In this document: piece after piece, positions 1 to 64,000 of the stretch
How positions within the stretch are numbered: the first letter of the stretch is position 1
Layout of the letters: each line of letters opens with the position of its first letter
Position numbers and translations under genes: made by a program
DNA from: Streptomyces sp. AM 4-1-1
GTDB taxonomy: Bacteria > Actinomycetota > Actinomycetes > Streptomycetales > Streptomycetaceae
Direction of reading: 5' to 3'
Length of the DNA: 64,000 bases
NCBI RefSeq assembly: GCF_029167625.1
Contig: NZ_CP119146.1
Location: 186,001-250,000, forward strand
The notes under the pieces: model-generated
Told to the model about the DNA's origin: nothing
Database searches by the model: none
Seen by the model: the letters and a program-made list of their open reading frames with translations, nothing else

Positions 1-2
1 CC

Positions 3-824
3 GGCACCGCCACCATCTACGCCGCCGTCGTCCCGCCTGCCTGGGACGACGCCCTCGGCCACCGCGTCTCCGGCCACGGCTACCACGCCCGGCACATCGG
101 ATTCACCGACCACGGACGCCAGATGGCCATCGCCGACGCCCGCCGACGCGCCCGCCCTGCCCACCGCCGCGATCGCCGTGACACCCCTTCCTGTAAGACC
201 AACCCCCCACCTCCTAAAGCTGAGATGAAAGGGAAGAAGAACAACACCAGCGCGACCCGCGGCTCGCGGCCGCAACCCCGCCGCCGACACGAAGTACCCG
301 AGCCCTACCGGGCCACTCCCGGCCAGGCCGCGCACGCCGTCTCGGTCGCCGCCTGGGTGCGCCCCAGGGTGCCCTGGACCCAGGGCGAGAGCCTGCGCCG
401 CCTCGCCTTCGCCCTGCGGCCCTGGATCACCAGCGGCCTCTCCGCCGCCGACATCACCGCCGACCTTTCGGTCTGGCGCGTGCCCCGGCGGCCGGCCTCG
501 CCGGCCAGCGTGATCATGGCCCGCTGGAACGAGACCGCCACCCAGGACGGGCCTGCCGCCCTCGACATCGGCGAGGACACGCCTTGCGGGGTTCCGCCCA
601 ACGCGGCCTTCCTGGCGGCCATGGACGCAGTCCGCGCCCGCCTCACCAGCCTGTCGCCGCCCGTCGTGGCGGAGCCCGATCCCCCCGGCTTCGTCATCCG
701 CGACCGGATTCTTGCCTCTTTCGCGGAGGCGGACCGGGCCCGCCGCGCGCGCACCGCCGAGCAGTGTTCCACCTTCGCCGAGTGGGAGGCCGTCTGCGAC
801 GCCCGAGAGCGCGCCCTCGAATGA
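3..824 (+). CDS. C-terminal part of an unidentified plus-strand protein (start outside window)
   Basis: The frame is open from the first full codon at position 3 to a TGA at 822-824, so the true start lies outside the window. About 273 residues are visible: a basic stretch (GHGYHARHIGFTDHGRQMA then Arg-rich), a low-complexity Pro/Lys linker, then a helical region with LRRLAFALRPWITSGLSAAD and an acidic, Arg-rich C-terminus. The helical part resembles the HTH-type tails of actinobacterial plasmid replication or regulatory proteins, but I cannot name a family. It converges on the minus-strand gene ending at 929, with about 100 bases between them. An ATG at 123 is internal and has no clear Shine-Dalgarno. 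Confidence 0.55.
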   Translation, partial: GTATIYAAVVPPAWDDALGHRVSGHGYHARHIGFTDHGRQMAIADARRRARPAHRRDRRDTPSCKTNPPPPKAEMKGKKNNTSATRGSRPQPRRRHEVPEPYRATPGQAAHAVSVAAWVRPRVPWTQGESLRRLAFALRPWITSGLSAADITADLSVWRVPRRPASPASVIMARWNETATQDGPAALDIGEDTPCGVPPNAAFLAAMDAVRARLTSLSPPVVAEPDPPGFVIRDRILASFAEADRARRARTAEQCSTFAEWEAVCDARERALE

Positions 825-928
825 CCCCGCGCCGGCCCAGGCCACGCACGTACGGCACGCACCAGGCCACGGCGCCGATGAGGAACCCGACCGCGAAGCT
901 CTCCGACCGGAACACGGTGCCCCCTCCC

Positions 929-1306
929 TCAGGACGACTCGGCCGTCGGGGCGGCCTCGGTCACGGACTCCTCGACGGTCTCCCCCTGCGCCTTGCCTTC
1001 GGCGCCGCGCCGGCGCGTGCGGATGACCGCCCGCACCGACCGGAACAGGGCCCGGACCAGTCGCCACAGACCGACCGCGCCGCAACCCACCGCCGCGCCG
1101 CTGGTCCCCAGACGCGCGAAGGTCTCCAGCCAGCCGGGCCAGTGCAGGTAGCCCAGCGTCAGCGACGTGCCGATCAGGCTCAGGCTGAGCACCATCAGGA
1201 CGCTGCTGTGCCCGATCACCCCCCAGGTGCGCTTCAGTTCGTCGTAGGCCTCCGGATTCACCTCCCGCCACGGGACGCGCCGGCCGGTCTGCTCGTGCTC
1301 ACTCAT
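929..1306 (-). CDS. Small two-span membrane protein
   Basis: A 125-residue protein beginning MSEHEQ. Two hydrophobic segments (about residues 35-54 and 66-87) suggest an integral membrane hairpin, followed by a basic stop-transfer region (RSVRAVIRTRRR) and an acidic Glu/Thr-rich tail. The ATG at 1304-1306 overlaps the end of the upstream gene by 8 bases, so the two are probably translationally coupled. It is the last gene of the operon that begins with the HNH nuclease at 2995. No catalytic motif or family is recognised. Confidence 0.75.
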   Translation of the reverse strand: MSEHEQTGRRVPWREVNPEAYDELKRTWGVIGHSSVLMVLSLSLIGTSLTLGYLHWPGWLETFARLGTSGAAVGCGAVGLWRLVRALFRSVRAVIRTRRRGAEGKAQGETVEESVTEAAPTAESS

Positions 1307-2291
1307 CGCTCTCTCCGCTCCTTGCAGTCCGAGCTCCGTCGTCGTGGGCGCCGCCCAGCACCTCCCGGGCATGGCGCAGTCCTGCTTCCAACTCCTCCAG
1401 TTCCAGCCGTGCCTCGTCCAGCACGTGCCGGGGCAGCAGCCCTTCGGGCAGCGCGGGCCTGACGGGCGCGGCGGCAGCGCGGTCGTCGCGGATCGCCGAC
1501 TCCACCGCTTCCTCCTGCCGTTCGACCTCGACGGCCTGGTCGACCAGGAGCGCGAGCGACTGCGCGTATCCGAGGAGAAGGCCGCGGGCTTCCACGTCGT
1601 CCGCCGCCAGCGGCACCGGCCCGGCCGCGTCCCACACCAGCCGCGGCAGTACCGCCGCCACGCGCAGTAGTTCATAGCGCTCGCTGCGCTCGGCGAGCAT
1701 GCGCAAGCGCTGCTCGTCAGCCAGCAGCCGGAAGAAGACCGCCGCGTACGCCTCGCCCGTCTCGACCGCGCGCACGCGACGTCGGGTGAGGCGCCTGGTG
1801 GTCGCGGGCAGTCCGACGGCCGCGGCCACGCCGACCGCGCCGGCCGCGAGGAGACCGGTGGCCGCCGGCAGCAGGGAGGTCGCCGGGCCCAGAGCGGCGA
1901 AGGCGGTCGCGGTGAACAGCGCGGTCCGGCCGACCGGGAGAGGGCGGGGGAGGTCGAGGCCTCCGAGCGTCCAGATGCGCAGGGCAGCGCGACGCCCCCA
2001 CACCATCCGGCACGCCCAGCGCCCCAGCCGGTGCTGCTCCGGGTCGAAGAGTCCCGCCTCACGCAGCGCACCCGTGCGGTTCGGCCCTGACATCCAGCGC
2101 AGCCAGCCACCCCCGGTCCGCTCGCGTATCAGCAGCAGTGCTTCCACGGCGGCCTTCTCGGTGGCCGGGTCCGGGAGTCGGCCACCGAGCTCGGCGCGCA
2201 CGGCGTGGTGGAGCCGGGCGGCTTCCCGGACCGCGTGGTCCCACCGATTGCGGTCTGCGTCGAAGGGCAGCGGCTGTGCGGCCGGCTTCAT
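1299..2291 (-). CDS. Membrane-associated protein with helical cytoplasmic domains
   Basis: A 330-residue protein starting MKPAAQPLPF. A hydrophobic Ala/Gly/Leu-rich block at about residues 124-160 is long enough for two membrane spans. It is flanked by basic residues (TTRRLTRRRVR). The C-terminal half is rich in Leu, Glu and Arg and probably forms long helices or coiled coils (EARLELEELEAGLRHARE). Its start overlaps the end of the nuclease gene by 4 bases and its end overlaps the next gene by 8, so the three genes look like one tightly coupled unit. Function unknown; a role in handling the exported nuclease is only a guess from position. Confidence 0.75.
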   Translation of the reverse strand: MKPAAQPLPFDADRNRWDHAVREAARLHHAVRAELGGRLPDPATEKAAVEALLLIRERTGGGWLRWMSGPNRTGALREAGLFDPEQHRLGRWACRMVWGRRAALRIWTLGGLDLPRPLPVGRTALFTATAFAALGPATSLLPAATGLLAAGAVGVAAAVGLPATTRRLTRRRVRAVETGEAYAAVFFRLLADEQRLRMLAERSERYELLRVAAVLPRLVWDAAGPVPLAADDVEARGLLLGYAQSLALLVDQAVEVERQEEAVESAIRDDRAAAAPVRPALPEGLLPRHVLDEARLELEELEAGLRHAREVLGGAHDDGARTARSGESDE

Positions 2292-2995
2292 CGGCGGGCC
2301 GCCTCGGCCGGACAGGATTCCAGGGCGGTGCGCAGGGCCGTCTTCTCCGACGGCGTGACCGACAGGCGGTACTTGGTCTTCACGCGGACCTGCGCGGTCG
2401 CGTACCAGCAGTGCGCCTCGGCGCGCGGAGGCATCCACGATGCGGCATCTTTGGCGCCCTTGCCGGCGTTCGTCGGACCGTCGGTAGCAACCAAATTCTC
2501 CAGGTCGTTCGCGTAGTTCAGCCTCTGCTCGGCGGTCAGCTCCCGGGCCCCCGACTGCCACCCGAGCGCCAGGGGGACGACGTGGTCGATCTGCACGGCC
2601 ATGGACGTGCGAGGGCCGCGCTTGAAATCGATCGTCCGGCCCGTATACCGGTCGCGAAGAACGCCGGACATGACGGTGCAGCCGTCCTCGGCCCGAACGA
2701 TGTCGTCCAGGTCGCGGGCCAGGACGTCCTGACGCGTCGGACAGGAGTTCCCCGACATCTCGACTGTGCCCGCATCGCTCCATGCCGGTCCGAAGGCGTC
2801 GCGGCTGTAGTCGGCGAGCGAGGTCCGCGCCTGGACCGTCAGGTTGTTCAGATGGGCCAGCGCGGTTCCATCTCCGGCCGGGCCGCGAGCGGGGGCGGCA
2901 TCGGCGGAGGAGCCGGGGGGAGTGAGCGGTCCGCAGGCGGAGGCGGCAAGTGCGCCGGCGAGCACGAGGCCGGCGGCCAGAAGGCGAGGGGCCAT
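2288..2995 (-). CDS. Secreted HNH (DUF1524/GmrSD C-terminal-like) nuclease lipoprotein
   Basis: A protein of 235 residues with an N-terminal signal and lipobox (LAGALAASACG), so it is probably exported and lipid-anchored. The mature part has the DUF1524-type HNH core: IDHVVPLALGWQSGA, then NDLENLVATDGPTNAGKGAKDAASWMPP, which supplies the metal-binding His/Asn/Asp residues. Such proteins are predicted extracellular DNases. I chose the ATG at 2993-2995 because it starts the signal peptide; a GTG at 3028 is in frame but sits directly against the R2 palindrome. First gene of a three-gene operon under element R2a. Confidence 0.8.
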   Translation of the reverse strand: MAPRLLAAGLVLAGALAASACGPLTPPGSSADAAPARGPAGDGTALAHLNNLTVQARTSLADYSRDAFGPAWSDAGTVEMSGNSCPTRQDVLARDLDDIVRAEDGCTVMSGVLRDRYTGRTIDFKRGPRTSMAVQIDHVVPLALGWQSGARELTAEQRLNYANDLENLVATDGPTNAGKGAKDAASWMPPRAEAHCWYATAQVRVKTKYRLSVTPSEKTALRTALESCPAEAARR

Positions 2996-3030
2996 GTAAA
3001 GGAGTCCTGTTCGGGTCGGAGAGGGCACTG

Positions 3031-3081
3031 TTCACCTGCTACAGGTGTGGCGAGGTCCGACGGTGTGACAGTCCGCCCGAA
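3031..3081 (-). promoter_or_regulatory. R2a: repeated regulatory element with a 15-bp palindrome
   Basis: The perfect palindrome CACCTGCTACAGGTG (3033-3047) and a conserved GGTGTGACAGT block lie just upstream of the nuclease operon. The same layout occurs at 61144-61194: 20 identical bases, then a variable stretch, then the second block at the same distance. On the minus strand this reads ACTGTCACACCG, about 20 bases, then CACCTGTAGCAGGTG. It is probably an operator or promoter; a TGTCAC -35 of ECF type is possible but unproven. Confidence 0.6.
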
Positions 3082-3096
3082 ATTTTCTGGGTTCCT

Positions 3097-4077
3097 TCAG
3101 CCGAGCGTGCCCTCGAAGGTGGCCTTGGAGCCGCCCGCGTCGACTGCCTCGACCGTCACCGGGCCGCCGACGGCCGACTCCGGGACACGGAAGGAGACGG
3201 TCTGCGTGGCGCTGCGGTACGGGGCGATCGCGGCGTCGCGGTAGCCGTACACCGGACGGACGGTGGCGGCCAGGTGCAGGTCCTGGCCGGTCAGGATCCG
3301 CAGGGTGGTGCCCAGGCCCGGCATCGGGTCGCCGGAGCGGTTGACCACGCTGAGCTCCACGCTGCCGGTGCGTGAGGCACCCTCACGGCTCACCGTCACC
3401 TTGCTCACGCGCACCTGGCCGTTCCACTGCCCGAGCGGCGTGACCGACTGACCGGTCGGCGCACCCTGCGGCGCCTGGATGGCCGGGGAGGCGGCGGTGC
3501 CCGGCAGAGCGCCTTCGAAGAACAGCGGCTCCGGCTCGGCCAGCCCCTCCTCGGTCGCTTCCAGGGTCACCGTGACCGGCAGGCCTTGGGCCTGGTCGGG
3601 AAGCACCAGTTGCACGTCCCTGTCGACGGACCCGTTGGGGCGCACCTGTTGCGGCTCGTCCCTGGAAGAGGATGCGCTGCTGTCGGTGGCCTCGGCAGCG
3701 GTGCGGCCGAGAGCTCCGTAGCGGGCGGTGACGGCGGTCCGCGGCGCGGTCGCGACCTGTGCCCGCTGGTTGGCCACGGTCACCCGCGCCGTGTACGCGC
3801 TCGCGTCGGCCGGCACGCCGGGCACAGCGCCGGCCGGCAGCCGCTCGAAGCCCTGCAGGGTCACCGTCCACGCCCCGTCGCCGAGCGGCAGCGCGGTTCC
3901 CGGCTTCGCGATGCTGTCCGGCAGCACCGTGGAGGGCGAAGGCCGGACACCCGGGGCGCTCTTCGTCGGCTTGCCGTCGGGCTTAGGGCCGCTGTCGGAG
4001 TCGGCGCAGCCGGAGACCAGGACCGCGCCGGCCAGGAGCACGGTCGGAAGGGCGTGGCGCAGGCGCATGGTGAACAT
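3097..4077 (-). CDS. Secreted lipoprotein with Ig-like/DUF4352-like beta domains
   Basis: A 326-residue protein with a typical lipobox (LLAGAVLVSGC, Cys about residue 25), followed by a Ser/Pro/Lys linker. The mature region is rich in beta-strand patterns (WTVTLQGFERLP, YTARVTVANQRAQ, VRVSKVTVSREG, VELSVVNRSGDP), suggesting two beta-sandwich domains like those of DUF4352 lipoproteins. The start at 4075-4077 has a good Shine-Dalgarno (AGGGGGA, 6 bases upstream); a second ATG lies 9 bases inside. It appears monocistronic, lying between a terminator-like hairpin upstream and R2a downstream. Confidence 0.75.
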   Translation of the reverse strand: MFTMRLRHALPTVLLAGAVLVSGCADSDSGPKPDGKPTKSAPGVRPSPSTVLPDSIAKPGTALPLGDGAWTVTLQGFERLPAGAVPGVPADASAYTARVTVANQRAQVATAPRTAVTARYGALGRTAAEATDSSASSSRDEPQQVRPNGSVDRDVQLVLPDQAQGLPVTVTLEATEEGLAEPEPLFFEGALPGTAASPAIQAPQGAPTGQSVTPLGQWNGQVRVSKVTVSREGASRTGSVELSVVNRSGDPMPGLGTTLRILTGQDLHLAATVRPVYGYRDAAIAPYRSATQTVSFRVPESAVGGPVTVEAVDAGGSKATFEGTLG

Positions 4078-4125
4078 GGTTCCCCCTAGGTCAGGTACCG
4101 GATCTCGGTCGAGGGGGATCATGCC

Positions 4126-4157
4126 AAAACGCGTCCGGCCGGGGCCGGACGCGTTTT
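4126..4157 (-). terminator. Bidirectional intrinsic terminator
   Basis: A near-perfect inverted repeat, AAAACGCGTCCGGCC paired with GGCCGGACGCGTTTT, with A and T tracts on the outer ends. It lies between the end of the R1-P1 operon (stop at 4205) and the lipoprotein gene start at 4077. It can terminate transcription from either side. Confidence 0.85.
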
Positions 4158-4204
4158 CTGGAGGTGTCTGATTCGGGCCGCCCGCCGACTGTGCGGGCGG
4201 CGGG

Positions 4205-4561
4205 TCACAGCGTGATGGGGATGGGGACCAGGAAGTACTCGGTGTCGCCGACGCGGACGCGCAGCGGGTGCCCGGGCGAGAGGTTGAGCAGCCGATGGTG
4301 CACGGTCGCCGGGGAGTTGCGCACGGACAGTGCGGGCTCCAGCGCGGCACGGACGGCAGCGCGGGAGGTTTCGGACAGCGGGTTGCGCTCGGCGATCTCG
4401 GCGCACTGGTCGAGCTGGGCGTCGGTCAGGTCGGGCCCGAGGCCCTGGCGGAGGGCCTCGACGGCGACGGCCGGGGCCAGGACCGCCCGGTTGTGATCGC
4501 GGCATACGTGGCCGGGGGCGCCGTGGGGCTGGAAATGACGGGCGGTGCCGATGGAGGTCAA
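4205..4561 (-). CDS. Conserved-looking small soluble protein, unknown
   Basis: A 118-residue protein, last gene of the operon driven by R1 promoter P1. It has an N-terminal HVCRDHN stretch with one Cys and two His residues, a helical middle (AQLDQCAEIAERNPL) and a beta-rich C-terminus (HPLRVRVGDTEYFLVPIPITL). No family recognised. A strong terminator hairpin follows 50 bases downstream. Confidence 0.7.
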   Translation of the reverse strand: MTSIGTARHFQPHGAPGHVCRDHNRAVLAPAVAVEALRQGLGPDLTDAQLDQCAEIAERNPLSETSRAAVRAALEPALSVRNSPATVHHRLLNLSPGHPLRVRVGDTEYFLVPIPITL

Positions 4562-4591
4562 GGGGAACTCCCGAGGGTGAGGAGGGCGGCG

Positions 4592-4990
4592 TCAGTGCAC
4601 GCGGATCGTCGCGGTCTCGGCGACGGTCAGGACGTGCGCGGGGAGCGTTGGGCGGCCTTTGACCATCGCCCGGTACATGCGGTGCACTCCGTCGATCAGC
4701 AGGCGAGCCGGGCCGCTGTCGAACTCCAAGGTGGCGATGATCACCGGCTGGCTGATGTCAGTGCCCATCGCGTGTTCGGCGCTGAAGTGGGACTGGTCCG
4801 GGCCGAAGACAGGGCACCAGGCCGGGCCGTCGTAGTCCGGCCTGAGCAAGCTCAGATGGTAGGCGGCCGACCAGTCGTCCACGGGGGTCTGCTCTGCGGC
4901 GCGGGGGCGTTCCTCCAGGAGGCGCATGGCTCCGTCGATGTCGAACAGCCAGCGTCCGTACTTGAACAGCTGGGGGGAAGGGTTGGTCAC
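4592..4990 (-). CDS. Small ParB/Srx-fold-like protein
   Basis: A 132-residue protein starting with GTG at 4988-4990 behind a GAGAAACC leader. The C-terminal part reads DSGPARLLIDGVHRMYRAMVKGRP, which resembles the (V)DGxHRxxA motif of ParB/sulfiredoxin-like nuclease and partition domains. The N-terminus (LFKYGRWLFDIDGAMRLLEE) is specific to this group. It lacks an obvious DNA-binding HTH. Third gene of the P1 operon. The family link is inferred from this one motif. Confidence 0.65.
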   Translation of the reverse strand: MTNPSPQLFKYGRWLFDIDGAMRLLEERPRAAEQTPVDDWSAAYHLSLLRPDYDGPAWCPVFGPDQSHFSAEHAMGTDISQPVIIATLEFDSGPARLLIDGVHRMYRAMVKGRPTLPAHVLTVAETATIRVH

Positions 4991-5103
4991 GGTTTCTCGC
5001 TGACGGGTCGGGGATCGGTGAGGGGAAGGGGGCGGGTTGCGAAGGCTGGCAGGCACGAGGGCCGGCCGGGCGCCACCTCGGAGGTGGGGCGGCGCGGGCC
5101 GTT

Positions 5104-5493
5104 TCAGCGGGGGCCGAGCGGGATGACCAGGACGCCGACGTGAGGCAGGCTCATCTCGGCCATCAGTTGGGCGGCCCTGCCGTCAGGGGTGCTCGGATCG
5201 CTGGGATCCAGGCGTATGGCGCCCCGGTGGGGGCCGCGCGAGGGGTAGAGGTGCACCGTGTTTCCCGGTGCGTCGTGCTCGAAGACGCTGATGGCGGCGT
5301 AGTCGAACCCGCCGTGCTTCGGGTAGCGCTCGGCGACGGCCGCAGACAGGGCGGTGACGAGTTCGGGGCTCGGTGAGGCGACCGAGAGGGGAAGTGGGCA
5401 GCGTCGCGGCCAGATGCGCAGAGCAAGGGCGCGGATCAGGACGCTGAGAATGCCGAGGCCGAAGCCGATGGCGAGAGAGGCTGGCTGGATCAC
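5104..5493 (-). CDS. Small membrane-anchored protein
   Basis: A 129-residue protein with one N-terminal membrane segment (about residues 4-26, ASLAIGFGLGILSVLIRALAL) and a soluble domain with alternating beta strands (FDYAAISVFEHDAPGNTVHLYP). It starts with GTG at 5491-5493 after an AGGGGGA Shine-Dalgarno, the same sequence used by the lipoprotein gene at 4077. Second gene of the P1 operon. No catalytic motif seen. Confidence 0.7.
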   Translation of the reverse strand: MIQPASLAIGFGLGILSVLIRALALRIWPRRCPLPLSVASPSPELVTALSAAVAERYPKHGGFDYAAISVFEHDAPGNTVHLYPSRGPHRGAIRLDPSDPSTPDGRAAQLMAEMSLPHVGVLVIPLGPR

Positions 5494-5539
5494 GGTGTTC
5501 CCCCTGGGGTTGCGGCCGGGCTGGTGGGGGAGCGCGGCT

Positions 5540-6154
5540 CTAGGCGCCGGTGGTGGTCACGGCAGCGTGGACGAGGCGGGCGAGCCCGCGGCGTCGCTGG
5601 CGCTTGGTCAGTCCCTGGACGCTTCCGGCGTTCTCGTGTCCGGCGGCGGCTGTCAGGCCGGACACGAGGGCGTGGACCAGTTCCTTGCCCTCGCCGCTAG
5701 GCGCGGCCGCCGTCAGGGCCCGGACGAGGGGCCTGGTGGCCGCGAAGTACGCCTTGACGAAGCGGGGGTCCCGCTCGGCCGCGACGGCGGTCAGCACGCG
5801 CATGACCGGGAGGTGACCGCTCCAGCCGTCGAGTACGGCGTCGACGAGCCGAGTGGCGCCGGGCAGTCCGTCCGAGGACCAGGCGCCGTCCTCGAAACCG
5901 GCGAGCGCCGCGTTCGTCTCCTCGACCAGGAGTCGGGACGCTTCGAGGACGACGCCCTCGATGTCGGCGAAGTACTGGTAGAACGTCGCGGGCGACGTGC
6001 CCACCACGTGGGCGATGTCCATCACCTTGATGTCGCGGTAGGGCCGAGTGGCGAGAAGCTCGATCGTTGCGTCCAGCAGCTTCTGGCGGGTCTGGAGGCC
6101 GCGCTGGTTGGGCACGCGGCGCTCGGGGGTGCGGGTCATGATGCGGGTGGGCAC
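5540..6154 (-). CDS. TetR-family transcriptional regulator
   Basis: A 204-residue protein with a typical TetR N-terminal HTH (about residues 20-65: TRQKLLDATIELLATRPYRD, then IKVMDIAHVVGTSPATFYQYF) and an all-helical ligand-binding C-terminal domain. It starts with GTG at 6152-6154, 7 bases after AGGAG; an in-frame ATG lies five codons in. It is the first gene after R1 promoter P1, so it could control its own operon and, as one candidate, the whole R1 family. No operator palindrome was identified to confirm this. Confidence 0.85.
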   Translation of the reverse strand: MPTRIMTRTPERRVPNQRGLQTRQKLLDATIELLATRPYRDIKVMDIAHVVGTSPATFYQYFADIEGVVLEASRLLVEETNAALAGFEDGAWSSDGLPGATRLVDAVLDGWSGHLPVMRVLTAVAAERDPRFVKAYFAATRPLVRALTAAAPSGEGKELVHALVSGLTAAAGHENAGSVQGLTKRQRRRGLARLVHAAVTTTGA

Positions 6155-6231
6155 AGCCGTCTCCTGAGCTGGTGGGAGGAAGGGGAGTGGGTCAGGTCTG
6201 GGGGCGGCGCCGCCGAACCCGACGAATAGTC

Positions 6232-6260
6232 ATATTACACATTGAAAACTGAATAAGCAA
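6232..6260 (-). promoter_or_regulatory. R1 promoter P1
   Basis: Minus-strand promoter with -35 TTGCTT (6255-6260), a 17-bp spacer that keeps the conserved ATT start and TTTCAATGTG end, and -10 TAATAT (6232-6237). It precedes the TetR gene start by 78 bases and is one of twelve R1 copies. Confidence 0.8.
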
Positions 6261-6298
6261 CTAGTGAGGGTTCACGGATTTCCGCCGCTGGCCGAGGG

Positions 6299-6880
6299 TC
6301 AGCTTCTGCTTGCGGGGAGCGCCTCGGGGCCGAAGCGGCGCTCAAGGAGGGCGAGTGCACGCGAGCGCTGGCCGTCGACCCAAGCCCGTTGCTCGGGAGT
6401 GAGGGAGGCGTGGACGGCCACCTCGTAGTCGGACGGCGTCTCCCAGAGGGGGACAACGGCGGCGGCGATCTCGCGGGCGGCCTCGACCCAGTCGGCAGCG
6501 GCGTCCGCCGGAACGTTGAACAGCGGAGCGCCGGGACTGGCCGGGTACGGGTCTTGTTCGAGCGGGCCGGGTGTGCGGGCCAGCTCTGCGGCATGTGTAC
6601 GAAGGTGTTCGGCGGGACAGGTTCCGTCGACGTACTGCTGCTCAACTGCCCTCCCGTGTTCGCGCAAGAGGGTGACGTGATCGGCGGGGAGCTTGAACTG
6701 CTCGTGCGTGCTGCGGCAGTCGCGTCTGTCCCGGCCGTGTCGTCGCACGACCTCGCCGCCCCGCCAGTCGTATCCGCTGCCGAGTACCACCAGGACGTGG
6801 TGGAGGGCCTGGGTGCGATTGAGTACTGAACAGGGGCTCTCTCGGATCATCTCGCTCAAGGTGTCTTCGACGCCTGCCAT
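6299..6880 (-). CDS. Unknown soluble protein of a single-gene R1 unit
   Basis: A 193-residue protein with a perfect Shine-Dalgarno (AGGAGG, 7 bases before the ATG at 6878-6880). The N-terminal third is basic and helical (VVRRHGRDRRDCRSTHEQF) and the C-terminal third is helical (WVDGQRSRALALLERRFGPEA). No motif or family recognised. It is transcribed from R1 promoter P2 and ends 39 bases before P1, so it may form a one-gene unit. Confidence 0.7.
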   Translation of the reverse strand: MAGVEDTLSEMIRESPCSVLNRTQALHHVLVVLGSGYDWRGGEVVRRHGRDRRDCRSTHEQFKLPADHVTLLREHGRAVEQQYVDGTCPAEHLRTHAAELARTPGPLEQDPYPASPGAPLFNVPADAAADWVEAAREIAAAVVPLWETPSDYEVAVHASLTPEQRAWVDGQRSRALALLERRFGPEALPASRS

Positions 6881-6991
6881 GAAAGACCTCCTGGGTGTGG
6901 TGGGTTGAAGCCGTCCTGGCTCACACTGCCTGAGCGGAGGGGTGACTGTTGACGATCCCGAACCCGATAGCGTGGGGCGCCGACATGCATG

Positions 6992-7020
6992 ACTGTACAT
7001 ATCGAAACGCCAATAGGCAA
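6992..7020 (-). promoter_or_regulatory. R1 promoter P2
   Basis: Minus-strand -35 TTGCCT (7015-7020), 17-bp spacer beginning ATTGG and ending TTTCGATATG, and -10 TACAGT (6992-6997). It lies 112 bases upstream of the gene at 6880. Confidence 0.75.
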
Positions 7021-7185
7021 CACCTGTGAGTTGGTGGCCCCGCCTTCGATCTGCGCTCGCGCGGCCCTGGCGGCTGCGTCCGCGTTCTCGGCGTGAAAGG
7101 TGTCGATCCACCGGGAGAAGTCGCGTTATTCGCCGTCCAGTTCGACAGCGGCAGTGGCGTGTTCGCCCGGGAACAACACCGGCGA

Positions 7186-7431
7186 TCAGCAGCCGTCGAT
7201 GCGGTCGCATCGCAGACCGAAGACCGTGATCACCTCTCCCGTGCCGGGCGGCTCGACCTGTGCAGGCAGCCCGGCCGGATCCAGACCGACGCCGGCGAAC
7301 ATCTCCTCCAATGCGCCGGCCAGCTCCGCGGGCTCCGGTCGGCGCCCGGGGCCCGCATCGCGCAGGGAGCACCCACACGCGGAACAGAGACACCACGGCC
7401 GAGCCGCTCGTGTGGGGTCGAAGCGCAGCAT
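7186..7431 (-). CDS. Small Cys-rich protein
   Basis: An 81-residue protein starting MLRFDP with a GGGGGA Shine-Dalgarno. Three closely spaced Cys residues (CLCSACGC) in the first third suggest metal binding. The middle is helical (ELAGALEEMFAGVGL) and the tail has further Cys residues (LRCDRIDGC). Last gene of the P3 operon. A GTGCCGGG/CCCGGCAC hairpin (7462-7483) lies between it and the upstream membrane protein gene. Confidence 0.6.
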   Translation of the reverse strand: MLRFDPTRAARPWCLCSACGCSLRDAGPGRRPEPAELAGALEEMFAGVGLDPAGLPAQVEPPGTGEVITVFGLRCDRIDGC

Positions 7432-7502
7432 GACGGTCCCCCGAGGACTTGAGGAAAGAGAGTGCCGGGCGATGCCCCGGCACGCAGTGACGGGGGCACT
7501 TC

Positions 7503-7964
7503 TCACGCCTCGGGCCGCGGCGTCTGCGGGGTCCGGGCGGACATGCGGTGCGTGAGGGCATGCGCGCCGGCGAACACCGCCCCTGCGCCGAGGGCCAGGT
7601 AGTCCGCTGCCCGTCCGCGCAGGACGAGCACCTCACCATGGCCGAGCAGCAGCACGGTGCAGACGGCGAAGGCTCCGGCCACCAGAGCGGCGTCCAGAAC
7701 GGCCGCGGCAGCGCCCCACACCCAGTGGGCGCGAGCCGGGGCTACCTTGCGCTCGTCCCGCCTGCGGAGGACGGCGCACGCCCGGTGCCGGGCGAGCCGA
7801 CGCGTTTCGACGACAAGAACAGCGAGCGGGACGACGAACAGCCACATGACGGGCTGCTCCACCAGGACGCCACAGCCGGCGAGCAGCGCCACCAACCCGT
7901 AGACGGTGTGCAGCGGCTGGCAACGGCGGTGCTGGAAGGTGCGGGGACGGAGGTCTTCGGACAT
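7503..7964 (-). CDS. Multi-span membrane protein
   Basis: A 153-residue protein with about four hydrophobic segments (VYGLVALLAGCGVLV, VMWLFVVPLAVLVV, AAAVLDAALVAGAFAVCTVLLL, YLALGAGAVFAGAHAL) separated by a basic loop. The start has a good Shine-Dalgarno (GAGGAG). It lies downstream of the frameshifted gene at 8067-9828, with a 12-bp hairpin (8025-8054) between them. Function unknown. Confidence 0.75.
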   Translation of the reverse strand: MSEDLRPRTFQHRRCQPLHTVYGLVALLAGCGVLVEQPVMWLFVVPLAVLVVETRRLARHRACAVLRRRDERKVAPARAHWVWGAAAAVLDAALVAGAFAVCTVLLLGHGEVLVLRGRAADYLALGAGAVFAGAHALTHRMSARTPQTPRPEA

Positions 7965-8024
7965 GGCTCTCCTCGGCTGAGGGCGATCGGGCTGCTGGGC
8001 TTGGTGCACGGGTCGTGCAACCTG

Positions 8025-8054
8025 TGGCCGGGCGGGACGGGGCCCGCCCGGCCA
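8025..8054 (-). terminator. Intercistronic GC-rich hairpin
   Basis: A perfect 12-bp stem, TGGCCGGGCGGG paired with CCCGCCCGGCCA, with a 6-base loop. It lies 13 bases downstream of the stop at 8067 and inside the P3 operon. There is no T tract, so partial termination or mRNA processing is as likely as full termination. Confidence 0.6.
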
Positions 8055-8066
8055 CAAGGGGGACTG

Positions 8067-9828
8067 TCAGGCGTTCGCGGCGCTCCGGGGCGTCGCCGGG
8101 GGGCGGAGCCGGGCGCGGCGCAGCCGGTCGGACCATGGAGCGTCGGCGGGCCCTACGGGGTGCTCGGGGATGGTGATCTCGTAGTGCGGGCAGCTACCGG
8201 GCTTTTCCGTCTCCAGGAGGGCGTGCCGGTGGGAGTTCGGGCACTGCTGGCGCTCGTGCTCCTCCCTCCAGTAGCGGACCGCCAGCGTGCGGCCGGTTCC
8301 GCCATCGCGTGCCTGGCTCGGCTGCTCCTCCCGGAAGCGCTCGCCCGCGTCCGGGTCCACCCACCAGTTCTCGACCTGGCCGGAGTCGCAGATGCCCCGT
8401 CGCCGTTCGGCCTCGCGCTTGCTGGGCTTGAGCTGGTGAACCTGGTGGGCCAGGACCCGCACCGTGGACCGCTTGTGCTGGGCCAGCAGTTCCCACAGGG
8501 CCCGCACGTGGCGGAGCATCAGCTCCTGGCCGCCCTGGCGGCCCGATCCGCTCAGGTACCGCTCAGGGTGGTGCGGGTCGCGAAGCCGGGTCTCGGGCTC
8601 CAGGACCTCGCCGGGGCGCGCCAGCAAGGTCTCGTACGGCGAGAAGGGCAGTTGTAGCAGCGACTCGTCGCACGTCAGCGCGGTGACCCACGTCCAGGGG
8701 GCGTTATCGGACGGAGGCTCCACCGGCTCCAGGAGCCGGTCGGGACGCAGAAGGAACCAGCCTTCTTCCGCCGGGGGCGACCACGGGCCCCACACGTAGC
8801 CGACGATGCGTCGGCCGTTGGGCAGCGCGAGGGGGGGTGTCGAGGAACAGCATGCCGCGCGAGGCGGGAAGGTGTGCGGGATCGAACGGGGTCGTGCTTT
8901 TCTCCGTCCGCCGCACCACGCGGCGCAGTGCCATCTGGCCGAGGGAGTCGCCGATCTGGAAGAGGCGGGCGGAGGAGGCCCGGTCGGCTTCCTGGCGCAG
9001 CTGCGTCACCACGGCCGCCTCCAGGCCGTCCGGATGTCCGTAGGGCGCCAGCCGCTCGCGCTCGCGGCGGTACACCTCGGCCTTTGCCCGCGCCCAGTCG
9101 AGACTCTGCCTGTGGGCTTCCACGTACCGGCGGCGCCACGTACGGATGTGGTGCTGGTCGGGAGTCTCCCAGGCCGCGTTGTCCGCGCGTGCGAGACTCC
9201 GGCCCGGGGTGGAGTCACCGGGACGCAGCCCCAGCTCGCGGAACCGGCGGACCTCGGCGTCGGCGTCATCGACGACGGCGTCCGGCGGGTCGATGATCAT
9301 CCGCTGGTGCCTGTCGTTCGGATCGAGTGCCCATTCCATGCCCGCGAGCTGCGCCAGCACCGCGCGAAGGGTCTGCTGGTCCGTCGTCTTCAGGAAGTCG
9401 AGAACGAGCATCTGGACCGTGTTCGGGTACGCGTCGGCCGCCGCGAACCGCAGTATGCGCTTGAGGAACGCGCTGCCCGGGCCGTGCTGGCCACCGGACA
9501 GTGTCAGCAGCTGATCCGCCGCCCGCTGGTCGCCCAGTGCCGCGTTTGCCAGGTGGTCGTACACCTGCCGGAAGACGGCCATCTCCTCTTCTTCGGTGAG
9601 GATGCGATCGAGGGCGCCCCGTACTCGCGCCGAGGATGCCGGTGGGACTTCTGCCGCGACCGGCGGCCGTACCAACTGACCGGCAGCGGCGTGCAGCTCC
9701 CGGTACAGCTCCAGCTGGAGTTCGGTGAGGATCAGGAGGTCGTTGGGCTTGACCGGAGTCCGCTTGGTGGCACGAGCGGCGATCGCCAGAAGCTCGGAAT
9801 CCGACAACTCGGGCATGTTCGAGTGCAT
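8067..9828 (-). pseudogene. Large unknown protein gene with a frameshift in a G7/C7 tract
   Basis: Two overlapping frames form one protein. The upstream part starts at the ATG at 9826-9828 after AGGGATG and runs about 330 residues (NDLLILTELQLELYRELHAA, then many helices). The downstream part begins in another frame and has no credible start of its own. Removing one base from the seven-G run at 8831-8837 joins them, giving FLDTP then LALPNGRRIVGYVWGPW and a protein of about 586 residues. The C-terminal part has conserved-looking Trp and Cys residues (WWVDPDAGERF, QQCPNSHRHALLE). No family recognised. Either the gene is broken, the tract is a sequencing error, or slippage occurs there. First gene of the P3 operon. 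Confidence 0.7.
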
Positions 9829-9896
9829 GTCATCCCTACCTGGACGTGGGGTGTTTGAGGAGAGGTCGTGGGTGCCGAGCACCAGGCGATGACATG

Positions 9897-9925
9897 ACAG
9901 TACACATTGAAATACTAATACGCAA
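9897..9925 (-). promoter_or_regulatory. R1 promoter P3
   Basis: Minus-strand -35 TTGCGT (9920-9925), 17-bp spacer starting ATTAG and ending TTTCAATGTG, and -10 TACTGT (9897-9902). It fits the R1 consensus fully and lies 68 bases upstream of the start at 9828. Confidence 0.85.
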
Positions 9926-10058
9926 CATCGAGTGAAGTGGGGCCCGCGCCTGGCGGGTGCGAGCACCCGTCCATGACGCGGCCGTTCAATGCGCTGGACC
10001 GCGCAGGGGGCGAGACGGGATCGCGCCTACCGTGCGACGCCCGCCCCGGCCCCTTGCG

Positions 10059-12122
10059 TCAGGCCAAGTAGTCGGCGACCAGGTCGGCGAAGTCCTCGGG
10101 GGTGAGGACCGTGACGCCGAGCGCGGCCGCCTTGACTGCCTTCGAGCTGGGCTTGCCTCCGGTGGACGGCGCGGCGACGAGGATGGACGTCTTCGCACTG
10201 ACGCTGCTGCCCGCGCGGCCGCCGGCCTTCTCGATCAGGGCGTTCATCTCGGACCGCCCGTAGGCCTCCAGTCGCCCGCTCATCTTGCCGGTGACCACCA
10301 CGACCTTCCCGGCCAGCGGACCTGCACCCTCCGCCGCCGGCGCCCCCTGGGGCTCGGTCATGTTGACGCCCGCCGCGATCAGCTTGTCGATGACCGGCGC
10401 CAGTGCGGCAACCTGCTCGACGATGACCGGGGCCTTCTCGGGGCCGATGCCCTCGACGCCCTGCAGAGCGGCAGCATCAGCCTGCCGGATGGCGTCCATG
10501 GTCCCGAAGTGCCGGGCGATGCGCCGGGACATGCTGCGCCCGGTGCCGAGCACGCCCAGTGCGCAGAAGACCCGGCTGAGAGGGAGTGTCTTGGCCGCCT
10601 CGATCTGCTCGGCGAGCTTGACGGCCCGCTTGGCACTCTTGGACGCCTCGGTGAGCTGCTCGGCCGTCAAGGTGAACAGGTCGGCAACGTCGTCCACGTT
10701 GCCGGACGCGACCAGGGCCGCCACGTAAGTCTTGCCGAGGCCGTCGATGTCGAGCATCTCGCGCTGCGCGGCGTACTCGATCAACGCCGGGAGCGCGCAC
10801 GCGGTGCCCTTTGCGCATCGCCACCGCTTCTGCGCCTTGTTGATCTCGCCACCACAGTTCGGGCAGACCTCGGGCAGCGGCACCTCGCGCGCCCCCTCCG
10901 GACGCAGCTGGACCACGGCCCCCTGCACCCGGGGGATGATGTCGCCGGCCTTGTAGACCGTCACGGTATCGCCGAGGTGGAGGTCGCGCCGGCGAATGTC
11001 GGCGGGGTTGTGGAGGGTGGCCCGGGTGACGTTGGAACCGTCGATCTCCACCGAGGTGAGGATCGCGGTCGGCGCGAGGACCCCGGTGCGGCCCACCTCC
11101 CACACGACGTCCTCCAGGACGGTCTGCCGTTCGACCGCGGGGAGCTTGACCGCGATGGCCCAGTGAGGGAAGCGGGAGCCGAACCCGGCCGCCGTCTGTT
11201 CTCCCGTGTCGTTCATCTTGATCACCACCCCGTCGATTCCGACGGGCAGATCCGCACGCATGGCGGCGATCGCGTCAACCCGCTCCTGTGCTGCGGCCAG
11301 GTCGGCGACGACGTGGAGCCCGGCCGGGGAGTCCGCGGTCGTCTGGATGCCGGCTGCGGCCACGGCGGCCAGGGTCTCGGCGTGCATGGCTCCGCCGGGC
11401 AGGAACGATACGCCGTCCAGTTCGACCGCGCCGTAGGCCCAGAACGTCATCTGGAGCCGGTACGGCCGGTCCTTCGCCCTCAGCGTCCCGGCCGTACCGT
11501 TGCGGGGGTTGGCGAAGACCTGCGCATTGTGAGCGGCACGGACCTCGTTCGCCTTCTCGAACTGCTCCTGTGTGAAGGCGACCTCGCCGCGGACCTCGAC
11601 GGTGACCGGCTCGGCCAGACGCTCGGGGAGGCCGTCGATCTGGCCGATGACGTGGCTGATGTCCTCGCCGTGACTGCCGTCACCGCGGGTGATGATCTGC
11701 ACGAGACGGCCGTCGCGATACCGAGCGGCCACGGCAGCACCGTCGATCTTCGGCTCCACAGTGAACCCGCCCTGCGGCGCGCGGCCCAGACGGCGCTGGA
11801 CCGAGGCGCCCCATGTCACCAGGCCCTCGGCGTCGAAGACGTTGTCCAGGCTCAGGAGACGAGTGGTGTGCGCGACGTCGCCGACGGGCGCTGCACCGTC
11901 GGCCACGAGCCCGGTGGGGGAGTCCGGGGAGACCTCGGAGGGATTCTCCTCCTCCCAGGCCTGCACCGACCGTCGGAGCTGATCGTACGAAGCGTCGTCC
12001 AGGACGCTGTCGCCTTCACCGTAGTACGCCTGCGAGGCCTCGCGCAGGAGCTGGAGCGCGGCCTCGTACTCGATGCGGTTGGACACGGCAGACTGCGCCT
12101 GAGCGGCGGGAAGAGTCGTCAT
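10059..12122 (-). CDS. ligA: NAD-dependent DNA ligase (LigA)
   Basis: A 687-residue LigA with all domains: Ia-like N-terminus with YYGEGDSVLDDASYDQL, nucleotidyltransferase with catalytic Lys125 in EPKIDG, OB fold, a four-Cys zinc finger (Cys420, 423, 436 and 442), helix-hairpin-helix region (LQGVEGIGPEKA) and a C-terminal BRCT domain (GKVVVVTGKMSGR). It seals nicks during replication and repair. It is slightly shorter than the usual chromosomal ligase and probably an additional, element-borne copy. It follows the SAV_2336-like gene under P4 after a 245-base gap. The ATG at 12120-12122 has AGGA about 10 bases upstream. Confidence 0.95.
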   Translation of the reverse strand: MTTLPAAQAQSAVSNRIEYEAALQLLREASQAYYGEGDSVLDDASYDQLRRSVQAWEEENPSEVSPDSPTGLVADGAAPVGDVAHTTRLLSLDNVFDAEGLVTWGASVQRRLGRAPQGGFTVEPKIDGAAVAARYRDGRLVQIITRGDGSHGEDISHVIGQIDGLPERLAEPVTVEVRGEVAFTQEQFEKANEVRAAHNAQVFANPRNGTAGTLRAKDRPYRLQMTFWAYGAVELDGVSFLPGGAMHAETLAAVAAAGIQTTADSPAGLHVVADLAAAQERVDAIAAMRADLPVGIDGVVIKMNDTGEQTAAGFGSRFPHWAIAVKLPAVERQTVLEDVVWEVGRTGVLAPTAILTSVEIDGSNVTRATLHNPADIRRRDLHLGDTVTVYKAGDIIPRVQGAVVQLRPEGAREVPLPEVCPNCGGEINKAQKRWRCAKGTACALPALIEYAAQREMLDIDGLGKTYVAALVASGNVDDVADLFTLTAEQLTEASKSAKRAVKLAEQIEAAKTLPLSRVFCALGVLGTGRSMSRRIARHFGTMDAIRQADAAALQGVEGIGPEKAPVIVEQVAALAPVIDKLIAAGVNMTEPQGAPAAEGAGPLAGKVVVVTGKMSGRLEAYGRSEMNALIEKAGGRAGSSVSAKTSILVAAPSTGGKPSSKAVKAAALGVTVLTPEDFADLVADYLA

Positions 12123-12367
12123 GAGGGTGATCCTCTCTTAAGGGTCTGACAGTGGCCGCGCGCCCGGATGCAAGGGCACGTAGGGCAACGCGGGTCACCG
12201 AAGGTGAGCGGATGGCTTGATGCCGGGACGGGCGGTTCACGCCCAGCGCCCCGAACACAGCGGGTGAAGAGAAGAGGTAGCAGAGGATTGTTCGGCCCCA
12301 GGCAGTGCTGAGGGGTGAAGAGGGCGGCGAACGGTGACGCCGACGAGTGGATGCGGAAACCGCGTCC

Positions 12368-13336
12368 CTAGCCGACGAGTCGCGAAGCCTCCGCGCTCAC
12401 CAGGGCGCGCCGCATCGACGGCTCAGCTTGCCGCAGCAGAGCCACCGTGCGAGCGAGCGAGGAACGCGGCACTGTGCGCAGCAGCACGGAGGCAACGTCG
12501 TCTCGGAATGCGTAAGTACCGGGGCGACCGGGGACGGCACGGAGCAGGCCGCTCAGAATCACCTCGGCCAGGTGGCTCGGACACGGAGCCGTCCCGATCG
12601 AGCGGTGCACCAACTGCATCACCGGCAAGTGGGGGACGCCTGCCGCCAAGTACCCCGCGAGACGGACCGCTTCGGGGGAAGCAGTGGCGCGGAAGCGGAG
12701 GACCAGTTCCTCAGCAGCGAGCCCCGTCAGAGAGGCGGTCCCTTCGGCCGGAAGTGCGGGCGGAATGAAAGCGACCGCCGCCGGGACCTCGATACCGCCG
12801 CCGAGGAGCGCGAACCAGTTCTCCAGCCAAGGAGAGGCGGGTTCCAGAACCGGCACAGGGATGCTGTCCGCCCCCGTGTCGGGCGCACTGTCGTACGCCG
12901 CGAAGCGCAGTTCGGAGTTGGCGGCTCCGGCGGCCGGGGCGTAGATGCTCCCGGGCGTCCCGGGCAGCGCCGTGCGCTGCCACATGCGCTCCGGCAGCGG
13001 CTGAACCACCGCCACCGGGCGCACACGCGCCCAGCTGCGCAGAGTCTTGTACCAGCGTTCACCGGCCGGGCCGGGGTGCCACTGAGGGCCGGAGCAGTTG
13101 CTGAGCACGAGGGTCACCAGTCGGTCATCCTCGCCCTGTCGTCCTCGCAGCGTGCCATCGGCCTTGAGAACGGCCACCGTCACACTCTGGAAAGGGCTAC
13201 TCCGGGCGAGGGACTGGCGCAGTTCCCGCAGCAGCGGTCCCCACATTGACATCGTGGGCCCGGCATCGAAGACAAGCTGGAGGCGATACGCCGGAGCCCT
13301 GTTCAGGGCTGAGGCCGTGTTCGTCCGTATGGTCAC
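12368..13336 (-). CDS. SAV_2336 N-terminal-domain-family protein
   Basis: A 322-residue protein that matches the SAV_2336 family from memory: RLQLVFDAGPTMSMWGPLLR resembles the VWA-like strand with its Asp and SMW motif, followed by LVTLVLSNCSGPQWHPG and VRPVAVVQPLPERMWQRTALP. In other streptomycetes this domain is often fused to effector modules (TPR, NACHT, protease); here it stands alone. First gene after R1 promoter P4, followed by ligA. A GAGGCCCGGACC hairpin sits in its leader. Role unknown; a regulatory or conflict role is inferred from family context. Confidence 0.75.
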   Translation of the reverse strand: MTIRTNTASALNRAPAYRLQLVFDAGPTMSMWGPLLRELRQSLARSSPFQSVTVAVLKADGTLRGRQGEDDRLVTLVLSNCSGPQWHPGPAGERWYKTLRSWARVRPVAVVQPLPERMWQRTALPGTPGSIYAPAAGAANSELRFAAYDSAPDTGADSIPVPVLEPASPWLENWFALLGGGIEVPAAVAFIPPALPAEGTASLTGLAAEELVLRFRATASPEAVRLAGYLAAGVPHLPVMQLVHRSIGTAPCPSHLAEVILSGLLRAVPGRPGTYAFRDDVASVLLRTVPRSSLARTVALLRQAEPSMRRALVSAEASRLVG

Positions 13337-13366
13337 GTCGTCTCCTTGGGGCCTCGGTGAGGGGGC

Positions 13367-13404
13367 GAGGCCCGGACCGGACGGGGGGTGTCGGTCCGGG
13401 CCTC
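13367..13404 (-). promoter_or_regulatory. Leader hairpin upstream of the SAV_2336-family gene
   Basis: A perfect 12-bp inverted repeat, GAGGCCCGGACC (13367-13378) and GGTCCGGGCCTC (13393-13404). It lies in the transcribed leader between P4 and the gene start at 13336, so attenuation or mRNA stabilisation is possible. Confidence 0.5.
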
Positions 13405-13509
13405 ACGGCCCCGGCCGCCGAGGGGAGAGCCACGGCCAGGGCGAGCCGCGCGAAGCGGCTCCTTCGGAATTGGCTTGGTGTGGGGCGGCTTCCCGCCCTC
13501 ATGACAACT

Positions 13510-13538
13510 ACAATACATGCTGAAATAAAAGTACGCAA
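13510..13538 (-). promoter_or_regulatory. R1 promoter P4
   Basis: Minus-strand -35 TTGCGT (13533-13538), 17-bp spacer containing ATTTCAGCATG, and -10 TATTGT (13510-13515). Its leader of about 170 bases is among the longest of the set. Confidence 0.8.
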
Positions 13539-13672
13539 CACTCGCTCCTGGGTCGGGTCGTCACAAGTACCTGACCACCCTGCCCCGTTGTGTCTCCCTT
13601 TCGGCGAACCTGGTCGCCGGAGAAGCCCAGGAGCGGCGGCGCGGCCCTCCGCACGCCGGCCCCTGCGGTCGC

Positions 13673-14332
13673 CTAAGCCGCGCCGTCCTGGGTCTGGCCC
13701 TCGACGCGATGCAGCACGTGCGGGGCGATGAGGTCAGCGCCGCCGTCATCCCACCGCACGGCCTGGAAGGCGTACGGGGCGGCGCCCTCCGCCATGCCGA
13801 AGGTGTGCCCGGAGCGTTCCGTCCCCCGGGCCCGCATGACCACGTGCGTTCCGTCCGCGTAGTAGGTGAGCGTGGGATCGAACATGGTCGCGGGGCGGGT
13901 CACGTCCGATGCCAGGGGGCGCGCCCGGATCACGATGTCTGCGACCTTGTCGGCGTCGACACCAGGGATGTTCATGCCACGGTCGGGCTCGACCTTCCAG
14001 GACAGGCCGGGGAACAGGCGGTTCACCTGCGCGCGGACCCACTGCCACGCCTCGTCCGAGGCCTCCTCGGTGGGCTCGTTCGCAGAGGAGTGCCAGCCCT
14101 CGGCACAGTCCGCGCCCTGTTCGCCGAGGAGGGCCATCACCTCGGCGCGGGTGATCTCGTCCGGGAGCTGGGTGCCGGCCTGCAAGCGGTGGGCGTACCG
14201 GTGGAAGAGCTGGAAGGCCAGGGACTCGCCGTCCAGGTGATGGGCGTAGACGATCCGCAGGACCGTCCCGTGTCCCTCGGAGTCGGGGACCAAGGTGGCG
14301 ATGGCGGGCGGCGGTGTGGAGTTGATGGCCAT
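13673..14332 (-). CDS. Unknown soluble protein, last gene of the P5 operon
   Basis: A 219-residue protein starting MAINST with GGAG 8 bases upstream. It has a beta-rich start (TVLRIVYAHHLDGESLAFQL), a helical middle (EEASDEAWQWVRAQVNRLF) and a C-terminal strand-rich region (LTYYADGTHVVMRARG, FQAVRWDDGGAD). No catalytic motif. It follows the methyltransferase-like gene after a gap that contains a GC-rich inverted repeat (about 14368-14400). Confidence 0.7.
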   Translation of the reverse strand: MAINSTPPPAIATLVPDSEGHGTVLRIVYAHHLDGESLAFQLFHRYAHRLQAGTQLPDEITRAEVMALLGEQGADCAEGWHSSANEPTEEASDEAWQWVRAQVNRLFPGLSWKVEPDRGMNIPGVDADKVADIVIRARPLASDVTRPATMFDPTLTYYADGTHVVMRARGTERSGHTFGMAEGAAPYAFQAVRWDDGGADLIAPHVLHRVEGQTQDGAA

Positions 14333-14410
14333 GAGAGGGCTCCGTTTCGTGCAGGGATGAGGAGGTGAGCGGCGGCCGGCCGCGGGATGCGGCACGGCCG
14401 CCGCGCCGGG

Positions 14411-15316
14411 TCAGGAGGGTGGAACGAACTGCCACGGCCAGAACGGCGGGCGGGTCGTGGTGGGGTACAGCACCGGCCGGGCCTTCTGCTCGGCGCTCGC
14501 CCGCTCGGCGCGCCTTTGTACGGCCTGCTCCAGAACCCGGGGATGCTTCAGGGCGTCGCCGCAGGAGACGGTCACGTGCGGGCCGAGCCTCCAGAGCTGC
14601 GCGTTCACGGCGCAGCACGCGGCGTTGAGTGGGTCGAGGTCGTTCAGCCACCAGCGGTACTCGGCGGGGTCGGCGCCGAAGTACCGCATCGTGGCAGCGG
14701 CGGCCCGGGTCATCGTGCCCGTCCCAGCCGCGGGTTCGAGGAGCAGATCGCCGGGCCTGCGGTCGGTGGAGAGAAGGATGTCGCCGACGTTGTTGGCAGC
14801 CGCCGCCGGAGTGAAGAACTCGCCGGTCGACTGCCGTTCGCTGTAGCTGCGCATCCGGGTGATGAGCAGGCCGAGGACATCGTCGGACTCGGCGCGGGCG
14901 GTGTCGGAGCAGTACTCCAGCAGCCCTGCGCGCACGAGGATCCGGGCGTAGTCGGCCAGGCCGCGGACGTCGCTGTCGGTGGGGCGGGAGAGCCAGTCGT
15001 GGAGCGGGCGGGCGGCCTCGGTCAGGTCCGGGTCGTAGGTCCAGAACGAGTTCCATCCCGCTCGAAGGGTGTCGACGAGTTGTTCGTCGTCGAGGGGGAG
15101 CAGGAGCGGGCCGTAGTCGGGGCCGTCCGGTCGTGAGGGCGCGCAGAGGGCGAGCGCAGCCAGGGTGCCGACCGCGATGGCCCGGTCGCCGGAGCCCCCG
15201 CGGTTGGATGTCCACCAGGCGTGCGCGGTGTCTGCGATGGCGTGGGCGTGGTCCCGCCCGCTTTCGGGCGCCATGGCGCGGCGCAGTCCGGCGGGCGGGA
15301 TGCCGTACAGGGTCAC
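14411..15316 (-). CDS. N6-methyltransferase-like protein lacking NPPY
   Basis: A 301-residue protein with the HsdM-type layout GEFFTPAAAANNVGDIL, AdoMet motif I (LLLEPAAGTGTMTRAA) and an acidic motif II strand (WWLNDLDPLNAACCAVNAQL), then VSCGDAL. The chain stops where the catalytic NPP[YF] motif should follow; only RPPFWPW is present. It may bind AdoMet without methylating DNA, or act with a partner. A second protein with the same architecture and the same missing segment is at 36301-37317. It overlaps the upstream gene by 4 bases in the P5 operon. Confidence 0.75.
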   Translation of the reverse strand: MTLYGIPPAGLRRAMAPESGRDHAHAIADTAHAWWTSNRGGSGDRAIAVGTLAALALCAPSRPDGPDYGPLLLPLDDEQLVDTLRAGWNSFWTYDPDLTEAARPLHDWLSRPTDSDVRGLADYARILVRAGLLEYCSDTARAESDDVLGLLITRMRSYSERQSTGEFFTPAAAANNVGDILLSTDRRPGDLLLEPAAGTGTMTRAAAATMRYFGADPAEYRWWLNDLDPLNAACCAVNAQLWRLGPHVTVSCGDALKHPRVLEQAVQRRAERASAEQKARPVLYPTTTRPPFWPWQFVPPS

Positions 15317-15870
15317 GCCGCGCTCTCCGGCCCCTGCGCGATGAGGCGGTCGAGCTCGGCGACGAACGGCGGCAGGAGGGTCCGCTTGCTGCCCGGGCGC
15401 CGGGAGCCGAAGGGCCGCAGCATCCCGGGGCGGCCGCTGCGCTGGAAGTCGCTGTCGATGATCCAGGTCGGGTCTCCGGGCATCCGGGACAGGCGGTAGG
15501 CGGCCTTGTCGAGCAGCGAGCTGTGCTCGAAGAGAAGGAGTTCGGCGTACCAGCCGGTGACAGCTCCGGCCTGACGCTCCTCAAGGACCGGCACGACGCC
15601 GGTGTGCTCCAGGGCGTTGTCCTCGTCCGGGACGGTGGTGGTGAACGTCTGGGCGGTGCGCAGCGGGGCCAGGACCCGTTCTGCGGCTCGATGGGCTTCG
15701 GGGTAGCCGATCGGGTCGGCGATCAGGCACCGTCCGGCGAGGGTGAGCGGATCGTGGGTGGCGGAGGCGGGGAGATCCAGCGGGGCGAGCTCCCGCAACA
15801 GCGCCTCGTGACCGAGGGTGGCGAGGTACCAGTGCTGCTGGGTACGGGTGTTCGGGGGCATGGTGTCCAT
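15313..15870 (-). CDS. Unknown protein of the P5 operon
   Basis: A 185-residue protein starting MDTMPPNTRTQQHW, with a GGAAGG Shine-Dalgarno. It contains a helical Ala/Leu-rich N-terminal half and a basic Pro/Gly-rich region near the end (FQRSGRPGMLRPFGSRRPGSKR). Its end overlaps the start of the methyltransferase-like gene (ATGA), suggesting translational coupling and perhaps a shared complex. No family recognised. Confidence 0.65.
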   Translation of the reverse strand: MDTMPPNTRTQQHWYLATLGHEALLRELAPLDLPASATHDPLTLAGRCLIADPIGYPEAHRAAERVLAPLRTAQTFTTTVPDEDNALEHTGVVPVLEERQAGAVTGWYAELLLFEHSSLLDKAAYRLSRMPGDPTWIIDSDFQRSGRPGMLRPFGSRRPGSKRTLLPPFVAELDRLIAQGPESAA

Positions 15871-15922
15871 GGGGCCCTTCCTGGGGGCGGCGGGCGCTGG
15901 CGGATGGGCCGCGCCCAGCGGG

Positions 15923-16285
15923 TCAGTTCGGGGGCGCGTCGTGGCGGCGGGGCCGGCCGCGGTGAAGGCCGATGACGGTGCCGACCTCGAAGCCGCGGGC
16001 CAGGCCGAAGAGTTCGCCCATGCGCCTGCGGGTCTCGGTGCTCTGCCGCTCACGTCCGGGCACGTAGAAGCCGTCTTGGGTGAGGAAGCTGATGATCTTG
16101 GTATTGACGTCGGCGCGGGTGACATCGAGTGCGGTGACGCGGCCGTGCGTGGTGTAGCGGCGGCTGTCGAGGCCGACGAAGGCGTCGTCGGTGCCGATGG
16201 TGAGAATCTCTCCGGGGTTGGTCCAGTTGTAGTCCGTGGCGGACACGCGGTAGTGCTGGTCGAAGGCGGGGATGATCAGTTTCAT
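15923..16285 (-). CDS. Small unknown beta-rich protein
   Basis: A 120-residue protein beginning MKLIIPAFDQHYRVSATDYN. The N-terminal two thirds look like beta strands (GEILTIGTDDAFVGLD, TTHGRVTALDV) and the tail is basic (LHRGRPRRHDAPPN). Shine-Dalgarno is weak (GGAA). Second gene of the P5 operon, between the 190-residue and 185-residue unknown proteins. Confidence 0.65.
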   Translation of the reverse strand: MKLIIPAFDQHYRVSATDYNWTNPGEILTIGTDDAFVGLDSRRYTTHGRVTALDVTRADVNTKIISFLTQDGFYVPGRERQSTETRRRMGELFGLARGFEVGTVIGLHRGRPRRHDAPPN

Positions 16286-16359
16286 CGGGTGTGTTCCGTG
16301 GCGACCCAGCCGGGAGCGAGCGCGGCCGCCGGGGCCGAGTCCTCGCTCCCGGGTCTGGC

Positions 16360-16932
16360 TCAGGCGTGCGCCGCCTCGGCCTCCTCGTCCTCTGCCTTGA
16401 GGTCTTCGAAGTAGTTGCGAGCGCTGTCGACCATGCCGGGGACGTCGCACCCGAAGGACTCGGCCGCGTCCAGGAGCGCCGCGAGCATGGCGGCCTCTCG
16501 TTCGGCCCCGGCGGCGGCGACGGCGCACAGGACATCGAGCTTCACGGGGTACGCCTCGCTGCGCAGCCCCTCGGCGGCCTGGTGGAGCTCATGGGCGGTG
16601 ACCCGCCCGTCCGTCAGGCAGAAGACCTGAGCGACCAGATCTCCGATCACGCGATCGGCGCTTTCCTGGTCGTCAACGACCCGGTCGTCGGGGATGCTGA
16701 AGGCGATCTGGGCCATGGCCTCGGCCGCGAGGACGCCGAGCCGTACGCGCTCGGCCAGCTTGGGAACGGGCAACAGGGCTTTGGGGGCCTGCCTGTTGTA
16801 GGCCTCCAGCGCCGCGTGGGCCCATGCGGCGCGGTCCGCGAGGGTGCACTCGCGTGCGGGGTTCATGTTGACGCCGGATTCCGCGGCTGCGGTGAAGCGA
16901 GCAGCCTTGCGGTCGGGGATGGACGTGTCCAC
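16360..16932 (-). CDS. Helical unknown protein, first gene of the P5 operon
   Basis: A 190-residue protein with GTG at 16930-16932 and AGAGGA 7 bases upstream. It is almost entirely predicted helix (AAWAHAALEAYNRQAPKALL, AEREAAMLAALLDAAESFG) and ends in an acidic Glu/Ala tail (KAEDEEAEAAHA). It lies 72 bases downstream of R1 promoter P5. Function unknown. Confidence 0.7.
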   Translation of the reverse strand: MDTSIPDRKAARFTAAAESGVNMNPARECTLADRAAWAHAALEAYNRQAPKALLPVPKLAERVRLGVLAAEAMAQIAFSIPDDRVVDDQESADRVIGDLVAQVFCLTDGRVTAHELHQAAEGLRSEAYPVKLDVLCAVAAAGAEREAAMLAALLDAAESFGCDVPGMVDSARNYFEDLKAEDEEAEAAHA

Positions 16933-17004
16933 GGTCGTTCCTCTGGGTGAGGTTTCAAGATGGTGGTGTGCGTGAGAGCGGTACGTCGCTCGATCACGAC
17001 AACC

Positions 17005-17033
17005 ACACTACATATTGATTCATGAATACGCAA
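17005..17033 (-). promoter_or_regulatory. R1 promoter P5
   Basis: Minus-strand -35 TTGCGT (17028-17033), 17-bp spacer starting ATTCA and ending AATCAATATG, and -10 TAGTGT (17005-17010). It starts 7 bases after the stop of the mom-like 3' fragment. Confidence 0.85.
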
Positions 17034-17039
17034 CATGCT

Positions 17040-17327
17040 CTAGTTGGGTCGACGGGCATCTGCCCACTTCGGGTAGGGGAGTGCTGGCATGCCGAAGACC
17101 GCCCTCGACCGCTCGGCCCGAGTACGGCCAACGGGCAGGGCATACCTATATGTCCCCGGGTGCCTCTGGCGCCTGGCCCCGATCTGTTCCAACGCGGTGC
17201 GCAGCCAGGCACGCCGGTCGGCCCCCGCAGGGCGCTGCGAGGCGCCCAGCGCCATGATGCGGCGCTCGAACCCGTCAGCACCACGGTCTCCGGTGACGAA
17301 CTTGGCGATAGACCGGGCCGAAGCGCG
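17040..17327 (-). pseudogene. mom: mom-like gene, 3' fragment separated from its 5' part
   Basis: Ninety-five codons plus stop, with no start of their own, encode the C-terminal part of a Mom-like DNA-modification protein (SARSIAKFVTGDRGADGF, AWLRTALEQIGARR, RHPGTYRYALPVGR, LPYPKWAD). The N-terminal part is at 30678-31340. Joining 30678 to 17327 through the shared GCGCG restores a single frame of 316 codons (VLPSGVRASARSIAKF across the join). The stop at 17040 lies 7 bases before promoter P5, the same operon-to-promoter spacing seen elsewhere in the backbone. Confidence 0.75.
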
Positions 17328-17568
17328 CGAGTTCGCAGATTCCTGGACGCCCCTGGTGCGGAACCCGCGCGGGGATGGCTCTTTTCTGCCGCGTTCCGCG
17401 GCGGGTTCGAGCGGTGACTTGCCCGGTGTCGCGGTGTTCCAGATGCCCGTCTGGGATGCCGTCACTCGATAGGAACGGGTGGTGAAGTCCGGCCAGATCG
17501 ACCGCCTCACGCCAGTAGGCTGGCCGCGGTCCTTTGACCACGTCCCCTCGCCTCCAGGAAGAGCTGCC

Positions 17569-18606
17569 GTGAGTAATCAGCCCCGCCTCCCCGAAACCGG
17601 CGACGACGCCGTCGCCCTGCGGGAGACGAGTCGGAACTATCTCCAGATGGTGGCGCAGTCCTGTGGCGAGGAGTATGACGCACCCTGGGCCTGGAACGAG
17701 TTCGGCCTGTGGGTCCCTCCCGAGGATCCGTCGGCCGCATTCGAGGAGGTGCAGTGGGTCTTCGGTGAGTGCAGCCCCGAGGACCCGGCCACCGTCGAGA
17801 TCCTCTGGAAGCACTGGGACGACGCCGCACCGGCCTGGTACCGCATGCACATCATGGAGACCTACGCCGACCGGTCTCGGCCTGCGATGCGCGGCACCTG
17901 GGCGAACCCTGCGACCGGGCTGGTGGAGCTTGCCGACGTGGTGGCGGTGCGGCCTTCCATCGAGGGGTTGCCGCTGAGTTGCACGGAGACCGCGAGCCCG
18001 AAGTTCCGGCCCTCCCCGCTGCGCCCGTCCGCCGTCCCGGAGGACCTGCTGCCCGAGGTCACGATGACCCAGGCCGAGGCGGAGCTGATGATCAGCCTCT
18101 ACCTCCACCTGGAGAGCCACCGTCTCGGCCCGCTGTGGACCACGATCGACGCGCAGGCAGCGGCAACCCGCGACCGCCTCGTCGACATCATCAACACCAC
18201 CGGGGCCGCGGGCTCACGGACCGATATCAACATCACGGTCGCCGTCCGCGACACCTCCGTGAGCCAGTGCCCGCATCACGTCTTCGACCCGGCGCCGGCC
18301 TTCACGGACGTCGACGAGACGCGCACGGTGGGCCTGCACGAGGTCGCCCACGCCCACAAGGACGGAACCGTGGGCCTGGAGGAGCACGGGCACGAGTACC
18401 TGCGTGCGGTCCTGACCTGTGTGGCCCTGTACGGCGGGAGCGTTCACCTGGCCACCGTCCCCCTCGACGGCTCGGCGGTGCCGGTGGCCACCGAGTCCCT
18501 CTACCGCGTGCACTACGACTGGCGGTGCGAGCTCGTGGAAGACGCCGAGCAGCGCCAGATCCGCAACCTCAATGACATGATCGCCACCCGCGACGGCGGC
18601 CGCTGA
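17569..18606 (+). CDS. Unknown plus-strand cargo protein
   Basis: A 345-residue protein starting GTG (17569) after AGGAAGAG. It has an N-terminal Trp/Pro-rich domain (EYDAPWAWNEFGLWVPP, VEILWKHWDDAAPAWYRMHI) and a C-terminal domain with many His/Asp residues (GLHEVAHAHKDGTVGLEEHGHEYL). The pattern is not a recognised hydrolase. It is the only plus-strand gene of the island and converges on the 18636 gene with 29 bases between stops. Role in the element unknown. Confidence 0.7.
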   Translation: MSNQPRLPETGDDAVALRETSRNYLQMVAQSCGEEYDAPWAWNEFGLWVPPEDPSAAFEEVQWVFGECSPEDPATVEILWKHWDDAAPAWYRMHIMETYADRSRPAMRGTWANPATGLVELADVVAVRPSIEGLPLSCTETASPKFRPSPLRPSAVPEDLLPEVTMTQAEAELMISLYLHLESHRLGPLWTTIDAQAAATRDRLVDIINTTGAAGSRTDINITVAVRDTSVSQCPHHVFDPAPAFTDVDETRTVGLHEVAHAHKDGTVGLEEHGHEYLRAVLTCVALYGGSVHLATVPLDGSAVPVATESLYRVHYDWRCELVEDAEQRQIRNLNDMIATRDGGR

Positions 18607-18635
18607 CCCGGGCAGTCTGTCTGGCGTAGGCGCCG

Positions 18636-19274
18636 TTATGCGTCGCCCTTGGCCCGGATCTTCCTGATGAGCTCGGCGTCGGCGCGCATGACTCCGGGGA
18701 CCTTGGTGTCGGCTTCGGTCTGGCCGTGGTCCTCACCGCAGGGACACACGCTCCATCCGTCGGTCTCGATGTGACCCGCGACCTGTTCGATGATGCTGGC
18801 GGCTTCGTCGAGCAGGCCGAGCGGAAGTCCCGTGCTGTCGCTCGTCGAGTCTGCTCCGATCGCGAGGCCGATCTCGAAGATCAGGTCCGTGGCGTGCTGC
18901 ACGGTGCGGGAATCGCCGTTGCTGGAGGCGTACTTGACTGCCTGGGCCAAGGCCATGAGCGGGCGGGAGCAGACCCAGCGGGGCACAAAGGCTGTCCGGT
19001 CGTCGACGCGGACCGGCCGTACGCCGTGGACCGTGTGGGCGCCGTCGGTGTCCACCGCGCTGGCCTTGGCGATCTGATCCGCCACCGCGGAGGGTTCGAT
19101 GTAGCGCAGGGCCGAGCGGGGCTGGATCCCGAGCCGGTCCGCGACCATGGTGACGTTGTGAGCGAGGACGTTGGTCACCGCTACGGAGACGACGTCCAGC
19201 CCTCGGGTGAGGAGTTCGGCCTCCGTCTGGGGCGCGAGGGCCTTGAACGCCTTGGTGTTCCTGATATCTGCCAC
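18636..19274 (-). CDS. Unknown protein downstream of the lasso exporter gene
   Basis: A 212-residue protein beginning with GTG at 19272-19274; no Shine-Dalgarno is visible, so a leaderless or coupled start is possible. The N-terminal half looks like a small helical domain (NVTMVADRLGIQPRSALRYI), and a CPCGEDHGQ motif near residue 177 could bind metal. The gene starts 50 bases after the ABC transporter gene ends, so it may be the last gene of the lasso operon. No known lasso tailoring family was recognised. Confidence 0.6.
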   Translation of the reverse strand: MADIRNTKAFKALAPQTEAELLTRGLDVVSVAVTNVLAHNVTMVADRLGIQPRSALRYIEPSAVADQIAKASAVDTDGAHTVHGVRPVRVDDRTAFVPRWVCSRPLMALAQAVKYASSNGDSRTVQHATDLIFEIGLAIGADSTSDSTGLPLGLLDEAASIIEQVAGHIETDGWSVCPCGEDHGQTEADTKVPGVMRADAELIRKIRAKGDA

Positions 19275-19324
19275 GGTGACCAGCGTAGAGCCCTCGCCGG
19301 AGGGCTCTCGCCGGACGGACGGGC

Positions 19325-21292
19325 TCACCCTTGGGGCTGGCCGGCGTAGGTCCGCGCTTGAGTACGCCAGAGGGTGGCGTATTCGCCGTCGGCTGCGAGG
19401 AGCGAGTCGTGGGTGCCCTCCTCCAGGAGGCGTCCGCCGTCCAGGACGATGATGCGGTCGGCGGCCCGGGTGGAGCCGAGGCGGTGGGTGATCAGGATGA
19501 CGGTGCGCTGCTCGCTCAGTGCGCGGATGCGGTCGTAGACGGCTTCTTCCGCGCGGGGGTCGAGGGCGGAGGTCGGCTCGTCGCAGATCAGGACGGGTGC
19601 GTCCTTGCGGTGGAAGGCTCGGGCCCCGGCCAGGCGCTGCCATTGCCCGCCGGACAGGTCGCGTCCGCCCCACTGTGAGGGGGCGAGGTTGGTGTCGAGG
19701 CCGTCGGACAGGCAGGCGATGACATCGTCGGCTCCGGAGGCGCGGGCCGCGGCCATCACGGTCTCATCATCACCATCGCCTTGGCCGAGGGTGATGTTCT
19801 CGCGGGCCGATACCTGCCAGCGGGCGATGTCCTGGGGCAGCAGCGCGAGACGCGACCACACCTGCTCGGGGTCGGCTGTGGCCAGGTCCACGTCGTCCCA
19901 GGTGACGGTGCCAGTGGTGGGGCTGTAGAGGCCGGCGAGGAGTTTGGCGAGGGTGGACTTGCCCGCGCCGTTCGCGCCCACGATCGCCAGGACCTCGCCA
20001 CGGCGCACGGTGACGCTGATGTTCTCGAGGACGGGCAGCTCGCTGCCGGGGTAGCGGAAGGTGACGTTGTGCGCGGCGATGACGGCCGGGCGGTCGGGCA
20101 CGGGCACGGGTGTGGTGGGGAGCTGGGCGCGGTGTTCGGCGTCGGTGAGGAAGGTGGACCAGTCGCCGAGATAGAGGCCGGTCTTGTAGGTGGAGTTGAT
20201 GCCGGTGACCAGTTGGCCAAGGAGCAGGCGGCAGGACTGTACGGCGATGAAGGCGGTGCCCGCTGCGGCCGCCGGGATATGGCCGCCGAGCACGAGCGCG
20301 AGCAGGGCGCCGTAGACGACGAGGGCGGCGCCTCCGGCCATCGTGTCGCCGAGGAGCTGGTAGCGGGCGGTAGTGCGGCCGATGCGGGCGGCGTGCTCGG
20401 TGAGCCGGTCGGTGACGGTGGTGAACTGGCCCAGGAGCCAGCTGCGCATGGTGTTGGCCCGTACGTCGAGGGCGGTGGCGCGGCCGGCGGTGCAGTAGAT
20501 GAGGTTGTGGCGCAGGCGGCGGTCGGAGAGGGTGTGCCGCTCGGCGAGGTGGGCGGCGCGCGCCCCGCGGACGGCGGCTGCGCCGCGCGGGATCACGGCG
20601 AGCAGTAGGAGCGGGAGAAGTACGGGGTGGAGGGCGGTGAGGATGCCGGCGGCAGCGAGGAGGCCGAGGAGTGCTGCGGTCAGGGCGGTGAGCGCGTCGA
20701 TCATCAAGTGGGCGTCCTTGGAGGCCCGGTTGGCGGCTTCGCTGTGGTCGCACCAGGCCGGGTCGTCGTATGCGGCGAGCGGGACGCGGGTGGCGGCGTT
20801 CAGGTAGCGCAGTTCGGCGATCGCGTCCACGCGGGGGCCGATGCGGGCGGTGACGGCCAGGGTGGTGGCGGCGACCAGGGAGCGGCCGACGGCGGCGCCG
20901 GTGATCAGGGCGAGTGAGGGCAAAGCCGTCTGGATCCGGTCGGCGGTCGGCCCGGTGGCGAGCAGGGGGGCAAGAGCGCCGCGGGTGGCGTAGAGGCCGA
21001 TGGCGGTGATGGCGCCGGTGGCCAGCTGCAGGATGGCGGTGAGCAGGACGGCGCGCCGGTCGGCGTCCCAGGCCAGGCGGAGCGCGGTCGCGGCCAGGGC
21101 GGGCAGGCGCCTGGCGATGGTGGTGAAGTCGTCGGCGAGGGCGTTGTCGTGGCGCTCGGCGCTGACCGTGTACTGCGGGATGGGATCACCACCGGTGGGG
21201 CGGCGGCCTGGCCACGGCAGCCGAAGCCGTCGCCCCGGGGCGGGGGGCGTGAGGGTCTCGCGGGTGGCGCTGCGGTGCGCGGTGTCTGTCAC
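19325..21292 (-). CDS. Lasso peptide ABC exporter (D protein)
   Basis: A 655-residue half-transporter with fused membrane and ATPase domains. The first 330 residues contain several hydrophobic spans. The C-terminal ATPase has Walker A (GANGAGKST, about residue 450), signature LSGGQWQR, Walker B VLICDEPTSALD and a switch His in LITHR. In lasso clusters this protein exports the mature peptide and often gives self-immunity. GTG start at 21290-21292 after AGGA with short spacing. Last recognised biosynthetic gene of the A-C-B-D operon. Confidence 0.85.
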   Translation of the reverse strand: MTDTAHRSATRETLTPPAPGRRLRLPWPGRRPTGGDPIPQYTVSAERHDNALADDFTTIARRLPALAATALRLAWDADRRAVLLTAILQLATGAITAIGLYATRGALAPLLATGPTADRIQTALPSLALITGAAVGRSLVAATTLAVTARIGPRVDAIAELRYLNAATRVPLAAYDDPAWCDHSEAANRASKDAHLMIDALTALTAALLGLLAAAGILTALHPVLLPLLLLAVIPRGAAAVRGARAAHLAERHTLSDRRLRHNLIYCTAGRATALDVRANTMRSWLLGQFTTVTDRLTEHAARIGRTTARYQLLGDTMAGGAALVVYGALLALVLGGHIPAAAAGTAFIAVQSCRLLLGQLVTGINSTYKTGLYLGDWSTFLTDAEHRAQLPTTPVPVPDRPAVIAAHNVTFRYPGSELPVLENISVTVRRGEVLAIVGANGAGKSTLAKLLAGLYSPTTGTVTWDDVDLATADPEQVWSRLALLPQDIARWQVSARENITLGQGDGDDETVMAAARASGADDVIACLSDGLDTNLAPSQWGGRDLSGGQWQRLAGARAFHRKDAPVLICDEPTSALDPRAEEAVYDRIRALSEQRTVILITHRLGSTRAADRIIVLDGGRLLEEGTHDSLLAADGEYATLWRTQARTYAGQPQG

Positions 21293-21348
21293 ATCCTGGG
21301 CAACGCCTCACCCATACGGGTGGTTGTGGTGGCGAAGGGTGGCGAATT

Positions 21349-22065
21349 TCAGTTCGAGCGTTCCACCTGTAGAGCGGAGACGTAGGGCCAGACGCGGTCG
21401 GTCTCGTCCTGCCCGATGATCGCGGTGCCAGCTTCGATCCAGGCGTGGGCCCCTTGAGGGATGAAGCGGGCTCCGACCACCCAGCGCACGCGGTGTCCGG
21501 TGAGCGCGGCCGCGAAGTGCGCGGCCAGGGATTCCTCCAGGCAGGCGGCGCGGCCGGGCCAGAAGCGGGCGGCCCGGCGTACCGCGGCGAAGGCCGCCTC
21601 CGCCTCCTGGGGCAGCGCGGCCCGCCCTGGCAGGAAGGTCACCACGCGGGCGCCGGCGACGGCGATGCGGATAGGCAGGAGGCGGAGCAGGAGGAGCGCC
21701 ACGAACAGCCCGGCGTGTCCGGCCAGTTGTTGGGCAGTGCTGACGCGGACGAGAGTGGTGAACCGGACCTCGGTGCGGTCGGGCTGTGCGGCGGGGGCCG
21801 CGTGGTGGAGGAGGTCGGCGCGTTCCAGGTCGTCGGCGAGCGCGGTGAGGTCGGTGCGGACCTGGGCGGGGTCGGCGCCTTTGCCGTGCCAGTAGGCGGT
21901 GAGGTCGTCGACGGCCGCGGCCGGGGGCGTGCCGTCGGTGATCTTCTGCCACAGGCGGGCGCCGACCGGGTCGAGGAAGCGCCACTGGCCGCGCCCGGCG
22001 CGGATGTCCATCAGGGCGATGCCGTCAGGGCTGGGCGCCGCGTAGACGCCGTTGCGCGCGTTCAT
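21349..22065 (-). CDS. Fused RRE-leader peptidase for lasso peptide (B1-B2 fusion)
   Basis: A 238-residue protein. The N-terminal 90 residues look like a PqqD-type precursor-recognition element (RRE: FLDPVGARLWQKITDG, then a winged-helix pattern ending DDLERADLL). The rest is the transglutaminase-like cysteine protease that cuts off the leader, with Cys175 in AACLEESLA and His207 in GAHAWIEAG. Most actinobacterial lasso clusters split these into two genes; here they are fused. The ATG overlaps the stop of the cyclase gene (ATGA). It should bind the YxxPxL leader motif of the precursor at 24074-24208. Confidence 0.85.
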   Translation of the reverse strand: MNARNGVYAAPSPDGIALMDIRAGRGQWRFLDPVGARLWQKITDGTPPAAAVDDLTAYWHGKGADPAQVRTDLTALADDLERADLLHHAAPAAQPDRTEVRFTTLVRVSTAQQLAGHAGLFVALLLLRLLPIRIAVAGARVVTFLPGRAALPQEAEAAFAAVRRAARFWPGRAACLEESLAAHFAAALTGHRVRWVVGARFIPQGAHAWIEAGTAIIGQDETDRVWPYVSALQVERSN

Positions 22066-23951
22066 CGGGTGACCTCATGTGCGTGGGCGGTGGTCGTCTC
22101 CCACCACGTGGTGCGGGCGGTGGGCAGCGTGGCGAGCCACAGCTCGGTCACGATCAGGGCGTGCAGCGCGGCCAGGGGCGCGGGTTCACCACGGGCGGCG
22201 CTGTCCAGGGAGGCCAGTGCCTTCGATGCGTCGAGCAGGCCGGCCTGGGCCAGGAGAGAGCGGTCGAGGATGCGGCGCAGGGCGGGGGCGTTGGTGCGCA
22301 GTCCGGCGAACAGGCTGCTGGTGAACGCGGTCTTGGTGCGCCGGTGCAGCAGGTAGTCGGGGACGTGGCCGGTGAAGGCTGCGCGGGCCAGGGGCTTGAA
22401 GTCGCCGGGCTGGGTGCGGGCGTAGCCGGGGATCGCGTGGCAGGCGTCCACGACGAGGTCGTCCAGGAGCGGTGCGTGGACGGGCAGCCCCCACTGCTGG
22501 CGGCTGATCTGGTCGAAGGTGGCGTGGCCGTCGCCCATCAGTTCCAGGGCGAGCCGCTCGTGGAGCGCGCCGGGGGTGGTGTCCGGCCGGGCGCTCTGGG
22601 CGCGGGCGGTGACCAGGTCGGCGACCACCGCCCGGCCGGCGCCGGTGAGCCAGGTCATCGCGGCGCCGCTTCCGCACCAGGTGAGCATCTGCACGGCCGA
22701 CGTCCCGGGACCGCGCAAGGCGGTGCGCTCGGGCCCTGCGTTGATCGTGTCCGCGAGGGCGGCGAGGGCCTGGGGGTAGGAGGTGCGCTGCGTGCGGGCA
22801 GCCTGCATGAGTACCGGCCACAGGGCAGCGCGGCGTGTGCGGGCGAACGCCGCGGTACGGCGCAGCGCCTGGTTGCGGTGCCCGGCCAGGTACTGGTCGA
22901 TGGCCATGGTCGGGACCGCGTCCAGGACATCGTCGCCGCCGCGGCCCGTCAGGTGTGCCCGGGATCCGTGAGCTGTGGCCGGGGCGAGTTGCGCGGCTTT
23001 GATGGCCAGCAGGCCGAGCGTGAACGAAGGGGTGTCGGTGAACGGCAGGATCGCCGGGTCCTGAAGGCCGTCGAAGTGCTGCACGCCGGCCCGGGTGCCG
23101 TCGATCGTCGTATGGGTGATCTGCGGGTGGTCGTGGGCGATGCGCTCGGCGTAGCGCATGTCGTCCTGCTGGCTCATGCGCGCGTCGGTGTAGGTGACGG
23201 CCAGCAGCGGCCCGCGGGCGGCGGCCAGGCTGGTGACGGTGCCGCTGTCGACGCCGCCGGAGAGATCCGAGGAGATCGGGCCCGAACTGGTTACCCGCCG
23301 GCCGACGGCGGCGGTGATGGTCTCGCGTACCGCCGTAGCGCCTTCCTCAAAGGACGTCTTGGCCGTGAGAGCCGGTGCGGCTTCGGTTCGCGGCTGCCGG
23401 CCGGGGGTCAGGACGAGGATGTGTCCGGGCGGGACGCGGCGCACCGTGCGGAAGTGGCTATCGGTGGCCAGGACGTCGACGCCGCGCACCATGAACGCAC
23501 TCAGCAGCACGGCCGGGTCGGGCTCGGCCTCGGCGAACGCGGCAAGCGGGGCAGCCGCCGTCGCCCACAGCACACCCTCAGGGACCGGGATCCAGTACAC
23601 GGTCACCGTCCCCGCCCGGTCACCGGCGATACGCAGGCCGGTACGGTCGCGCACCACGGTGAGGCAGGAGCCGGGAAGGCGGATAGCCGCCGGCCAGGCA
23701 CCGCGCTCGGCGGCCGCGCGTGCCGCGGAGAACTCCTCACGGGTGGCCAGGCAGCATCCGATCGCGAAGAGCTCGGCCTGGCCGCGTTGGCCCGAGCCGC
23801 GGCGGACCTCGCCCGGCTCGAACCCGGTCGCCCAGATCCGCGCCGCGTCGTCGGCGAAAACGTCCTGGGCTTCCCGAGGGCGCCAGTCGCTCCCGGCCCA
23901 ACTGCCCCGCCCCGTATCGAATGTTCCGGCAATGAACCGCATGGTGGCCAC
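22062..23951 (-). CDS. Lasso macrolactam synthetase (C protein, asparagine-synthetase-like)
   Basis: A 629-residue asparagine synthetase homologue. The N-terminal glutaminase-like domain starts MATMRF and lacks the usual N-terminal Cys. The synthetase domain has the ATP-pyrophosphatase loop SGGVDS (residues 231-236). In lasso pathways this enzyme adenylates the Asp/Glu side chain and closes the ring on Gly1. GTG at 23949-23951 is used here; an ATG 9 bases downstream (MRF) is an equally possible start. It is separated from the precursor gene by about 120 bases that contain a stem-loop. Confidence 0.85.
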   Translation of the reverse strand: MATMRFIAGTFDTGRGSWAGSDWRPREAQDVFADDAARIWATGFEPGEVRRGSGQRGQAELFAIGCCLATREEFSAARAAAERGAWPAAIRLPGSCLTVVRDRTGLRIAGDRAGTVTVYWIPVPEGVLWATAAAPLAAFAEAEPDPAVLLSAFMVRGVDVLATDSHFRTVRRVPPGHILVLTPGRQPRTEAAPALTAKTSFEEGATAVRETITAAVGRRVTSSGPISSDLSGGVDSGTVTSLAAARGPLLAVTYTDARMSQQDDMRYAERIAHDHPQITHTTIDGTRAGVQHFDGLQDPAILPFTDTPSFTLGLLAIKAAQLAPATAHGSRAHLTGRGGDDVLDAVPTMAIDQYLAGHRNQALRRTAAFARTRRAALWPVLMQAARTQRTSYPQALAALADTINAGPERTALRGPGTSAVQMLTWCGSGAAMTWLTGAGRAVVADLVTARAQSARPDTTPGALHERLALELMGDGHATFDQISRQQWGLPVHAPLLDDLVVDACHAIPGYARTQPGDFKPLARAAFTGHVPDYLLHRRTKTAFTSSLFAGLRTNAPALRRILDRSLLAQAGLLDASKALASLDSAARGEPAPLAALHALIVTELWLATLPTARTTWWETTTAHAHEVTR

Positions 23952-23996
23952 CCCGATCCGCTCGTCCGTGTACTGGTCTGCCGCTGTTCACCGAAC

Positions 23997-24039
23997 GAGC
24001 GCCCGGCTCGCCGGCCATCGGCCGACGCTCCGGGCGCTC
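23997..24039 (-). terminator. Stem-loop between lasso precursor and cyclase genes
   Basis: Inverted repeat GAGCGCCCGG (23997-24006) and CCGGGCGCTC (24030-24039), with an inner CGGCC/GGCCG stem. It lies 35 bases after the precursor stop. There is no T tract, so partial read-through that favours precursor over enzyme mRNA is the likely role. Confidence 0.6.
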
Positions 24040-24073
24040 GCTCACCCGATCACGCCCCGCTGGGGGCGCCGTA

Positions 24074-24208
24074 CTACTGCCAGTACTGGGTGTCGTCCGC
24101 GTTGTTGTTGCCGGCGGAGCCGAGGGTGGCGCCGGTGACGGTGCCCAGCGCGCTCAGCACGGGCGCGGTGTAGGTCTCGGTCTCGGCGGTCGTGGCGGTG
24201 GTGTCCAT
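24074..24208 (-). CDS. Lasso peptide precursor (A)
   Basis: A 44-residue precursor with a strong Shine-Dalgarno (GGAGG, 7 bases before the ATG at 24206-24208). The leader carries the actinobacterial lasso motif YTAPVLSALG (YxxPxLxxxG) and Thr at position -2 (T28, before L29). The predicted core is the 15-residue GSAGNNNADDTQYWQ: Gly1 would join Asp9 in a 9-residue ring, leaving the tail DTQYWQ with Tyr13 and Trp14 as possible plugs. There is no Cys, so a class II lasso peptide. It lies in order A-C-B-D. I do not recognise this core among known lasso peptides. Confidence 0.9.
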   Translation of the reverse strand: MDTTATTAETETYTAPVLSALGTVTGATLGSAGNNNADDTQYWQ

Positions 24209-24395
24209 GGAGTACCTCCGGTAGTCGTCGCGCTTCGGATGTCCGCCGGCCGCCCGGGGTGTCTGGCAGCTCCCGTACGGCCTCTCGAACTCCTCTATGA
24301 CACCGCGCGCCAACCCCACCCAACAGAGCAGAAGTTGGGGACTTCGTAGAACCCGACCTGGAACGGAACTGGTATTCGACTAGGAGGTGCCGGAG

Positions 24396-25598
24396 TCAGC
24401 GTGGCTCCAGGAGGTCGAGGACGGCGCGGTGGTAGACCGCGTACACCTGCGGGAGCTCGGCAAGACTCGCGCGCTCGTCGATGCCATGCAGGCCCTCATA
24501 CGGGACCCCGAATCCGGCGGTCGACGGGATGCCACCTGCTTGTCCGGCCAGCAGGTTGCCGATGTTCGACGGGCCGGCGGTCTTGGCCCGCACCGCCAGG
24601 CCCAAGGAGGCTGCAGCGTCCATCAGCGCGGCGGCGGGCTGCTCGTGCGGCTGCAACTGGAAGGGCGGCCAGCTGGCGACCGGTGTGACCCGGGTGGCCG
24701 CGGGGCCGGGCAGCTCGGCGTCGAGCTCAGTGGTGGCCTTGCGGACCAGCGTCTCGGCATCGTGGGCGTCGAAGCCCGGGGTCGTGCGCACGTCGACGTT
24801 CAGGTCGCATCGGTCCGCTGCCACGGAGAAGCCCTCGCCCCCATGGATCGCGGTGACCGACAGCTTCGGCGGCAGCCCGAACGCCGCGTCCGCCGCCGGA
24901 GGGCCGGGCAGGTCGGCGGTGTCCAGGAGCTGGACCAGGCGCGCGGCACGAGAAACGGCACTCAGAACGCTCCGGCTGGAGCCGGAGTGCCCGGAGTCGG
25001 CGAACACCGTGAGGGTCGCGCGCCACAGGCCCCGGCCCCCGACGACGACATCGTCCAGGCCGGGGTAGCCGATCATCACCCCCGCCGGGATGGGGGCCTC
25101 CGGGTCGGCGAGGTACGCGCGGGCTCCGCCGAAGCCGCCAGTGTGTTCGTCGACGTCCAGGAGGACCGCCAGACCACCACGCAGCGTTTCGGCATGGGGC
25201 AGCAGATCGGCGGCGATGTGGCAGAACATCGAGGCGGCGAGCTTGGAGTCGGCGGAACCCCGGCCGCGCAGAAACCCGTCGACGATGTCTCCGGCCGTCG
25301 GCGGGAACGTCCACGCTTCCTCGTCGCCGAAGGAGGCGGTGTCCACGCAGGCGTCCAGAGTCCACCACAGGCCCGGCTGGCCTCCAGCGATCTCCACCAG
25401 CAGCCCCACCAGCTGTCCCGCCTCGTCGTGCAAGCGCCGGTGCGGCAGGGCGCGACTGCTCAGCCAGTCCTCCAGAACGGTCAGGACCGGCGCGTAGTCG
25501 TCGATTCCCCCGCGGCTGGGCCTGCGGATCAGCTCCTGGGCCAGCTCGATCACGGACGCCGACCGCGCAGCGGCACGGGCCACCAAGTCCTTCTTCAC
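24396..25598 (-). CDS. M20-family peptidase with altered metal ligands
   Basis: A 400-residue protein with the M20 (ArgE/DapE/CPG2) fold signature: GRGSADSK supplies the bridging Asp, DVDEHTGG the catalytic Glu, and EGLHGIDE the last His. Two usual ligands differ: the first motif reads ACVDT where family members have GHxDx (His to Cys), and DEE is DEH (Glu to His). Both substitutes can bind metal. GTG start at 25596-25598 with GGGAG; it overlaps the XRE gene by 4 bases. Its position beside the lasso genes suggests a peptide-processing or degradation role, but this is inference. Confidence 0.75.
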   Translation of the reverse strand: MKKDLVARAAARSASVIELAQELIRRPSRGGIDDYAPVLTVLEDWLSSRALPHRRLHDEAGQLVGLLVEIAGGQPGLWWTLDACVDTASFGDEEAWTFPPTAGDIVDGFLRGRGSADSKLAASMFCHIAADLLPHAETLRGGLAVLLDVDEHTGGFGGARAYLADPEAPIPAGVMIGYPGLDDVVVGGRGLWRATLTVFADSGHSGSSRSVLSAVSRAARLVQLLDTADLPGPPAADAAFGLPPKLSVTAIHGGEGFSVAADRCDLNVDVRTTPGFDAHDAETLVRKATTELDAELPGPAATRVTPVASWPPFQLQPHEQPAAALMDAAASLGLAVRAKTAGPSNIGNLLAGQAGGIPSTAGFGVPYEGLHGIDERASLAELPQVYAVYHRAVLDLLEPR

Positions 25599-26395
25599 GC
25601 TTCTCCCAGTCCTGGCGTTGCGCCGTGCCGGACCGGCAGCGCGCGAACGGCCTCCAACGTCTCCACCGGCCGCGCGGACGCGCACGCCTCCCGCCCATGC
25701 TGCACCAGTCCCACCGCGGCCTCGCGACCCAATAAGACCCCGCAGTCGAACCCCTCGGCCCCGTGGAAACTCGGCAGCGGGACCACGGCCGCGGTCTCCG
25801 AGGCCACGAAGTAGCGTTCCATCGCTTCCAGCGGCTCGACGAGTCCGATGTGGAGCGTCTTGACACCGTTACGACGCTCGCCGGGGTCGCGTAGCTCCAG
25901 CAGCCGCACCAGGTGCTCGGACAACCCGCGGTGACGCGGCGGCCCGTACAGCACCCGGTAGTGCACCAGATCGGGCTGCTGCGCCACGGCTGTCTCGATC
26001 GCCGCCAGGTACGCCTTCTCCCGACTGCGGGACCCCGTGACCACCAGGTGTTCACGCGCGCCGACCACGACCTCGACCATTGCCTCGACGAGATCGGTGT
26101 ACCGGGTAAGCACCCGCACGACCACGTCGGTTCCGGTGGCCTCCAGAGCACTGGCAGTATCGCGCCCGTCCTGGTGGGCGAAGAGCACCTCGGAGCGTTT
26201 CCGGTAGAGCTGACTCAACGCCCGGCGGTTCCTCACCCCCGTGCGTTTGCGCCCCGACTCCCACGCGCTGAGCAGGCTCGCGTCCGTCGCACCACCCGTG
26301 ATCTCGTTCAGCTGATCAGCCGCCTCCTCTTGCGTCAGGTTCTGAGCCAGCCGAGCTCGCTTGAGTGCCGAGTCTGTGCCTAACACTCCGGTCAC
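25595..26395 (-). CDS. XRE-family regulator with a TTA codon and C-terminal sensor-like domain
   Basis: A 266-residue protein. The N-terminal HTH (LKRARLAQNLTQEEAADQLN, then DASLLSAWESGRK) is XRE type. The C-terminal 180 residues resemble the PLD-like or ligand-sensing domains found in similar actinobacterial regulators. I chose the GTG at 26393-26395 because GGGAG lies 6 bases upstream; an ATG at 26416 has no Shine-Dalgarno. Codon 5 is TTA (26381-26383), so translation is expected to need the bldA tRNA. It probably controls the peptidase gene and perhaps the lasso genes. Confidence 0.75.
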   Translation of the reverse strand: MTGVLGTDSALKRARLAQNLTQEEAADQLNEITGGATDASLLSAWESGRKRTGVRNRRALSQLYRKRSEVLFAHQDGRDTASALEATGTDVVVRVLTRYTDLVEAMVEVVVGAREHLVVTGSRSREKAYLAAIETAVAQQPDLVHYRVLYGPPRHRGLSEHLVRLLELRDPGERRNGVKTLHIGLVEPLEAMERYFVASETAAVVPLPSFHGAEGFDCGVLLGREAAVGLVQHGREACASARPVETLEAVRALPVRHGATPGLGEA

Positions 26396-26653
26396 TGCTA
26401 CTCCCAGGAATGACATTGAGCGGCCGGGCCCGAGCTGCGCCGCGCCGCCACGTGGGCTGATTACACTGCTCTTTCCCCAGCCCCGACCCTTCGGCGCTTA
26501 CGGCGCGGCCCTCGACCTGGCACCAGGTTCTCATCTTCCTCCGCCAGCAAGGGCGTTGGCTGAAGAACGACCGAGTTTCGGCAACGCGGGGGACACGGAA
26601 AGCCAGGCTCCGCCGAGACCCACACCCATCTCTTGTCGTTCTCGCACCGGCCG

Positions 26654-28996
26654 TCACCGGGGAAGCTGGGAGGTCTTCTCAGGATGAGCCGCGCCCACGT
26701 AGTGCATGGCGGTCTTCTCCGTGATGCCGAACAGGCGCATGAGCTTCAGCGGATCACCTGTCTCGAACGCCTCGTTCAGGATTCGGTCCTGGCGCAGGCC
26801 GTCCAGCGTGAACCCCTTGGGCAGATGCCTGTGGAGCATGCTCATGCTGACCGGGGGGTGGTCGGGGTCGAGTGCGGTGCGCTGGCTGACGAGCAGGTGG
26901 GGATTGGTCGAGGCTGGCCAGCGGCGATGGCGGTAGGTGAGCCACTCGGAGGCGAGGGTGTGGGTGAACTCCTCAATGTAGAGGGTGTGGCGCAGTAGGC
27001 CGCGGCGGGCTTCGAGGGTGCCGTGGGCGAGGTTGAGGTCGCCGGTCAGCAGCGTGGGGATCTCATGGCCGGGCAAGGCGTGGACGGCGGTCAGGGCGAC
27101 GACGAGCCGGCCGAGCGGGGTCGCGGCGCGGTCGAGGAGCCCGGCCAAGAGGTCCGAGGGCACGGACTTCGGGATGCCCTTGAGGTCGCCGACGGGGAGC
27201 GTGCGGGTGGGGTCGCGAAAGACGACGCGTTCCTGGCGCAGGGCCTTGAACAGGCTGCGCAGGCTGATGGCGAGCTGGCGGCGGGCGCTCCCGGTCAGGT
27301 CGTCGACGGCGGTGGTGGCGTGGTCGCTGGTGATCTGCCGCAACGTTGTGACGCTGCTGTTGGTCCAGGCGGTGAGGATCGGCTCGAGGGCGAAGAGATA
27401 GCGGCGGATGCCGTCGTAGCCGCGGGCCTCGTGCTCGCGCCGGCCCTGGCCACGCAGGACCTGCACCCACAGCCGGACCTCGTCGGCGACCGTCGGCGGC
27501 AGCTTGCCGATGGTGGCTTCAATCCATACCTGGTCGGCGTCCCGGTGCAGTTCGGGGTCCTCGGCCAGCAGGCCGCGGGCGTCGAGGAACTGGCAGACTC
27601 GCTTGGCCGCGAGGTTGGGGTCGAGCCGCGCGAGGTCGTGGACGTCGCGCTCCTGGAAGACCGCCTCGGCGCCGAGCCAGTACACCAGGATCGTCAGGGT
27701 GCGGATGTCCTTGCGGTACGCGGGGTCCTGCTGGCCGCGACGTAGCCGGTCGAGTTCCTCGGTCAGTGCACGGGCTGCGCTGGTCAACCGCAGGTCCCTG
27801 TAGCTGCGGCGACGCAGATGGACCATAACTGGCGACCAGTCGCGCCGCATGCCGAAGAGCGGCTCCTGCCCGCGGGCGGCATGAAGGGAGGACACCGCCT
27901 CGTCCTCGTCATTCACCTGTGCGGACTCAGCGTCCGGGATCAGCTGGGCCTGGCCGGGAGCCCCATGGGGAAGGTCGATGACCAGCTGGGTGGCCTCGGC
28001 CGCTGCCGGGCCTGCGTCGTCCAGATGCCGGTAGAGGCGGCAGGTACGGCACCGGCCGCCGCGCAGCGGCAGCTCCTCCCGCAAGCACCGTCCGCACCGG
28101 CCCACTGGGTGCAGCTCGCGCCAGTGACGGCACGGATTGCAGCGGAAGCCTCTTTTGCCGCTGGCCATCCAGGCATCGCAGTCGCGGCATGACCGCGCTG
28201 CGGACGGCGGCAACGGTGCCGGGGCGGTGATGTAGGTGGTGGTGGGCTGGTTGGTGGTGGAGAACCGCATCGGCTCCGGCGCCTGGTCCAGCAGTCCGGC
28301 CCGCAGCAGGACCAGGCGCACCGCGTCCCCATTGGACGGCAGGTCCCTCAGCATCGGCTCGGGCAGCAGTACGGCGCCCTCCGCCTCCCGAACGGCCAGC
28401 GCGAGGCGGACCATCTCGGCGATTGCGCGCTGCCAGCCCACGGACAGGCCGTGTTCGGCCGCCATCGCCTCGATCACCAGGCGGCATTCCTCCCACCCGG
28501 CGACCGGCCGACCGACGATCGCGCTGACCGTGGTGTCGGTCAGCACCCTGGGCACCGTGAACAGTGCAAGCTGGCCGCACACCTGCGCCTGGAGCACCAG
28601 CGGCCCGGCCGGGGCGGCGCGCTGCTTCCGCAGCTTGATCCACCACCCCTGCCCCACCTTGAGTCCCGTCTTCGTGGGCCGGCGCAGCGGCCGGGCGTCC
28701 GCCGACCGATCACCGTACGTGCCGCCGACCATGAGCTGGACCGGCCGCGGCCGTGCTTCCTCCAGACCCAGGGCCCACTCGGCGTCGTCCTCGGCCCGGA
28801 TCGCCTGCAAACACGGTTTGCACAACCCGTCAGGGTTGAGGTGAGCCTCGTGCCGGCATCGCGGGCACGTTCCGAGCTCGGGATGCTTCCTTTTCCACGG
28901 TCGGCACCCGTCGCAGACCCGGTACCAGTGCACCACCAGCCACCCCAGGCACACCGGGCAACTCCGCGCCAGCCCCTTTCCCCGTTCCACCGCCAC
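26654..28996 (-). CDS. Large zinc-finger recombinase-like protein (third gene of the recombinase module)
   Basis: A 780-residue protein with several Cys4-type zinc clusters in the N-terminal half (CPVCLGWLVVHWYRVCDGC, CPRCRHEAHLNPDGLCKPC, CRDCDAWMASGKRGFRCNPC, CGRCLREELPLRGGRCRTC). The C-terminal part resembles a degenerate tyrosine-recombinase core (GHEIPTLLTGDLNL, LRQDRILNEAFETGDPLKL, AMHYVGAAHPEK). It follows the small HTH gene within 12 bases. Start GTG at 28994-28996 with AAAGG. Together with 29008-29355 and 29352-30533 it forms a three-gene set like TnpA-TnpB-TnpC of Tn554-type elements. Confidence 0.7.
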   Translation of the reverse strand: MAVERGKGLARSCPVCLGWLVVHWYRVCDGCRPWKRKHPELGTCPRCRHEAHLNPDGLCKPCLQAIRAEDDAEWALGLEEARPRPVQLMVGGTYGDRSADARPLRRPTKTGLKVGQGWWIKLRKQRAAPAGPLVLQAQVCGQLALFTVPRVLTDTTVSAIVGRPVAGWEECRLVIEAMAAEHGLSVGWQRAIAEMVRLALAVREAEGAVLLPEPMLRDLPSNGDAVRLVLLRAGLLDQAPEPMRFSTTNQPTTTYITAPAPLPPSAARSCRDCDAWMASGKRGFRCNPCRHWRELHPVGRCGRCLREELPLRGGRCRTCRLYRHLDDAGPAAAEATQLVIDLPHGAPGQAQLIPDAESAQVNDEDEAVSSLHAARGQEPLFGMRRDWSPVMVHLRRRSYRDLRLTSAARALTEELDRLRRGQQDPAYRKDIRTLTILVYWLGAEAVFQERDVHDLARLDPNLAAKRVCQFLDARGLLAEDPELHRDADQVWIEATIGKLPPTVADEVRLWVQVLRGQGRREHEARGYDGIRRYLFALEPILTAWTNSSVTTLRQITSDHATTAVDDLTGSARRQLAISLRSLFKALRQERVVFRDPTRTLPVGDLKGIPKSVPSDLLAGLLDRAATPLGRLVVALTAVHALPGHEIPTLLTGDLNLAHGTLEARRGLLRHTLYIEEFTHTLASEWLTYRHRRWPASTNPHLLVSQRTALDPDHPPVSMSMLHRHLPKGFTLDGLRQDRILNEAFETGDPLKLMRLFGITEKTAMHYVGAAHPEKTSQLPR

Positions 28997-29007
28997 CGGT
29001 CGGCCTT

Positions 29008-29355
29008 TCAGTTCGGCGGGAGCGAGCGTGGCCCGGCGCCCCGACGGCTGTGCGGCACCGGCCGGACCGGGCCCGCCGCATGCTGTTCCTCGGCGCCGAC
29101 CGCCCGCTGGCCGGACTCCGGTGCCGCCTGGGCGCCGGCGAGCGGCTCGGCCTGGAGCAGGTCGGCGACCGTGCAGTTCAGCGCGGCACACATCATGTCC
29201 AGGTCCTCCAGGCGCACCGTGACCGGCGTCCCGCCCCACAGGGCCGCGACCTTGCTCAGCGACGGGTTGAACCCCACCTGCTGGAAGGCGGCCAGCACCT
29301 CGGTCGGCCGCCACAGATCCCGTTGCGCGGCCACCATCCGAAGGTTCCACTTCAC
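29008..29355 (-). CDS. Small HTH protein of the recombinase module
   Basis: A 115-residue protein whose first 70 residues form a Cro/C1-type HTH (KWNLRMVAAQRDLWRPTEV, then LSKVAALWGGTPVTVRLEDL and MCAALNCTVADLLQAEP). The C-terminal tail is basic and Pro-rich. It overlaps the tyrosine recombinase gene by 4 bases and precedes the large zinc-finger gene, so all three are probably translated together. Likely a recombination cofactor or local regulator. Confidence 0.75.
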   Translation of the reverse strand: MKWNLRMVAAQRDLWRPTEVLAAFQQVGFNPSLSKVAALWGGTPVTVRLEDLDMMCAALNCTVADLLQAEPLAGAQAAPESGQRAVGAEEQHAAGPVRPVPHSRRGAGPRSLPPN

Positions 29356-30533
29356 CGTAGGTTCCCCTTATCCATCACCAGTCGTTGGGCCGCCCGGGAG
29401 CTCGCGGTCAGGTTCGCGTGCTCAGGGTCGGCGTGCGCGGTCGCCATGTACCGAAGTGTCGTGGTTGCCCAGTCGTGTCCGAGGACTTTCTGCACTTCCC
29501 ACAACGTCATCCCGCGCTCGTAGTTGTGGGTCGCGCATGCGTGACGCAGCAGGTGCGGGAAAAGGTCGGCGACCGGACCGGTCAGGTAGCTCGCAGCGGC
29601 CGTGTGCAGCGCCTTGCGGAACGTGGACGGCACGATCGCCGGCGCGATCGGCAGGTTCAGCGCGGAAACTGCGGTCGGCTTGCGCTCGGAAGGCCACAGC
29701 GGCGCCCGCGGGTGATCGACGTCATCGCCGAACTCGCCCCGGATCTCCTCGATATACCACCACAGGAGGGCCCGGCCCTCCTGGAACATGTACGCCTCGC
29801 GAGGCCGCGGGCCTGAACCGTTCGCGCCCTTTCCCAGGACGATGAACCGCCCCCACTGGCCGTGCTCCCAGTGCAGGTCGCCCATGCACACGCCACACAG
29901 CTCCGCGGCGCGGACGCCGGAGAGGTAGGCGACCTTGGTCATCACGTAGTCGCGGCAGGCGACGAGGTACTTCCGGGCGTTGGGCAGGTCCTCGCGCCAC
30001 CGGCCGAGGAAGTCCCGCATCGCCTTCTGCGACGGCGGGATCCGCAAGCCGAAGTCCCCGCGGTGCCGCGGCCGGTTGAACGGATCGATCGGCGACTCGA
30101 CGGCGGCGCCGAAGCGCCGCATGATCTCGCCGGCGTACCGCTGCTCGAGGAACGCGAAGTACGCGTCGATCTTGCCGCGCAACGTCGAGGTCGCCCGCTT
30201 GCCCGGTCCGGCGAAGTAGCGGTCGACCTCGCGCGGGGAGAGCTGCCATGGCACGGTGCCGTAGTACTCGCAGACCTCCACCACCGGCTTGAGCAGGCCG
30301 TCGAGAGTCGTCGGCGCCAGCCCAGCCGCGTCTCGGGCCCACTGGTACTCCGAGAGCGTGTCGAGGAAGAAGCTCTCCTCGTCGACGGCGGACATGCGGG
30401 CCTGCCGGCGGCGCTGCAGGGTGACGACGTCCGCCAGCCCGGACTCCACCGACACCGCGGCCGGATCCACCACCTCGGCGGCGTCCGCCCCCGGGCGTAC
30501 CAGGGTCAGCACGCGACTTTCGGAATCTGACAC
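29352..30533 (-). CDS. Tyrosine recombinase (integrase) of the lasso island
   Basis: A 393-residue tyrosine recombinase with the full catalytic set: Arg208 (LSGVRAAELCG), His327 and Arg330 (HLLRHACATH), His353 (LGHDWATTT) and nucleophile Tyr362 (LRYM). The N-terminal half is the DNA-binding arm and core-binding domain. It is the first gene inside the right end of the 13.35-kb island and should cut and rejoin at the GCGCG core. GTG start at 30531-30533 with weak Shine-Dalgarno; ATG at codon 47 is possible. Confidence 0.85.
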   Translation of the reverse strand: MSDSESRVLTLVRPGADAAEVVDPAAVSVESGLADVVTLQRRRQARMSAVDEESFFLDTLSEYQWARDAAGLAPTTLDGLLKPVVEVCEYYGTVPWQLSPREVDRYFAGPGKRATSTLRGKIDAYFAFLEQRYAGEIMRRFGAAVESPIDPFNRPRHRGDFGLRIPPSQKAMRDFLGRWREDLPNARKYLVACRDYVMTKVAYLSGVRAAELCGVCMGDLHWEHGQWGRFIVLGKGANGSGPRPREAYMFQEGRALLWWYIEEIRGEFGDDVDHPRAPLWPSERKPTAVSALNLPIAPAIVPSTFRKALHTAAASYLTGPVADLFPHLLRHACATHNYERGMTLWEVQKVLGHDWATTTLRYMATAHADPEHANLTASSRAAQRLVMDKGNLR

Positions 30534-30677
30534 GAACCGGAAAATTACAGGGACTACACGCAGAATCTGCGAGTTACTGCTGACATCTCACACCAACGAG
30601 TGAATGTCCCCGAAGGGGGTCTCTGCCTGCTGAAATGCTGCTTCGCCGGGCCAGACCGCCTCTGACGAACCCGCGCG

Positions 30678-31340
30678 TACTCCACTAGGGAGCACCTGGC
30701 CGTCCGGCAGCACGATGACCGTCCTCGCAGTGCTGCGGCCCGTATACGTTGCGGAAAGGGCCTGGTAGATAACACCCAGGTGCCCTCGGGGCGAGCCGGC
30801 GGTGCGCCCATCCGGCAAGGTCCGAAGCCGTGCGACAGGGTCCGCGTAGGTGACCACCCCCCGCACCCCGTGGCCCGCGGCAAGACGCAGAGCCGCAGCG
30901 ACCGTGAAACTCTCCCCGTTGCTCGCCACCGAGGGGGACAGGCACACCCTCGACATTTCCAACGCCTCCGTATAAGGCTCCAGCGACGGGAAAACCCTGG
31001 TCAGAGCCCGGCGGCTCATCGGAACACCCAGGACCACGACACCCACCAGCAGGTGGCCGTCGACCGCTTGGCCGTCGTCGCCCCCTGCTGCCTCGAGGTC
31101 CACCAGCCCAAACCGGTGGACCGCCGGCGGCCACCCCGACAGGTAGTGGTTCGCCTGGATGTACTCCCGGGCGGGCGCCTCCGCCAGCTCGACCACCTCG
31201 TAGCGGCGCCGGTCAAAGCCGCCCTGCGACGTGTGCACCCACGTCGGTACACCGCCGCTCCACCGCTGAGCCCAGCCCTCGGCGCCGCCGGCAGCCATGG
31301 CTTCCCACCGCGCCGGAGCGGGCCCGAGCGGCGCGCTCAC
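30678..31340 (-). pseudogene. mom: mom-like gene, 5' fragment (Mom-family DNA modification, GNAT-like)
   Basis: Codons 1-221 of a Mom-like protein: REYIQANHYLSGWPP, LLVGVVVLGVP, ALEMSRVCLSPS, GESFTVAAALRLAAG, GVVTYADP, GHLGVIYQALSATYTGRS and VIVLPDGQVLP match the actinobacterial Mom/GNAT-like family from memory. Phage Mu Mom modifies adenine in DNA and blocks restriction. The frame runs on into the island and stops at 30588, giving a truncated 250-residue product with a foreign tail. The 3' fragment is at 17040-17327. It starts within the stop of the DUF6884 gene (ATGA) in the P6 operon. Confidence 0.75.
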
Positions 31341-32104
31341 CGCTCCTGCCCGGCTTCGGCCCGCGCGGCGAGACGGATCTGGGAGAGGCGTTGCTTCATC
31401 TCCCCGATCCCGCCGGCTCCGGCGAGCGGCGCCTCAAGGCCCGGCCAGGACTGCCGGGCGAGGGCCACGTACTTGCTGCCGGCCAGTACCGTCACCTCCG
31501 CCGACTCGATGCCGCGTTCCCGGACCTGCGCCTGCACGAAGTCCGCGCTGACGCTGCCGGGGTCGCCCACGGTGATGTCGTACGGGTCGATCTCCGTGGT
31601 CAGGTCCAGAAGCCCGTGGGCGGCGGAAAGGATGTACTGGCGGCCGCCGTCCTGAAGCAGGGCTTTGGCCGTCTCCCGGCAGGAGCCGTGGAAGGTGCCG
31701 ACGTACATCGCACCGGCGGTCACGCGGCGGTCCTGCTTGGCCTTTCCGCAGCCTACGATAACGATCCGGAACCTGCCCGCGCCCTCGGCGCGGGCCCGCT
31801 GCCAGCCGGCCTCGGTCAGAGCGCCGCCCCAGACGTCCAGCTGGTCCCGCGTCGCCTCCTGCCCACGAAGGATGTCGCGGCTCTGGTCCAGGCCGACGTA
31901 GCCGGCATCGGCGAGGGACGCCAGGGTCCGGAGGTTGACGGACTTGGGCAGCAGCCCGAGAGGGTCCTTGGCCCCGGCGAGGAGGGCGCTGCGCTGGGCG
32001 GGGGTGATGCGGGGTGTGGAGGTTCCGGCCGTACGAGGCCGGTCCGGGGCACCTGGCGAAAGGGACGTGCCCGCAAAGCTGTTGTGGGTGTGGTCGGTGG
32101 TCAT
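31337..32104 (-). CDS. DUF6884-domain protein
   Basis: A 255-residue protein. Its C-terminal half matches the DUF6884 pattern: FRIVIVGCGKAKQDRR, MYVGTFHGSCRETAKALL, and YILSAAHGLLDLTTEIDPYD. The N-terminal half is Ala/Leu-rich and variable. DUF6884 proteins are common in actinobacteriophages and plasmids, with unproven nucleic-acid-related roles. Start at 32102-32104 with GAGGA; a second ATG lies 3 bases upstream. It overlaps the mom-like gene start by 4 bases, suggesting a joint function. Confidence 0.75.
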   Translation of the reverse strand: MTTDHTHNSFAGTSLSPGAPDRPRTAGTSTPRITPAQRSALLAGAKDPLGLLPKSVNLRTLASLADAGYVGLDQSRDILRGQEATRDQLDVWGGALTEAGWQRARAEGAGRFRIVIVGCGKAKQDRRVTAGAMYVGTFHGSCRETAKALLQDGGRQYILSAAHGLLDLTTEIDPYDITVGDPGSVSADFVQAQVRERGIESAEVTVLAGSKYVALARQSWPGLEAPLAGAGGIGEMKQRLSQIRLAARAEAGQER

Positions 32105-32463
32105 CATGTTCCTCGTGAGGGGGGCGGCGCCGGCTGGGTGTCGGCCCAGCGGGCGGGCAGGGTGGTGTCGCCGTCTTCCTCGCGGCGTTGGTCTTCCAGG
32201 TCCGCGGCGCGGACGCGTCCGATGTGCCACTGCTCGGCGGTGTGGCCGCTCGGCCGGCGGCACCGCTGTCGGGGCGCGGCTTTGCACGTGGGGCAGGTCA
32301 GGGACGCCGGGCAGGTGTCGCCGATGTCCGCGCCGTCGCAGAAGGCGCAGGGCCGGACCGTGGCCGGCAGTGCGCGCCCGGCGACGTCGACGAGGAGACC
32401 GGCTGCGCGCCAGGCGCGTTCCTCCGCTCTCGTCGACGGCGGCCCGAAGCTCTGGCGGTTCAC
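32104..32463 (-). CDS. Zinc-finger protein
   Basis: A 119-residue protein with CAFCDGADIGDTCPASLTC followed by CPTCKAAPRQRCRRPSGHTA and a downstream His, a pattern common in actinobacteriophage and plasmid zinc fingers. GTG start at 32461-32463 overlaps the stop of the upstream gene (GTGA). Its own stop overlaps the DUF6884 start by one base. Probably a DNA-binding accessory protein of the P6 operon. Confidence 0.75.
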   Translation of the reverse strand: MNRQSFGPPSTRAEERAWRAAGLLVDVAGRALPATVRPCAFCDGADIGDTCPASLTCPTCKAAPRQRCRRPSGHTAEQWHIGRVRAADLEDQRREEDGDTTLPARWADTQPAPPPSRGT

Positions 32464-32909
32464 GCCCCGCATGCCTCGGCTGCCGGGGCCGCGCGTACGA
32501 AGGTCTCGCCCTCGGGCCAGATCGCGATGATCTTGTGGTGGGACAGGAACTCCCGTGCGACCGGGCCCGGCTCCATGGTGAACAGCAGCGCACGGTGGGC
32601 GGGGGAGAAGAGCCGCTCGCAGTCGCTGATCACCCCGTACGCGGTGACGAGCGCGCGATAGTGGGAGCGGTGGCAGGCCATCACCAGTTCTCCGGCGGTC
32701 GCGTCGAAGAGGTCGGTGGACGCCAGAGCGGGATCCGTGACGACGCGGTGCCGCAGGACACGGTGTCCCTTGGCCGTCAGGTGGAAGAGATAGGCGGTCA
32801 GGACCGCGTCCTCCGAGCGGTCCGCCTCCCCGTCGTTGGCCCGGCCGGGCTGGGGCCGGGCGGGATCGGAAGGAGCGAGGAAGACGACGTGCGGGCGGTC
32901 GGTGGTCAT
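32460..32909 (-). CDS. Unknown protein (possible nucleotide-sugar/toprim-like fold)
   Basis: A 149-residue protein with alternating strand/helix patterns: RPHVVFLAPSDPA, ELVMACHRSHYRALVTAYGV, RALLFTMEPG and SHHKIIAIWPEGETFV. This looks like a small alpha/beta Rossmann-like domain, but no motif gives a function. It lies in the P6 operon, upstream of the zinc-finger gene. Confidence 0.65.
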   Translation of the reverse strand: MTTDRPHVVFLAPSDPARPQPGRANDGEADRSEDAVLTAYLFHLTAKGHRVLRHRVVTDPALASTDLFDATAGELVMACHRSHYRALVTAYGVISDCERLFSPAHRALLFTMEPGPVAREFLSHHKIIAIWPEGETFVRAAPAAEACGA

Positions 32910-33321
32910 GGTGTGGGGCGCTTCCGGATTCGGGCGAGGGTGCGGCCCGGTGACGGGACGGTCGGGGGCCGTATCCGTTGCGGTGGTGTGAGGGAACGAG
33001 GGGATCCCGGGGCGCGCCGCGGGCGAGCAGGCCGGAACCGGCCGGGGACATCGCGGAGTGCTCTGCAGACGCCGGGTGGCGGGCGGAGTGGCGGCGACGG
33101 CGCCTCGCCGGGATCCGGAAGTGAAACGCGGCGGCCCGGGGGCCCGTCTCGGGCGGCGCCCAGCATGCGGTGCTGCCCTGGCTGCGAGGGACGGGCGCTA
33201 CTCCAGCGCGCGCCTGCGGGCCGGAGGCGGCAGCAGCGGCGACATGACGTGCCCGGCCTGCCCCGGGCTGGTGGCGGGCAGACCGCGGTCGTCAGCTTCG
33301 ATCAATGCTCGGCGACGCCTG
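32910..33321. other. Gene-free stretch inside the P6 operon
   Basis: About 410 bases without a convincing gene. Open frames here look like composition shadows: Pro/Arg-rich and without Shine-Dalgarno. No R1 or R2 element and no strong hairpin was seen. It may be the remains of a lost gene or a long intercistronic spacer. Confidence 0.4.
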
Positions 33322-33994
33322 CTAGGGCAGCGGCGCCCAGTCGAGCTTCGAGTACCGTCGGCCGAGCTCGAACGCCGAGTACGTGACCGGACGCCGGTCC
33401 TTCTCGTGGACCGTGACGACGATTCCGTCCGGAGAATCGTCGAGCCCATCGACCCAGACGTACTGGAAGTACCCGCCGGCCGCGCTGTAGTGCATGAGGC
33501 GGTCCCCAGGGGCGACGGGGGCTTGGACCGTGCCGCCGGTGTACCGCTTGTAGGGCACGAGGACCCTTGGGACCCCTTCCGGCACGGCCAGGGCCCGATC
33601 GGTCAGCATGTCGCTCACATGCTCCCTGATCAGCTCGTAAAGGCTCCGGGGCGGCGGGTTCTCCGCTGCCGAGTGACACGAAGGCCAGCCGCAGCCCTTC
33701 GTCGTCCTGGGCGGGCGGGCGCTTGCGGCTGTCAGCGAGGGCGAGGACGTCTTCGGCGTACCGGTGGGCCAGACGTCCGCGGTGCAGCTGGGCGGTGGCG
33801 GGGGAGTTCGCGGCAACGCATGCGGGGCAGGACAGCGGGGCGTCGGTGACGCGCGCTGGATCGAGCTTCTCGTAGTGGTGGACGACCGAGTACCGGCCCG
33901 CGTCGCAGGCCACGTCAATCAGGAAGCCGGTGTGGCTGTTGAGCAGGCCCTCGTGAACGGCGCCGTCGTGGCCGGTGATGTTCTTGTGTTCCAT
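33322..33994 (-). pseudogene. Unknown protein gene with a frameshift near 33650-33690
   Basis: The first frame begins MEHKNITGHDG at 33992-33994 and reads well to LRLAFVSLG. The second frame carries on from about there (SLYELIREHVSDMLTD, ALAVPEGVPRVLVPYKRYTGG, YSAAGGYFQYVWVDG) to the stop at 33322. The first frame stays open to 33302 but degrades to Arg/Gly/Pro composition. The best reading is one gene of about 220 codons with a frameshift. Alternatively, a second gene starts at GTG (VSDMLTD) after AGGGAG. No family known. Second gene of the P6 operon. Confidence 0.55.
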
Positions 33995-34066
33995 TTCGTC
34001 TCGACCGCCCCAAGGGGCAGCGTCCTCGCCTTCGGTGTGTACGTGGTGGCTGGCGGCCTGTGGTCC

Positions 34067-34112
34067 GGCGGCACGGGCGCGGTGCTCGCGGCGGCACCGC
34101 GCCCGTGCCGCC
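34067..34112 (-). terminator. 19-bp perfect intercistronic hairpin
   Basis: The left arm 34067-34085 and right arm 34094-34112 are perfect complements (GGCGGCACGGGCGCGGTGC and its reverse), with an 8-base loop. It starts 4 bases after the stop at 34117, the first gene of the P6 operon. No T tract is present. It may limit read-through or protect the upstream message. Confidence 0.65.
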
Positions 34113-34116
34113 TGGC

Positions 34117-34725
34117 TCACTTGCTCAGGTAGAAGGTCACCCCGCGGCAAACGAACCGGATTGGCCCCGTCGCGTTGATGATCAGCTGGTACGCCTCCTG
34201 CTCGGAGACCGAGCCCGGCTCCGTCACGATCTCGTCGAACCGGGTCTGGCCCTGGAGGTAGCGGACCAGCTCGTACTTGGCGACCGGCCCGTCGAGCGGG
34301 ATCGTCGACCCCATCGGGGGGTGGAAACCGGTCAGGCCGCGCCCGATCCATCCGGCCGCGAGCTGGACCGGCGCGGGGAAGGGAACGCGGTGCGCCAGGT
34401 GCCGGGCGACGGCCTCGTGGGCACGCTGGTCCCACATTCCGTCCCAGACGTCGCTCGCGTTCCTGGCCTCCTCGTCGTACGCCGCCAGGGCTCGGCGCAT
34501 GTTGAGGTACGCGTTGCCGTCGCGGAAGTGCCGGGACGTGGACCAGTTGCCATCCGCGTCGAAGCCGTCGTCCATCGACTGCCCGTCGTGCTGGCGGCCG
34601 ACGATCCAGTGCCCCGTGGACTCGTCAACACCGAGCCACACGCCCTCGAAGGAGCCGCGCCACTCGCGCCGCGCCTGGTGGACCACGGTCCAACCCTGGT
34701 GCTGCCCGCCGGTCTTGATGCGCAT
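34117..34725 (-). CDS. Unknown protein, first gene of the P6 operon
   Basis: A 202-residue protein starting MRIKTGGQHQGW with AGGAG 7 bases upstream. It is rich in Trp (WTVVHQARREWRG, VWLGVDESTGHWIVG, DVWDGMWDQR) and has a C-terminal beta-rich part ending FVCRGVTFYLSK. No catalytic motif or family recognised. It is followed immediately by a 19-bp hairpin, so it may be made in excess of the rest of the operon. Confidence 0.7.
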   Translation of the reverse strand: MRIKTGGQHQGWTVVHQARREWRGSFEGVWLGVDESTGHWIVGRQHDGQSMDDGFDADGNWSTSRHFRDGNAYLNMRRALAAYDEEARNASDVWDGMWDQRAHEAVARHLAHRVPFPAPVQLAAGWIGRGLTGFHPPMGSTIPLDGPVAKYELVRYLQGQTRFDEIVTEPGSVSEQEAYQLIINATGPIRFVCRGVTFYLSK

Positions 34726-34803
34726 GCGTGTCTCCTGGCCTGTCTCGTCGGTAGGGAAAGGCGGGGCGCTCAAGCCGGGAGGCGAGCGCCACCAACACGG
34801 ATG

Positions 34804-34832
34804 ACAGTACACATAGAACTATGAATAAGCAA
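34804..34832 (-). promoter_or_regulatory. R1 promoter P6
   Basis: Minus-strand -35 TTGCTT (34827-34832), 17-bp spacer starting ATTCA and ending TTCTATGTG, and -10 TACTGT (34804-34809). It lies 56 bases after the stop of the DUF4007 gene. Confidence 0.8.
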
Positions 34833-34887
34833 CGTTGCTTGTTGTGTTCTCCGGAGCCGGGTCACGCCTGCGGTAAGCCGGAGTCCA

Positions 34888-35883
34888 TCAGGACCGGGCT
34901 GGAGAACTCCCCTTCTCCGAAGCACTGCTGGGGGCCGGCCGCAGCGCGGGGAAGGCGTCGGCCAGGACATCCTCGGCGAGGAGAGCTGGCGAGCACGAAT
35001 AGGCGAGCGTCTCCTGCCCGTCGCCCGACTGCACGACGGCCAGATCCGCTTGCCGATCTGCGACTTGATGCAGGGCGCGGCGGAGGTCGGCGGTGCCGGT
35101 GAGAAGGAGTCGGCCTGGCCCGAGGGGGTCGGAGGCGAGCCGGGCCAGGCTGATGGAGCCGGCCACAGGGCCTGCGGTCCGGGCCGCGAAGTCCAGACTC
35201 GCGTATGCCTGAACGGGCGCGGGGCAGTGGCGGCCGGCCGTGCGCAGCAGCGCCACGAGGTGGCTTCGGTCGGCTGTGCGGTCGGCGGGAGGCTCGGAAT
35301 CGAGCAGGTGGAGGGTGCGGAAAGGGCTGGAGAGCTCGTCCTCGATGTTCGCGGCGGTGTGGTCGCCGGGAGCGTACATGGTTACCAGGCAGGCGATGTC
35401 CGAGGCGAGTACCGACGAGGCCGGGGTCCTGTGCCCGGCCGCTTCGGCGGCGGCCGCCAGGCGCCCCTGCGTCTCCGCGCGGTTGGACCGGCTGAGCGGG
35501 GAGTATCCGAAGAGATACCGCCAGCTGGGCACGTGGCACTGCTCGGCGCTCACCAACCACCAGTGCAGTAGCCACAGGCTGCTGTCGAGTTCAAGGTAGG
35601 GATCGGCGCCGGTCTCGTCTTCAAGGAGCCAGCGGGCGCGGTCGGTGGGGACCAGGTCCTGACCGTTGCGGGCGGCCAGCCCGAAGGCCTGGGACCAGAA
35701 GGCCATGGAAGGGACCATGCTCTTGCCGACGCCGAGCACGACGGTCGCGTCGGGGCGGCGCAGGGCGGCTGGGTCCTGGAGCAGGGCGTCGTAGACCTTG
35801 CGCAGCCACCCGTAGCGCGGTGGATAGCCGCGGTGCCGGCCGAAGGCTGGCAGGCAACCGGTCATGGCGGTGCGGTTCGACAC
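34888..35883 (-). CDS. DUF4007-family protein
   Basis: A 331-residue protein that fits DUF4007 closely: FGRHRGYPPRYGWLRKVYDA, VVLGVGKSMVPSMAFWSQAF, TGADPYLELDSSLWLLHWWL and TAANIEDELSSPFRTLHLL. From general knowledge, DUF4007 genes occur in predicted defence loci beside PAPS-reductase-type enzymes and cysteine desulfurases, with possible links to DNA sulfur modification. A PAPS-reductase-like gene lies at 42213-43574, under a different R1 promoter. It is the last gene of the P7 operon, 14 bases from its upstream neighbour. Confidence 0.85.
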   Translation of the reverse strand: MSNRTAMTGCLPAFGRHRGYPPRYGWLRKVYDALLQDPAALRRPDATVVLGVGKSMVPSMAFWSQAFGLAARNGQDLVPTDRARWLLEDETGADPYLELDSSLWLLHWWLVSAEQCHVPSWRYLFGYSPLSRSNRAETQGRLAAAAEAAGHRTPASSVLASDIACLVTMYAPGDHTAANIEDELSSPFRTLHLLDSEPPADRTADRSHLVALLRTAGRHCPAPVQAYASLDFAARTAGPVAGSISLARLASDPLGPGRLLLTGTADLRRALHQVADRQADLAVVQSGDGQETLAYSCSPALLAEDVLADAFPALRPAPSSASEKGSSPARS

Positions 35884-35897
35884 GGGGGGTCCTTTGC

Positions 35898-36251
35898 TCA
35901 GTCGAGGGAGAGGGGGCTGCGGTCGGAGAGGGTGAGCCGGGCGACGAGACGAGCGAGGGGGTGGGCCCAGTCGGCCGGGGCGTCGCAGATGAGGAACTCC
36001 TCGCTCCAGGTGGTGCCGTCACCGATGAGCGGTCGACTGGTCAGCCGGACCTGCCTCGCGCCGGCTGCGGCGGAAGAGAGGTCGAGTTCGTAGGACCGGG
36101 CCTCGGTGTCGATGTACCAGGAGAGATCGCCCTCGGCGTCGGGGCATCCGCAGGACAGCGTGTACACACGGGTACGACTGGGAGCGGGCAGGACGACGCG
36201 CAGCGCCCGGGCTACGCCCTGGGTTTCGCTGTGGTCGTGGGTTTCCGTCAC
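35898..36251 (-). CDS. Small unknown protein beside DUF4007
   Basis: A 117-residue protein with a His-rich start (MTETHDHSETQ) and a beta-rich core (RVYTLSCGCPDAEGDLSWYID, ARQVRLTSRPLIG), including a CGC pair. It lies 14 bases upstream of the DUF4007 gene and just downstream of the methyltransferase-like gene in the P7 operon. No family recognised. Confidence 0.65.
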   Translation of the reverse strand: MTETHDHSETQGVARALRVVLPAPSRTRVYTLSCGCPDAEGDLSWYIDTEARSYELDLSSAAAGARQVRLTSRPLIGDGTTWSEEFLICDAPADWAHPLARLVARLTLSDRSPLSLD

Positions 36252-36300
36252 GGTTCCTCCTCCGAGCCCGGCCCACGGGGTTGTGGGACGGGCGGAGCGG

Positions 36301-37317
36301 CTACCTGCTGGCCGTAAGGGCGTCCAGCAGCTGGTTGGTGGTGCGGGTGGCGATCGCGAAGCCGATCAGCTTTTTGACGTCGTCGCAGTGACGGGCCATG
36401 TCGCGCGCCTGAGCGAGGGTTTCCTCGGCCAGGTCGGGCTGCGCGAGAACGTCTCCACAGCCGACGAACGCACGGGGGCCCAGTTCCCAGACGAGGGTGT
36501 TGACGGCGGCTCCGGCGGCGGCCAGGGGGTCGAGTTCAAGCATGACCCAGCCGCGTTCCGCCGGGTCCTCTCCGTCGCGGCGCAGGTCCTGTGCGGCGGA
36601 GCGGAAGAGTCCTCCGGTGCCGGCGGTCGGCTCGAGCGCCCACTCGCCGCGTTGACGGGGTCGCTTTCCTGTGCTGCCTTCGGCCAGCACGTTGGCCATC
36701 AGATCGCTGATGTCGGGCGGTGTGTGGTACTCGCCGAGGCTGCGCCGGGAGTGGTGGTGGCGCAGGCTCGTGATGACCCAGGACATGAGGTCGGTCCGGG
36801 ACCGCTCGGCGGGGTCGGTGTCTCCCGTGTGCTGAAGGACTCCGTGGCGCAGCGCGGCACGGGCCACGGCGCGTACGCCCGCGAGGTGGGTGTCGTGTAG
36901 GTCCTCCCTGGTCCAGTCGAACAGCGGGCGGGCAGCGGTCCACAGGTCGGGGCGAAGGCCCCAGTAGAAGTTGGCGCTATCGGCCAGGCCTCGGACCAGC
37001 ACGCGCGAGGGCTGCGCGGCGATGTATGCGGCGATCGTGTCGGCGGCCTCGGCACCGGGGGACTTCTGGGGCCACAGGGCGAGGGCAGCGACGACCCCTG
37101 CGGGGATGTCGAGCCGACTGCCGCCGGCGGCGGCGTGCCAGGCCTCGGCGACCGCTTCACCGAGGACGGAGCCGGGGCTACGGCTGATGGAGATCGGGGG
37201 GCAGTCGGTCGTACCGGCGTGCCGGGCGCAGCTCGGATCGGTGCACTTGCGTGCCCCGTGGGTGAGCACCTGGTCGATGGCCTCGGTCACGAGGTTGGCA
37301 GTGGAATCAGCGGACAT
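36301..37317 (-). CDS. Second N6-methyltransferase-like protein lacking NPPY
   Basis: A 338-residue relative of the protein at 14411-15316: SLGEYHTPPDISDLMANVL, AdoMet motif I (WALEPTAGTGGLFRSAA), motif II (VMLELDPLAAAGAAVNTLVW) and FVGCGDVL. As in the relative, the chain turns into a helical tail where NPP[YF] should be, so catalysis is doubtful. An N-terminal Cys/His cluster (CTDPSCARHAGTTDC) could bind zinc. It lies just upstream of the DUF4007 gene pair in the P7 operon, so a DNA-binding or target-recognition role beside DUF4007 is possible. Confidence 0.75.
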   Translation of the reverse strand: MSADSTANLVTEAIDQVLTHGARKCTDPSCARHAGTTDCPPISISRSPGSVLGEAVAEAWHAAAGGSRLDIPAGVVAALALWPQKSPGAEAADTIAAYIAAQPSRVLVRGLADSANFYWGLRPDLWTAARPLFDWTREDLHDTHLAGVRAVARAALRHGVLQHTGDTDPAERSRTDLMSWVITSLRHHHSRRSLGEYHTPPDISDLMANVLAEGSTGKRPRQRGEWALEPTAGTGGLFRSAAQDLRRDGEDPAERGWVMLELDPLAAAGAAVNTLVWELGPRAFVGCGDVLAQPDLAEETLAQARDMARHCDDVKKLIGFAIATRTTNQLLDALTASR

Positions 37318-37455
37318 GAGGGTTCCAGGGCATGGGTGGGGTGTTGTGGTCAGGAAAGGAAGCCGAGGCCGGGGCCGCGAGCGGAAGGCGTCGTTCGCGG
37401 CCCTCGGACCTGCACGTTGGGGTGACGGATGCAGTTCGAGCGGCACCCGGCTCTT

Positions 37456-37983
37456 TCAGAGGATTCCGCGGCAGGCCAGGTCGGGTTCGCACAGGGAGCA
37501 CGTCCCGCACGGAGCGCGCTCGGTGCACCCCGGCTGCCGGAGGGTGTCGGCCTCGGCGTTTTCGCGACGGATGAACTTGGGCCATTCGCGCTCGTACAGG
37601 AACTCACCGGCCCACTCCCGGGACTGGAACCCGGGGATGCGCGAAGCGTCGTTGGCCGCGTCCGGCTGGGCGACCCACGTGGTGGTGCCGTCCGAGAGGG
37701 TGTGTTCCCACACGTAGCCGTACATGGTGGAGTGGTCGGCCTTGCTCACTACGAGGAACCCGCGGGTGTAGTCGTCGTGGGCGGCCTGGAAGTCGATGTG
37801 CTGGGCGAGGCCGGGCAGCATGATCACGTCTCCGAGGGCGGTTGCGGAATAACCTGCCGCGCCCGGAGCCCACCGCCTCTCGGCGTACGGGACCGGCGTG
37901 GGTTCCGGTGGAGGGAACCCGGGCGCGGCGGCCAGACAGGTCAGGAGTTGCGCGGTGCGGTGGACGCGGCGTACCTCACGCAC
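37456..37983 (-). CDS. Unknown protein with Cys-rich C-terminus
   Basis: A protein of about 175 residues. The core reads VIMLPGLAQHIDFQAAHDDY, GFLVVSKADHSTMYGYVWEH and FQSREWAGEFLYEREWPKFI, followed by a Cys cluster (CTERAPCGTCSLCEPDLAC) that looks like a metal site. The start is uncertain: GTG at 37981-37983 would overlap the upstream gene by 43 bases and has no clear Shine-Dalgarno. A hairpin (37372-37380 with 37395-37403) lies downstream of its stop. Confidence 0.6.
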   Translation of the reverse strand: MREVRRVHRTAQLLTCLAAAPGFPPPEPTPVPYAERRWAPGAAGYSATALGDVIMLPGLAQHIDFQAAHDDYTRGFLVVSKADHSTMYGYVWEHTLSDGTTTWVAQPDAANDASRIPGFQSREWAGEFLYEREWPKFIRRENAEADTLRQPGCTERAPCGTCSLCEPDLACRGIL

Positions 37984-38246
37984 GCGGGCATGGAGCCACG
38001 CAGATCGGGGCCGCGGCCCCTGCGCCTTCCGGGAGCCCGAATCCCGCACTTGAGACGCTCTCGACCGTCGTCGAGCTGCCTCAACACCGTGTTGGCGCAA
38101 CCTCCGCAGACGGCGGGCAGGTTGTCGAGATCGGCACCGAGGAGCGGCATCCGGGTCGCGGGATGCTCACCGCGGTCGAGGTACATCCGTATCGAGCCGC
38201 GGGGAGGGTATTCCGTGTCCGTGGAGGAGATCAGAGGCGTGGTCAT
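37941..38246 (-). CDS. Small zinc-ribbon-like protein
   Basis: A 101-residue protein starting MTTPLISSTDTEYPP. The middle has LPAVCGGCANTVLRQLDDGRE followed by further Cys residues (KCGI, PACV), so a zinc ribbon is likely. Second gene of the P7 operon; it overlaps the next gene. The overlap and the change of character after residue 66 leave open a frameshift joining the two. Confidence 0.55.
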   Translation of the reverse strand: MTTPLISSTDTEYPPRGSIRMYLDRGEHPATRMPLLGADLDNLPAVCGGCANTVLRQLDDGRERLKCGIRAPGRRRGRGPDLRGSMPACVRYAASTAPRNS

Positions 38247-38320
38247 GGTGAAAGTCCTTCCTGACGGGATCGTTCGTGGGACGGCGGCACCGCGGGCTGC
38301 GGCGCCAGGGCGGTGTCCGG

Positions 38321-38788
38321 CTACTTGGCCTTGCGCTGGTCGACCCGGTGGGCCTGGGATGCCGCGCGCATGACGTCGTCGAAGTCGAGACCGAGGTTCT
38401 GGGCATAGGCGCGCAGATCGTTGAGCAGCACGTGCAGCGCCTTCGAGAAGGTGGGGTAGGGGTCGTCCGCCATGTGCACGCGGAGGGCGGCGGCGGCGTC
38501 GCTGGCGTGCACGTACACGTCGAAGAGGTGGTCCCCGGCAGCGGAGTCGTCCGTGTTGTGGATCGGGGCGACGGACGGGTCGAGGTTCGGCATGGCGGCC
38601 AGGGACCGTTCGTCGAGCCGCGCCTTCGCGTCGCCGTCGAGGCAGCGTTCGACGTCGGCGCGCATGTGACTGGCCAGGTGCAACAAGTCGGTGGTGACGT
38701 CCACCAGGGTCAGCCAGACGTCGGCCCAGCCCCTCCGGTAGGCGAGAAGGGCGGCGTCTACCTCTACCTCGTGGACGACAGCAAGCAT
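38321..38788 (-). CDS. Helical unknown protein, first gene of the P7 operon
   Basis: A 155-residue, mostly helical protein starting MLAVVHEVEVDAALLAYR with GGAG 6 bases upstream. The helices LTLVDVTTDLLHLASHMRAD and FSKALHVLLNDLRAYAQNLG suggest a four-helix bundle. It lies 64 bases downstream of R1 promoter P7. No motif known. Confidence 0.7.
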   Translation of the reverse strand: MLAVVHEVEVDAALLAYRRGWADVWLTLVDVTTDLLHLASHMRADVERCLDGDAKARLDERSLAAMPNLDPSVAPIHNTDDSAAGDHLFDVYVHASDAAAALRVHMADDPYPTFSKALHVLLNDLRAYAQNLGLDFDDVMRAASQAHRVDQRKAK

Positions 38789-38852
38789 GGAGCACTCCAG
38801 AGCAGTAAGGGGGTTGTGCTGCGTGGCCTCGGAGGCCGCCAGCGATGCAATC

Positions 38853-38881
38853 AATCTACACACTGAAACACGAATACGCAA
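38853..38881 (-). promoter_or_regulatory. R1 promoter P7
   Basis: Minus-strand -35 TTGCGT (38876-38881), 17-bp spacer starting ATTCG and ending TTTCAGTGTG, and -10 TAGATT (38853-38858). Confidence 0.8.
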
Positions 38882-39001
38882 CATCGTGGTGTAAACGCGC
38901 CCGCGGCCAGCCTCGGGACGGTGGCCCGGGCAATCACCTGCCCGGGCCCACCAACCGAGTTCCCATGTGTGCAGCGCACCGACCGGGGCGCCGGAGCCTT
39001 C

Positions 39002-39235
39002 CTACTCGCCGGCGCCCCTGCGCGCCCGCCGCTCGGTCGGCGGCTGCCGACGGGGCATCGTGCCGACGAAGACCAGGAGCGCCCCCAGTGCCACCCCAGC
39101 CGCGATGATCGCGCCGACAAGGCTCGCGGGCTCCAGTACCCACACGCTCACCAGGGCGACGACCGCACTCGGTAGGCCCCATCGGAGCGACCAACGACCC
39201 CACGGGCTGCGGCTCTTGCCGTCGACATCCGGCAT
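39002..39235 (-). CDS. Small membrane protein
   Basis: A 77-residue protein with an excellent Shine-Dalgarno (AAGGAGG, 6 bases before the ATG at 39233-39235). Two hydrophobic segments (GLPSAVVALVSVWVL and LVGAIIAAGVALGALLVFV) suggest a two-span protein with a basic C-terminus (RRQPPTERRARRGAGE). Last gene of the P8 operon; a GGCCCGGGA/TCCCGGGCC hairpin (39294-39320) lies upstream of it. Confidence 0.7.
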   Translation of the reverse strand: MPDVDGKSRSPWGRWSLRWGLPSAVVALVSVWVLEPASLVGAIIAAGVALGALLVFVGTMPRRQPPTERRARRGAGE

Positions 39236-39329
39236 CAGTTCCTCCTTGGTTGTGGATGCCCGGCCGACACCTGCATCCGTACGTGAATTCTGTGGCCCGG
39301 GAGGGCAGGCATCCCGGGCCGTGATCGGG

Positions 39330-40004
39330 TCAGGCGCGAAACTGTGCCCCGTCGAAGTACGCGCCACGGGCCATCCGGGTGTTGGGAAGGATGCCCGAGA
39401 CGACCGGGGAGGTGAGGCCAGGGACGTCCGCGAAGGTCGTGTACCGGTCCAGGGGCCGGGCGGCCACCCGGGTGTCGCCCCACCGGTGCCCGACCGCGTT
39501 CAGGGGGCCGAGGGACACGTTCAGGTCGTCCATGATCGAGAAGCCGAGTCCCTGGTAGTAGCTTTCCAGCCCAGGGAAGCAGTTCAGCGTCAGCAACCCG
39601 TAGCCGGCGCGCGTGAAGCGACGTACGGAATGCCGGACGAGTTCGGACCCGACGCCTCGCCCGCGCTGCTCGGGGGCCACGGCAACCGCGGTGATCATCG
39701 CGATGCGTTCCGCCAGAAGGTGCGCCAGCGCCACGTCGACGCCGGGATGGCCGAAGAGCCACAGCGGGGGACCTGCGAGGAGGGCCCCGAGCGTCTCGCC
39801 TTCATTGCTTTCGGCCACGACCATCAGGGCCCGGAAGTGGGAGAGGGGTCCTTCTTGAGGCAGAGACAGGTTCGGCCGGACGTCCTCGAACGCGTCGGGA
39901 TCGTCGGGGTTCACGTCGGCGAGGAGCCGCATGACGGCGTCGGCGTCAGCGGGGGCCGCGTCGCGGAGGGTGACGCCGGGCAGGCGGGTGCGGGTGGTAC
40001 CCAT
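39330..40004 (-). CDS. GNAT-family N-acetyltransferase
   Basis: A 224-residue protein with the GNAT acetyl-CoA site VAVAPEQRGRGVGSELVRHSV preceded by the beta4 strand (ITAVAVAPE), and a C-terminal helix/strand pair (LNCFPGLESYYQGLGFSIMD). Substrate unknown. The start has AGGAG. Second gene of the P8 operon. A DNA-modifying or small-molecule-acetylating role cannot be decided from sequence. Confidence 0.85.
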   Translation of the reverse strand: MGTTRTRLPGVTLRDAAPADADAVMRLLADVNPDDPDAFEDVRPNLSLPQEGPLSHFRALMVVAESNEGETLGALLAGPPLWLFGHPGVDVALAHLLAERIAMITAVAVAPEQRGRGVGSELVRHSVRRFTRAGYGLLTLNCFPGLESYYQGLGFSIMDDLNVSLGPLNAVGHRWGDTRVAARPLDRYTTFADVPGLTSPVVSGILPNTRMARGAYFDGAQFRA

Positions 40005-40192
40005 GGAGGCTCCTGGGGTAATGCGAGGCGCAGCACGTCGCCTCTGCGGTGGTGGAAGAAAAGAGCGGCCGGAGGGGGCCTCAACGGCAGGCTTGGCGAC
40101 GGTGGACCGTGGGCGGGAGTCAGACCCAGGGACCGGGCCGACCGGAGCCTAGGGAGCTGCCAGGGCGGCCCCGAGCACTGTGCCGAGAGACG

Positions 40193-40750
40193 TCAGTAGA
40201 TGTGGCGGCCGTCAGGGACGGTACGGCCGATCAAGCGCCAGGGCGGCCCGTCGTTCAGGACGCCCATCGGGCATCGGTCCGGCTGATGTGTCGACAGGTC
40301 GGCCTCGATGGCCGTGTACCAGTGCCGCGTGAGTGGACACCGCGTCCCGCGTTCGCATCCCGGCCGGGCCGCGACGAATACGTGGTAGACGTCCGACGAC
40401 GTGGGGAGTGACCGGCGGAAACCTTCAGAGATGTGCTTGCCGTAGGCCGACGGGCTCTCGCTCCGGTACCGCCCCCACACCTGTGTGCCGTAGACGAACT
40501 GGGTCTGGCCGTCGCGGTCGAGCCGCCAGCGCAGCGAGGAGCCGTAGCGCGGGTCGTCGGGGTCTGATTCGTCTGCGCCCGCGGGCACCGCTCCGGTCAT
40601 GTCGAGGACGGTCTGGTCGGTCCCGGTGAATGCCTGGGGCACGGCCAGCGCCCAGTAGGAAGTGGCGCTCTCCTGCCACCGGTACGGCCTCCGCCGCTCG
40701 TTCTGCGTCCCGGCCTTGCGGCGCTTTATGAGCGGCTTGTTCCGCTTCAT
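40193..40750 (-). CDS. Unknown protein, first gene of the P8 operon
   Basis: A 185-residue protein with a very basic N-terminus (MKRNKPLIKRRKAGTQNERRRPYR) that could bind nucleic acid. It continues with Trp/Tyr-rich strands (YGSSLRWRLDRDGQTQFVYG, QVWGRYRSE) and Cys residues (CERGTRCPLTRHW, DRCPMG). No family recognised. It lies 98 bases downstream of R1 promoter P8. Confidence 0.65.
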   Translation of the reverse strand: MKRNKPLIKRRKAGTQNERRRPYRWQESATSYWALAVPQAFTGTDQTVLDMTGAVPAGADESDPDDPRYGSSLRWRLDRDGQTQFVYGTQVWGRYRSESPSAYGKHISEGFRRSLPTSSDVYHVFVAARPGCERGTRCPLTRHWYTAIEADLSTHQPDRCPMGVLNDGPPWRLIGRTVPDGRHIY

Positions 40751-40848
40751 CAGTATCAGTCCCCTGGATGCGCTGAGACGGCGCGACGTCTGGAGCGGCG
40801 CTCGTCAAGTGGGTTGATGTGGCGGGGAGTTGGCCCGACCCGAGAATC

Positions 40849-40877
40849 ACAGTACACAGGGAAATGCGAATACGCAA
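40849..40877 (-). promoter_or_regulatory. R1 promoter P8
   Basis: Minus-strand -35 TTGCGT (40872-40877), 17-bp spacer starting ATTCG and ending TTTCCCTGTG, and -10 TACTGT (40849-40854). The stop of the methyltransferase gene (40882) is 5 bases from the -35. Confidence 0.85.
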
Positions 40878-40881
40878 CATC

Positions 40882-42192
40882 TCATGGAGTGGGTTCCCCG
40901 CTGAGCCGGGCGAAGTCCGCACCCGCTTGGAACCGGTCCCAGGCCAGCCGACTGTCGACCGCGTCCTCGATCGCTCTCCAGACAAGCCCTCGCGCGGGGT
41001 CCTCGGGAACGTGGGGCTCTCCGCCGTTGCCCCGGATCACCGTGACCGTTTCGCCGACCGGCGGCCGGGCCCGGTGCACGAGGATGCAGGTGGGTGTTCC
41101 GTGCCCCGGGATGTAGGCGCCGGAGGTGTCGATGATCCAGCGCGCGTCGAAGCGAGGAAGGAACTCGGTGACGTATCGCCTGCCGAACTCCCTTTTCATG
41201 AACGAGTTCGCGGTCAGCTGCGCCACGAAGCCTCCCGGGGCGGCCAGGTACTCGAGCATCAGCGCGGTGAAGGGAAGGGCCAGCGAGTACTTGCCGGCCG
41301 CCACCTGCGGGTACGCGGCGCGGACCTGGTCGCGGACGGCGGAGTCTTTCGGGGTGATGTATGGCGGGTTGGCCACGCACGCGTGGTAGGCGCCGGCTGC
41401 CAGCAGGGGCTCGGTGCGGTCCAGCAGGGAGTCGGCGGCGGCCACGTTGACGGGCCACGACGCCGGGACGCGGTCCAGGCCCACGCCGAGGACGTGCGCG
41501 GAGCACGCCAGGAGCCGGTAGGCGGTCAGTGCGGCGGCGTACGCGTCGAGGTCCACACCAGACACCGCGGCGAGCGCCCGCTCGACGGCCCGTGGCCCGT
41601 GCCCGACCGGGCTGGGCCGGCGGCCGTGCACCGGCGGGACGCGGACCATGTGGAATGCAGCCACGGCGAGGTGCCCGGTCCCGCAGGCGGGGTCGATCAT
41701 CCGGACGTCGGCCGGCCCCCATTCCTCCATGGCCGGCTCCAGCGACAGGCGCAGCAGGAGACGGGCGACCCAGGGCGGCGTCTGACACAGGGCGCGCCCC
41801 TTGCGGGCCTCCTCGGATAGCAACTGGTAGGCGTCGCCCAGCGCGTAGCCGTCCACGCGACGCTCGTCTTCGAGGGCAGGGTGCCGGTCCCAGAACTCCT
41901 CGACGGCGGCCCAGGCCGCAGCGCCGAGCGGCTGCTCCCACAGGGGCAGTACCGCCGGATCGGCGAGCGGGGCCAGGGCAGGGTGGCAGTTCGCGAGGTT
42001 CTCCAGGGACTTCAGCAGGCCGTCCGGGCCCGGTGGGCGGTCGTCGGCCGGGGCCAGGCCGTGGTCGTAGGCGTGGCGGACGAGGGCCGCGGCGTGGATC
42101 CACAGGGCGGCCGTGTGCCGCTCTCCGGTGTCGCGTGCGACCGTGGCGGTGAGCCTGTCGTAGGAAGCCGGGGACAGGGTGCGGGTGGTCAT
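40882..42192 (-). CDS. Class I N6-adenine DNA methyltransferase
   Basis: A 436-residue protein with AdoMet motif I (DPACGTG, residues 167-173), an acidic motif II (VSGVDLDAYAAALTAYRLL) and catalytic NPPY (residues 275-278, CVANPPYITPKD), plus the later YSLALPFTALMLEYLAAPGGFVAQL helix-strand typical of Eco57I-like and BREX PglX-like enzymes. It is much shorter than a full PglX. It should methylate adenine N6 in DNA. It follows the PAPS-reductase-like gene by 20 bases and is last in the P9 operon. No restriction endonuclease gene is recognised nearby. Confidence 0.9.
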   Translation of the reverse strand: MTTRTLSPASYDRLTATVARDTGERHTAALWIHAAALVRHAYDHGLAPADDRPPGPDGLLKSLENLANCHPALAPLADPAVLPLWEQPLGAAAWAAVEEFWDRHPALEDERRVDGYALGDAYQLLSEEARKGRALCQTPPWVARLLLRLSLEPAMEEWGPADVRMIDPACGTGHLAVAAFHMVRVPPVHGRRPSPVGHGPRAVERALAAVSGVDLDAYAAALTAYRLLACSAHVLGVGLDRVPASWPVNVAAADSLLDRTEPLLAAGAYHACVANPPYITPKDSAVRDQVRAAYPQVAAGKYSLALPFTALMLEYLAAPGGFVAQLTANSFMKREFGRRYVTEFLPRFDARWIIDTSGAYIPGHGTPTCILVHRARPPVGETVTVIRGNGGEPHVPEDPARGLVWRAIEDAVDSRLAWDRFQAGADFARLSGEPTP

Positions 42193-42212
42193 CTCTCCTC
42201 GCAAGGGTGGGG

Positions 42213-43574
42213 TTACTGGTCGGTGGTCATCGAGGCCCACACCCCGGCGAAACCGGGGCGGGCCTTGTCCTGCACGCCGGCCGGGGCGGTCACGTAGAAG
42301 TCCTCGACCGTGCCGTACGTCTTGGAGTCCGGGCGGACGCGAGTGCGGACACGGTCGATGCCGACGCCGTGGGCTGTCGTGGAGTGCTCGACCGGGCGGT
42401 CCAGGGCCGTGGCGGCGTTGTGCAGGAAGGCGCCCACTTCGGTGCGGCTGCCGGTGCGGACGGTCTCCACGGACCGGTAGACAGTGCCCTTGATGCCGCT
42501 GTCGCGGCACTCGGGCTTGGCGCAATGGTCACCGTGAGCGGTCTTGCACTCGGGCCGGCGGCCGGGGGTGTAGGCACGCCGCAGCCGGTAGACCGCCCAC
42601 GTCTCCTCGTCCAGCCGGGCGTTGAACCGGCCGAGCGCCTCGGCATTCTGGTTGTCGGTGACCCGCCTGAACAGAGTGTCGTCCTTGTAGAGGGACATGT
42701 TGTCGTTCAGGGCCATCGCCAGGTACGCCAGGCGTAGCACGCGCGCCGCGAGGTCGGGGTACTTCCGCAGCCGCTTCAGGTGGTCCGGCTGGGGCGAGCA
42801 GACCCCGGAGAACGGGCATACCGGACAATATGACTTGGTCATGTCAATTCCAAGGCGGTCCTTCACGTAGCCCTGCACGTCCTGGCGAGCCCAGCCGAGC
42901 CTGAGCAGCGGGTAGTCCAGGGCGAAGGTCTCGTAGCCCGCCGTCTGGTTGCGCTCGGCCTGGAATTTGTTGGCCTTGACCGCGCGCTTGTGCTCGTCGG
43001 CGTTGTAACCGAAGAGCTTGCCGACGGTCTGCCCGCCCGACCGCTGGAGCTGGAGGCGGTCGATCGGGAAGGCCTTGTGCTTCTGGCTGCATACGTGACC
43101 GCCGGCGTACTGGGGGACCGTGCCGTTCTCCTCCATCTCGTCCATGAGCGTCCACGGGCCCTTGCTGAACACCTTGCCGGGGTTCGTGGTGTCGGAGAGG
43201 ACTTCGACACCTGCCGAGTCCGGACGCCCGGCCCGTGCGACCTGCGTGTACCGGATGCCTTTGTCCCGGAGCAGCGGGAGAACGTGGTTCTCGACGTCGG
43301 CGATCGTGTCGGGAAACTCGAACCCGGTCATCGCCGTCACGATCGAGAAGTCTGAGAAGTCCTCGGCGATCCCGAAGGCGGTTGGATCGTCGATGATCGC
43401 CAGGACCAGGGCCGTCGAGTCGACGCCAAGACCGAAGTTGAGCGACTTGTGCTTCGTCGCGCGGAAGGATTGCAGAGCCTCTGCGGAGGCAACCTCGGCC
43501 GGAGCCGGCCCGCCGGACGACGTGGTGGGACCGGCCTCGTCGAGGTCGGGATCGAACAGGGTGAGGGAAGTCAT
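42213..43574 (-). CDS. PAPS-reductase-like ATP pyrophosphatase
   Basis: A 453-residue protein with the PP-loop LNFGLGVDSTAL (residues 45-56), the substrate-side motif GHVCSQKHKAFPIDRL, and a later Cys set (SYCPVCPFSGVC) that could hold an Fe-S cluster or zinc, as in DndC/SspD-type sulfurtransferases. Related enzymes activate substrates with ATP during DNA or tRNA sulfur transfer. No cysteine desulfurase is in the window. It is followed by an N6-methyltransferase, and a DUF4007 gene lies in the neighbouring P7 operon. Function in DNA modification is inferred. Confidence 0.8.
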   Translation of the reverse strand: MTSLTLFDPDLDEAGPTTSSGGPAPAEVASAEALQSFRATKHKSLNFGLGVDSTALVLAIIDDPTAFGIAEDFSDFSIVTAMTGFEFPDTIADVENHVLPLLRDKGIRYTQVARAGRPDSAGVEVLSDTTNPGKVFSKGPWTLMDEMEENGTVPQYAGGHVCSQKHKAFPIDRLQLQRSGGQTVGKLFGYNADEHKRAVKANKFQAERNQTAGYETFALDYPLLRLGWARQDVQGYVKDRLGIDMTKSYCPVCPFSGVCSPQPDHLKRLRKYPDLAARVLRLAYLAMALNDNMSLYKDDTLFRRVTDNQNAEALGRFNARLDEETWAVYRLRRAYTPGRRPECKTAHGDHCAKPECRDSGIKGTVYRSVETVRTGSRTEVGAFLHNAATALDRPVEHSTTAHGVGIDRVRTRVRPDSKTYGTVEDFYVTAPAGVQDKARPGFAGVWASMTTDQ

Positions 43575-43597
43575 GGGCGCGTACCTGCGGGGATCAG

Positions 43598-43629
43598 GGC
43601 GGGTGCGGCCGGGAAGGGCCGCACCCGCC
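43598..43629 (-). terminator. 13-bp intercistronic hairpin
   Basis: A perfect stem, GGCGGGTGCGGCC with GGCCGCACCCGCC, in the gap between the stop at 43644 and the PAPS-reductase start at 43574. No T tract, so partial termination or processing is likely. Confidence 0.6.
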
Positions 43630-43643
43630 GGGGGAGCGGGGGA

Positions 43644-44102
43644 TCAGGACTGGGGTTTGGCGGCGCGTGCGGCCTCGACGCCCGCGGGGGTGAGGAAGGG
43701 CCGGTGCTTCGGGCCGCTGCGGCCGTCGTCGCCGTCGGTGAGCTGCGGGACACCGTCGGCGTCGCGATACTCGACGAGGCGGAGGCGGGCGAGGGCGGCG
43801 GCAGTGGGCCAGCTGACCTCCCGCAGCGCGCTGCCCTCGTCGGCGGAGTCGATGGCCGCCAGCTGGGAGTCGTTCAGGATCGCCCGCCGCCCGGCGCCGG
43901 TGATGACGTACGGTCCGACGCCCTGCTCCTGCGCCACTTCCGCCGGGAGCCGGTAGCCGTCGGCGTCGTTGCGGTAGACCAGCCCATCGTCCAGGTAGAC
44001 CTGGAGCGTCGTGCGGCTGCCGTGCGACGTGAGGTGCCCCGACGGATGGACGCATGCGGCGCGGAGGTGCCTGGGCGTCGGCGGGTAGGCCTTGATGGTC
44101 AT
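43644..44102 (-). CDS. Unknown protein with a winged-helix-like C-terminus
   Basis: A 152-residue protein starting MTIKAYPPTPRHLRAAC. The C-terminal part reads WPTAAALARLRLVEYRDADG then FLTPAGVEAARA, like a winged-helix recognition helix and wing seen in many small restriction-associated proteins. The ATG overlaps the stop of the upstream gene by 4 bases. P9 operon. Confidence 0.65.
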   Translation of the reverse strand: MTIKAYPPTPRHLRAACVHPSGHLTSHGSRTTLQVYLDDGLVYRNDADGYRLPAEVAQEQGVGPYVITGAGRRAILNDSQLAAIDSADEGSALREVSWPTAAALARLRLVEYRDADGVPQLTDGDDGRSGPKHRPFLTPAGVEAARAAKPQS

Positions 44103-45082
44103 CGCGGCCCCTCCAGCGCGAGAGTCGGCGCCGGGGCGAGAGCTGCCGCCTGCGCACCGATCGCCATCGCCTTGACCTGGCGTCCGCAGCCGGGGCGCTC
44201 GCACCGCTCCGTCGCCCGCGGGTTCGGCCACTGGCAGTCCGGACAGCTCCACATCAGCCCCGCTGAGACCGCCACCGAGAAGATCAGATCCCGCTGCTCC
44301 GGGTCGGCAGCGTCCAGGAGCTGCTCCAGCACGGGGGGACGCGGGGCGTAGTGGTTGCTGTCGTCGAAGACGACGGTGTCCTCGATGACGACGCGCAGCG
44401 GTACGGACCCGTCCGGCCTGACGACATGCTCGGGATCGGCGCTGTCGGTGTGGACCGAGACCCGTACGACGCCGTCCTCGGCGTCCACGTAGCCGAAGAC
44501 GAGCACCCCGGCCACCTCGATGCACGACGGTCCGTCGTCATCGGCAGCGTAGAAGACGGCGCCGCGGTTGAGGCCTTCGGCCGTCACAGCGTTGGGGAAG
44601 GCGAAGTCCAAGGGAACGATCCGAGAGCGCTGCGACCGTCCCAGCTCCTCGGCATACAGCTCGAAGCCCTGATCGGGTACCGCGTCGCCGTCGGTTCCGT
44701 AGTAGAGGTCGATCGCCTCGGCGTCGTCGGCCGGAGGCTCATCGGGTACGTCACCCTGGCCGCCCACGTTGTCCCAGCTGCTGCGCACGTGGGTGGCGAG
44801 CTCGGCAAGGGCAGCGCCCTTCGTGGCGTACGGCGCCGTGGTGTCCTCGTGGCGGGTCCAGAGGCGCAGCATCCAGACCTGTTCACCGGGGCGAGGCCCC
44901 AGGAAGGCGGAGACGGCCGGGGACCTACGACCGGAGCTCTCGGCGACGATCTCGGCGTGAACGCGCTGGGCGAGCTCACGGTACTGCGGGGGAAGTTCGG
45001 CGGCGGCCGGGGAGTGGGCCAGGGCGCCGGCGATGCGTACCAGGCTTTCGATGTCGGAGGGGCGGAAACGTTCAGCGAGCAT
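44099..45082 (-). CDS. Unknown protein with C-terminal zinc ribbon
   Basis: A 327-residue protein with an N-terminal helical region (PPQYRELAQRVHAEIVAES), a long acidic middle and a C-terminal RanBP2-like zinc ribbon (WSCPDCQWPNPRATERCERP, then GCGRQ). I use the ATG at 45080-45082 because GAGG lies at a proper distance; an ATG at 45088 is too close to it. It is coupled to the winged-helix-like gene by a 4-base overlap. A GC-rich hairpin (45098-45129) lies in the upstream gap. Confidence 0.65.
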   Translation of the reverse strand: MLAERFRPSDIESLVRIAGALAHSPAAAELPPQYRELAQRVHAEIVAESSGRRSPAVSAFLGPRPGEQVWMLRLWTRHEDTTAPYATKGAALAELATHVRSSWDNVGGQGDVPDEPPADDAEAIDLYYGTDGDAVPDQGFELYAEELGRSQRSRIVPLDFAFPNAVTAEGLNRGAVFYAADDDGPSCIEVAGVLVFGYVDAEDGVVRVSVHTDSADPEHVVRPDGSVPLRVVIEDTVVFDDSNHYAPRPPVLEQLLDAADPEQRDLIFSVAVSAGLMWSCPDCQWPNPRATERCERPGCGRQVKAMAIGAQAAALAPAPTLALEGPR

Positions 45083-45144
45083 GGTCATCCTCGTGGGTGG
45101 CCCGGCGGGCACGGGCGCGCCCGCCGGGCGTTGAAGGGGGAGGG

Positions 45145-45750
45145 CTACGCGCCCAGTTCCAGGAGCGCCGCGACCATGGCGAGGGCGCGCTTGCGCTCGG
45201 CAGACACCCGCACGCGGCGGATGCGCTTCGGGCCGGAAGGAAGCTGGATGCCCACGGCACCGCCGCGGTCATCCCGGCGCAGCTCGTACTGGGGCGTCGA
45301 GAGCATCCAGGCGTCCCAGTCGTCGGCCTTGCGCCCGGCCCGCAGCTGGGATTCCGCAGTGGGCGCCGTCGCGGGGCAGGAACAGGCCGGGTCGTCGCAC
45401 GGACGGCCCGCCGGGTGCCGGGAGATGACGCCGCCCGGACGGTAGGTCGCGCTGGTGCCGTTGAGCATCGGGCACGCCTTCTCCGAATACATCAGGCACG
45501 GCGGGTGGAGCCCCGGTTCCGGCGCGTACCCGACACTCACGTCCTGGGGGCGGACCAGCACGTAGAACCACCGCTCCAGCGGCCGTGCGCAGATCTGGCA
45601 CAGGCCGTTCTCGAAGGCTCGGGCGCGCTTGAGCGGGTCGAGCCCGCCGAAGACCGGCAGACCGTTGTGCTCGAACGAGACGTACGGGACGACCAGGCCG
45701 CCATGGGTGGGACGGTGCGCGCACGCTGCGGGGATCGCCGGGGCACTCAC
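45145..45750 (-). CDS. Unknown Cys-rich protein
   Basis: A 201-residue protein with several Cys pairs: CQICARPLERWFYVLV, PPCLMYSEKACPM and CDDPACSCPATAP, which suggests metal binding. The C-terminus is basic (KRIRRVRVSAERKRALAM). GTG start at 45748-45750 overlaps the upstream stop (GTGA). Second gene of the P9 operon. No family known. Confidence 0.65.
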   Translation of the reverse strand: MSAPAIPAACAHRPTHGGLVVPYVSFEHNGLPVFGGLDPLKRARAFENGLCQICARPLERWFYVLVRPQDVSVGYAPEPGLHPPCLMYSEKACPMLNGTSATYRPGGVISRHPAGRPCDDPACSCPATAPTAESQLRAGRKADDWDAWMLSTPQYELRRDDRGGAVGIQLPSGPKRIRRVRVSAERKRALAMVAALLELGA

Positions 45751-46097
45751 TGGGAATCACTCTCGGCGAGCTCCCAGGAGGGGCGGGCGAGCTCGACCAG
45801 GAAGGTGTAGGCGGCGTCGCTGGCCTGGAGTACACGCACGACCGGGAGCTGCTGGTACCGGCTGAGGAACTCGCCGATGGTCAGAGCGGTGTCGTGTGAG
45901 TCGTCCGGGTAGGTGCCGCAGTCGAGGGGGACCAGGCGGTCGCCCTGGTGCTGCGGCCACGTGTACGCGGCGAGGAGCTCGGCCTGGCTCCAGTTGTGCG
46001 GGTTGGCGCGGACCTTGACGAGTTCGGCGCCCGGCGCCAGCTCCCTGAGCGAGTCGAGGGGCGCCGTCCGGCGCGGTTGGGGATTGCTCGGGCCCAT
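45747..46097 (-). CDS. Small unknown protein, first gene of the P9 operon
   Basis: A 116-residue protein starting MGPSNPQPRR with GGGAG upstream. The middle reads NWSQAELLAAYTWPQHQGD and LTIGEFLSRYQQLPVVRVLQ, an alpha/beta pattern. It lies about 170 bases downstream of P9, one of the longest R1 leaders. Function unknown. Confidence 0.65.
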   Translation of the reverse strand: MGPSNPQPRRTAPLDSLRELAPGAELVKVRANPHNWSQAELLAAYTWPQHQGDRLVPLDCGTYPDDSHDTALTIGEFLSRYQQLPVVRVLQASDAAYTFLVELARPSWELAESDSQ

Positions 46098-46269
46098 GGC
46101 GGTCTCCCAGTTCGATGCGGGCGCTGCGGCGGCCCGGGGCGGTGAGGTGGAGGGCTGCGGGATGCGCCACGCAGCAGCGGTGCAGTGGCCTGGCGGCCGC
46201 CCTCACGGCGCCGGCGCGGGCCGGCACACGGGCTTGAAGGGGAGGGCGGCCGATCAACCAGACACCAGA

Positions 46270-46298
46270 ACAATACATACCGAAAACTAAATACGCAA
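46270..46298 (-). promoter_or_regulatory. R1 promoter P9
   Basis: Minus-strand -35 TTGCGT (46293-46298), 17-bp spacer starting ATTTA and ending TTTCGGTATG, and -10 TATTGT (46270-46275). The -35 lies inside the last codons of the upstream gene (MLRI then stop at 46287). Confidence 0.85.
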
Positions 46299-47057
46299 CA
46301 TCAGGGCGTGGGGTGCTCCGTCATCTCCTTCGGACACGGTGAAACGGGACGCCAGCAGCGACACACAGAGCTGCCGGATGCCTCCCTGCTCCCACAGCGC
46401 CCGGGACTCGGGCAGCGCGGCCGGCCACCACTGCACCGACACTCCGTCGCGCACCACGTCGACGGCGACTCCGTATCCGTCGTCCTTGCTCCAGTCGGCC
46501 ATGCGCACGTGCGGGCGCAGCACCTCAACCGCCCCCTCGTAGAGGCGGATCGCCTCCTCCTTCGCGCTGCGCGCCGCCTGCCGCAGAGCCTTTGCCTGTA
46601 CGGCGGACACCGGACGGTAGACGGTGCTGGTCTCCTCGTTCTGCGCGAGGACGACCAGGGCTCCCCCCTGCGCAGCGAGTGCTCGGTCCCGGCCGGCTTC
46701 GGTGACCAGCTCCAGCAGCTGCTCCGCGGAGACGGTCGTGGTGATGCCGCTCTCGGGAACGGCGGAGGCCCGGTAGTGCCTGTGCTGCACCAGGTCCAGG
46801 GCGTGCTTGACGTCGAGCATGGCGCGGGCGAGCTCGGCGGAGCCGGGCTGCCCGTTCGCTGCGTAGCGGGTCAGCCGCCGATGGACCTGGGCCGCTTCGC
46901 GCTCATCGGGTTCGTCGAACTGGCTGCGAGCCACCTCTCGTACGGCGAGGTCGATCACCTGCGCCAGGTACCCGGCAGTGAAGGCCCTGCGCCGGAGCAG
47001 GCGAAGCGCCAACTGTTTGGGCGAGCAGGCAAGGACGGCGGTTGAAGTCTCGGTCAC
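46287..47057 (-). CDS. Unknown protein, last gene of the hup operon
   Basis: A 256-residue protein with GTG at 47055-47057 and AGGAGG about 9 bases upstream. It is mainly helical (LALRLLRRRAFTAGYLAQVI, KEEAIRLYEGAVEVLRPH). Its last four codons (MLRI) are formed by the -35 region of the next promoter, P9, so coding and promoter sequence overlap. Function unknown. Confidence 0.7.
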   Translation of the reverse strand: MTETSTAVLACSPKQLALRLLRRRAFTAGYLAQVIDLAVREVARSQFDEPDEREAAQVHRRLTRYAANGQPGSAELARAMLDVKHALDLVQHRHYRASAVPESGITTTVSAEQLLELVTEAGRDRALAAQGGALVVLAQNEETSTVYRPVSAVQAKALRQAARSAKEEAIRLYEGAVEVLRPHVRMADWSKDDGYGVAVDVVRDGVSVQWWPAALPESRALWEQGGIRQLCVSLLASRFTVSEGDDGAPHALMLRI

Positions 47058-47083
47058 GACGGAGTCCCTCCTTGGTTCGCCGG

Positions 47084-47836
47084 TCACGAGCCGGGCTGGT
47101 GGATGTATGAGGTCCACGCGTCGTACTCGGCGGCGGTGAGAACGGGGGGCGGGACGATGGGGGCGCGCCCGAAGCACTGGTCGCAGGTGCGTACATGCGG
47201 TTCGGTGCCGGCGGTGTCACTGCCGCGGCCCGGCAGGATGGCTCCGCAGACGGGCAGGTCCGGCGAGACGGACGGGTCCAGCCTCAGATGCAGATCCCGG
47301 CCGTGGAGGACCGGGCGGACCGCGACGGAGTCCTGCCCGGGGGCGGGGCCGAAATGCTTCGCCAGGAACCGCACGACGATCCGCAGGGGTTCCTGCTTCT
47401 CTGCGACCAGGCGGTCGACGAGGGCCTGGCCCTCGGTGAGGAACTGCGGGGCATCGCCACGGGGGTCGCTGCTGCGTTTGCCGACCCAGATCCACGACAG
47501 GGGCACGAAGGCGGCGAGCTCGCTGAGGAGGCCGTACCAACGGCTCACGGCCCACGTGGTGTAGGTGCCGCATGGCCTGTGGCGGCAGGAGCCGGCCGGC
47601 GCCTGGCAGGCGCGCAACTCGAAGCGGAGGCCGAGATCGGTCGCCTCGGCCCGAACAATGCCGAGCTCCATCACACCGCCGCTCGGGCGCGCCCGCGTCC
47701 ACCAGGCCGGTTCACCGTCCAACAGCGGGCCGGGCTCAGCACTGCGCCCGGGTCCCTGCGCTTCCGCGGAACGGGCAGAGGCCAGCGTCCGATGAGCGGA
47801 GACGACACGGGTGCCGTCGATCACGAAGTAGTTCAT
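47084..47836 (-). CDS. Unknown protein with scattered Cys pairs
   Basis: A 250-residue protein starting MNYFVIDGTRV. It has a Trp-rich region (WAVSRWYGLLSELAAFVPLSWIW) that might associate with membrane, a helical middle (ALVDRLVAEKQEPLRIVVRFL) and C-terminal Cys residues (VRTCDQCFGRAP). Second gene after hup under P10. No family recognised. Confidence 0.65.
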   Translation of the reverse strand: MNYFVIDGTRVVSAHRTLASARSAEAQGPGRSAEPGPLLDGEPAWWTRARPSGGVMELGIVRAEATDLGLRFELRACQAPAGSCRHRPCGTYTTWAVSRWYGLLSELAAFVPLSWIWVGKRSSDPRGDAPQFLTEGQALVDRLVAEKQEPLRIVVRFLAKHFGPAPGQDSVAVRPVLHGRDLHLRLDPSVSPDLPVCGAILPGRGSDTAGTEPHVRTCDQCFGRAPIVPPPVLTAAEYDAWTSYIHQPGS

Positions 47837-47853
47837 CAGAGGTTTCTCCGGTC

Positions 47854-47879
47854 CGGCCGGGCGCACCAGCGCCCGGCCG
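47854..47879 (-). terminator. Hairpin between hup and the next gene
   Basis: A perfect 11-bp stem CGGCCGGGCGC/GCGCCCGGCCG with the 4-base loop ACCA, in the gap of about 85 bases after the hup stop. It could let hup mRNA accumulate over the rest of the operon. Confidence 0.6.
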
Positions 47880-47920
47880 TCGAGCAGGGAATGCCGGGAG
47901 GGGGGCCCGGCGACGACGGA

Positions 47921-48397
47921 TCAGGCGAGCGACTTCTTGGGGGCGGCCTTGACGGGCTTCTTCGGCCCGACCTTCATGGCCGGGCCCGTCTTCTTGGCCG
48001 CCGCTCCCGTCTTCTTCGGAGTGGCCTTCTTGGCCATCGCCTTCTTCGCCACGGCGGAGGCACCGGTGAGGCTTCCCTTGGGAGCCTTCTTGACAGAGAC
48101 CTCGCCGCCCTTGGGGAGCTTCTTGGCACCGCTGACCAGGTCCTTGAAGCCTTGCCCGGCCCGGAAGCGGGGGACGGAGGTCTTCTTGACCCGCACCCGC
48201 TCCCCGGTCTGGGGGTTGCGGGCGTAGCGGGCCGGTCGGTCGACCTTCTCGAACGAGCCGAATCCCGTGACGGAGACACGGTCTCCGGCGACGACGGCCC
48301 GGACGATGGCGTCGAGCATGTTGTCGACAGCTTCGACGGCCTGCTGGCGACCACCCATCTTGTCTGCGATCACGTCGACGAGCTGGGCCTTGTTCAT
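47921..48397 (-). CDS. hup: HU-family nucleoid protein with Lys/Ala-rich tail (HupS-like)
   Basis: A 158-residue protein. Residues 1-90 are a complete HU domain ([55 protein letters not shown]). The last 65 residues are Lys/Ala/Pro-rich ([15 protein letters not shown]), as in actinobacterial HupS. It binds and bends DNA without sequence specificity. AGGAG precedes the ATG. First gene of the P10 operon. As an element-borne copy it may package the element or mask its genes. Confidence 0.9.
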
Positions 48398-48526
48398 GGT
48401 GGAACTCCTGTGAGTTGGCGTGCACTTCGATGCCGGAGCTGGGGCCGCTGACGTTCAGGGCGCGGTACCGACGTAGGGAAGCGGGGCGCGTCATCCAGGA
48501 CGGGTCGAGCGCCTCCGACAACAATG

Positions 48527-48555
48527 ACAGTACACGTTGGATGAGTAATACGCAA
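48527..48555 (-). promoter_or_regulatory. R1 promoter P10
   Basis: Minus-strand -35 TTGCGT (48550-48555), 17-bp spacer starting ATTAC and ending CCAACGTG, and -10 TACTGT (48527-48532). It lies in a divergent region of about 305 bases shared with the plus-strand gene at 48703. Confidence 0.8.
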
Positions 48556-48702
48556 CGCTAATCGTCACGTTGACGAAAGCAGTTCGGTCGTGTCATTCTG
48601 ACGTGGCGACAGCGGGTTTGAGCGCCAGGCGAGTTCACGCCGCCCTCCCCGCCCCGCCCTCCTCAGACCACGCACGTAGTACATGACTTCGGGAGAACGC
48701 CC

Positions 48703-50298
48703 GTGAATGCCAAGCTCGTTGCCCTTACAACCTCCACCCCGGCCCCGGCGGCCCACTCGCTCAACATCCACGCCACTGACCGCGCAGCCGGCGTCCTTCT
48801 CGGCGCTGCGTGCGGTGATGCCCTCGGCGTTCCCTATGAGTTCGCCCGCCGACTGGGCTCCGATGAGCAGCCCGCCATGATCGGTGGCGGGCTGGGCCCT
48901 TACAAGCCCGGCGAGTACTCCGACGACACTCAGATGCACGTGTGCATCGCCGCCGTCGCGTCCACCGGCATCGACCTCACCAGCCCGACCGCACTCGACC
49001 AGATCGCCCGCAACTTCCACTTCTGGCGCGACGGGGGCGCAAGCGACATCGGGAACCAGACCAGCGGCGTGCTCCGCGCCGCGAAGAGCCACAAGACGGG
49101 CACGCCCGCCCAGGCCATGACGGCGGAAGCTGACGCCTACACCGCCCGCACCCGGTTCAGTGCGGGCAACGGCTCGCTGATGCGGACCGGCATCGTGGCC
49201 CTCGCCTACCTGGACGATGTGGACGGAATGGTCCGGGCCGCCACGGTGATCAGCTCCCTCACCCACAGCGACCCCGAGTGCGTCGAGGCGTGCATCCTGT
49301 GGTGCGCGGGCATTCGGACCGCCGTGATGGAAGGCACCTTCGACGGCGTCCGCGACGGCATCACACTGCTTGCCGAGGACCGGCAGGAGATCTGGCACGC
49401 GAGGCTGGACGAGGCCGAGGCGAACCCGCCGCACCACTGGGACCGCAACGGGTATGTCGTCACCGCCCTCCAGGCCGCGTGGTCCGCAATCACCCGCACG
49501 CCCGTTCCCGAGCTGGCACCGGAGCGTGGATCGTTCCCCGCCCAGCACTTCAAGCTCGCCACCGAAGCGGCCGTCCGGGCGGGAAACGACACGGACACCG
49601 TGGCCGCGATCGCGGGTGCCCTCCTGGGAGCGCGCTGGGGCGTCTCGGCCATCCCGCTCGCCTGGCAGCAGGCCGTGAACGGCTGGCCCACAATGACCGC
49701 CCCGGATCTCGTCCGCCTGGCCGTCCTGACCGCCCGCAAGGGCATGGACGACAACGACGGATGGCCCTCGGCCCCGCGCGTCAAGATCCCCGGCTACGCC
49801 GGAAAGGAGTACGCCACACAGCACCCTGACGACCCCGGTGTCCTGCTCGGCAACCTCCCCATGACTGAGTTCGCTGGCACACCGCCGGTCGATGCGGTCG
49901 TCTCCCTGTGCCGAGTCGGACAGGGGCCGATCTTCTCCGGGACCGACGTCGAACACGTCCGCGTCTGGCTGGTCGACAAGGAAGGCGAGAACCCCAACCT
50001 TCACTACGCCCTCGACCAGGCGGCCCGCCAAGTTCTCCGACTCCGCAAGGAAGGCAAGCGGGTCTTCCTCCACTGCGTCGCAGGCCGCTCGCGCACCCCC
50101 GCCGTGGCAGCGACGTACAGCACGCTCCTGGGAACGGACCCCCGCACGGCCCTGACGGACGTCTGGGCGGCCCTGGGCAAGCACTGGACCCTCCTGGCGC
50201 ACCCGCAGCTCCACGACGCCGTCTATGAGCTGGCCGGGCAGCCGCCGTACCCGCCGCAGCCCCGTACCCGCCGTCGCTTCTTCCGCAAGCGCAGCTGA
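48703..50298 (+). CDS. ADP-ribosylglycohydrolase fused to a dual-specificity phosphatase
   Basis: A 531-residue two-domain protein. Residues 25-350 are a DraG-type ADP-ribosylglycohydrolase (GAACGDALGVPYE, YSDDTQMHV at 72-80, and GNDTDTVAAIAGALLGA, the Mg-binding residues). Residues 390-510 are a DSP/PTP domain with HCVAGRSRT, Cys458 and Arg464 forming CX5R. GTG start at 48703 with GGGAG. It should remove ADP-ribose from a protein or nucleic acid and dephosphorylate a target. It stands alone on the plus strand among R1 operons, with one small gene downstream. Confidence 0.9.
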   Translation: MNAKLVALTTSTPAPAAHSLNIHATDRAAGVLLGAACGDALGVPYEFARRLGSDEQPAMIGGGLGPYKPGEYSDDTQMHVCIAAVASTGIDLTSPTALDQIARNFHFWRDGGASDIGNQTSGVLRAAKSHKTGTPAQAMTAEADAYTARTRFSAGNGSLMRTGIVALAYLDDVDGMVRAATVISSLTHSDPECVEACILWCAGIRTAVMEGTFDGVRDGITLLAEDRQEIWHARLDEAEANPPHHWDRNGYVVTALQAAWSAITRTPVPELAPERGSFPAQHFKLATEAAVRAGNDTDTVAAIAGALLGARWGVSAIPLAWQQAVNGWPTMTAPDLVRLAVLTARKGMDDNDGWPSAPRVKIPGYAGKEYATQHPDDPGVLLGNLPMTEFAGTPPVDAVVSLCRVGQGPIFSGTDVEHVRVWLVDKEGENPNLHYALDQAARQVLRLRKEGKRVFLHCVAGRSRTPAVAATYSTLLGTDPRTALTDVWAALGKHWTLLAHPQLHDAVYELAGQPPYPPQPRTRRRFFRKRS

Positions 50299-50400
50299 CA
50301 CGGGCGGTGCGCCACAGCGCTGAAGCCACAGGCGTGGCCTCTACCCGGAGGCCGCGCTCAGCGATGCCCACGCACGACATCCCGACAGGGGACAGAACTG

Positions 50401-50685
50401 GTGACGGTCACCGCGAGGTCGTCACCACGAGCGAATGGAACGACGATGCCCGCGCACGAGGCAGGCCACGAATGGATCTACCGCGTCACGGCTCTAGCCG
50501 ATCCGCCGGAGAGCAAGTACGTCCTCGCACCGTACGAGGCACAGTCGCTCACGCGGCGCCTACGAAACGTCGGCTACGAGGCGCAGGTCGCTCGGGTCCC
50601 GGCAACCGCATTCGTCCTCATCAGCGATGAGGAACTCGACGCCCTCGTCGTCGCGGCGGACAACGAACCCGGGAGTACCCGATAG
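50401..50685 (+). CDS. Small unknown protein downstream of the hydrolase-phosphatase
   Basis: A 94-residue protein if GTG at 50401 is used. The start is uncertain: ATG at 50446 (MPAHEAGHEWIYRVTAL) gives a cleaner N-terminus. The core reads YVLAPYEAQSLTRRLRNVGYEAQVARVPATAF, a ferredoxin-like or small alpha/beta pattern. It ends before a strong terminator, so it is probably cotranscribed with 48703-50298. Confidence 0.6.
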   Translation: MTVTARSSPRANGTTMPAHEAGHEWIYRVTALADPPESKYVLAPYEAQSLTRRLRNVGYEAQVARVPATAFVLISDEELDALVVAADNEPGSTR

Positions 50686-50728
50686 AACACCCCACGCCAG
50701 AGCGAAGCCTCCAGCAGCACGCGAACGC

Positions 50729-50764
50729 CGAGAGCCCGCCGGTCAGACGACCGGCGGGCTCTCG
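50729..50764. terminator. Bidirectional hairpin terminator
   Basis: A perfect 16-bp stem (50729-50744 with 50749-50764, CGAGAGCCCGCCGGTC and its complement) with a 4-base loop. It lies between the convergent plus-strand pair and the minus-strand HTH gene ending at 50855. Confidence 0.75.
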
Positions 50765-50854
50765 CATGTCCAGGACCGTCCGCCCTACCGATTCCCGTCC
50801 CGGGGGCCGGCCCGCCGAGCCAGCCGGCAGCCGGTCGGCGGCCATGAAAGCCTC

Positions 50855-52213
50855 TTAGCGCCTGGGACCGAAGCGGCCGGACCCCCTGCGACTGAGGACG
50901 AACCCGTAGACCGTCTCGCGATACCAGTGATCCTGGAAGACCCGAGGCTTCTTGCCGTCATCGACAGTCCGGTCGGCGTACGGGACCTGTCCACGGGCGT
51001 GGTAGGCACGGATGGTCTCGCGCGCGAGTGCCTCGCCCCGGGTGGTCATACCGAGCACCTCGGCGAAGTCGTAGATGTCCAGCAGGTCCCGCGGATCTCC
51101 CTCGGGCAGATCGTGGACCAGAGCCGGCCCGGTTCCCTTGAAAGCCGCCCAGACATGCGGACGGTGCTTCTCCACCCACGCGTCGACCTCGCGCTGGTCA
51201 TAGGTACGCGGCTGCGTGCTCCGAGGTGCAGGGAAAGCCCGGCGAACGAGCTTGTCGCCCTCGCGCTTCTCCTTGACCTTGGTCCACTGGAGGCCGGTGT
51301 ACTCGGAGACGCCGTACCGCGGACCGATCATCTCCGCAGTGAGCTGCGCCTGTTCACCCTGCGCCTCGGCGGCCGGCTCTGTCGCCGGCGCCGGGGCGGC
51401 GCGCTTCTTCTCGGCGCCGGCGTCCTCGTCAGCTGCCGACGGCCCAGCCCACGCGTGGCCGGACAGTTGAGCGCGGCGCTGGGCCGTGACCCAGGTCCGC
51501 CGGCGATTCTCGCGCACCCACTCGTCGACCTCGGCCGCGTTGTACCCGCGCTCGCCAGCCTCAGGGAACCCCTCAGCGCGGATCCACCCCCGGGCCGTCT
51601 GCCCGCTAACGCTGTATGTGGTCGCGATGGCCTGGGCGTCCAGGTGCTCCGTGCGCGCGGTGGACGAACGGCTCGGAAGCGCACTGCCGGCTGCAGGGGC
51701 CTGCGCGGTCCCTACTGGTTCCTCGGCCTTCGTCTGCCGGCGCATGCGCCGCGGACGGTTCACGAACGCGTAGGCCGTCTCGCGGAACCACCTCCGCTCC
51801 GTGACCTCGGGGACCTTCCCGTCTCCGGGCACGCGGTCAGGGCCGGGCATCTTCGGCGGCTTCTTGGACATGTAACTTCGCAGGGTGGCTTCCGGCACTG
51901 GTTCCGTCCGCCCGAGGGCCTTGCCCTCCCAGGCGCAGATGTCCGATAGCGTCACCAAGTCCTTCGGCCCGCCGGCGGGCAGACCGAACGGGTTGTCCGA
52001 GTCCTGCCCCTTGGCCCAGTGGACCGGGAGGTTCTCCTTCAGCCACTCGTCCACCAGCGCGGCATCGCGGACCAAGGTTCGTCCCGGACCTGACGGCCAG
52101 CCCTCAGGGAAACCCGGGAGCGTGGTCCAGTAGGCCACGTTGCCCTCATTGGCCTCGTACTTCTCCGCGATGTCCTGTGAGGTCACGAGTTCATCAGCGT
52201 CGGCGGGAATCAC
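50855..52213 (-). CDS. DNA-binding protein with multiple helix-turn-helix modules
   Basis: A 452-residue protein made of repeated modules. Type A modules read like MerR/AlpA-type HTHs (TSQDIAEKYEANEGNVAYWT, DAQAIATTYSVSGQTARGWI, TAEMIGPRYGVSEYTGLQWT), each followed by a basic wing and (YN/YD)xxEVDxWVxxxR or a similar helix. Type B modules (LSDICAWEGKALGRTEPVPEAT and IYDFAEVLGMTTRGEALARE) precede charged loops. The modules are joined by an Ala/Pro/Glu linker. It starts GTG with AAGGAG. It is alone under R1 promoter P11 and is a candidate regulator or partition factor that could bind repeated sites. Confidence 0.7.
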   Translation of the reverse strand: MIPADADELVTSQDIAEKYEANEGNVAYWTTLPGFPEGWPSGPGRTLVRDAALVDEWLKENLPVHWAKGQDSDNPFGLPAGGPKDLVTLSDICAWEGKALGRTEPVPEATLRSYMSKKPPKMPGPDRVPGDGKVPEVTERRWFRETAYAFVNRPRRMRRQTKAEEPVGTAQAPAAGSALPSRSSTARTEHLDAQAIATTYSVSGQTARGWIRAEGFPEAGERGYNAAEVDEWVRENRRRTWVTAQRRAQLSGHAWAGPSAADEDAGAEKKRAAPAPATEPAAEAQGEQAQLTAEMIGPRYGVSEYTGLQWTKVKEKREGDKLVRRAFPAPRSTQPRTYDQREVDAWVEKHRPHVWAAFKGTGPALVHDLPEGDPRDLLDIYDFAEVLGMTTRGEALARETIRAYHARGQVPYADRTVDDGKKPRVFQDHWYRETVYGFVLSRRGSGRFGPRR

Positions 52214-52355
52214 CGTTACTCCTTGTCGGACCGGCAGTGAACCCGCAGGCCGTGGTCGTCGGCCCCGCGGGTGGGGGCCTGGTCGGTCGAGCTCGAGGTG
52301 GAGCCGGCATCTTCGGCTCCACTGCGTCGGCCCCGATCGCGCAGGGGCAGGCGCT

Positions 52356-52384
52356 AAAGTACATCACGGTAGAACAATACGCAA
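52356..52384 (-). promoter_or_regulatory. R1 promoter P11
   Basis: Minus-strand -35 TTGCGT (52379-52384), 17-bp spacer starting ATTGT and ending ACCGTGATG, and -10 TACTTT (52356-52361). It drives the multi-HTH gene; its spacer is the least conserved of the set. Confidence 0.75.
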
Positions 52385-52415
52385 CGCCTCCCCCGGGGTG
52401 GCGCCGTCGCACGCC

Positions 52416-52473
52416 CGCGGGGGTGTTTTCGGGGCCGGGCGCACATACGCCCGGCCCCGAAAACACCCCCGCG
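52416..52473. terminator. 26-bp perfect inverted repeat
   Basis: Left arm 52416-52441 and right arm 52448-52473 are perfect complements (CGCGGGGGTG at the outer end), with the 6-base loop CACATA. It lies 5 bases downstream of the broken GP88 gene stop (52479) and about 30 bases upstream of P11, so it probably ends the P12 operon and insulates P11. Confidence 0.75.
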
Positions 52474-52639
52474 AGTACTCAGTGCGCCAGCGTGAACTTC
52501 TGGCCCGCGCCTGCCTTCTTCGCGCGCAGCTTCTCGTCGCGCGCCCGCTGAAGGCTTCCGAATGTCTCTGACCTTCTTGAGAAGGTGCGGAATTCGATTC
52601 GCCGGGATTCCGACGAGCGGGGAATCGCTCAGGACCGAG

Positions 52640-52759
52640 CAAACCCAGCACTTTTGCCTGTCGGCGAGCCTTTGGGGCTTGCTTGAGCCGTGTGCGGTGA
52701 AAGCTGCTTGCACGGTTCTGAGGGGGCGGGGATGCAGCAATGCGTCCCCGCTACCCGAC
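52640..52759 (+). mobile_element. 5'-truncated group II intron end (domains V and VI)
   Basis: Domain V is clear at 52685-52718: GAGCCGTG pairs with CACGGTTC, with an internal GCGG/CTGC stem, a GAAA tetraloop and the AGC triad. Domain VI follows, a GCGGGGATGCA/TGCGTCCCCGC stem, ending in CTACCCGAC at 52751-52759. The A seven bases from the 3' end fits the branch point. Intron domains I-IV and the reverse transcriptase gene are absent. The left boundary is approximate. Confidence 0.8.
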
Positions 52760-53205
52760 TGATCGTCGGCAAGGACAACCGGTCCGCCATCGGCACTCTC
52801 GTTGACCGCACGACGCGCTACGTCAAGCTCGTTCACCTCCCCGGCGGTCGCGGCGCCGAGCATGTCCGAGACGCCCTCGTCCGCACCTTCGCGGACCTCC
52901 CTCCCTCGCTCGCACGCTCGCTGACATGGGACCAGGGCAGCGAGATGGGCCGTCACGATGAGTTCACCCGCTCCACGAACATCCCGGTCTTCTTCTGCGA
53001 CCCCGGCAGCCCCTGGCAGCGGCCGACGAACGAGAACACGAACGGTCTTCTCCGCCAGTACTTCCCGAAGGGCACCGACCTGTCCGTCCACTCAGCGGCC
53101 GACCTCGCGGCCGTCGCACTTGAACTCAATGACCGCCCTCGCAAGACCCTCGGCTGGCAGACTCCGGCCCACCACTTCAGTAGGCTCATCGCAACAGTCG
53201 AGTGA
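52760..53205 (+). pseudogene. IS30-family transposase gene, 3' part
   Basis: It begins directly after the intron 3' end with LIVGKDNRSAIGTLVDRTTR and contains the second catalytic Asp (TWDQGSEM) and the Glu (PTNENTNGLLRQYFPKGTDLS) of IS30 transposases. The first Asp, normally in the GD just before LI(I/V)GKDN, is missing with the 5' exon, so it cannot be active. The intron evidently had inserted between those codons. A TGTTGCGACGGTTGC-like end sequence follows at 53212-53230. Confidence 0.85.
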
Positions 53206-53481
53206 CCAGGTGTTGCGACGGTTGCTGGAATCCGCCCTCCTCGACGCTTCCTCGTCATTGCAACACCTTTGGGGTCTTGTGTTGCGACGAGATCTAGAAC
53301 CCACCCCGTTCCGGTGGGGCCAGAACAACCCGTCGCAGACAGGCAGACGTTGAAATGGCTTCCGTCGGGCATTTCGATCACAAAAGCTGGCAGAGTCCAG
53401 TTGAATACGCCGATCCTCCTTAGGTCCGAGTTCTGGGTAAGGAGCCGCTTGGGGGTGGTGCGGCCAGTCGATTTCGTGCTC

Positions 53482-53877
53482 TCAGACATCTCGTTCCTCG
53501 TGCTTCGAAGGGGAGGGGCGGGCGGGTGAGGTGCCGGGGCATCCGACGTGCGGGCGCATGCACGCGTGGATTCCGAGCGCGGTCACGCCGCCGTCGGCTC
53601 TCACGAGCACGGCAAGTCCCTGGGCGATGGCGGTGCGCGCGCTGCGCTGGTGGTGGCCGCCGTACTGGGCGTCGTCGCCGTGGCTGGCGATCAGGTCGGC
53701 GGCCCGCGTCGAAAGGCGCTCGATGTCGGGTTCTGAGAGGTCCCGCAATTCGGCGATGCACAGCGGGACCATGAACAGCAGCCGCGTCACCCACGTCGAA
53801 GACGCTGGCGTCGGGCTGTCTTCGGGGGCGGTGACCACCCGGCCGAATGGGCCGTGCGTGTCAGGGGTGGGCTGCAC
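53482..53877 (-). CDS. Unknown protein of the P12 operon
   Basis: A 131-residue protein starting GTG at 53875-53877 with a weak GAG leader. The core reads ELRDLSEPDIERLSTRAADLIASHGDDAQYGGHHQRSARTAIAQGLAVLVRADG, mostly helical. The last Cys residues (HACMRPHVGCPG) may bind metal. Its end overlaps the start of the broken GP88 gene by 8 bases. No family known. Confidence 0.6.
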   Translation of the reverse strand: MQPTPDTHGPFGRVVTAPEDSPTPASSTWVTRLLFMVPLCIAELRDLSEPDIERLSTRAADLIASHGDDAQYGGHHQRSARTAIAQGLAVLVRADGGVTALGIHACMRPHVGCPGTSPARPSPSKHEERDV

Positions 53878-53939
53878 CGGCTCTTTGCCGGCATCGGAGG
53901 GGGAGTGGCTGTCGTCATGGTGAGGTGTCGCTCCATGCA

Positions 53940-53973
53940 GGGCACCCCCGGCTGTATTCAGCCGGGGGCGCCC
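53940..53973 (-). terminator. Intercistronic hairpin with one mismatch
   Basis: GGGCACCCCCGGCTG (53940-53954) pairs with CAGCCGGGGGCGCCC (53959-53973) across a TATT loop, with one A-C mismatch. It lies between the stop at 53997 and the gene start at 53877. Confidence 0.6.
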
Positions 53974-53996
53974 GTTGGGGGAGGGGGGAAGCGCGA

Positions 53997-54500
53997 TCAG
54001 TCGCCGCGTGCGGGGCAGTCGGCGGCGTGCGCGGGGGAGGTGCGCTGGCGGGGGGACCCCCCGAGCCCACGGGACTGGAGGAGGTAGTCGCCCAGGTCTC
54101 CCAGGGAGTTAATCTCCTCAGTGGGCACCGGCTTGCCGCACAGGGCGCACGGGGCGAGGAGGTCGAAGATGAGGCGGCGGCGGTCGTCATAGGTCGCCAG
54201 GAAGCCCAGCGTCCTGTCCGCGAAGGAGATGGACAGCGCCACCGCGGGGAAGTGCACGCCGTCTGCGACCAGCGGGTGGGTGTCGTCGTCCCTGGTGCGG
54301 ATACCGATCGGGCGGCCAAGGGAGTGGAGCGAGAGGCGGTGGCGGAGTACCGCTTCGACCCAGCGGAGCTCGGCGTCATGGCTGTGGAGGGCCGGGTCCG
54401 GGCCGATCTGGCTGGCCTGACCGGACTGTGCGCGCTCCACCGCGGCCTGGACGGCTGCGGCCTCGATGGGGTTGAAGGGCTTCCTCATGGTGCTCGGCAT
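53997..54500 (-). CDS. Unknown protein, first gene of the P12 operon
   Basis: A 167-residue protein starting MPSTMRKPFNPIEAAAVQAA with GGAG upstream. The middle forms strands (FPAVALSISFADRTLGFLAT), followed by a CALCGKPVPTEE pair that may bind zinc. It lies 126 bases downstream of R1 promoter P12. No family recognised. Confidence 0.65.
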   Translation of the reverse strand: MPSTMRKPFNPIEAAAVQAAVERAQSGQASQIGPDPALHSHDAELRWVEAVLRHRLSLHSLGRPIGIRTRDDDTHPLVADGVHFPAVALSISFADRTLGFLATYDDRRRLIFDLLAPCALCGKPVPTEEINSLGDLGDYLLQSRGLGGSPRQRTSPAHAADCPARGD

Positions 54501-54625
54501 GGCGTCTCCGAGAAGAAGGACCGGCCCGTGATCGGCACGCTGGCGCGCGTCATGGTCACCGGGACTGGATTCGGAGGCCGCGAACAGCGGCTCCGGTCGG
54601 CGGAAACTCCCGCCCGACACAGGTC

Positions 54626-54654
54626 ACAGTACATATTGGAAATGGAATACACAA
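54626..54654 (-). promoter_or_regulatory. R1 promoter P12
   Basis: Minus-strand -35 TTGTGT (54649-54654), 17-bp spacer starting ATTCC and ending TTTCCAATATG, and -10 TACTGT (54626-54631). It is the last R1 copy seen. Confidence 0.8.
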
Positions 54655-54744
54655 CATTGAGAGTGAAGGGGTGGCCGGCCAGCCGCTGCTCTGCCCGGGA
54701 AGACGTACAGAGCAGCGGCGGCGGCCGGCCGGCTTGCCGCGGGT

Positions 54745-55173
54745 CTACGCCTGCGCGGCGGTGAGTTGTCCGACCTGGTCGAGCAAGAGCTGGGCCCGGG
54801 CGAAGGCGGCCGCCTTGTGACCGTACGACGGAACAACCAGGTGCATGGTCTCGTGCGCCAGGGCGCGATCGGCCTCCTCGCGCGTGGTCACCAGCTTGAG
54901 GTTGATGGCCATCAACGGCACCCGCAGCCGTGCGGTCTTCGGGCCCAGATACACCTGGGCGGCGTAGTGCGAGAGGTAGGGCATGCCGCTGATCGAGGCG
55001 TACGCCACAAGATCGGTGACGACATGGAAGTCGCGCCCGGACACGGTCGCGAACAGCTTGGCGCGCCGGCGCAGCCAGTTCACGTCGACGGGAAGGTCGC
55101 GCTCGTGTTCCAGGAGCGGGCTCCGCAGGTCAGCGTGCCGCTGCTCGGTCACCGGGTGCGCTCGCTCTGCCAT
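54745..55173 (-). CDS. Small HExxH metalloprotease-like protein
   Basis: A 142-residue protein with a zinc-protease motif: ADRALAHETMHLVVPSYGH (His107, Glu108, His111) and a further His at 119 that might be the third ligand. The upstream part is helical and strand-rich (FHVVTDLVAYASISGMPYL). It resembles minimal SprT/M78-type proteases, but no family is certain. It has AGGAGGAG upstream and lies about 160 bases from the end of the R2b operon. Confidence 0.7.
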   Translation of the reverse strand: MAERAHPVTEQRHADLRSPLLEHERDLPVDVNWLRRRAKLFATVSGRDFHVVTDLVAYASISGMPYLSHYAAQVYLGPKTARLRVPLMAINLKLVTTREEADRALAHETMHLVVPSYGHKAAAFARAQLLLDQVGQLTAAQA

Positions 55174-55331
55174 GGGTCTCCTCCTCTCGAGTGCGGGCCG
55201 GCTCTTCGGCCGGGTCGTTCAGCCGGCCATCCCCGCGCGGGGGCCAGCCAGTGGTCTCCTCGGCCGTCGGCCGCGGGGACATCATGCCAACACGCCCCGC
55301 CGTCGCTCTTCGGCACCGGCGACGGGGCCGT

Positions 55332-55799
55332 TCACGCATAGCGTCCGTGCCAGGAGTCGGCATCCAGTCGACCCAGTGCGGCGTCCTCCTCCGGGGAGAG
55401 ACGGTTGGTGAAGTCGTCCCAGCGGGTGAGCTGCTCGAGCTCGGGGCCGTCGGCCGGCTCGATCCGTGCCTTCTGCCCTGTGGTCAGGTCTATCTCCACT
55501 CCGTCGTCCACGACGTCAGCACGCGCCACCGGAAGGGATCGCCGCCGGGCCAGGCCGAGGTTGAACAGGTAGCCGCTCCCGGTGTCCTGGCCGCCGACCA
55601 GGGGCCTGATCCATATGACCTGGTCGCCGTCGTCCTCGTAGCGGTGGTGCCGGGCGAGGGCGGCACGGAAGACCTCCGTCCCGTCGGGGTCCGACACGAC
55701 CAGGCGCGCGCCGGCGTCCACTGGGTCGCCGGTCGGGCTGTGGTTGCCCGCGACGAGGTCCGAGAGCCGCTGGTGCCACTGCTGCTGTGTTGCTGTCAT
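55332..55799 (-). CDS. Unknown protein, last gene of the tagged-protein operon
   Basis: A 155-residue protein starting MTATQQQWHQRLSDLV with AGGAG 7 bases upstream. Its strand-rich core (ARLVVSDPDGTEVFRAAL, DQVIWIRPLVGG, GVEIDLTTGQKARIEP) suggests a small beta-barrel domain. It lies 20 bases after the 757-residue protein. It could be a partner, chaperone or immunity protein for that protein; this is inference from position. Confidence 0.65.
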   Translation of the reverse strand: MTATQQQWHQRLSDLVAGNHSPTGDPVDAGARLVVSDPDGTEVFRAALARHHRYEDDGDQVIWIRPLVGGQDTGSGYLFNLGLARRRSLPVARADVVDDGVEIDLTTGQKARIEPADGPELEQLTRWDDFTNRLSPEEDAALGRLDADSWHGRYA

Positions 55800-55819
55800 C
55801 GAATCGCTCCTGGTCAGAT

Positions 55820-58093
55820 CTAGTAGTCGGCTTCCGTGCACAGGACATCCTCGACGGGTTTCCCGCCGAGCTGGGTGATGCCCCGCGAGGTGAGGGAAGC
55901 GAGGATGCTGTTGCGCTCCGCGGCGGTGTGGCACACGATCCGGCTGGGGGCCTCGGCCCCGAGCAGGTCGATCCCGTTGCGGAACATGATTTCGTTGCTG
56001 CTGCCGGAGAACTTGGCGATCTTCATCGGGTCCCGCGTGATCGTCCCGGCGTTGTAGTTGTGGTGCGCGGGGTTGATGGCGCCGTAGTGGTCGCCGTTGT
56101 AGGCGTAGTAGTCGCTGCGCTGCATGAGCACGCTCGGGTCGTCCCAGATCAGCCGGCCTCCACCCGGGGAGCTGGGCGTCTTCTTGACCCGCAGGAACAC
56201 CGAGTTGGCACCACCGGTCATCTTGTCGGACTGCTCGCTCATGCCGAGCCCGCCACCGATGCCCATCACTGCACGCTTCTCCGTGGAGGCCAGGACCCCC
56301 GTTCCGAGGAGACTGGCGAGATCGCCGCCGTTGAGGTTGTGGGTCAGCGACCGGCCCTTGAACGCGCCCTGGACCTCCGCCTTCTTTCCGGTCACGTCGA
56401 AGCGGGACCAGGTCAGCCACTTGCCGCCGGTCGACGGCGTCGGCTCGTAGCCCGGGCTGGCCGCGAGTTCGGCGCCGCTGGCGAATCCGGAGGCCTTTGC
56501 GACGGCGTCTCGGACGACCTCGACCTTCATCGGCAGCACCTTGTGGGATGCCTCCAGGTGGATCCTCTTCATCGCCGTCTGCAGGGCGTCGCTGTCGAGA
56601 CCCATGAGGGACTCCATGCGCTGGTGAACGATCTCCTGGACCTGAAGATCCTGGAGACCCTGGGCCGTCTCCATAGCGCCCTTCATGCCGGCCGAGCCCT
56701 CCAACCCCTGGGCCCGGATGTTGTTCGCCAGGTACGTCCACTCCCCCTCTGCCGCGGTCATCGGCTTGTTCATCAGGTGCAGCTGCTCCAGCCGCTCCAC
56801 GAGGTCCTTACCGTGGCCGGCGCCCGCAGGGGCGTGGACCTCGAGCTGTCCCCGCAGCGAGAACTCCGTGTTCGCCGGGTCGTTGTCCTTGTACGGGCGG
56901 TAGACGGCCTTCCAGCCGTCGCCCATGTCGATCTCGTACTCCGTGCCGTTGGCGGAAGAGCGGGTGACACCGTCCCATGACGTCTGCCCGGTCTCCGGGT
57001 CGAGGGTGGCCTTGATCCGGCTCGCCTTGCGGACCGTCGCGGCGAGCGTGCCGGGCTCCGGATCCCCGTCGGGCACCGGGATCTGCTTGGTGACCATCTT
57101 GGTCGAGGTCACTTCGTAGGCGTCCATCCACGGCATGGGCGCCCCGCCGTTGTCGATCTTGTCTTTCACGACGTTCAGCTGCTGCAGGTAGTGCAGGGCC
57201 ATGGCCTTCTCGTCGTCGCTGATCGACGGGTTGTGAAGGACGTCGGCGACTGCGTCGTAGGCTGCCTGGTGCTTGGCGATCGATGCTTCCGACATCTCGG
57301 AGCCGGTCTTCAGCTTGTGCTGCACTGAGCTGATGGCGGTCTTGGTCAGCTCGGCCAGCTTCTTTTGCTTGTCGAGGTCAAGGCGCTCCTTGACCTCCTC
57401 CTCGACCTGGATCTCCTCCATGTGCGTGCCGGGGATGCTGAGCGCATCAAGCAGCTTCTCCTCTGCCTCCTCGGATATGTGCGTGAGCAGCACCTCCCGT
57501 GGACCGTCCGATGAGTCGTAGGCGACCAGGGTTGCCTCGGAGTTGATGAAGTCGTCCCCGCCCACCAGGATCGGCGTACCAGTGGGCTCGCCCACCGGAG
57601 GCGCCGCCGGCACCGGCGTCAGCGGCGGGTCCGTCTCCTCCTCCTCTTCCTCCTGGACCTCCTCGATGTCCTCGGCCTGGAGCAGCACGGCTTCCTCCGC
57701 AGACGGCTCCTCACCGCCGCTTTGCAGCTCTCCATCGGCTACCACGTCCTCGGCCTCGGCAGACGCCTCTGCGGTTTCCTCCTCCGGCGGTGCGGCGGAC
57801 GCGGCCGGCTCGGGTTCCGATTCGGGTTCGGTGCCCAGGAGCGTCTCCAGCTCCGCCAGCGGGTCGTCGCCGGCCGGAAGTTCCGCAGAGGGAGCCGGCT
57901 CGACAACCGGCTCGGGCAGTTCCGGCACCTCGAACGCGGGCTCCCCCGCAGATCCCACGGCCGCGCCCGCAAGGTCTGCCGCCTCACCCGCTGCCGGCGC
58001 GCCGGTGATGTCCAACGGGGCAGCGGGGGCCTCGGCGAGCGCGGTGGGACTGACCGCGTAGCTCTGGTGGCTCGACTTGGATCCGGTTCCCAT
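55820..58093 (-). CDS. Large tagged protein with possible ADP-ribosyltransferase-like C-terminus
   Basis: A 757-residue protein. Residues 1-14 (MGTGSKSSHQSYAV) match the start of the next protein almost exactly. A long acidic, Pro/Glu/Ala-rich region (about 20-170) is followed by a helical middle. The C-terminal 170 residues contain SLTHNLNGGDLASLLGTGVL, STEKRAVMGIGGGLGMSEQS, TGGANSVFLRVKK and AYNGDHYGAINPAHHNY, a pattern like PARP/KptA-type ADP-ribosyltransferase folds of phage proteins. Catalytic residues are not certain. The start and the upstream stop overlap by one base. Confidence 0.6.
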   Translation of the reverse strand: MGTGSKSSHQSYAVSPTALAEAPAAPLDITGAPAAGEAADLAGAAVGSAGEPAFEVPELPEPVVEPAPSAELPAGDDPLAELETLLGTEPESEPEPAASAAPPEEETAEASAEAEDVVADGELQSGGEEPSAEEAVLLQAEDIEEVQEEEEEETDPPLTPVPAAPPVGEPTGTPILVGGDDFINSEATLVAYDSSDGPREVLLTHISEEAEEKLLDALSIPGTHMEEIQVEEEVKERLDLDKQKKLAELTKTAISSVQHKLKTGSEMSEASIAKHQAAYDAVADVLHNPSISDDEKAMALHYLQQLNVVKDKIDNGGAPMPWMDAYEVTSTKMVTKQIPVPDGDPEPGTLAATVRKASRIKATLDPETGQTSWDGVTRSSANGTEYEIDMGDGWKAVYRPYKDNDPANTEFSLRGQLEVHAPAGAGHGKDLVERLEQLHLMNKPMTAAEGEWTYLANNIRAQGLEGSAGMKGAMETAQGLQDLQVQEIVHQRMESLMGLDSDALQTAMKRIHLEASHKVLPMKVEVVRDAVAKASGFASGAELAASPGYEPTPSTGGKWLTWSRFDVTGKKAEVQGAFKGRSLTHNLNGGDLASLLGTGVLASTEKRAVMGIGGGLGMSEQSDKMTGGANSVFLRVKKTPSSPGGGRLIWDDPSVLMQRSDYYAYNGDHYGAINPAHHNYNAGTITRDPMKIAKFSGSSNEIMFRNGIDLLGAEAPSRIVCHTAAERNSILASLTSRGITQLGGKPVEDVLCTEADY

Positions 58094-60720
58094 CAGCTAC
58101 CACCGCCGTGCTTGAGGGAGGCGCCGGAGGGCAGACCCAGCTGCTTGACGAAGAAGTCGGAGAAGTTCTGGCGCAAGTTGTTCTTCCTCTCTACGGCGTG
58201 GTCCAGGAACGCGGTCGCGATCTGGTCGTTGCTGACCTGGGACTGCGGGATCTTCAGTGCCTTCGCTGCCCGGCTGCGCATCTGCGGCACCCACGCCACG
58301 CCACTCTTGGCACCCTCGTGCGCGGTGGAGTGCAGGATGGAGCGCAGCTGTGCGTCCGGCATGGACTCGAACTTCTTGATCACCGGGTGCGCGGCGGCAG
58401 GGTTGATCTTGACCCCGCTGGCGAGACCACTGCCCAGGGCTGCCTGGTAGAGCTTCTGGTGGACGGGAGTGAACCCGCCCCCGCCGCTGGGGGCGTAGTC
58501 CACCGACAGCTTGTCCGCGCCGAAGTGCTTGAAGGCCTGACCGCGGTCGATCTGCACGAGGCCGCCGGAGGGCGTGCTCAGCCAGTTGTCCTGGTGACCG
58601 TCGTGTTCGCCGACGAGCCACGACCCCACGTGCGACCGGACGATCGCGTCGACCTGGGACTGTGTCCACTGACTCGGGCTGGAAGTGAACGGCTTGGCGT
58701 CCTTGAGCAGCGGCTGGATGGAGCCGACCGTTCCGTCGGCCTTCTTGTGGTGATACACCGGCACAGCCGGCACGCCACCCAGCGACAGGACGTGGGACGC
58801 GGCGGCTTCGGTGTGCCCCAGGGCACCGCCGTGGTTGTGGTCGGCCTTGAACATCCACTGCGAGCCGTCGGGCGCAGCGTGGATGGTCTTGGCGTACGTT
58901 CCGCCGAGGTTCGACGCTGTGGTGCCGGGGCCGAAGGCCCAGCCGGCGACCTCTTTGGCGTCCACGCGGGCAGGCATGTCCTGGTGGGTCGCCTTGGCGT
59001 GCTGGACCGCTGCCATCATGGCCTGGACGTTGGCGTTGAACGAGCCCGGCTTCGGCGCCTTCACCGGCTTCGCCGCAGGTGCGGCCGGCTTCGCCCCGGA
59101 GCCGGTGGCATTCGCAGGCAGCTTGCTCGCCAGGGCCTGGACGGCCTCGTCCGAGGCCAAACCTCCGTCGGGCTTCATCGAAGGCGCCGCCGCGGCCGCC
59201 GCCTTGGCGGCCTTGGCCGCCTCCTTCTTCGCGACGTCCGCAGTGACCTTGTCCTTGATCGCCTGCTGGTCGTACTTCTCGTTGAAGCTCGCGGCAATGT
59301 AGTTCTGGACCTGGGCACGCGTGGCCTTGGCGTTGTTGTCCATCCCTAGCTCGGCCGCAACGCCGCGCAGGTCGGAGAGCTTCTGCTTCGCGGCCCACGC
59401 CTTGAAGTCGTTCGTCAGATCGCCGGGGTGAAGGTACTTCCCTGGCCCGAGGGCCGGATGCTCGGCGTACGGAGTGTCGCTGGCACCCCCTTGCTGGGTG
59501 TAGGCGTACCAGCCCTTCACGGCCATCTGCATGTCTTGGACGTCGCCGGCGTTCTTCGCCCAGGCGGCGATCGTCTGCGGTGCGCCCGGGTCGCCAGCCG
59601 CCGGGAGGTTCAGGGGCTGCCCGCCCTCGGGCGCCACCGCAATGTGCGCGGCGTACCCGGCGTCGAGATTCGACAGCTGCTCCTGTCGCTTGGCCGCCAC
59701 GGCCTTCAGCGACTCCACTTCACTCTCGGGTGTGTTCGGCCGCATGAGTGTCACGAGCTGCTGGCCACTGAGGTGCGTCGCCTCGGTCTCGCTCAGCTGG
59801 CCAGTAGCGAGAGCCTCCTGAACCGAGGGCTGGACCACCTTCGGGTGCATGTACTTATGGGTGAGGACCTCGTCAACCGCCAACTTGGCCTCGGCCTTGG
59901 TCTTGGCCAGGTCCTCGCCGAGCTCAGGACAGTCGGCCGAGGCCAATTTCTGCTCGGCCGCGAGCATCGTTTGGAGGGCCTCGGCCTGTTTTCCCTGCCA
60001 CTGGGGCCCGTAGGTCTTCGACGCGTCGGTCCAGGCGTCGATCGACGCGGTTACTGCCTGGGCGGAGGCCGTGACCTCGTCCGGCGTGGCCTTCCACGCG
60101 CCGCCACTGAGGGGCGGGTCGGTGCCCTCGATCTCGTGCAGGTCGGCCAGCGTCATTCCACCGACCGTCTTGCCAGCGAGCAGCTCGTTGTACCGGTTGA
60201 GGGCGGCGGCCTGGATCTTCGCCTTGGACGGGATGTCGCCCGGGTATGCGGGGTCGAGCCAGTGGATGAGGGGGTGCTGGCCCTTGCCGGACAGGCCCAC
60301 AAGAGCGGGGTGCTCGAAGCCCTTGGCCTCGGCGATCTCGCGCAAGTCATCCTCGTCGAGCGAGTTCAGGTAGGCCAGGGTCTGCGCCTTCAGCGCCTTG
60401 GTGTGGGCTTCAATCTCCTCGTCGGAAGCGCCCGCCTCCTTCAGTTTCTCGATGGCGTCCTGAGCCTGTTCAACCTGGCCGACGAAGAGGTCGTACCGCT
60501 CGACGGGGTCCGTCGGGACCTCGTCCTCGGGATCGAGGGCGAACGGCGGGCCGGCGAGCTCCCCCATGAGGTCCATCGCGACCATTAGGTCGGCCTTGGC
60601 CTGGACCTCTTCATCGGACATCGCCTGTGCCGGCGCCTCGGCCACCACATCGTCGGTCTCAGATGCCGTGGTGGGTCCCACCGCGTAGGAAGCGTGCGAG
60701 GACTTGCTGCCGGTGCCCAT
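58093..60720 (-). CDS. Large tagged protein with kinase-like C-terminal domain
   Basis: An 875-residue protein starting MGTGSKSSHASYAV, the same tag as the 757-residue neighbour. It has repeated SAP/HeH-like helices (DDLREIAEAKGFEHPAL, LSDLRGVAAELGMDNNAKAT) and an Ala/Lys/Pro linker. The C-terminal domain reads like a HipA/PI3K-type kinase: WMFKADHNHGG (ATP-binding Lys), GSWLVGEHDGHQDNWL (residues 698-714, with the catalytic Asp/Asn set) and LVQIDRGQAF (Asp725). SAP-like motifs suggest DNA or protein binding. Substrate unknown. Confidence 0.7.
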   Translation of the reverse strand: MGTGSKSSHASYAVGPTTASETDDVVAEAPAQAMSDEEVQAKADLMVAMDLMGELAGPPFALDPEDEVPTDPVERYDLFVGQVEQAQDAIEKLKEAGASDEEIEAHTKALKAQTLAYLNSLDEDDLREIAEAKGFEHPALVGLSGKGQHPLIHWLDPAYPGDIPSKAKIQAAALNRYNELLAGKTVGGMTLADLHEIEGTDPPLSGGAWKATPDEVTASAQAVTASIDAWTDASKTYGPQWQGKQAEALQTMLAAEQKLASADCPELGEDLAKTKAEAKLAVDEVLTHKYMHPKVVQPSVQEALATGQLSETEATHLSGQQLVTLMRPNTPESEVESLKAVAAKRQEQLSNLDAGYAAHIAVAPEGGQPLNLPAAGDPGAPQTIAAWAKNAGDVQDMQMAVKGWYAYTQQGGASDTPYAEHPALGPGKYLHPGDLTNDFKAWAAKQKLSDLRGVAAELGMDNNAKATRAQVQNYIAASFNEKYDQQAIKDKVTADVAKKEAAKAAKAAAAAAPSMKPDGGLASDEAVQALASKLPANATGSGAKPAAPAAKPVKAPKPGSFNANVQAMMAAVQHAKATHQDMPARVDAKEVAGWAFGPGTTASNLGGTYAKTIHAAPDGSQWMFKADHNHGGALGHTEAAASHVLSLGGVPAVPVYHHKKADGTVGSIQPLLKDAKPFTSSPSQWTQSQVDAIVRSHVGSWLVGEHDGHQDNWLSTPSGGLVQIDRGQAFKHFGADKLSVDYAPSGGGGFTPVHQKLYQAALGSGLASGVKINPAAAHPVIKKFESMPDAQLRSILHSTAHEGAKSGVAWVPQMRSRAAKALKIPQSQVSNDQIATAFLDHAVERKNNLRQNFSDFFVKQLGLPSGASLKHGGGS

Positions 60721-61121
60721 CAGACATCACCGCGCGGCGGGAGCGCAGGGAAGACCTCGGCGAGCAGTCCGTCCAGAACGAGGTCGGCTGCGTGCGTGAG
60801 GTCGAGCGCGCCCTCCGGAACGTCCGCCGGTTCGAGCGAGCACGTGCCCCCGGACTGCGCAATCCAGCGCTCGATGTCCTGGCTGCTGGTGGTCTCGCCC
60901 AGGCGCTCGCGCCAGGGGGCGGCCGGCTCGTAGACGAGGGGGACCCAGCGCACGACCCGTTCGGCTGGCTGGCGGTTCTCGTCGAGGCCGAGCACGGCGA
61001 CGGGGTCGACGGGGAGGCCGGCCGCGGGGTGCCAGACGAGCAGGATCCACAGTCGCCAGGCCGGAGCGGCCGTCGACGGCTCCGCCGTCTGGGTTTCAGT
61101 GGTGTCGGGTTCGGTCGTCAC
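60720..61121 (-). CDS. Unknown protein heading the tagged-protein operon
   Basis: A 133-residue protein with GTG at 61119-61121 and a strong GGGAGGAG Shine-Dalgarno. It has an acidic Thr/Glu-rich start (TTEPDTTETQTAEP), a hydrophobic Trp-rich stretch (AWRLWILLVWHPAAGLPV) and a helical acidic end (ALDLTHAADLVLDGLLAEVF). It overlaps the kinase-like gene start by one base and lies directly under element R2b. It may be a chaperone or adaptor, by analogy with small genes before large effectors. Confidence 0.65.
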   Translation of the reverse strand: MTTEPDTTETQTAEPSTAAPAWRLWILLVWHPAAGLPVDPVAVLGLDENRQPAERVVRWVPLVYEPAAPWRERLGETTSSQDIERWIAQSGGTCSLEPADVPEGALDLTHAADLVLDGLLAEVFPALPPRGDV

Positions 61122-61143
61122 GGAGGCTCCTCCCAAAGGTGCT

Positions 61144-61194
61144 TTCACCTGCTACAGGTGTGGGAGGAGCCGCCGGTGTGACAGTGCGCGCGAA
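61144..61194 (-). promoter_or_regulatory. R2b: second copy of the R2 regulatory element
   Basis: It has the same CACCTGCTACAGGTG palindrome (61146-61160) and GGTGTGACAGT block as R2a, at the same spacing, 23 bases upstream of the start of the tagged-protein operon and 8 bases after the stop of the DUF4417-like gene (61202). Confidence 0.65.
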
Positions 61195-61201
61195 GAAGTT
61201 T

Positions 61202-62317
61202 TCAGCGACCGGGCGGGAGCGAGGCCATGTACTGGACCGTAGCGGCGAAGGCGTCCTCGCTCCGGGCGTGAACGTCCTCGCGACCGTTGGCCGTCATGAT
61301 CGCGCCATGCAGGGCGTACTGGTGCGGGTTCTGCGAGATCAGGGTCAGCCGGGGGCCGAAGATCTGCGCCATCTCGGCAATGCGGTTGGCCCGGGACAGA
61401 CCGGTAAGGAAGACCGGCATGTCCTCGGGGAGGTTCTCGGCCAGGAAGTGCAGACCGGGCCGCTCCCAGCTGTCCCAGTCGGCGTTGTCACGGACCGTCT
61501 GCACGTTGATGGCGATGGCGGCTGGCTGGGTGTCCTCGATCCAGGAGACGTAGCGCTGGAGGTCCTCGAGCCGGAACCAATAGCAGTTCGGCACGACGTT
61601 CACGCCGGCCTCGGCGAACTCCTGCGCGAGGAGGAGCGATCGGCGCATGTTGAGCAGGTGTTCCGTGCGCGGCCAGTCCCCGTAGATGCTGTAGTTGCAC
61701 GAGAGGACCAGGTCCCACTCCTGCTCGGCGATCCGCTCGACGAGCCTGTCGGTGCCGCGGCGGGTCCAGAAGGCCTCGACGAGCGGGTCCTCGCCGTAGC
61801 CGACCAGCACGGCCTTCTGGTGGTCTTTGAGGGCGAGGGCCTGGCGGGCGGTCTGCTCGGTGAACCGCTTGTAGAGCGTGTGGGTGTCGGGCGAGAACAC
61901 GCGCCGCAGACCGACGCCGTAGGCCGGCCAGTTCAGGCTGGCGTCGAGCTTGGTGACCGCGGAGCCGTCGGTCATGGGGATGAAGGACGGCAGGCCGTCG
62001 GGCAGCGTGCTGTCGACGTTGATGTCGTCGAAGGTCAGGGTGCCGCCGACGTCCGCCATCCATCCGGCTATGTCGGTCCGGCTCCCGCACCGGATCGGGC
62101 ACTTGCGGGTCACGCACGCGTTCGCCGGTGCGTCGGCCTCGGCTGCTGAGCACCCGCAGAACCGGCAGTCCGAGTTCTGGCCGGTGCACAGGGGCTCGAC
62201 GGTGGCCGGACCGCCCCGGCCGTCGGGCCCGGCGTAGAAGGCGCAGCTGTTGCAGTCGCAGCCGCGGCCCGGGAGGGGAACGCCGACGGTCGGGATGGGC
62301 AGGCAGACACTGGTCAT
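61202..62317 (-). CDS. Cys-rich DUF4417-like protein
   Basis: A 371-residue protein. The N-terminus has a dense Cys set (CDCNSCAFYAGPDG, CTGQNSDCRFCGCSAAE, CVTRKCPIRCG) able to hold metal or Fe-S clusters. The rest reads YSIYGDWPRTEHLLNMRRSL, GVNVVPNCYWFRLEDLQRYV and LTGLSRANRIAEM, close to DUF4417 proteins from memory. Its function is unknown; DUF4417 genes are common on phages and plasmids. The ATG overlaps the ParB stop by 4 bases, so the two are cotranslated. Confidence 0.7.
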   Translation of the reverse strand: MTSVCLPIPTVGVPLPGRGCDCNSCAFYAGPDGRGGPATVEPLCTGQNSDCRFCGCSAAEADAPANACVTRKCPIRCGSRTDIAGWMADVGGTLTFDDINVDSTLPDGLPSFIPMTDGSAVTKLDASLNWPAYGVGLRRVFSPDTHTLYKRFTEQTARQALALKDHQKAVLVGYGEDPLVEAFWTRRGTDRLVERIAEQEWDLVLSCNYSIYGDWPRTEHLLNMRRSLLLAQEFAEAGVNVVPNCYWFRLEDLQRYVSWIEDTQPAAIAINVQTVRDNADWDSWERPGLHFLAENLPEDMPVFLTGLSRANRIAEMAQIFGPRLTLISQNPHQYALHGAIMTANGREDVHARSEDAFAATVQYMASLPPGR

Positions 62318-63657
62318 GCTGCTTCGCTTCCTTCGGTGATTGCGTCGTCGTCCGTCGCGCCGTCGGCGGACGCGTCGTTGAGATGGGCGTGGAGCTCGCG
62401 CAGGGCGAGGCGCAGGGAGCCGCGGTCGTACCGCGCGATCTCCTTGCCGGCCCGGACCTCGGCCAGCAGCCCGCGGATGCCGTCCAGCGCGGTGCGGATC
62501 GTGTTGGACTCCACAGCCGGACGGCTCGGGGCGGCGTCGGCCAGCATCGCTTCTGGGGCGGCTTCCGGTGCCGGCGCCGCAGGCTGCAACGGCCTGTCCG
62601 GCTCCGCGATCGCTGCCACTTCGTCCACGCCGAGGGGCGAAGCAGCGTCGTCGCCGCCTTCTTCGGTTTCCTCCTGGCCCTCCGCCCGGGTGGGGACCCG
62701 GGTGAGCTTCGCCCGGCGGTCGGCGTTCGCCGCGTCCTGCCGCTCCTCGGCTTCGGTGATGATCTCTTCTGGCCCGAGCTCGGGCTCCTCCAGGCCGACG
62801 TTCACGGCCGTCGGCAGCAGGTGGAGCCGCTTGGTGGACTTCAGCGCGGCCCAGATGCCCTCGGCGGCCTGGGCCCGGCCGTTGCGAAGCTCGGCGAACC
62901 GGATCCGGGTGTTCAGGCGGACTGCGGCCTCGTCCATCTCCTCGGTGAGGTCGCGAGGCAGCGCGCGGAAGGCCCGCACGAGCTCGCCGGCCTTGCGCTC
63001 GTTGAGCTGCAGACCGAGACGGTCCAGCACCTCGCTCCAGGGGGCGGCACAGGAACTGTCGGTGCCGCGGATCTTCTCCAGGGCAAGGAACCGCTCGGCC
63101 GGGTCAGGGATCGCGTAGACCTCCTGCGGCACGGGCTTGCCGGCCTTCAGGAGCTTGCCAACGAGGATGGCGCATCGCTGGTACAGCAATGCGGCAGCCT
63201 GCTCGCCCGGGCGGAGGGGCTCGCGGGCAAAGTTTTCGACGAAGCGCCACATGTGGCGCTCCTCCTCGGACAACGGGCCCGGGCAGACCACGGCCGGCAG
63301 CGCCTGGAAGTGCGGGTTGTCCGGACGGTTGACGGCGCCCCAGCGCATCGCGCGCAGGCGGCGCTCCCCGGTGACCAGGCGGATCGTCGGCGCCTTGCCG
63401 TCGACGACGATCTCCTCGGCCAGGACCGGCTCCAGGAGGCCGATGACGGACATGGAGGAGATGAGGTCGGCGAGCTCGGACGGAGGCAGTGAGTCGGAGG
63501 GGTTGCGGGCGTGGGGCTCGGTGAAGGGCGCACCCTGCCCGCGTAGCGGCAGCATCTCGAATCGCCGCTGCCGCAGCTTGACGCTGCGGTGCAGGATCTC
63601 GGTGAGCCGGATCATGCTCCCGCCGTCCGGCGGAGCCGCGAGCGAGGTACTGGTCAT
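62314..63657 (-). CDS. parB: ParB/Spo0J-family protein
   Basis: A 447-residue protein. The N-terminal domain has the ParB-type nucleotide pocket and specificity motif: SSMSVIGLLEPVLAEEIVVD, then VTGERRLRAMRWGAV, followed by an arginine/glutamate helix region (VENFAREPLRPGEQAAALLY). The C-terminal half is acidic and Ala-rich with a dimerisation-like helix (LRLALRELHAHLND). It may bind parS-like sites for partition, or act as a ParB-like CTP switch. No ParA partner is visible in the window. It is followed by the DUF4417-like gene. Confidence 0.8.
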   Translation of the reverse strand: MTSTSLAAPPDGGSMIRLTEILHRSVKLRQRRFEMLPLRGQGAPFTEPHARNPSDSLPPSELADLISSMSVIGLLEPVLAEEIVVDGKAPTIRLVTGERRLRAMRWGAVNRPDNPHFQALPAVVCPGPLSEEERHMWRFVENFAREPLRPGEQAAALLYQRCAILVGKLLKAGKPVPQEVYAIPDPAERFLALEKIRGTDSSCAAPWSEVLDRLGLQLNERKAGELVRAFRALPRDLTEEMDEAAVRLNTRIRFAELRNGRAQAAEGIWAALKSTKRLHLLPTAVNVGLEEPELGPEEIITEAEERQDAANADRRAKLTRVPTRAEGQEETEEGGDDAASPLGVDEVAAIAEPDRPLQPAAPAPEAAPEAMLADAAPSRPAVESNTIRTALDGIRGLLAEVRAGKEIARYDRGSLRLALRELHAHLNDASADGATDDDAITEGSEAA

Positions 63658-63693
63658 GGCGCTGCTTCCTTCAGGGCCGCGGGGCGCGGCCGG

Positions 63694-64000
63694 TCACTTC
63701 GTGGCCAGGTAGAGGTCGGTGGGGGCAGGGCGGGCAGACGGCGTGCCGCGCAGCAGCGGAGTGAAGATCGGGGCGAAGGGCCCGTGCTCCTGGAGTTGCT
63801 GCAGGGTGGTGACGCCGATGCTGATGTCACCCTTGAGCCGGCCGAGGCGGACATCCGCGCTGGCGCGCGTGTAGAGGTCTTCGGTGCGCGCGGCCAGGCG
63901 CTGCGGGCGCCGGTCGGGCTCCCCGGCCTTCGGTGGTGCCGCATCAAGGATCACCAGGACTCGGGGGAAGACCGGGTAGTTGTACATCCACGCTGGCCGG
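63694..64000 (-). CDS. C-terminal end of a probable replication-relaxase protein (partial)
   Basis: The frame is open to the right edge of the window. About 101 residues are seen: RPAWMYNYPVFPRVLVILDA, RRPQRLAARTEDLYTRASAD, GVTTLQQLQEHGPFAPIFTPL and DLYLATK to the stop. YPVFPRVLVILD resembles the C-terminus of actinobacterial replication-relaxase family proteins, which act in plasmid transfer or replication. The gene lies just upstream of parB; a short GGCCGCG/CGCGGCC hairpin (63675-63691) is between them. Confidence 0.55.
   Translation of the reverse strand, partial: RPAWMYNYPVFPRVLVILDAAPPKAGEPDRRPQRLAARTEDLYTRASADVRLGRLKGDISIGVTTLQQLQEHGPFAPIFTPLLRGTPSARPAPTDLYLATK

Follow-up and report, generated by a model that had tools for sequence, protein, structure and literature searches.

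A Mom-like gene split by an inserted element

On the reverse strand of the window, a stretch of 64,000 nucleotides (G000:C2:186001-250000) from a two-contig genome of 7.47 Mb, a Mom-like gene is interrupted by an inserted element of 13,368 bp (17320..30687, minus strand, as delimited by its junctions versus empty sites) that separates its two pieces. The 5' piece (30688..31340, minus strand), which extends up to the P of a VLP motif, matches PF25680 at positions 2-135 of 202 with an E-value of 4e-17, in agreement with the Mom-family identity given by the initial annotation, and has kept the NGES serine motif. The 3' piece (17040..17319, minus strand) reads from ARSIAKF to PYPK, ends with the stop at 17040 and shows 93% identity to residues 205-293 of an intact relative. 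Directly upstream, a DUF6884 gene (31337..32593, minus strand; PF21818, E 6e-19) overlaps the mom start by 4 nt. The backbone around the window is related to the large Streptomyces plasmids of BB1-1-1, pFRL4, pFRL5 and pSCL3.

That 31340-30688 and 17319-17040 are one gene flanking an inserted element is borne out by relatives with an uninterrupted gene, found in BB1-1-1 and S. liliifuscus with both flanks joined at one point. At record level, the flanks of the window are fused in NZ_CP134205.1 (65804), NZ_CP066832.1 (254985) and NZ_CP108618.1 (144173), and the 5' and 3' pieces are continuous in the first two. In BB1-1-1, mom is a single frame of 933 nt with a TAA stop (L001:5153-6085), and in S. 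liliifuscus the two flanks meet inside one open mom gene; in S. avidinii the site is empty, but mom is broken elsewhere. The empty site of BB1-1-1 reads GTGCTCCC/GGCCCGGTCGATC, corresponding to VLP-ARSIAKF, and alignment of junctions and empty sites gives the target sequence GTGCTCCC/GGCCCGG, in which one junction base (C) is ambiguous.

Hence, empty sites are present in relatives, as the initial annotation had anticipated by rebuilding one, but its predicted site and rebuilt protein are refuted, because the actual join differs from the shared GCGCG through which the pieces had been connected. This motif is absent from the junction in all three empty sites, and the rebuilt reading of 951 nt exceeds the native 933 nt by 18 nt (SGVRAS) contributed by the element ends. 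An ordinary integrase-type island with a short identical GCGCG core at both att sites is hardly credible, since GCGCG, albeit present near both ends, is ruled out as core by the empty sites and by its membership of element-end motifs that recur at other targets. The suggested position of the stop at 17040 next to a "promoter P5" gained no support either, a scan for promoters of the sigma-70 type having found none.

Ends, recombinases and cargo of the element

The left, integrase-proximal end TAGTGGAGTACGCGCGGGTTC (30667..30687, minus strand) starts at 30687 and bears the motif found before the integrase in related copies, and the right end CCAGGAATCTGCGAACTCGCGCGCTTC (17320..17346, minus strand), whose terminal GAACTCGCGCGCTTC reaches 17320, has the same motif as right ends in other genomes. 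A profile of right ends, to which the end in the window itself had contributed, gave one match in the window and none in eight shuffled windows when both strands were scanned. Next to the left end, a recombinase trio is encoded, comprising a short tyrosine recombinase of 393 aa (29352..30533, minus strand; PF00589), a small HTH protein of 115 aa (29008..29355, minus strand; PF13443 HTH_26, E 5e-9) and a long partner of 778 aa (26654..28990, minus strand) with a Cys-rich N-terminal half and a C-terminal tyrosine-recombinase fold. The short recombinase has the full catalytic set, R208, K235, H327, R330, H353 and Y362 being invariant across the aligned sequences. However, this copy of the element may be inactive, because its integrase lacks three residues (KIN or similar) present in all nine other aligned relatives. 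In the long partner, the recombinase fold covers approximately residues 495-777 of 778, leaving an N-terminal extension of more than 400 aa, and the active site appears by eye to be partly degenerate. This protein gave neither a Pfam match above cut-off nor a match in a search of PDB sequences, and a profile comparison of short and long recombinases yielded no signal, the effective sequences being too few.

The remaining genes constitute the cargo. A putative HTH regulator (25595..26416, minus strand; PF01381, E 9e-5, 22.9 bits versus a cut-off of 23) and an M20-family metallopeptidase (24396..25685, minus strand; PF01546) are followed by a putative lasso precursor (24074..24208, minus strand) with the core GSAGNNNADDTQYWQ, for which near-identical ORFs exist in S. 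anulatus and YIM 121038, while the split into leader and core is predicted. Further components are an asparagine-synthase-like macrolactam (lasso) cyclase (22062..23951, minus strand; PF00733, NF033561 with E 7.5e-84), a fused PqqD-like/B2 leader peptidase (21349..22065, minus strand; NF033537 over its cut-off, PF13471 and PF05402) and an ABC exporter (19325..21292, minus strand; PF00005). With cyclase, B2 protein, exporter and short precursor, the cluster resembles those of the albusnodin/ikarugamycin cyclase family (NF033561), but is carried by a recombinase element and has a cyclase scoring 282 bits, under the cut-off of 300 bits.

The element is a Tn554-like transposon carrying a lasso-peptide cluster. 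Actinobacterial Tn554-related transposons, which occur on plasmids and chromosomes of Actinobacteria, are described as combining a short and an abnormally long tyrosine recombinase with, usually, a small co-directional third gene (Van Houdt et al., 2012; PMC3414803), an arrangement also seen here, with an HTH_26 protein in the position of the third gene, which in that group encodes a TnpC-like protein. Beyond the portion of that account consulted, ends, target genes and cargo can now be given, making exact ends available for an actinobacterial Tn554-like transposon family, and a lasso cluster as transposon cargo represents a concrete route for the spread of such clusters.

Recurrent insertion into mom

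After removal of duplicates and of copies below 71% identity, 34 copies were counted, of which 32 show the left-end motif, allowing up to four errors, at 151-154 bp before the integrase start, the exceptions being two partial integrases (L035 and L045). Among more distant copies, the motif is variable in its first three bases. The target is mom in nine of the 32; when considering the 24 copies retrieved by genome searches instead of backbone similarity, four lie in mom and two in DUF6884. By eye, no clear common motif is recognizable in the flanks of insertions at mom, DUF6884 and elsewhere, and a single target consensus was dismissed. Some of the other targets are presumably genes for GGDEF proteins and Tn3 transposases, as suggested by sequence motifs.

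A Mom relative (E 1e-6) is encoded in 21 of 392 genomes, the window's own included, of a genus taken as Streptomyces from named records among the matches. The protein is full-length in nine (G255, G043, G023, G059, G349, G292, G128, G028 and G234) and broken at residues 203-209 in eight (G000, G391, G370, G369, G377, G342, G350 and G142), where the right end of the window's family is located at the break in all except G142, which has no right-end match. The gene of G147 breaks near residue 108, and G025, G375 and G144 possess other mom fragments, the match in G144 ending at 209 with no element end seen. Over the 28 pairs from eight occupied loci, integrase and partner identities are correlated (Spearman 0.90), whereas mom identity correlates with neither. 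As mom identity does not follow that of integrase or partner, related elements appear to have entered mom separately. In G350, the left end lies in DUF6884 and the right end in mom.

Breaks near codon 108 are found in S. longwoodensis, S. avidinii, G147, G370 and G369. In S. longwoodensis, a second family with recombinases of 384 and 864 aa (both PF00589) is inserted, similar recombinases are annotated in S. avidinii, and the remaining three breaks are seen as junctions only. In addition, S. mirabilis mom is broken at codon 57, beside recombinases of 391 and 844 aa and a DUF6262 protein, and S. avidinii mom also at codon 150, where the neighboring genes have no Pfam match. At sequence level, the Mom genes on these plasmids are shown to be a recurrent landing site for the window's family and a second recombinase family, which connects a DNA-modification gene with the landing of transposons. 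Among the titles and abstract openings listed in one open-access library, none was found to name a Mom gene as transposon landing site.

Tn554-related elements and SEs are reported to leave a 6-bp footprint, the hexamer being derived from the donor flank (PMC10214605, as far as consulted). In contrast, the window's family has no footprint in mom, with target bases neither gained nor lost in two comparisons (window/BB1-1-1 and pFRL4/liliifuscus). Insertion into DUF6884 fits within one base, one target base of L009 being unaccounted for if an identical right end is assumed. The codon-108 family is more like Tn554 and SEs, showing a different hexamer at each right junction (CATGCC, TGGCCT, GGAGCC, GCGTCC and CCAACC, read by eye from the occupied junctions). 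Footprint-free insertion thereby stands beside insertion with an apparent 6-bp footprint, both in mom. When the ends of the window's family are joined (GAACYCGCGCG-CTTC-TAGTGG-AGTA-CGCGCGGGTTC), TAGTGG is flanked by inverted arms, which suggests that a 6-bp overlap is carried by the element itself, unlike in SEs with their donor-flank hexamer. Mobilization would probably depend on the short catalytic recombinase, the HTH protein and the long, partly degenerate recombinase, and is likely to have proceeded through a circular intermediate with ends joined around TAGTGG, predicted to place GAACYCGCGCGCTTC adjoining TAGTGGAGTAC, that recombined with the target between the VLP and ARS codons of the plasmid-borne Mom-type gene. 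With high confidence, the locus can be ascribed to a Tn554-like transposon that inserted at this recurrent VLP/ARS site, with all target bases preserved and none added, and carried the lasso cluster with it.

Consequences for Mom, age and reversibility

The intact S. liliifuscus protein (L003) matches PF25680 over positions 2-202 of 202 with 69.6 bits (cut-off 27.1). The Mom-like gene also matches PHROG 1384, and a profile detects the phage Mu Mom structure (PDB 8bv8, "Methylcarbamoylase mom"; E 3e-9), indicating the Mu Mom fold, whereas a search of PDB sequences with one Mom sequence gave no match. In L003 and the window piece, the NGES serine is placed, as read by eye, opposite Mu Mom Ser124, on which activity depends, judging from the PDB title "inactive mutant S124A"; among the aligned homologues, this position is Ser in 11 of 13 and Thr in the other two. 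The likeness to Mu Mom thus comprises the fold, that of a phage homologue, the serine position and the C-terminal PYPK. The plasmid mom genes differ, however, in adjoining DUF6884 or DpdA, and only one phage record carries this Mom. No unbroken homologue was found to end where the 5' piece ends, as the 13 compared (seven from plasmid records and six from genomes) continue through the C-terminal region, and even three viral loci with a match stopping at residue 209 still have PYPK near their end. By the insertion, Mom loses its C-terminal third, to which a strand of the GNAT sheet and the PYPK region belong. Because of this loss, DNA modification has very probably been stopped, as the initial annotation had claimed.

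Most mom pieces are still open. Over the matched length, nine of ten 5' pieces (three of the nine partial) and all twelve 3' pieces (G142 over 55 residues only) are without stop, the excluded 5' piece being that of pFRL5 (L004), which is cut short with about its last 25 codons left in frame. Single stops occur in each of two G370 mom fragments and in G025, and no 5' mom match was obtained in G350, G377, G342 and G142. Compared with four relatives, dN/dS is 0.08-0.11 for the window's 5' piece and, with few changes, 0.10-0.38 for its 3' piece. Since most pieces have remained open, many insertions are either young or undone at a frequency sufficient to maintain selection on mom, while some are irreparable by excision. 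A reversible switch, in which scarless excision restores Mom and the element toggles plasmid modification, would be favored by the missing footprint, the open frames and the low dN/dS of the 5' piece, but is unlikely: the open frames can be accounted for just as well by recent insertion, occupied pFRL4 and empty S. liliifuscus differing by two synonymous changes in 204 codons and none in 89, and for SEs, which resemble Tn554, it is reported that no empty site stays behind (PMC10214605, in the part consulted). Moreover, copies with a 5' piece that is cut short (pFRL5), stop-bearing (G370 and G025) or unmatched (the four genomes above) cannot revert. Likewise improbable is a wider scheme with Mom genes as a safe harbor shared by actinobacterial plasmids, where at least two Tn554-like families enter at fixed codons (204 and 108), one of them scarless with its own TAGTGG overlap and acting as reversible switch, and lasso-peptide or metal-resistance cargo is swapped at the site.

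The 5' frame is open into the element, giving SGVRAGS tails in five of five loci. Together with the low dN/dS, this might point to a functional shortened Mom, with nothing disabled. Such a role is quite improbable: beyond SGVRAGS, the tails vary in both length and sequence, the fold strand is lost together with a conserved motif, and the orphan 3' piece, for which a functional short form would have no use, is conserved as well. Residual activity of the 5' piece is conceivable, however, as it keeps the serine motif and gains an element-encoded tail. Disruption of mom by the Tn554-like transposon remains the preferred reading.

In the window, mom is directly downstream of DUF6884, whereas in seven other plasmids tested it directly follows DpdA (with a weaker match in Sphingomonas); in Microbacterium and Variovorax plasmids, the annotated neighbors differ. 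DpdA is located beside mom in six of the 21 Mom-bearing genomes and is absent from the window's genome (G000). As it adjoins viral Mom in only two of 80 loci (3-kb flanks), a general DpdA-Mom pair was rejected. With PADLOC, DUF6884 obtained a weak DpdC score and a DUF4007 neighbor a strong SspB score. Judged by these neighbors of mom (DUF6884, DpdA and the SspB-like DUF4007), the plasmids seem to carry a modification module.

DpdA genes upstream of mom

At several of the compared loci (L010, L007, L110, L111, L165 and L166), the gene lying directly upstream of mom encodes DpdA, and L164 shows a weaker match to it at this position. The two genes overlap by 4 nt at L010, L165, L166 and L007. DpdA puts 7-deazaguanine into DNA, and the substrate of the Mom product may be a 7-deazaguanine base instead of adenine. 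Among 80 viral Mom loci, DpdA was found in the 3-kb flanks of only two.

Integrase copies in the host genome

Compared with nine aligned relatives, all of which possess them, three residues are missing from the window's integrase (29352-30533), a gap that may have left this copy inactive. The host chromosome carries three additional integrase copies (42525-43709, 7021893-7023077 and 7125129-7126313). Two of them (87% identity) are located near opposite chromosome ends and are preceded by identical sequence, an arrangement suggestive of a terminal inverted repeat.

Element arrangements, cargo and backbone

In the Streptomyces genome G350, an element's left end lies within the DUF6884 gene (L149:560); the right end that follows it is situated at the 3' half of mom (L150:1405), as if two elements had been fused with loss of the intervening DNA. 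On pSHJG1 (L012:8427-20750), a complete element is directly followed by a second, distant recombinase trio, the integrase of which shows 31% identity.

For the putative lasso precursor encoded at 24074-24208 of the window, the putative core is GSAGNNNADDTQYWQ; counterpart putative cores are GSAGSNNADDTQYWQ in S. anulatus and GSASANNADDTEYWQ in YIM 121038.

At the backbone loci of BB1-1-1 (L001:612-1607) and S. liliifuscus (L003:6635-7393), PADLOC matched the DUF4007 protein to SspB (E 3e-65) and, weakly, DUF6884 to DpdC (E 6e-6).
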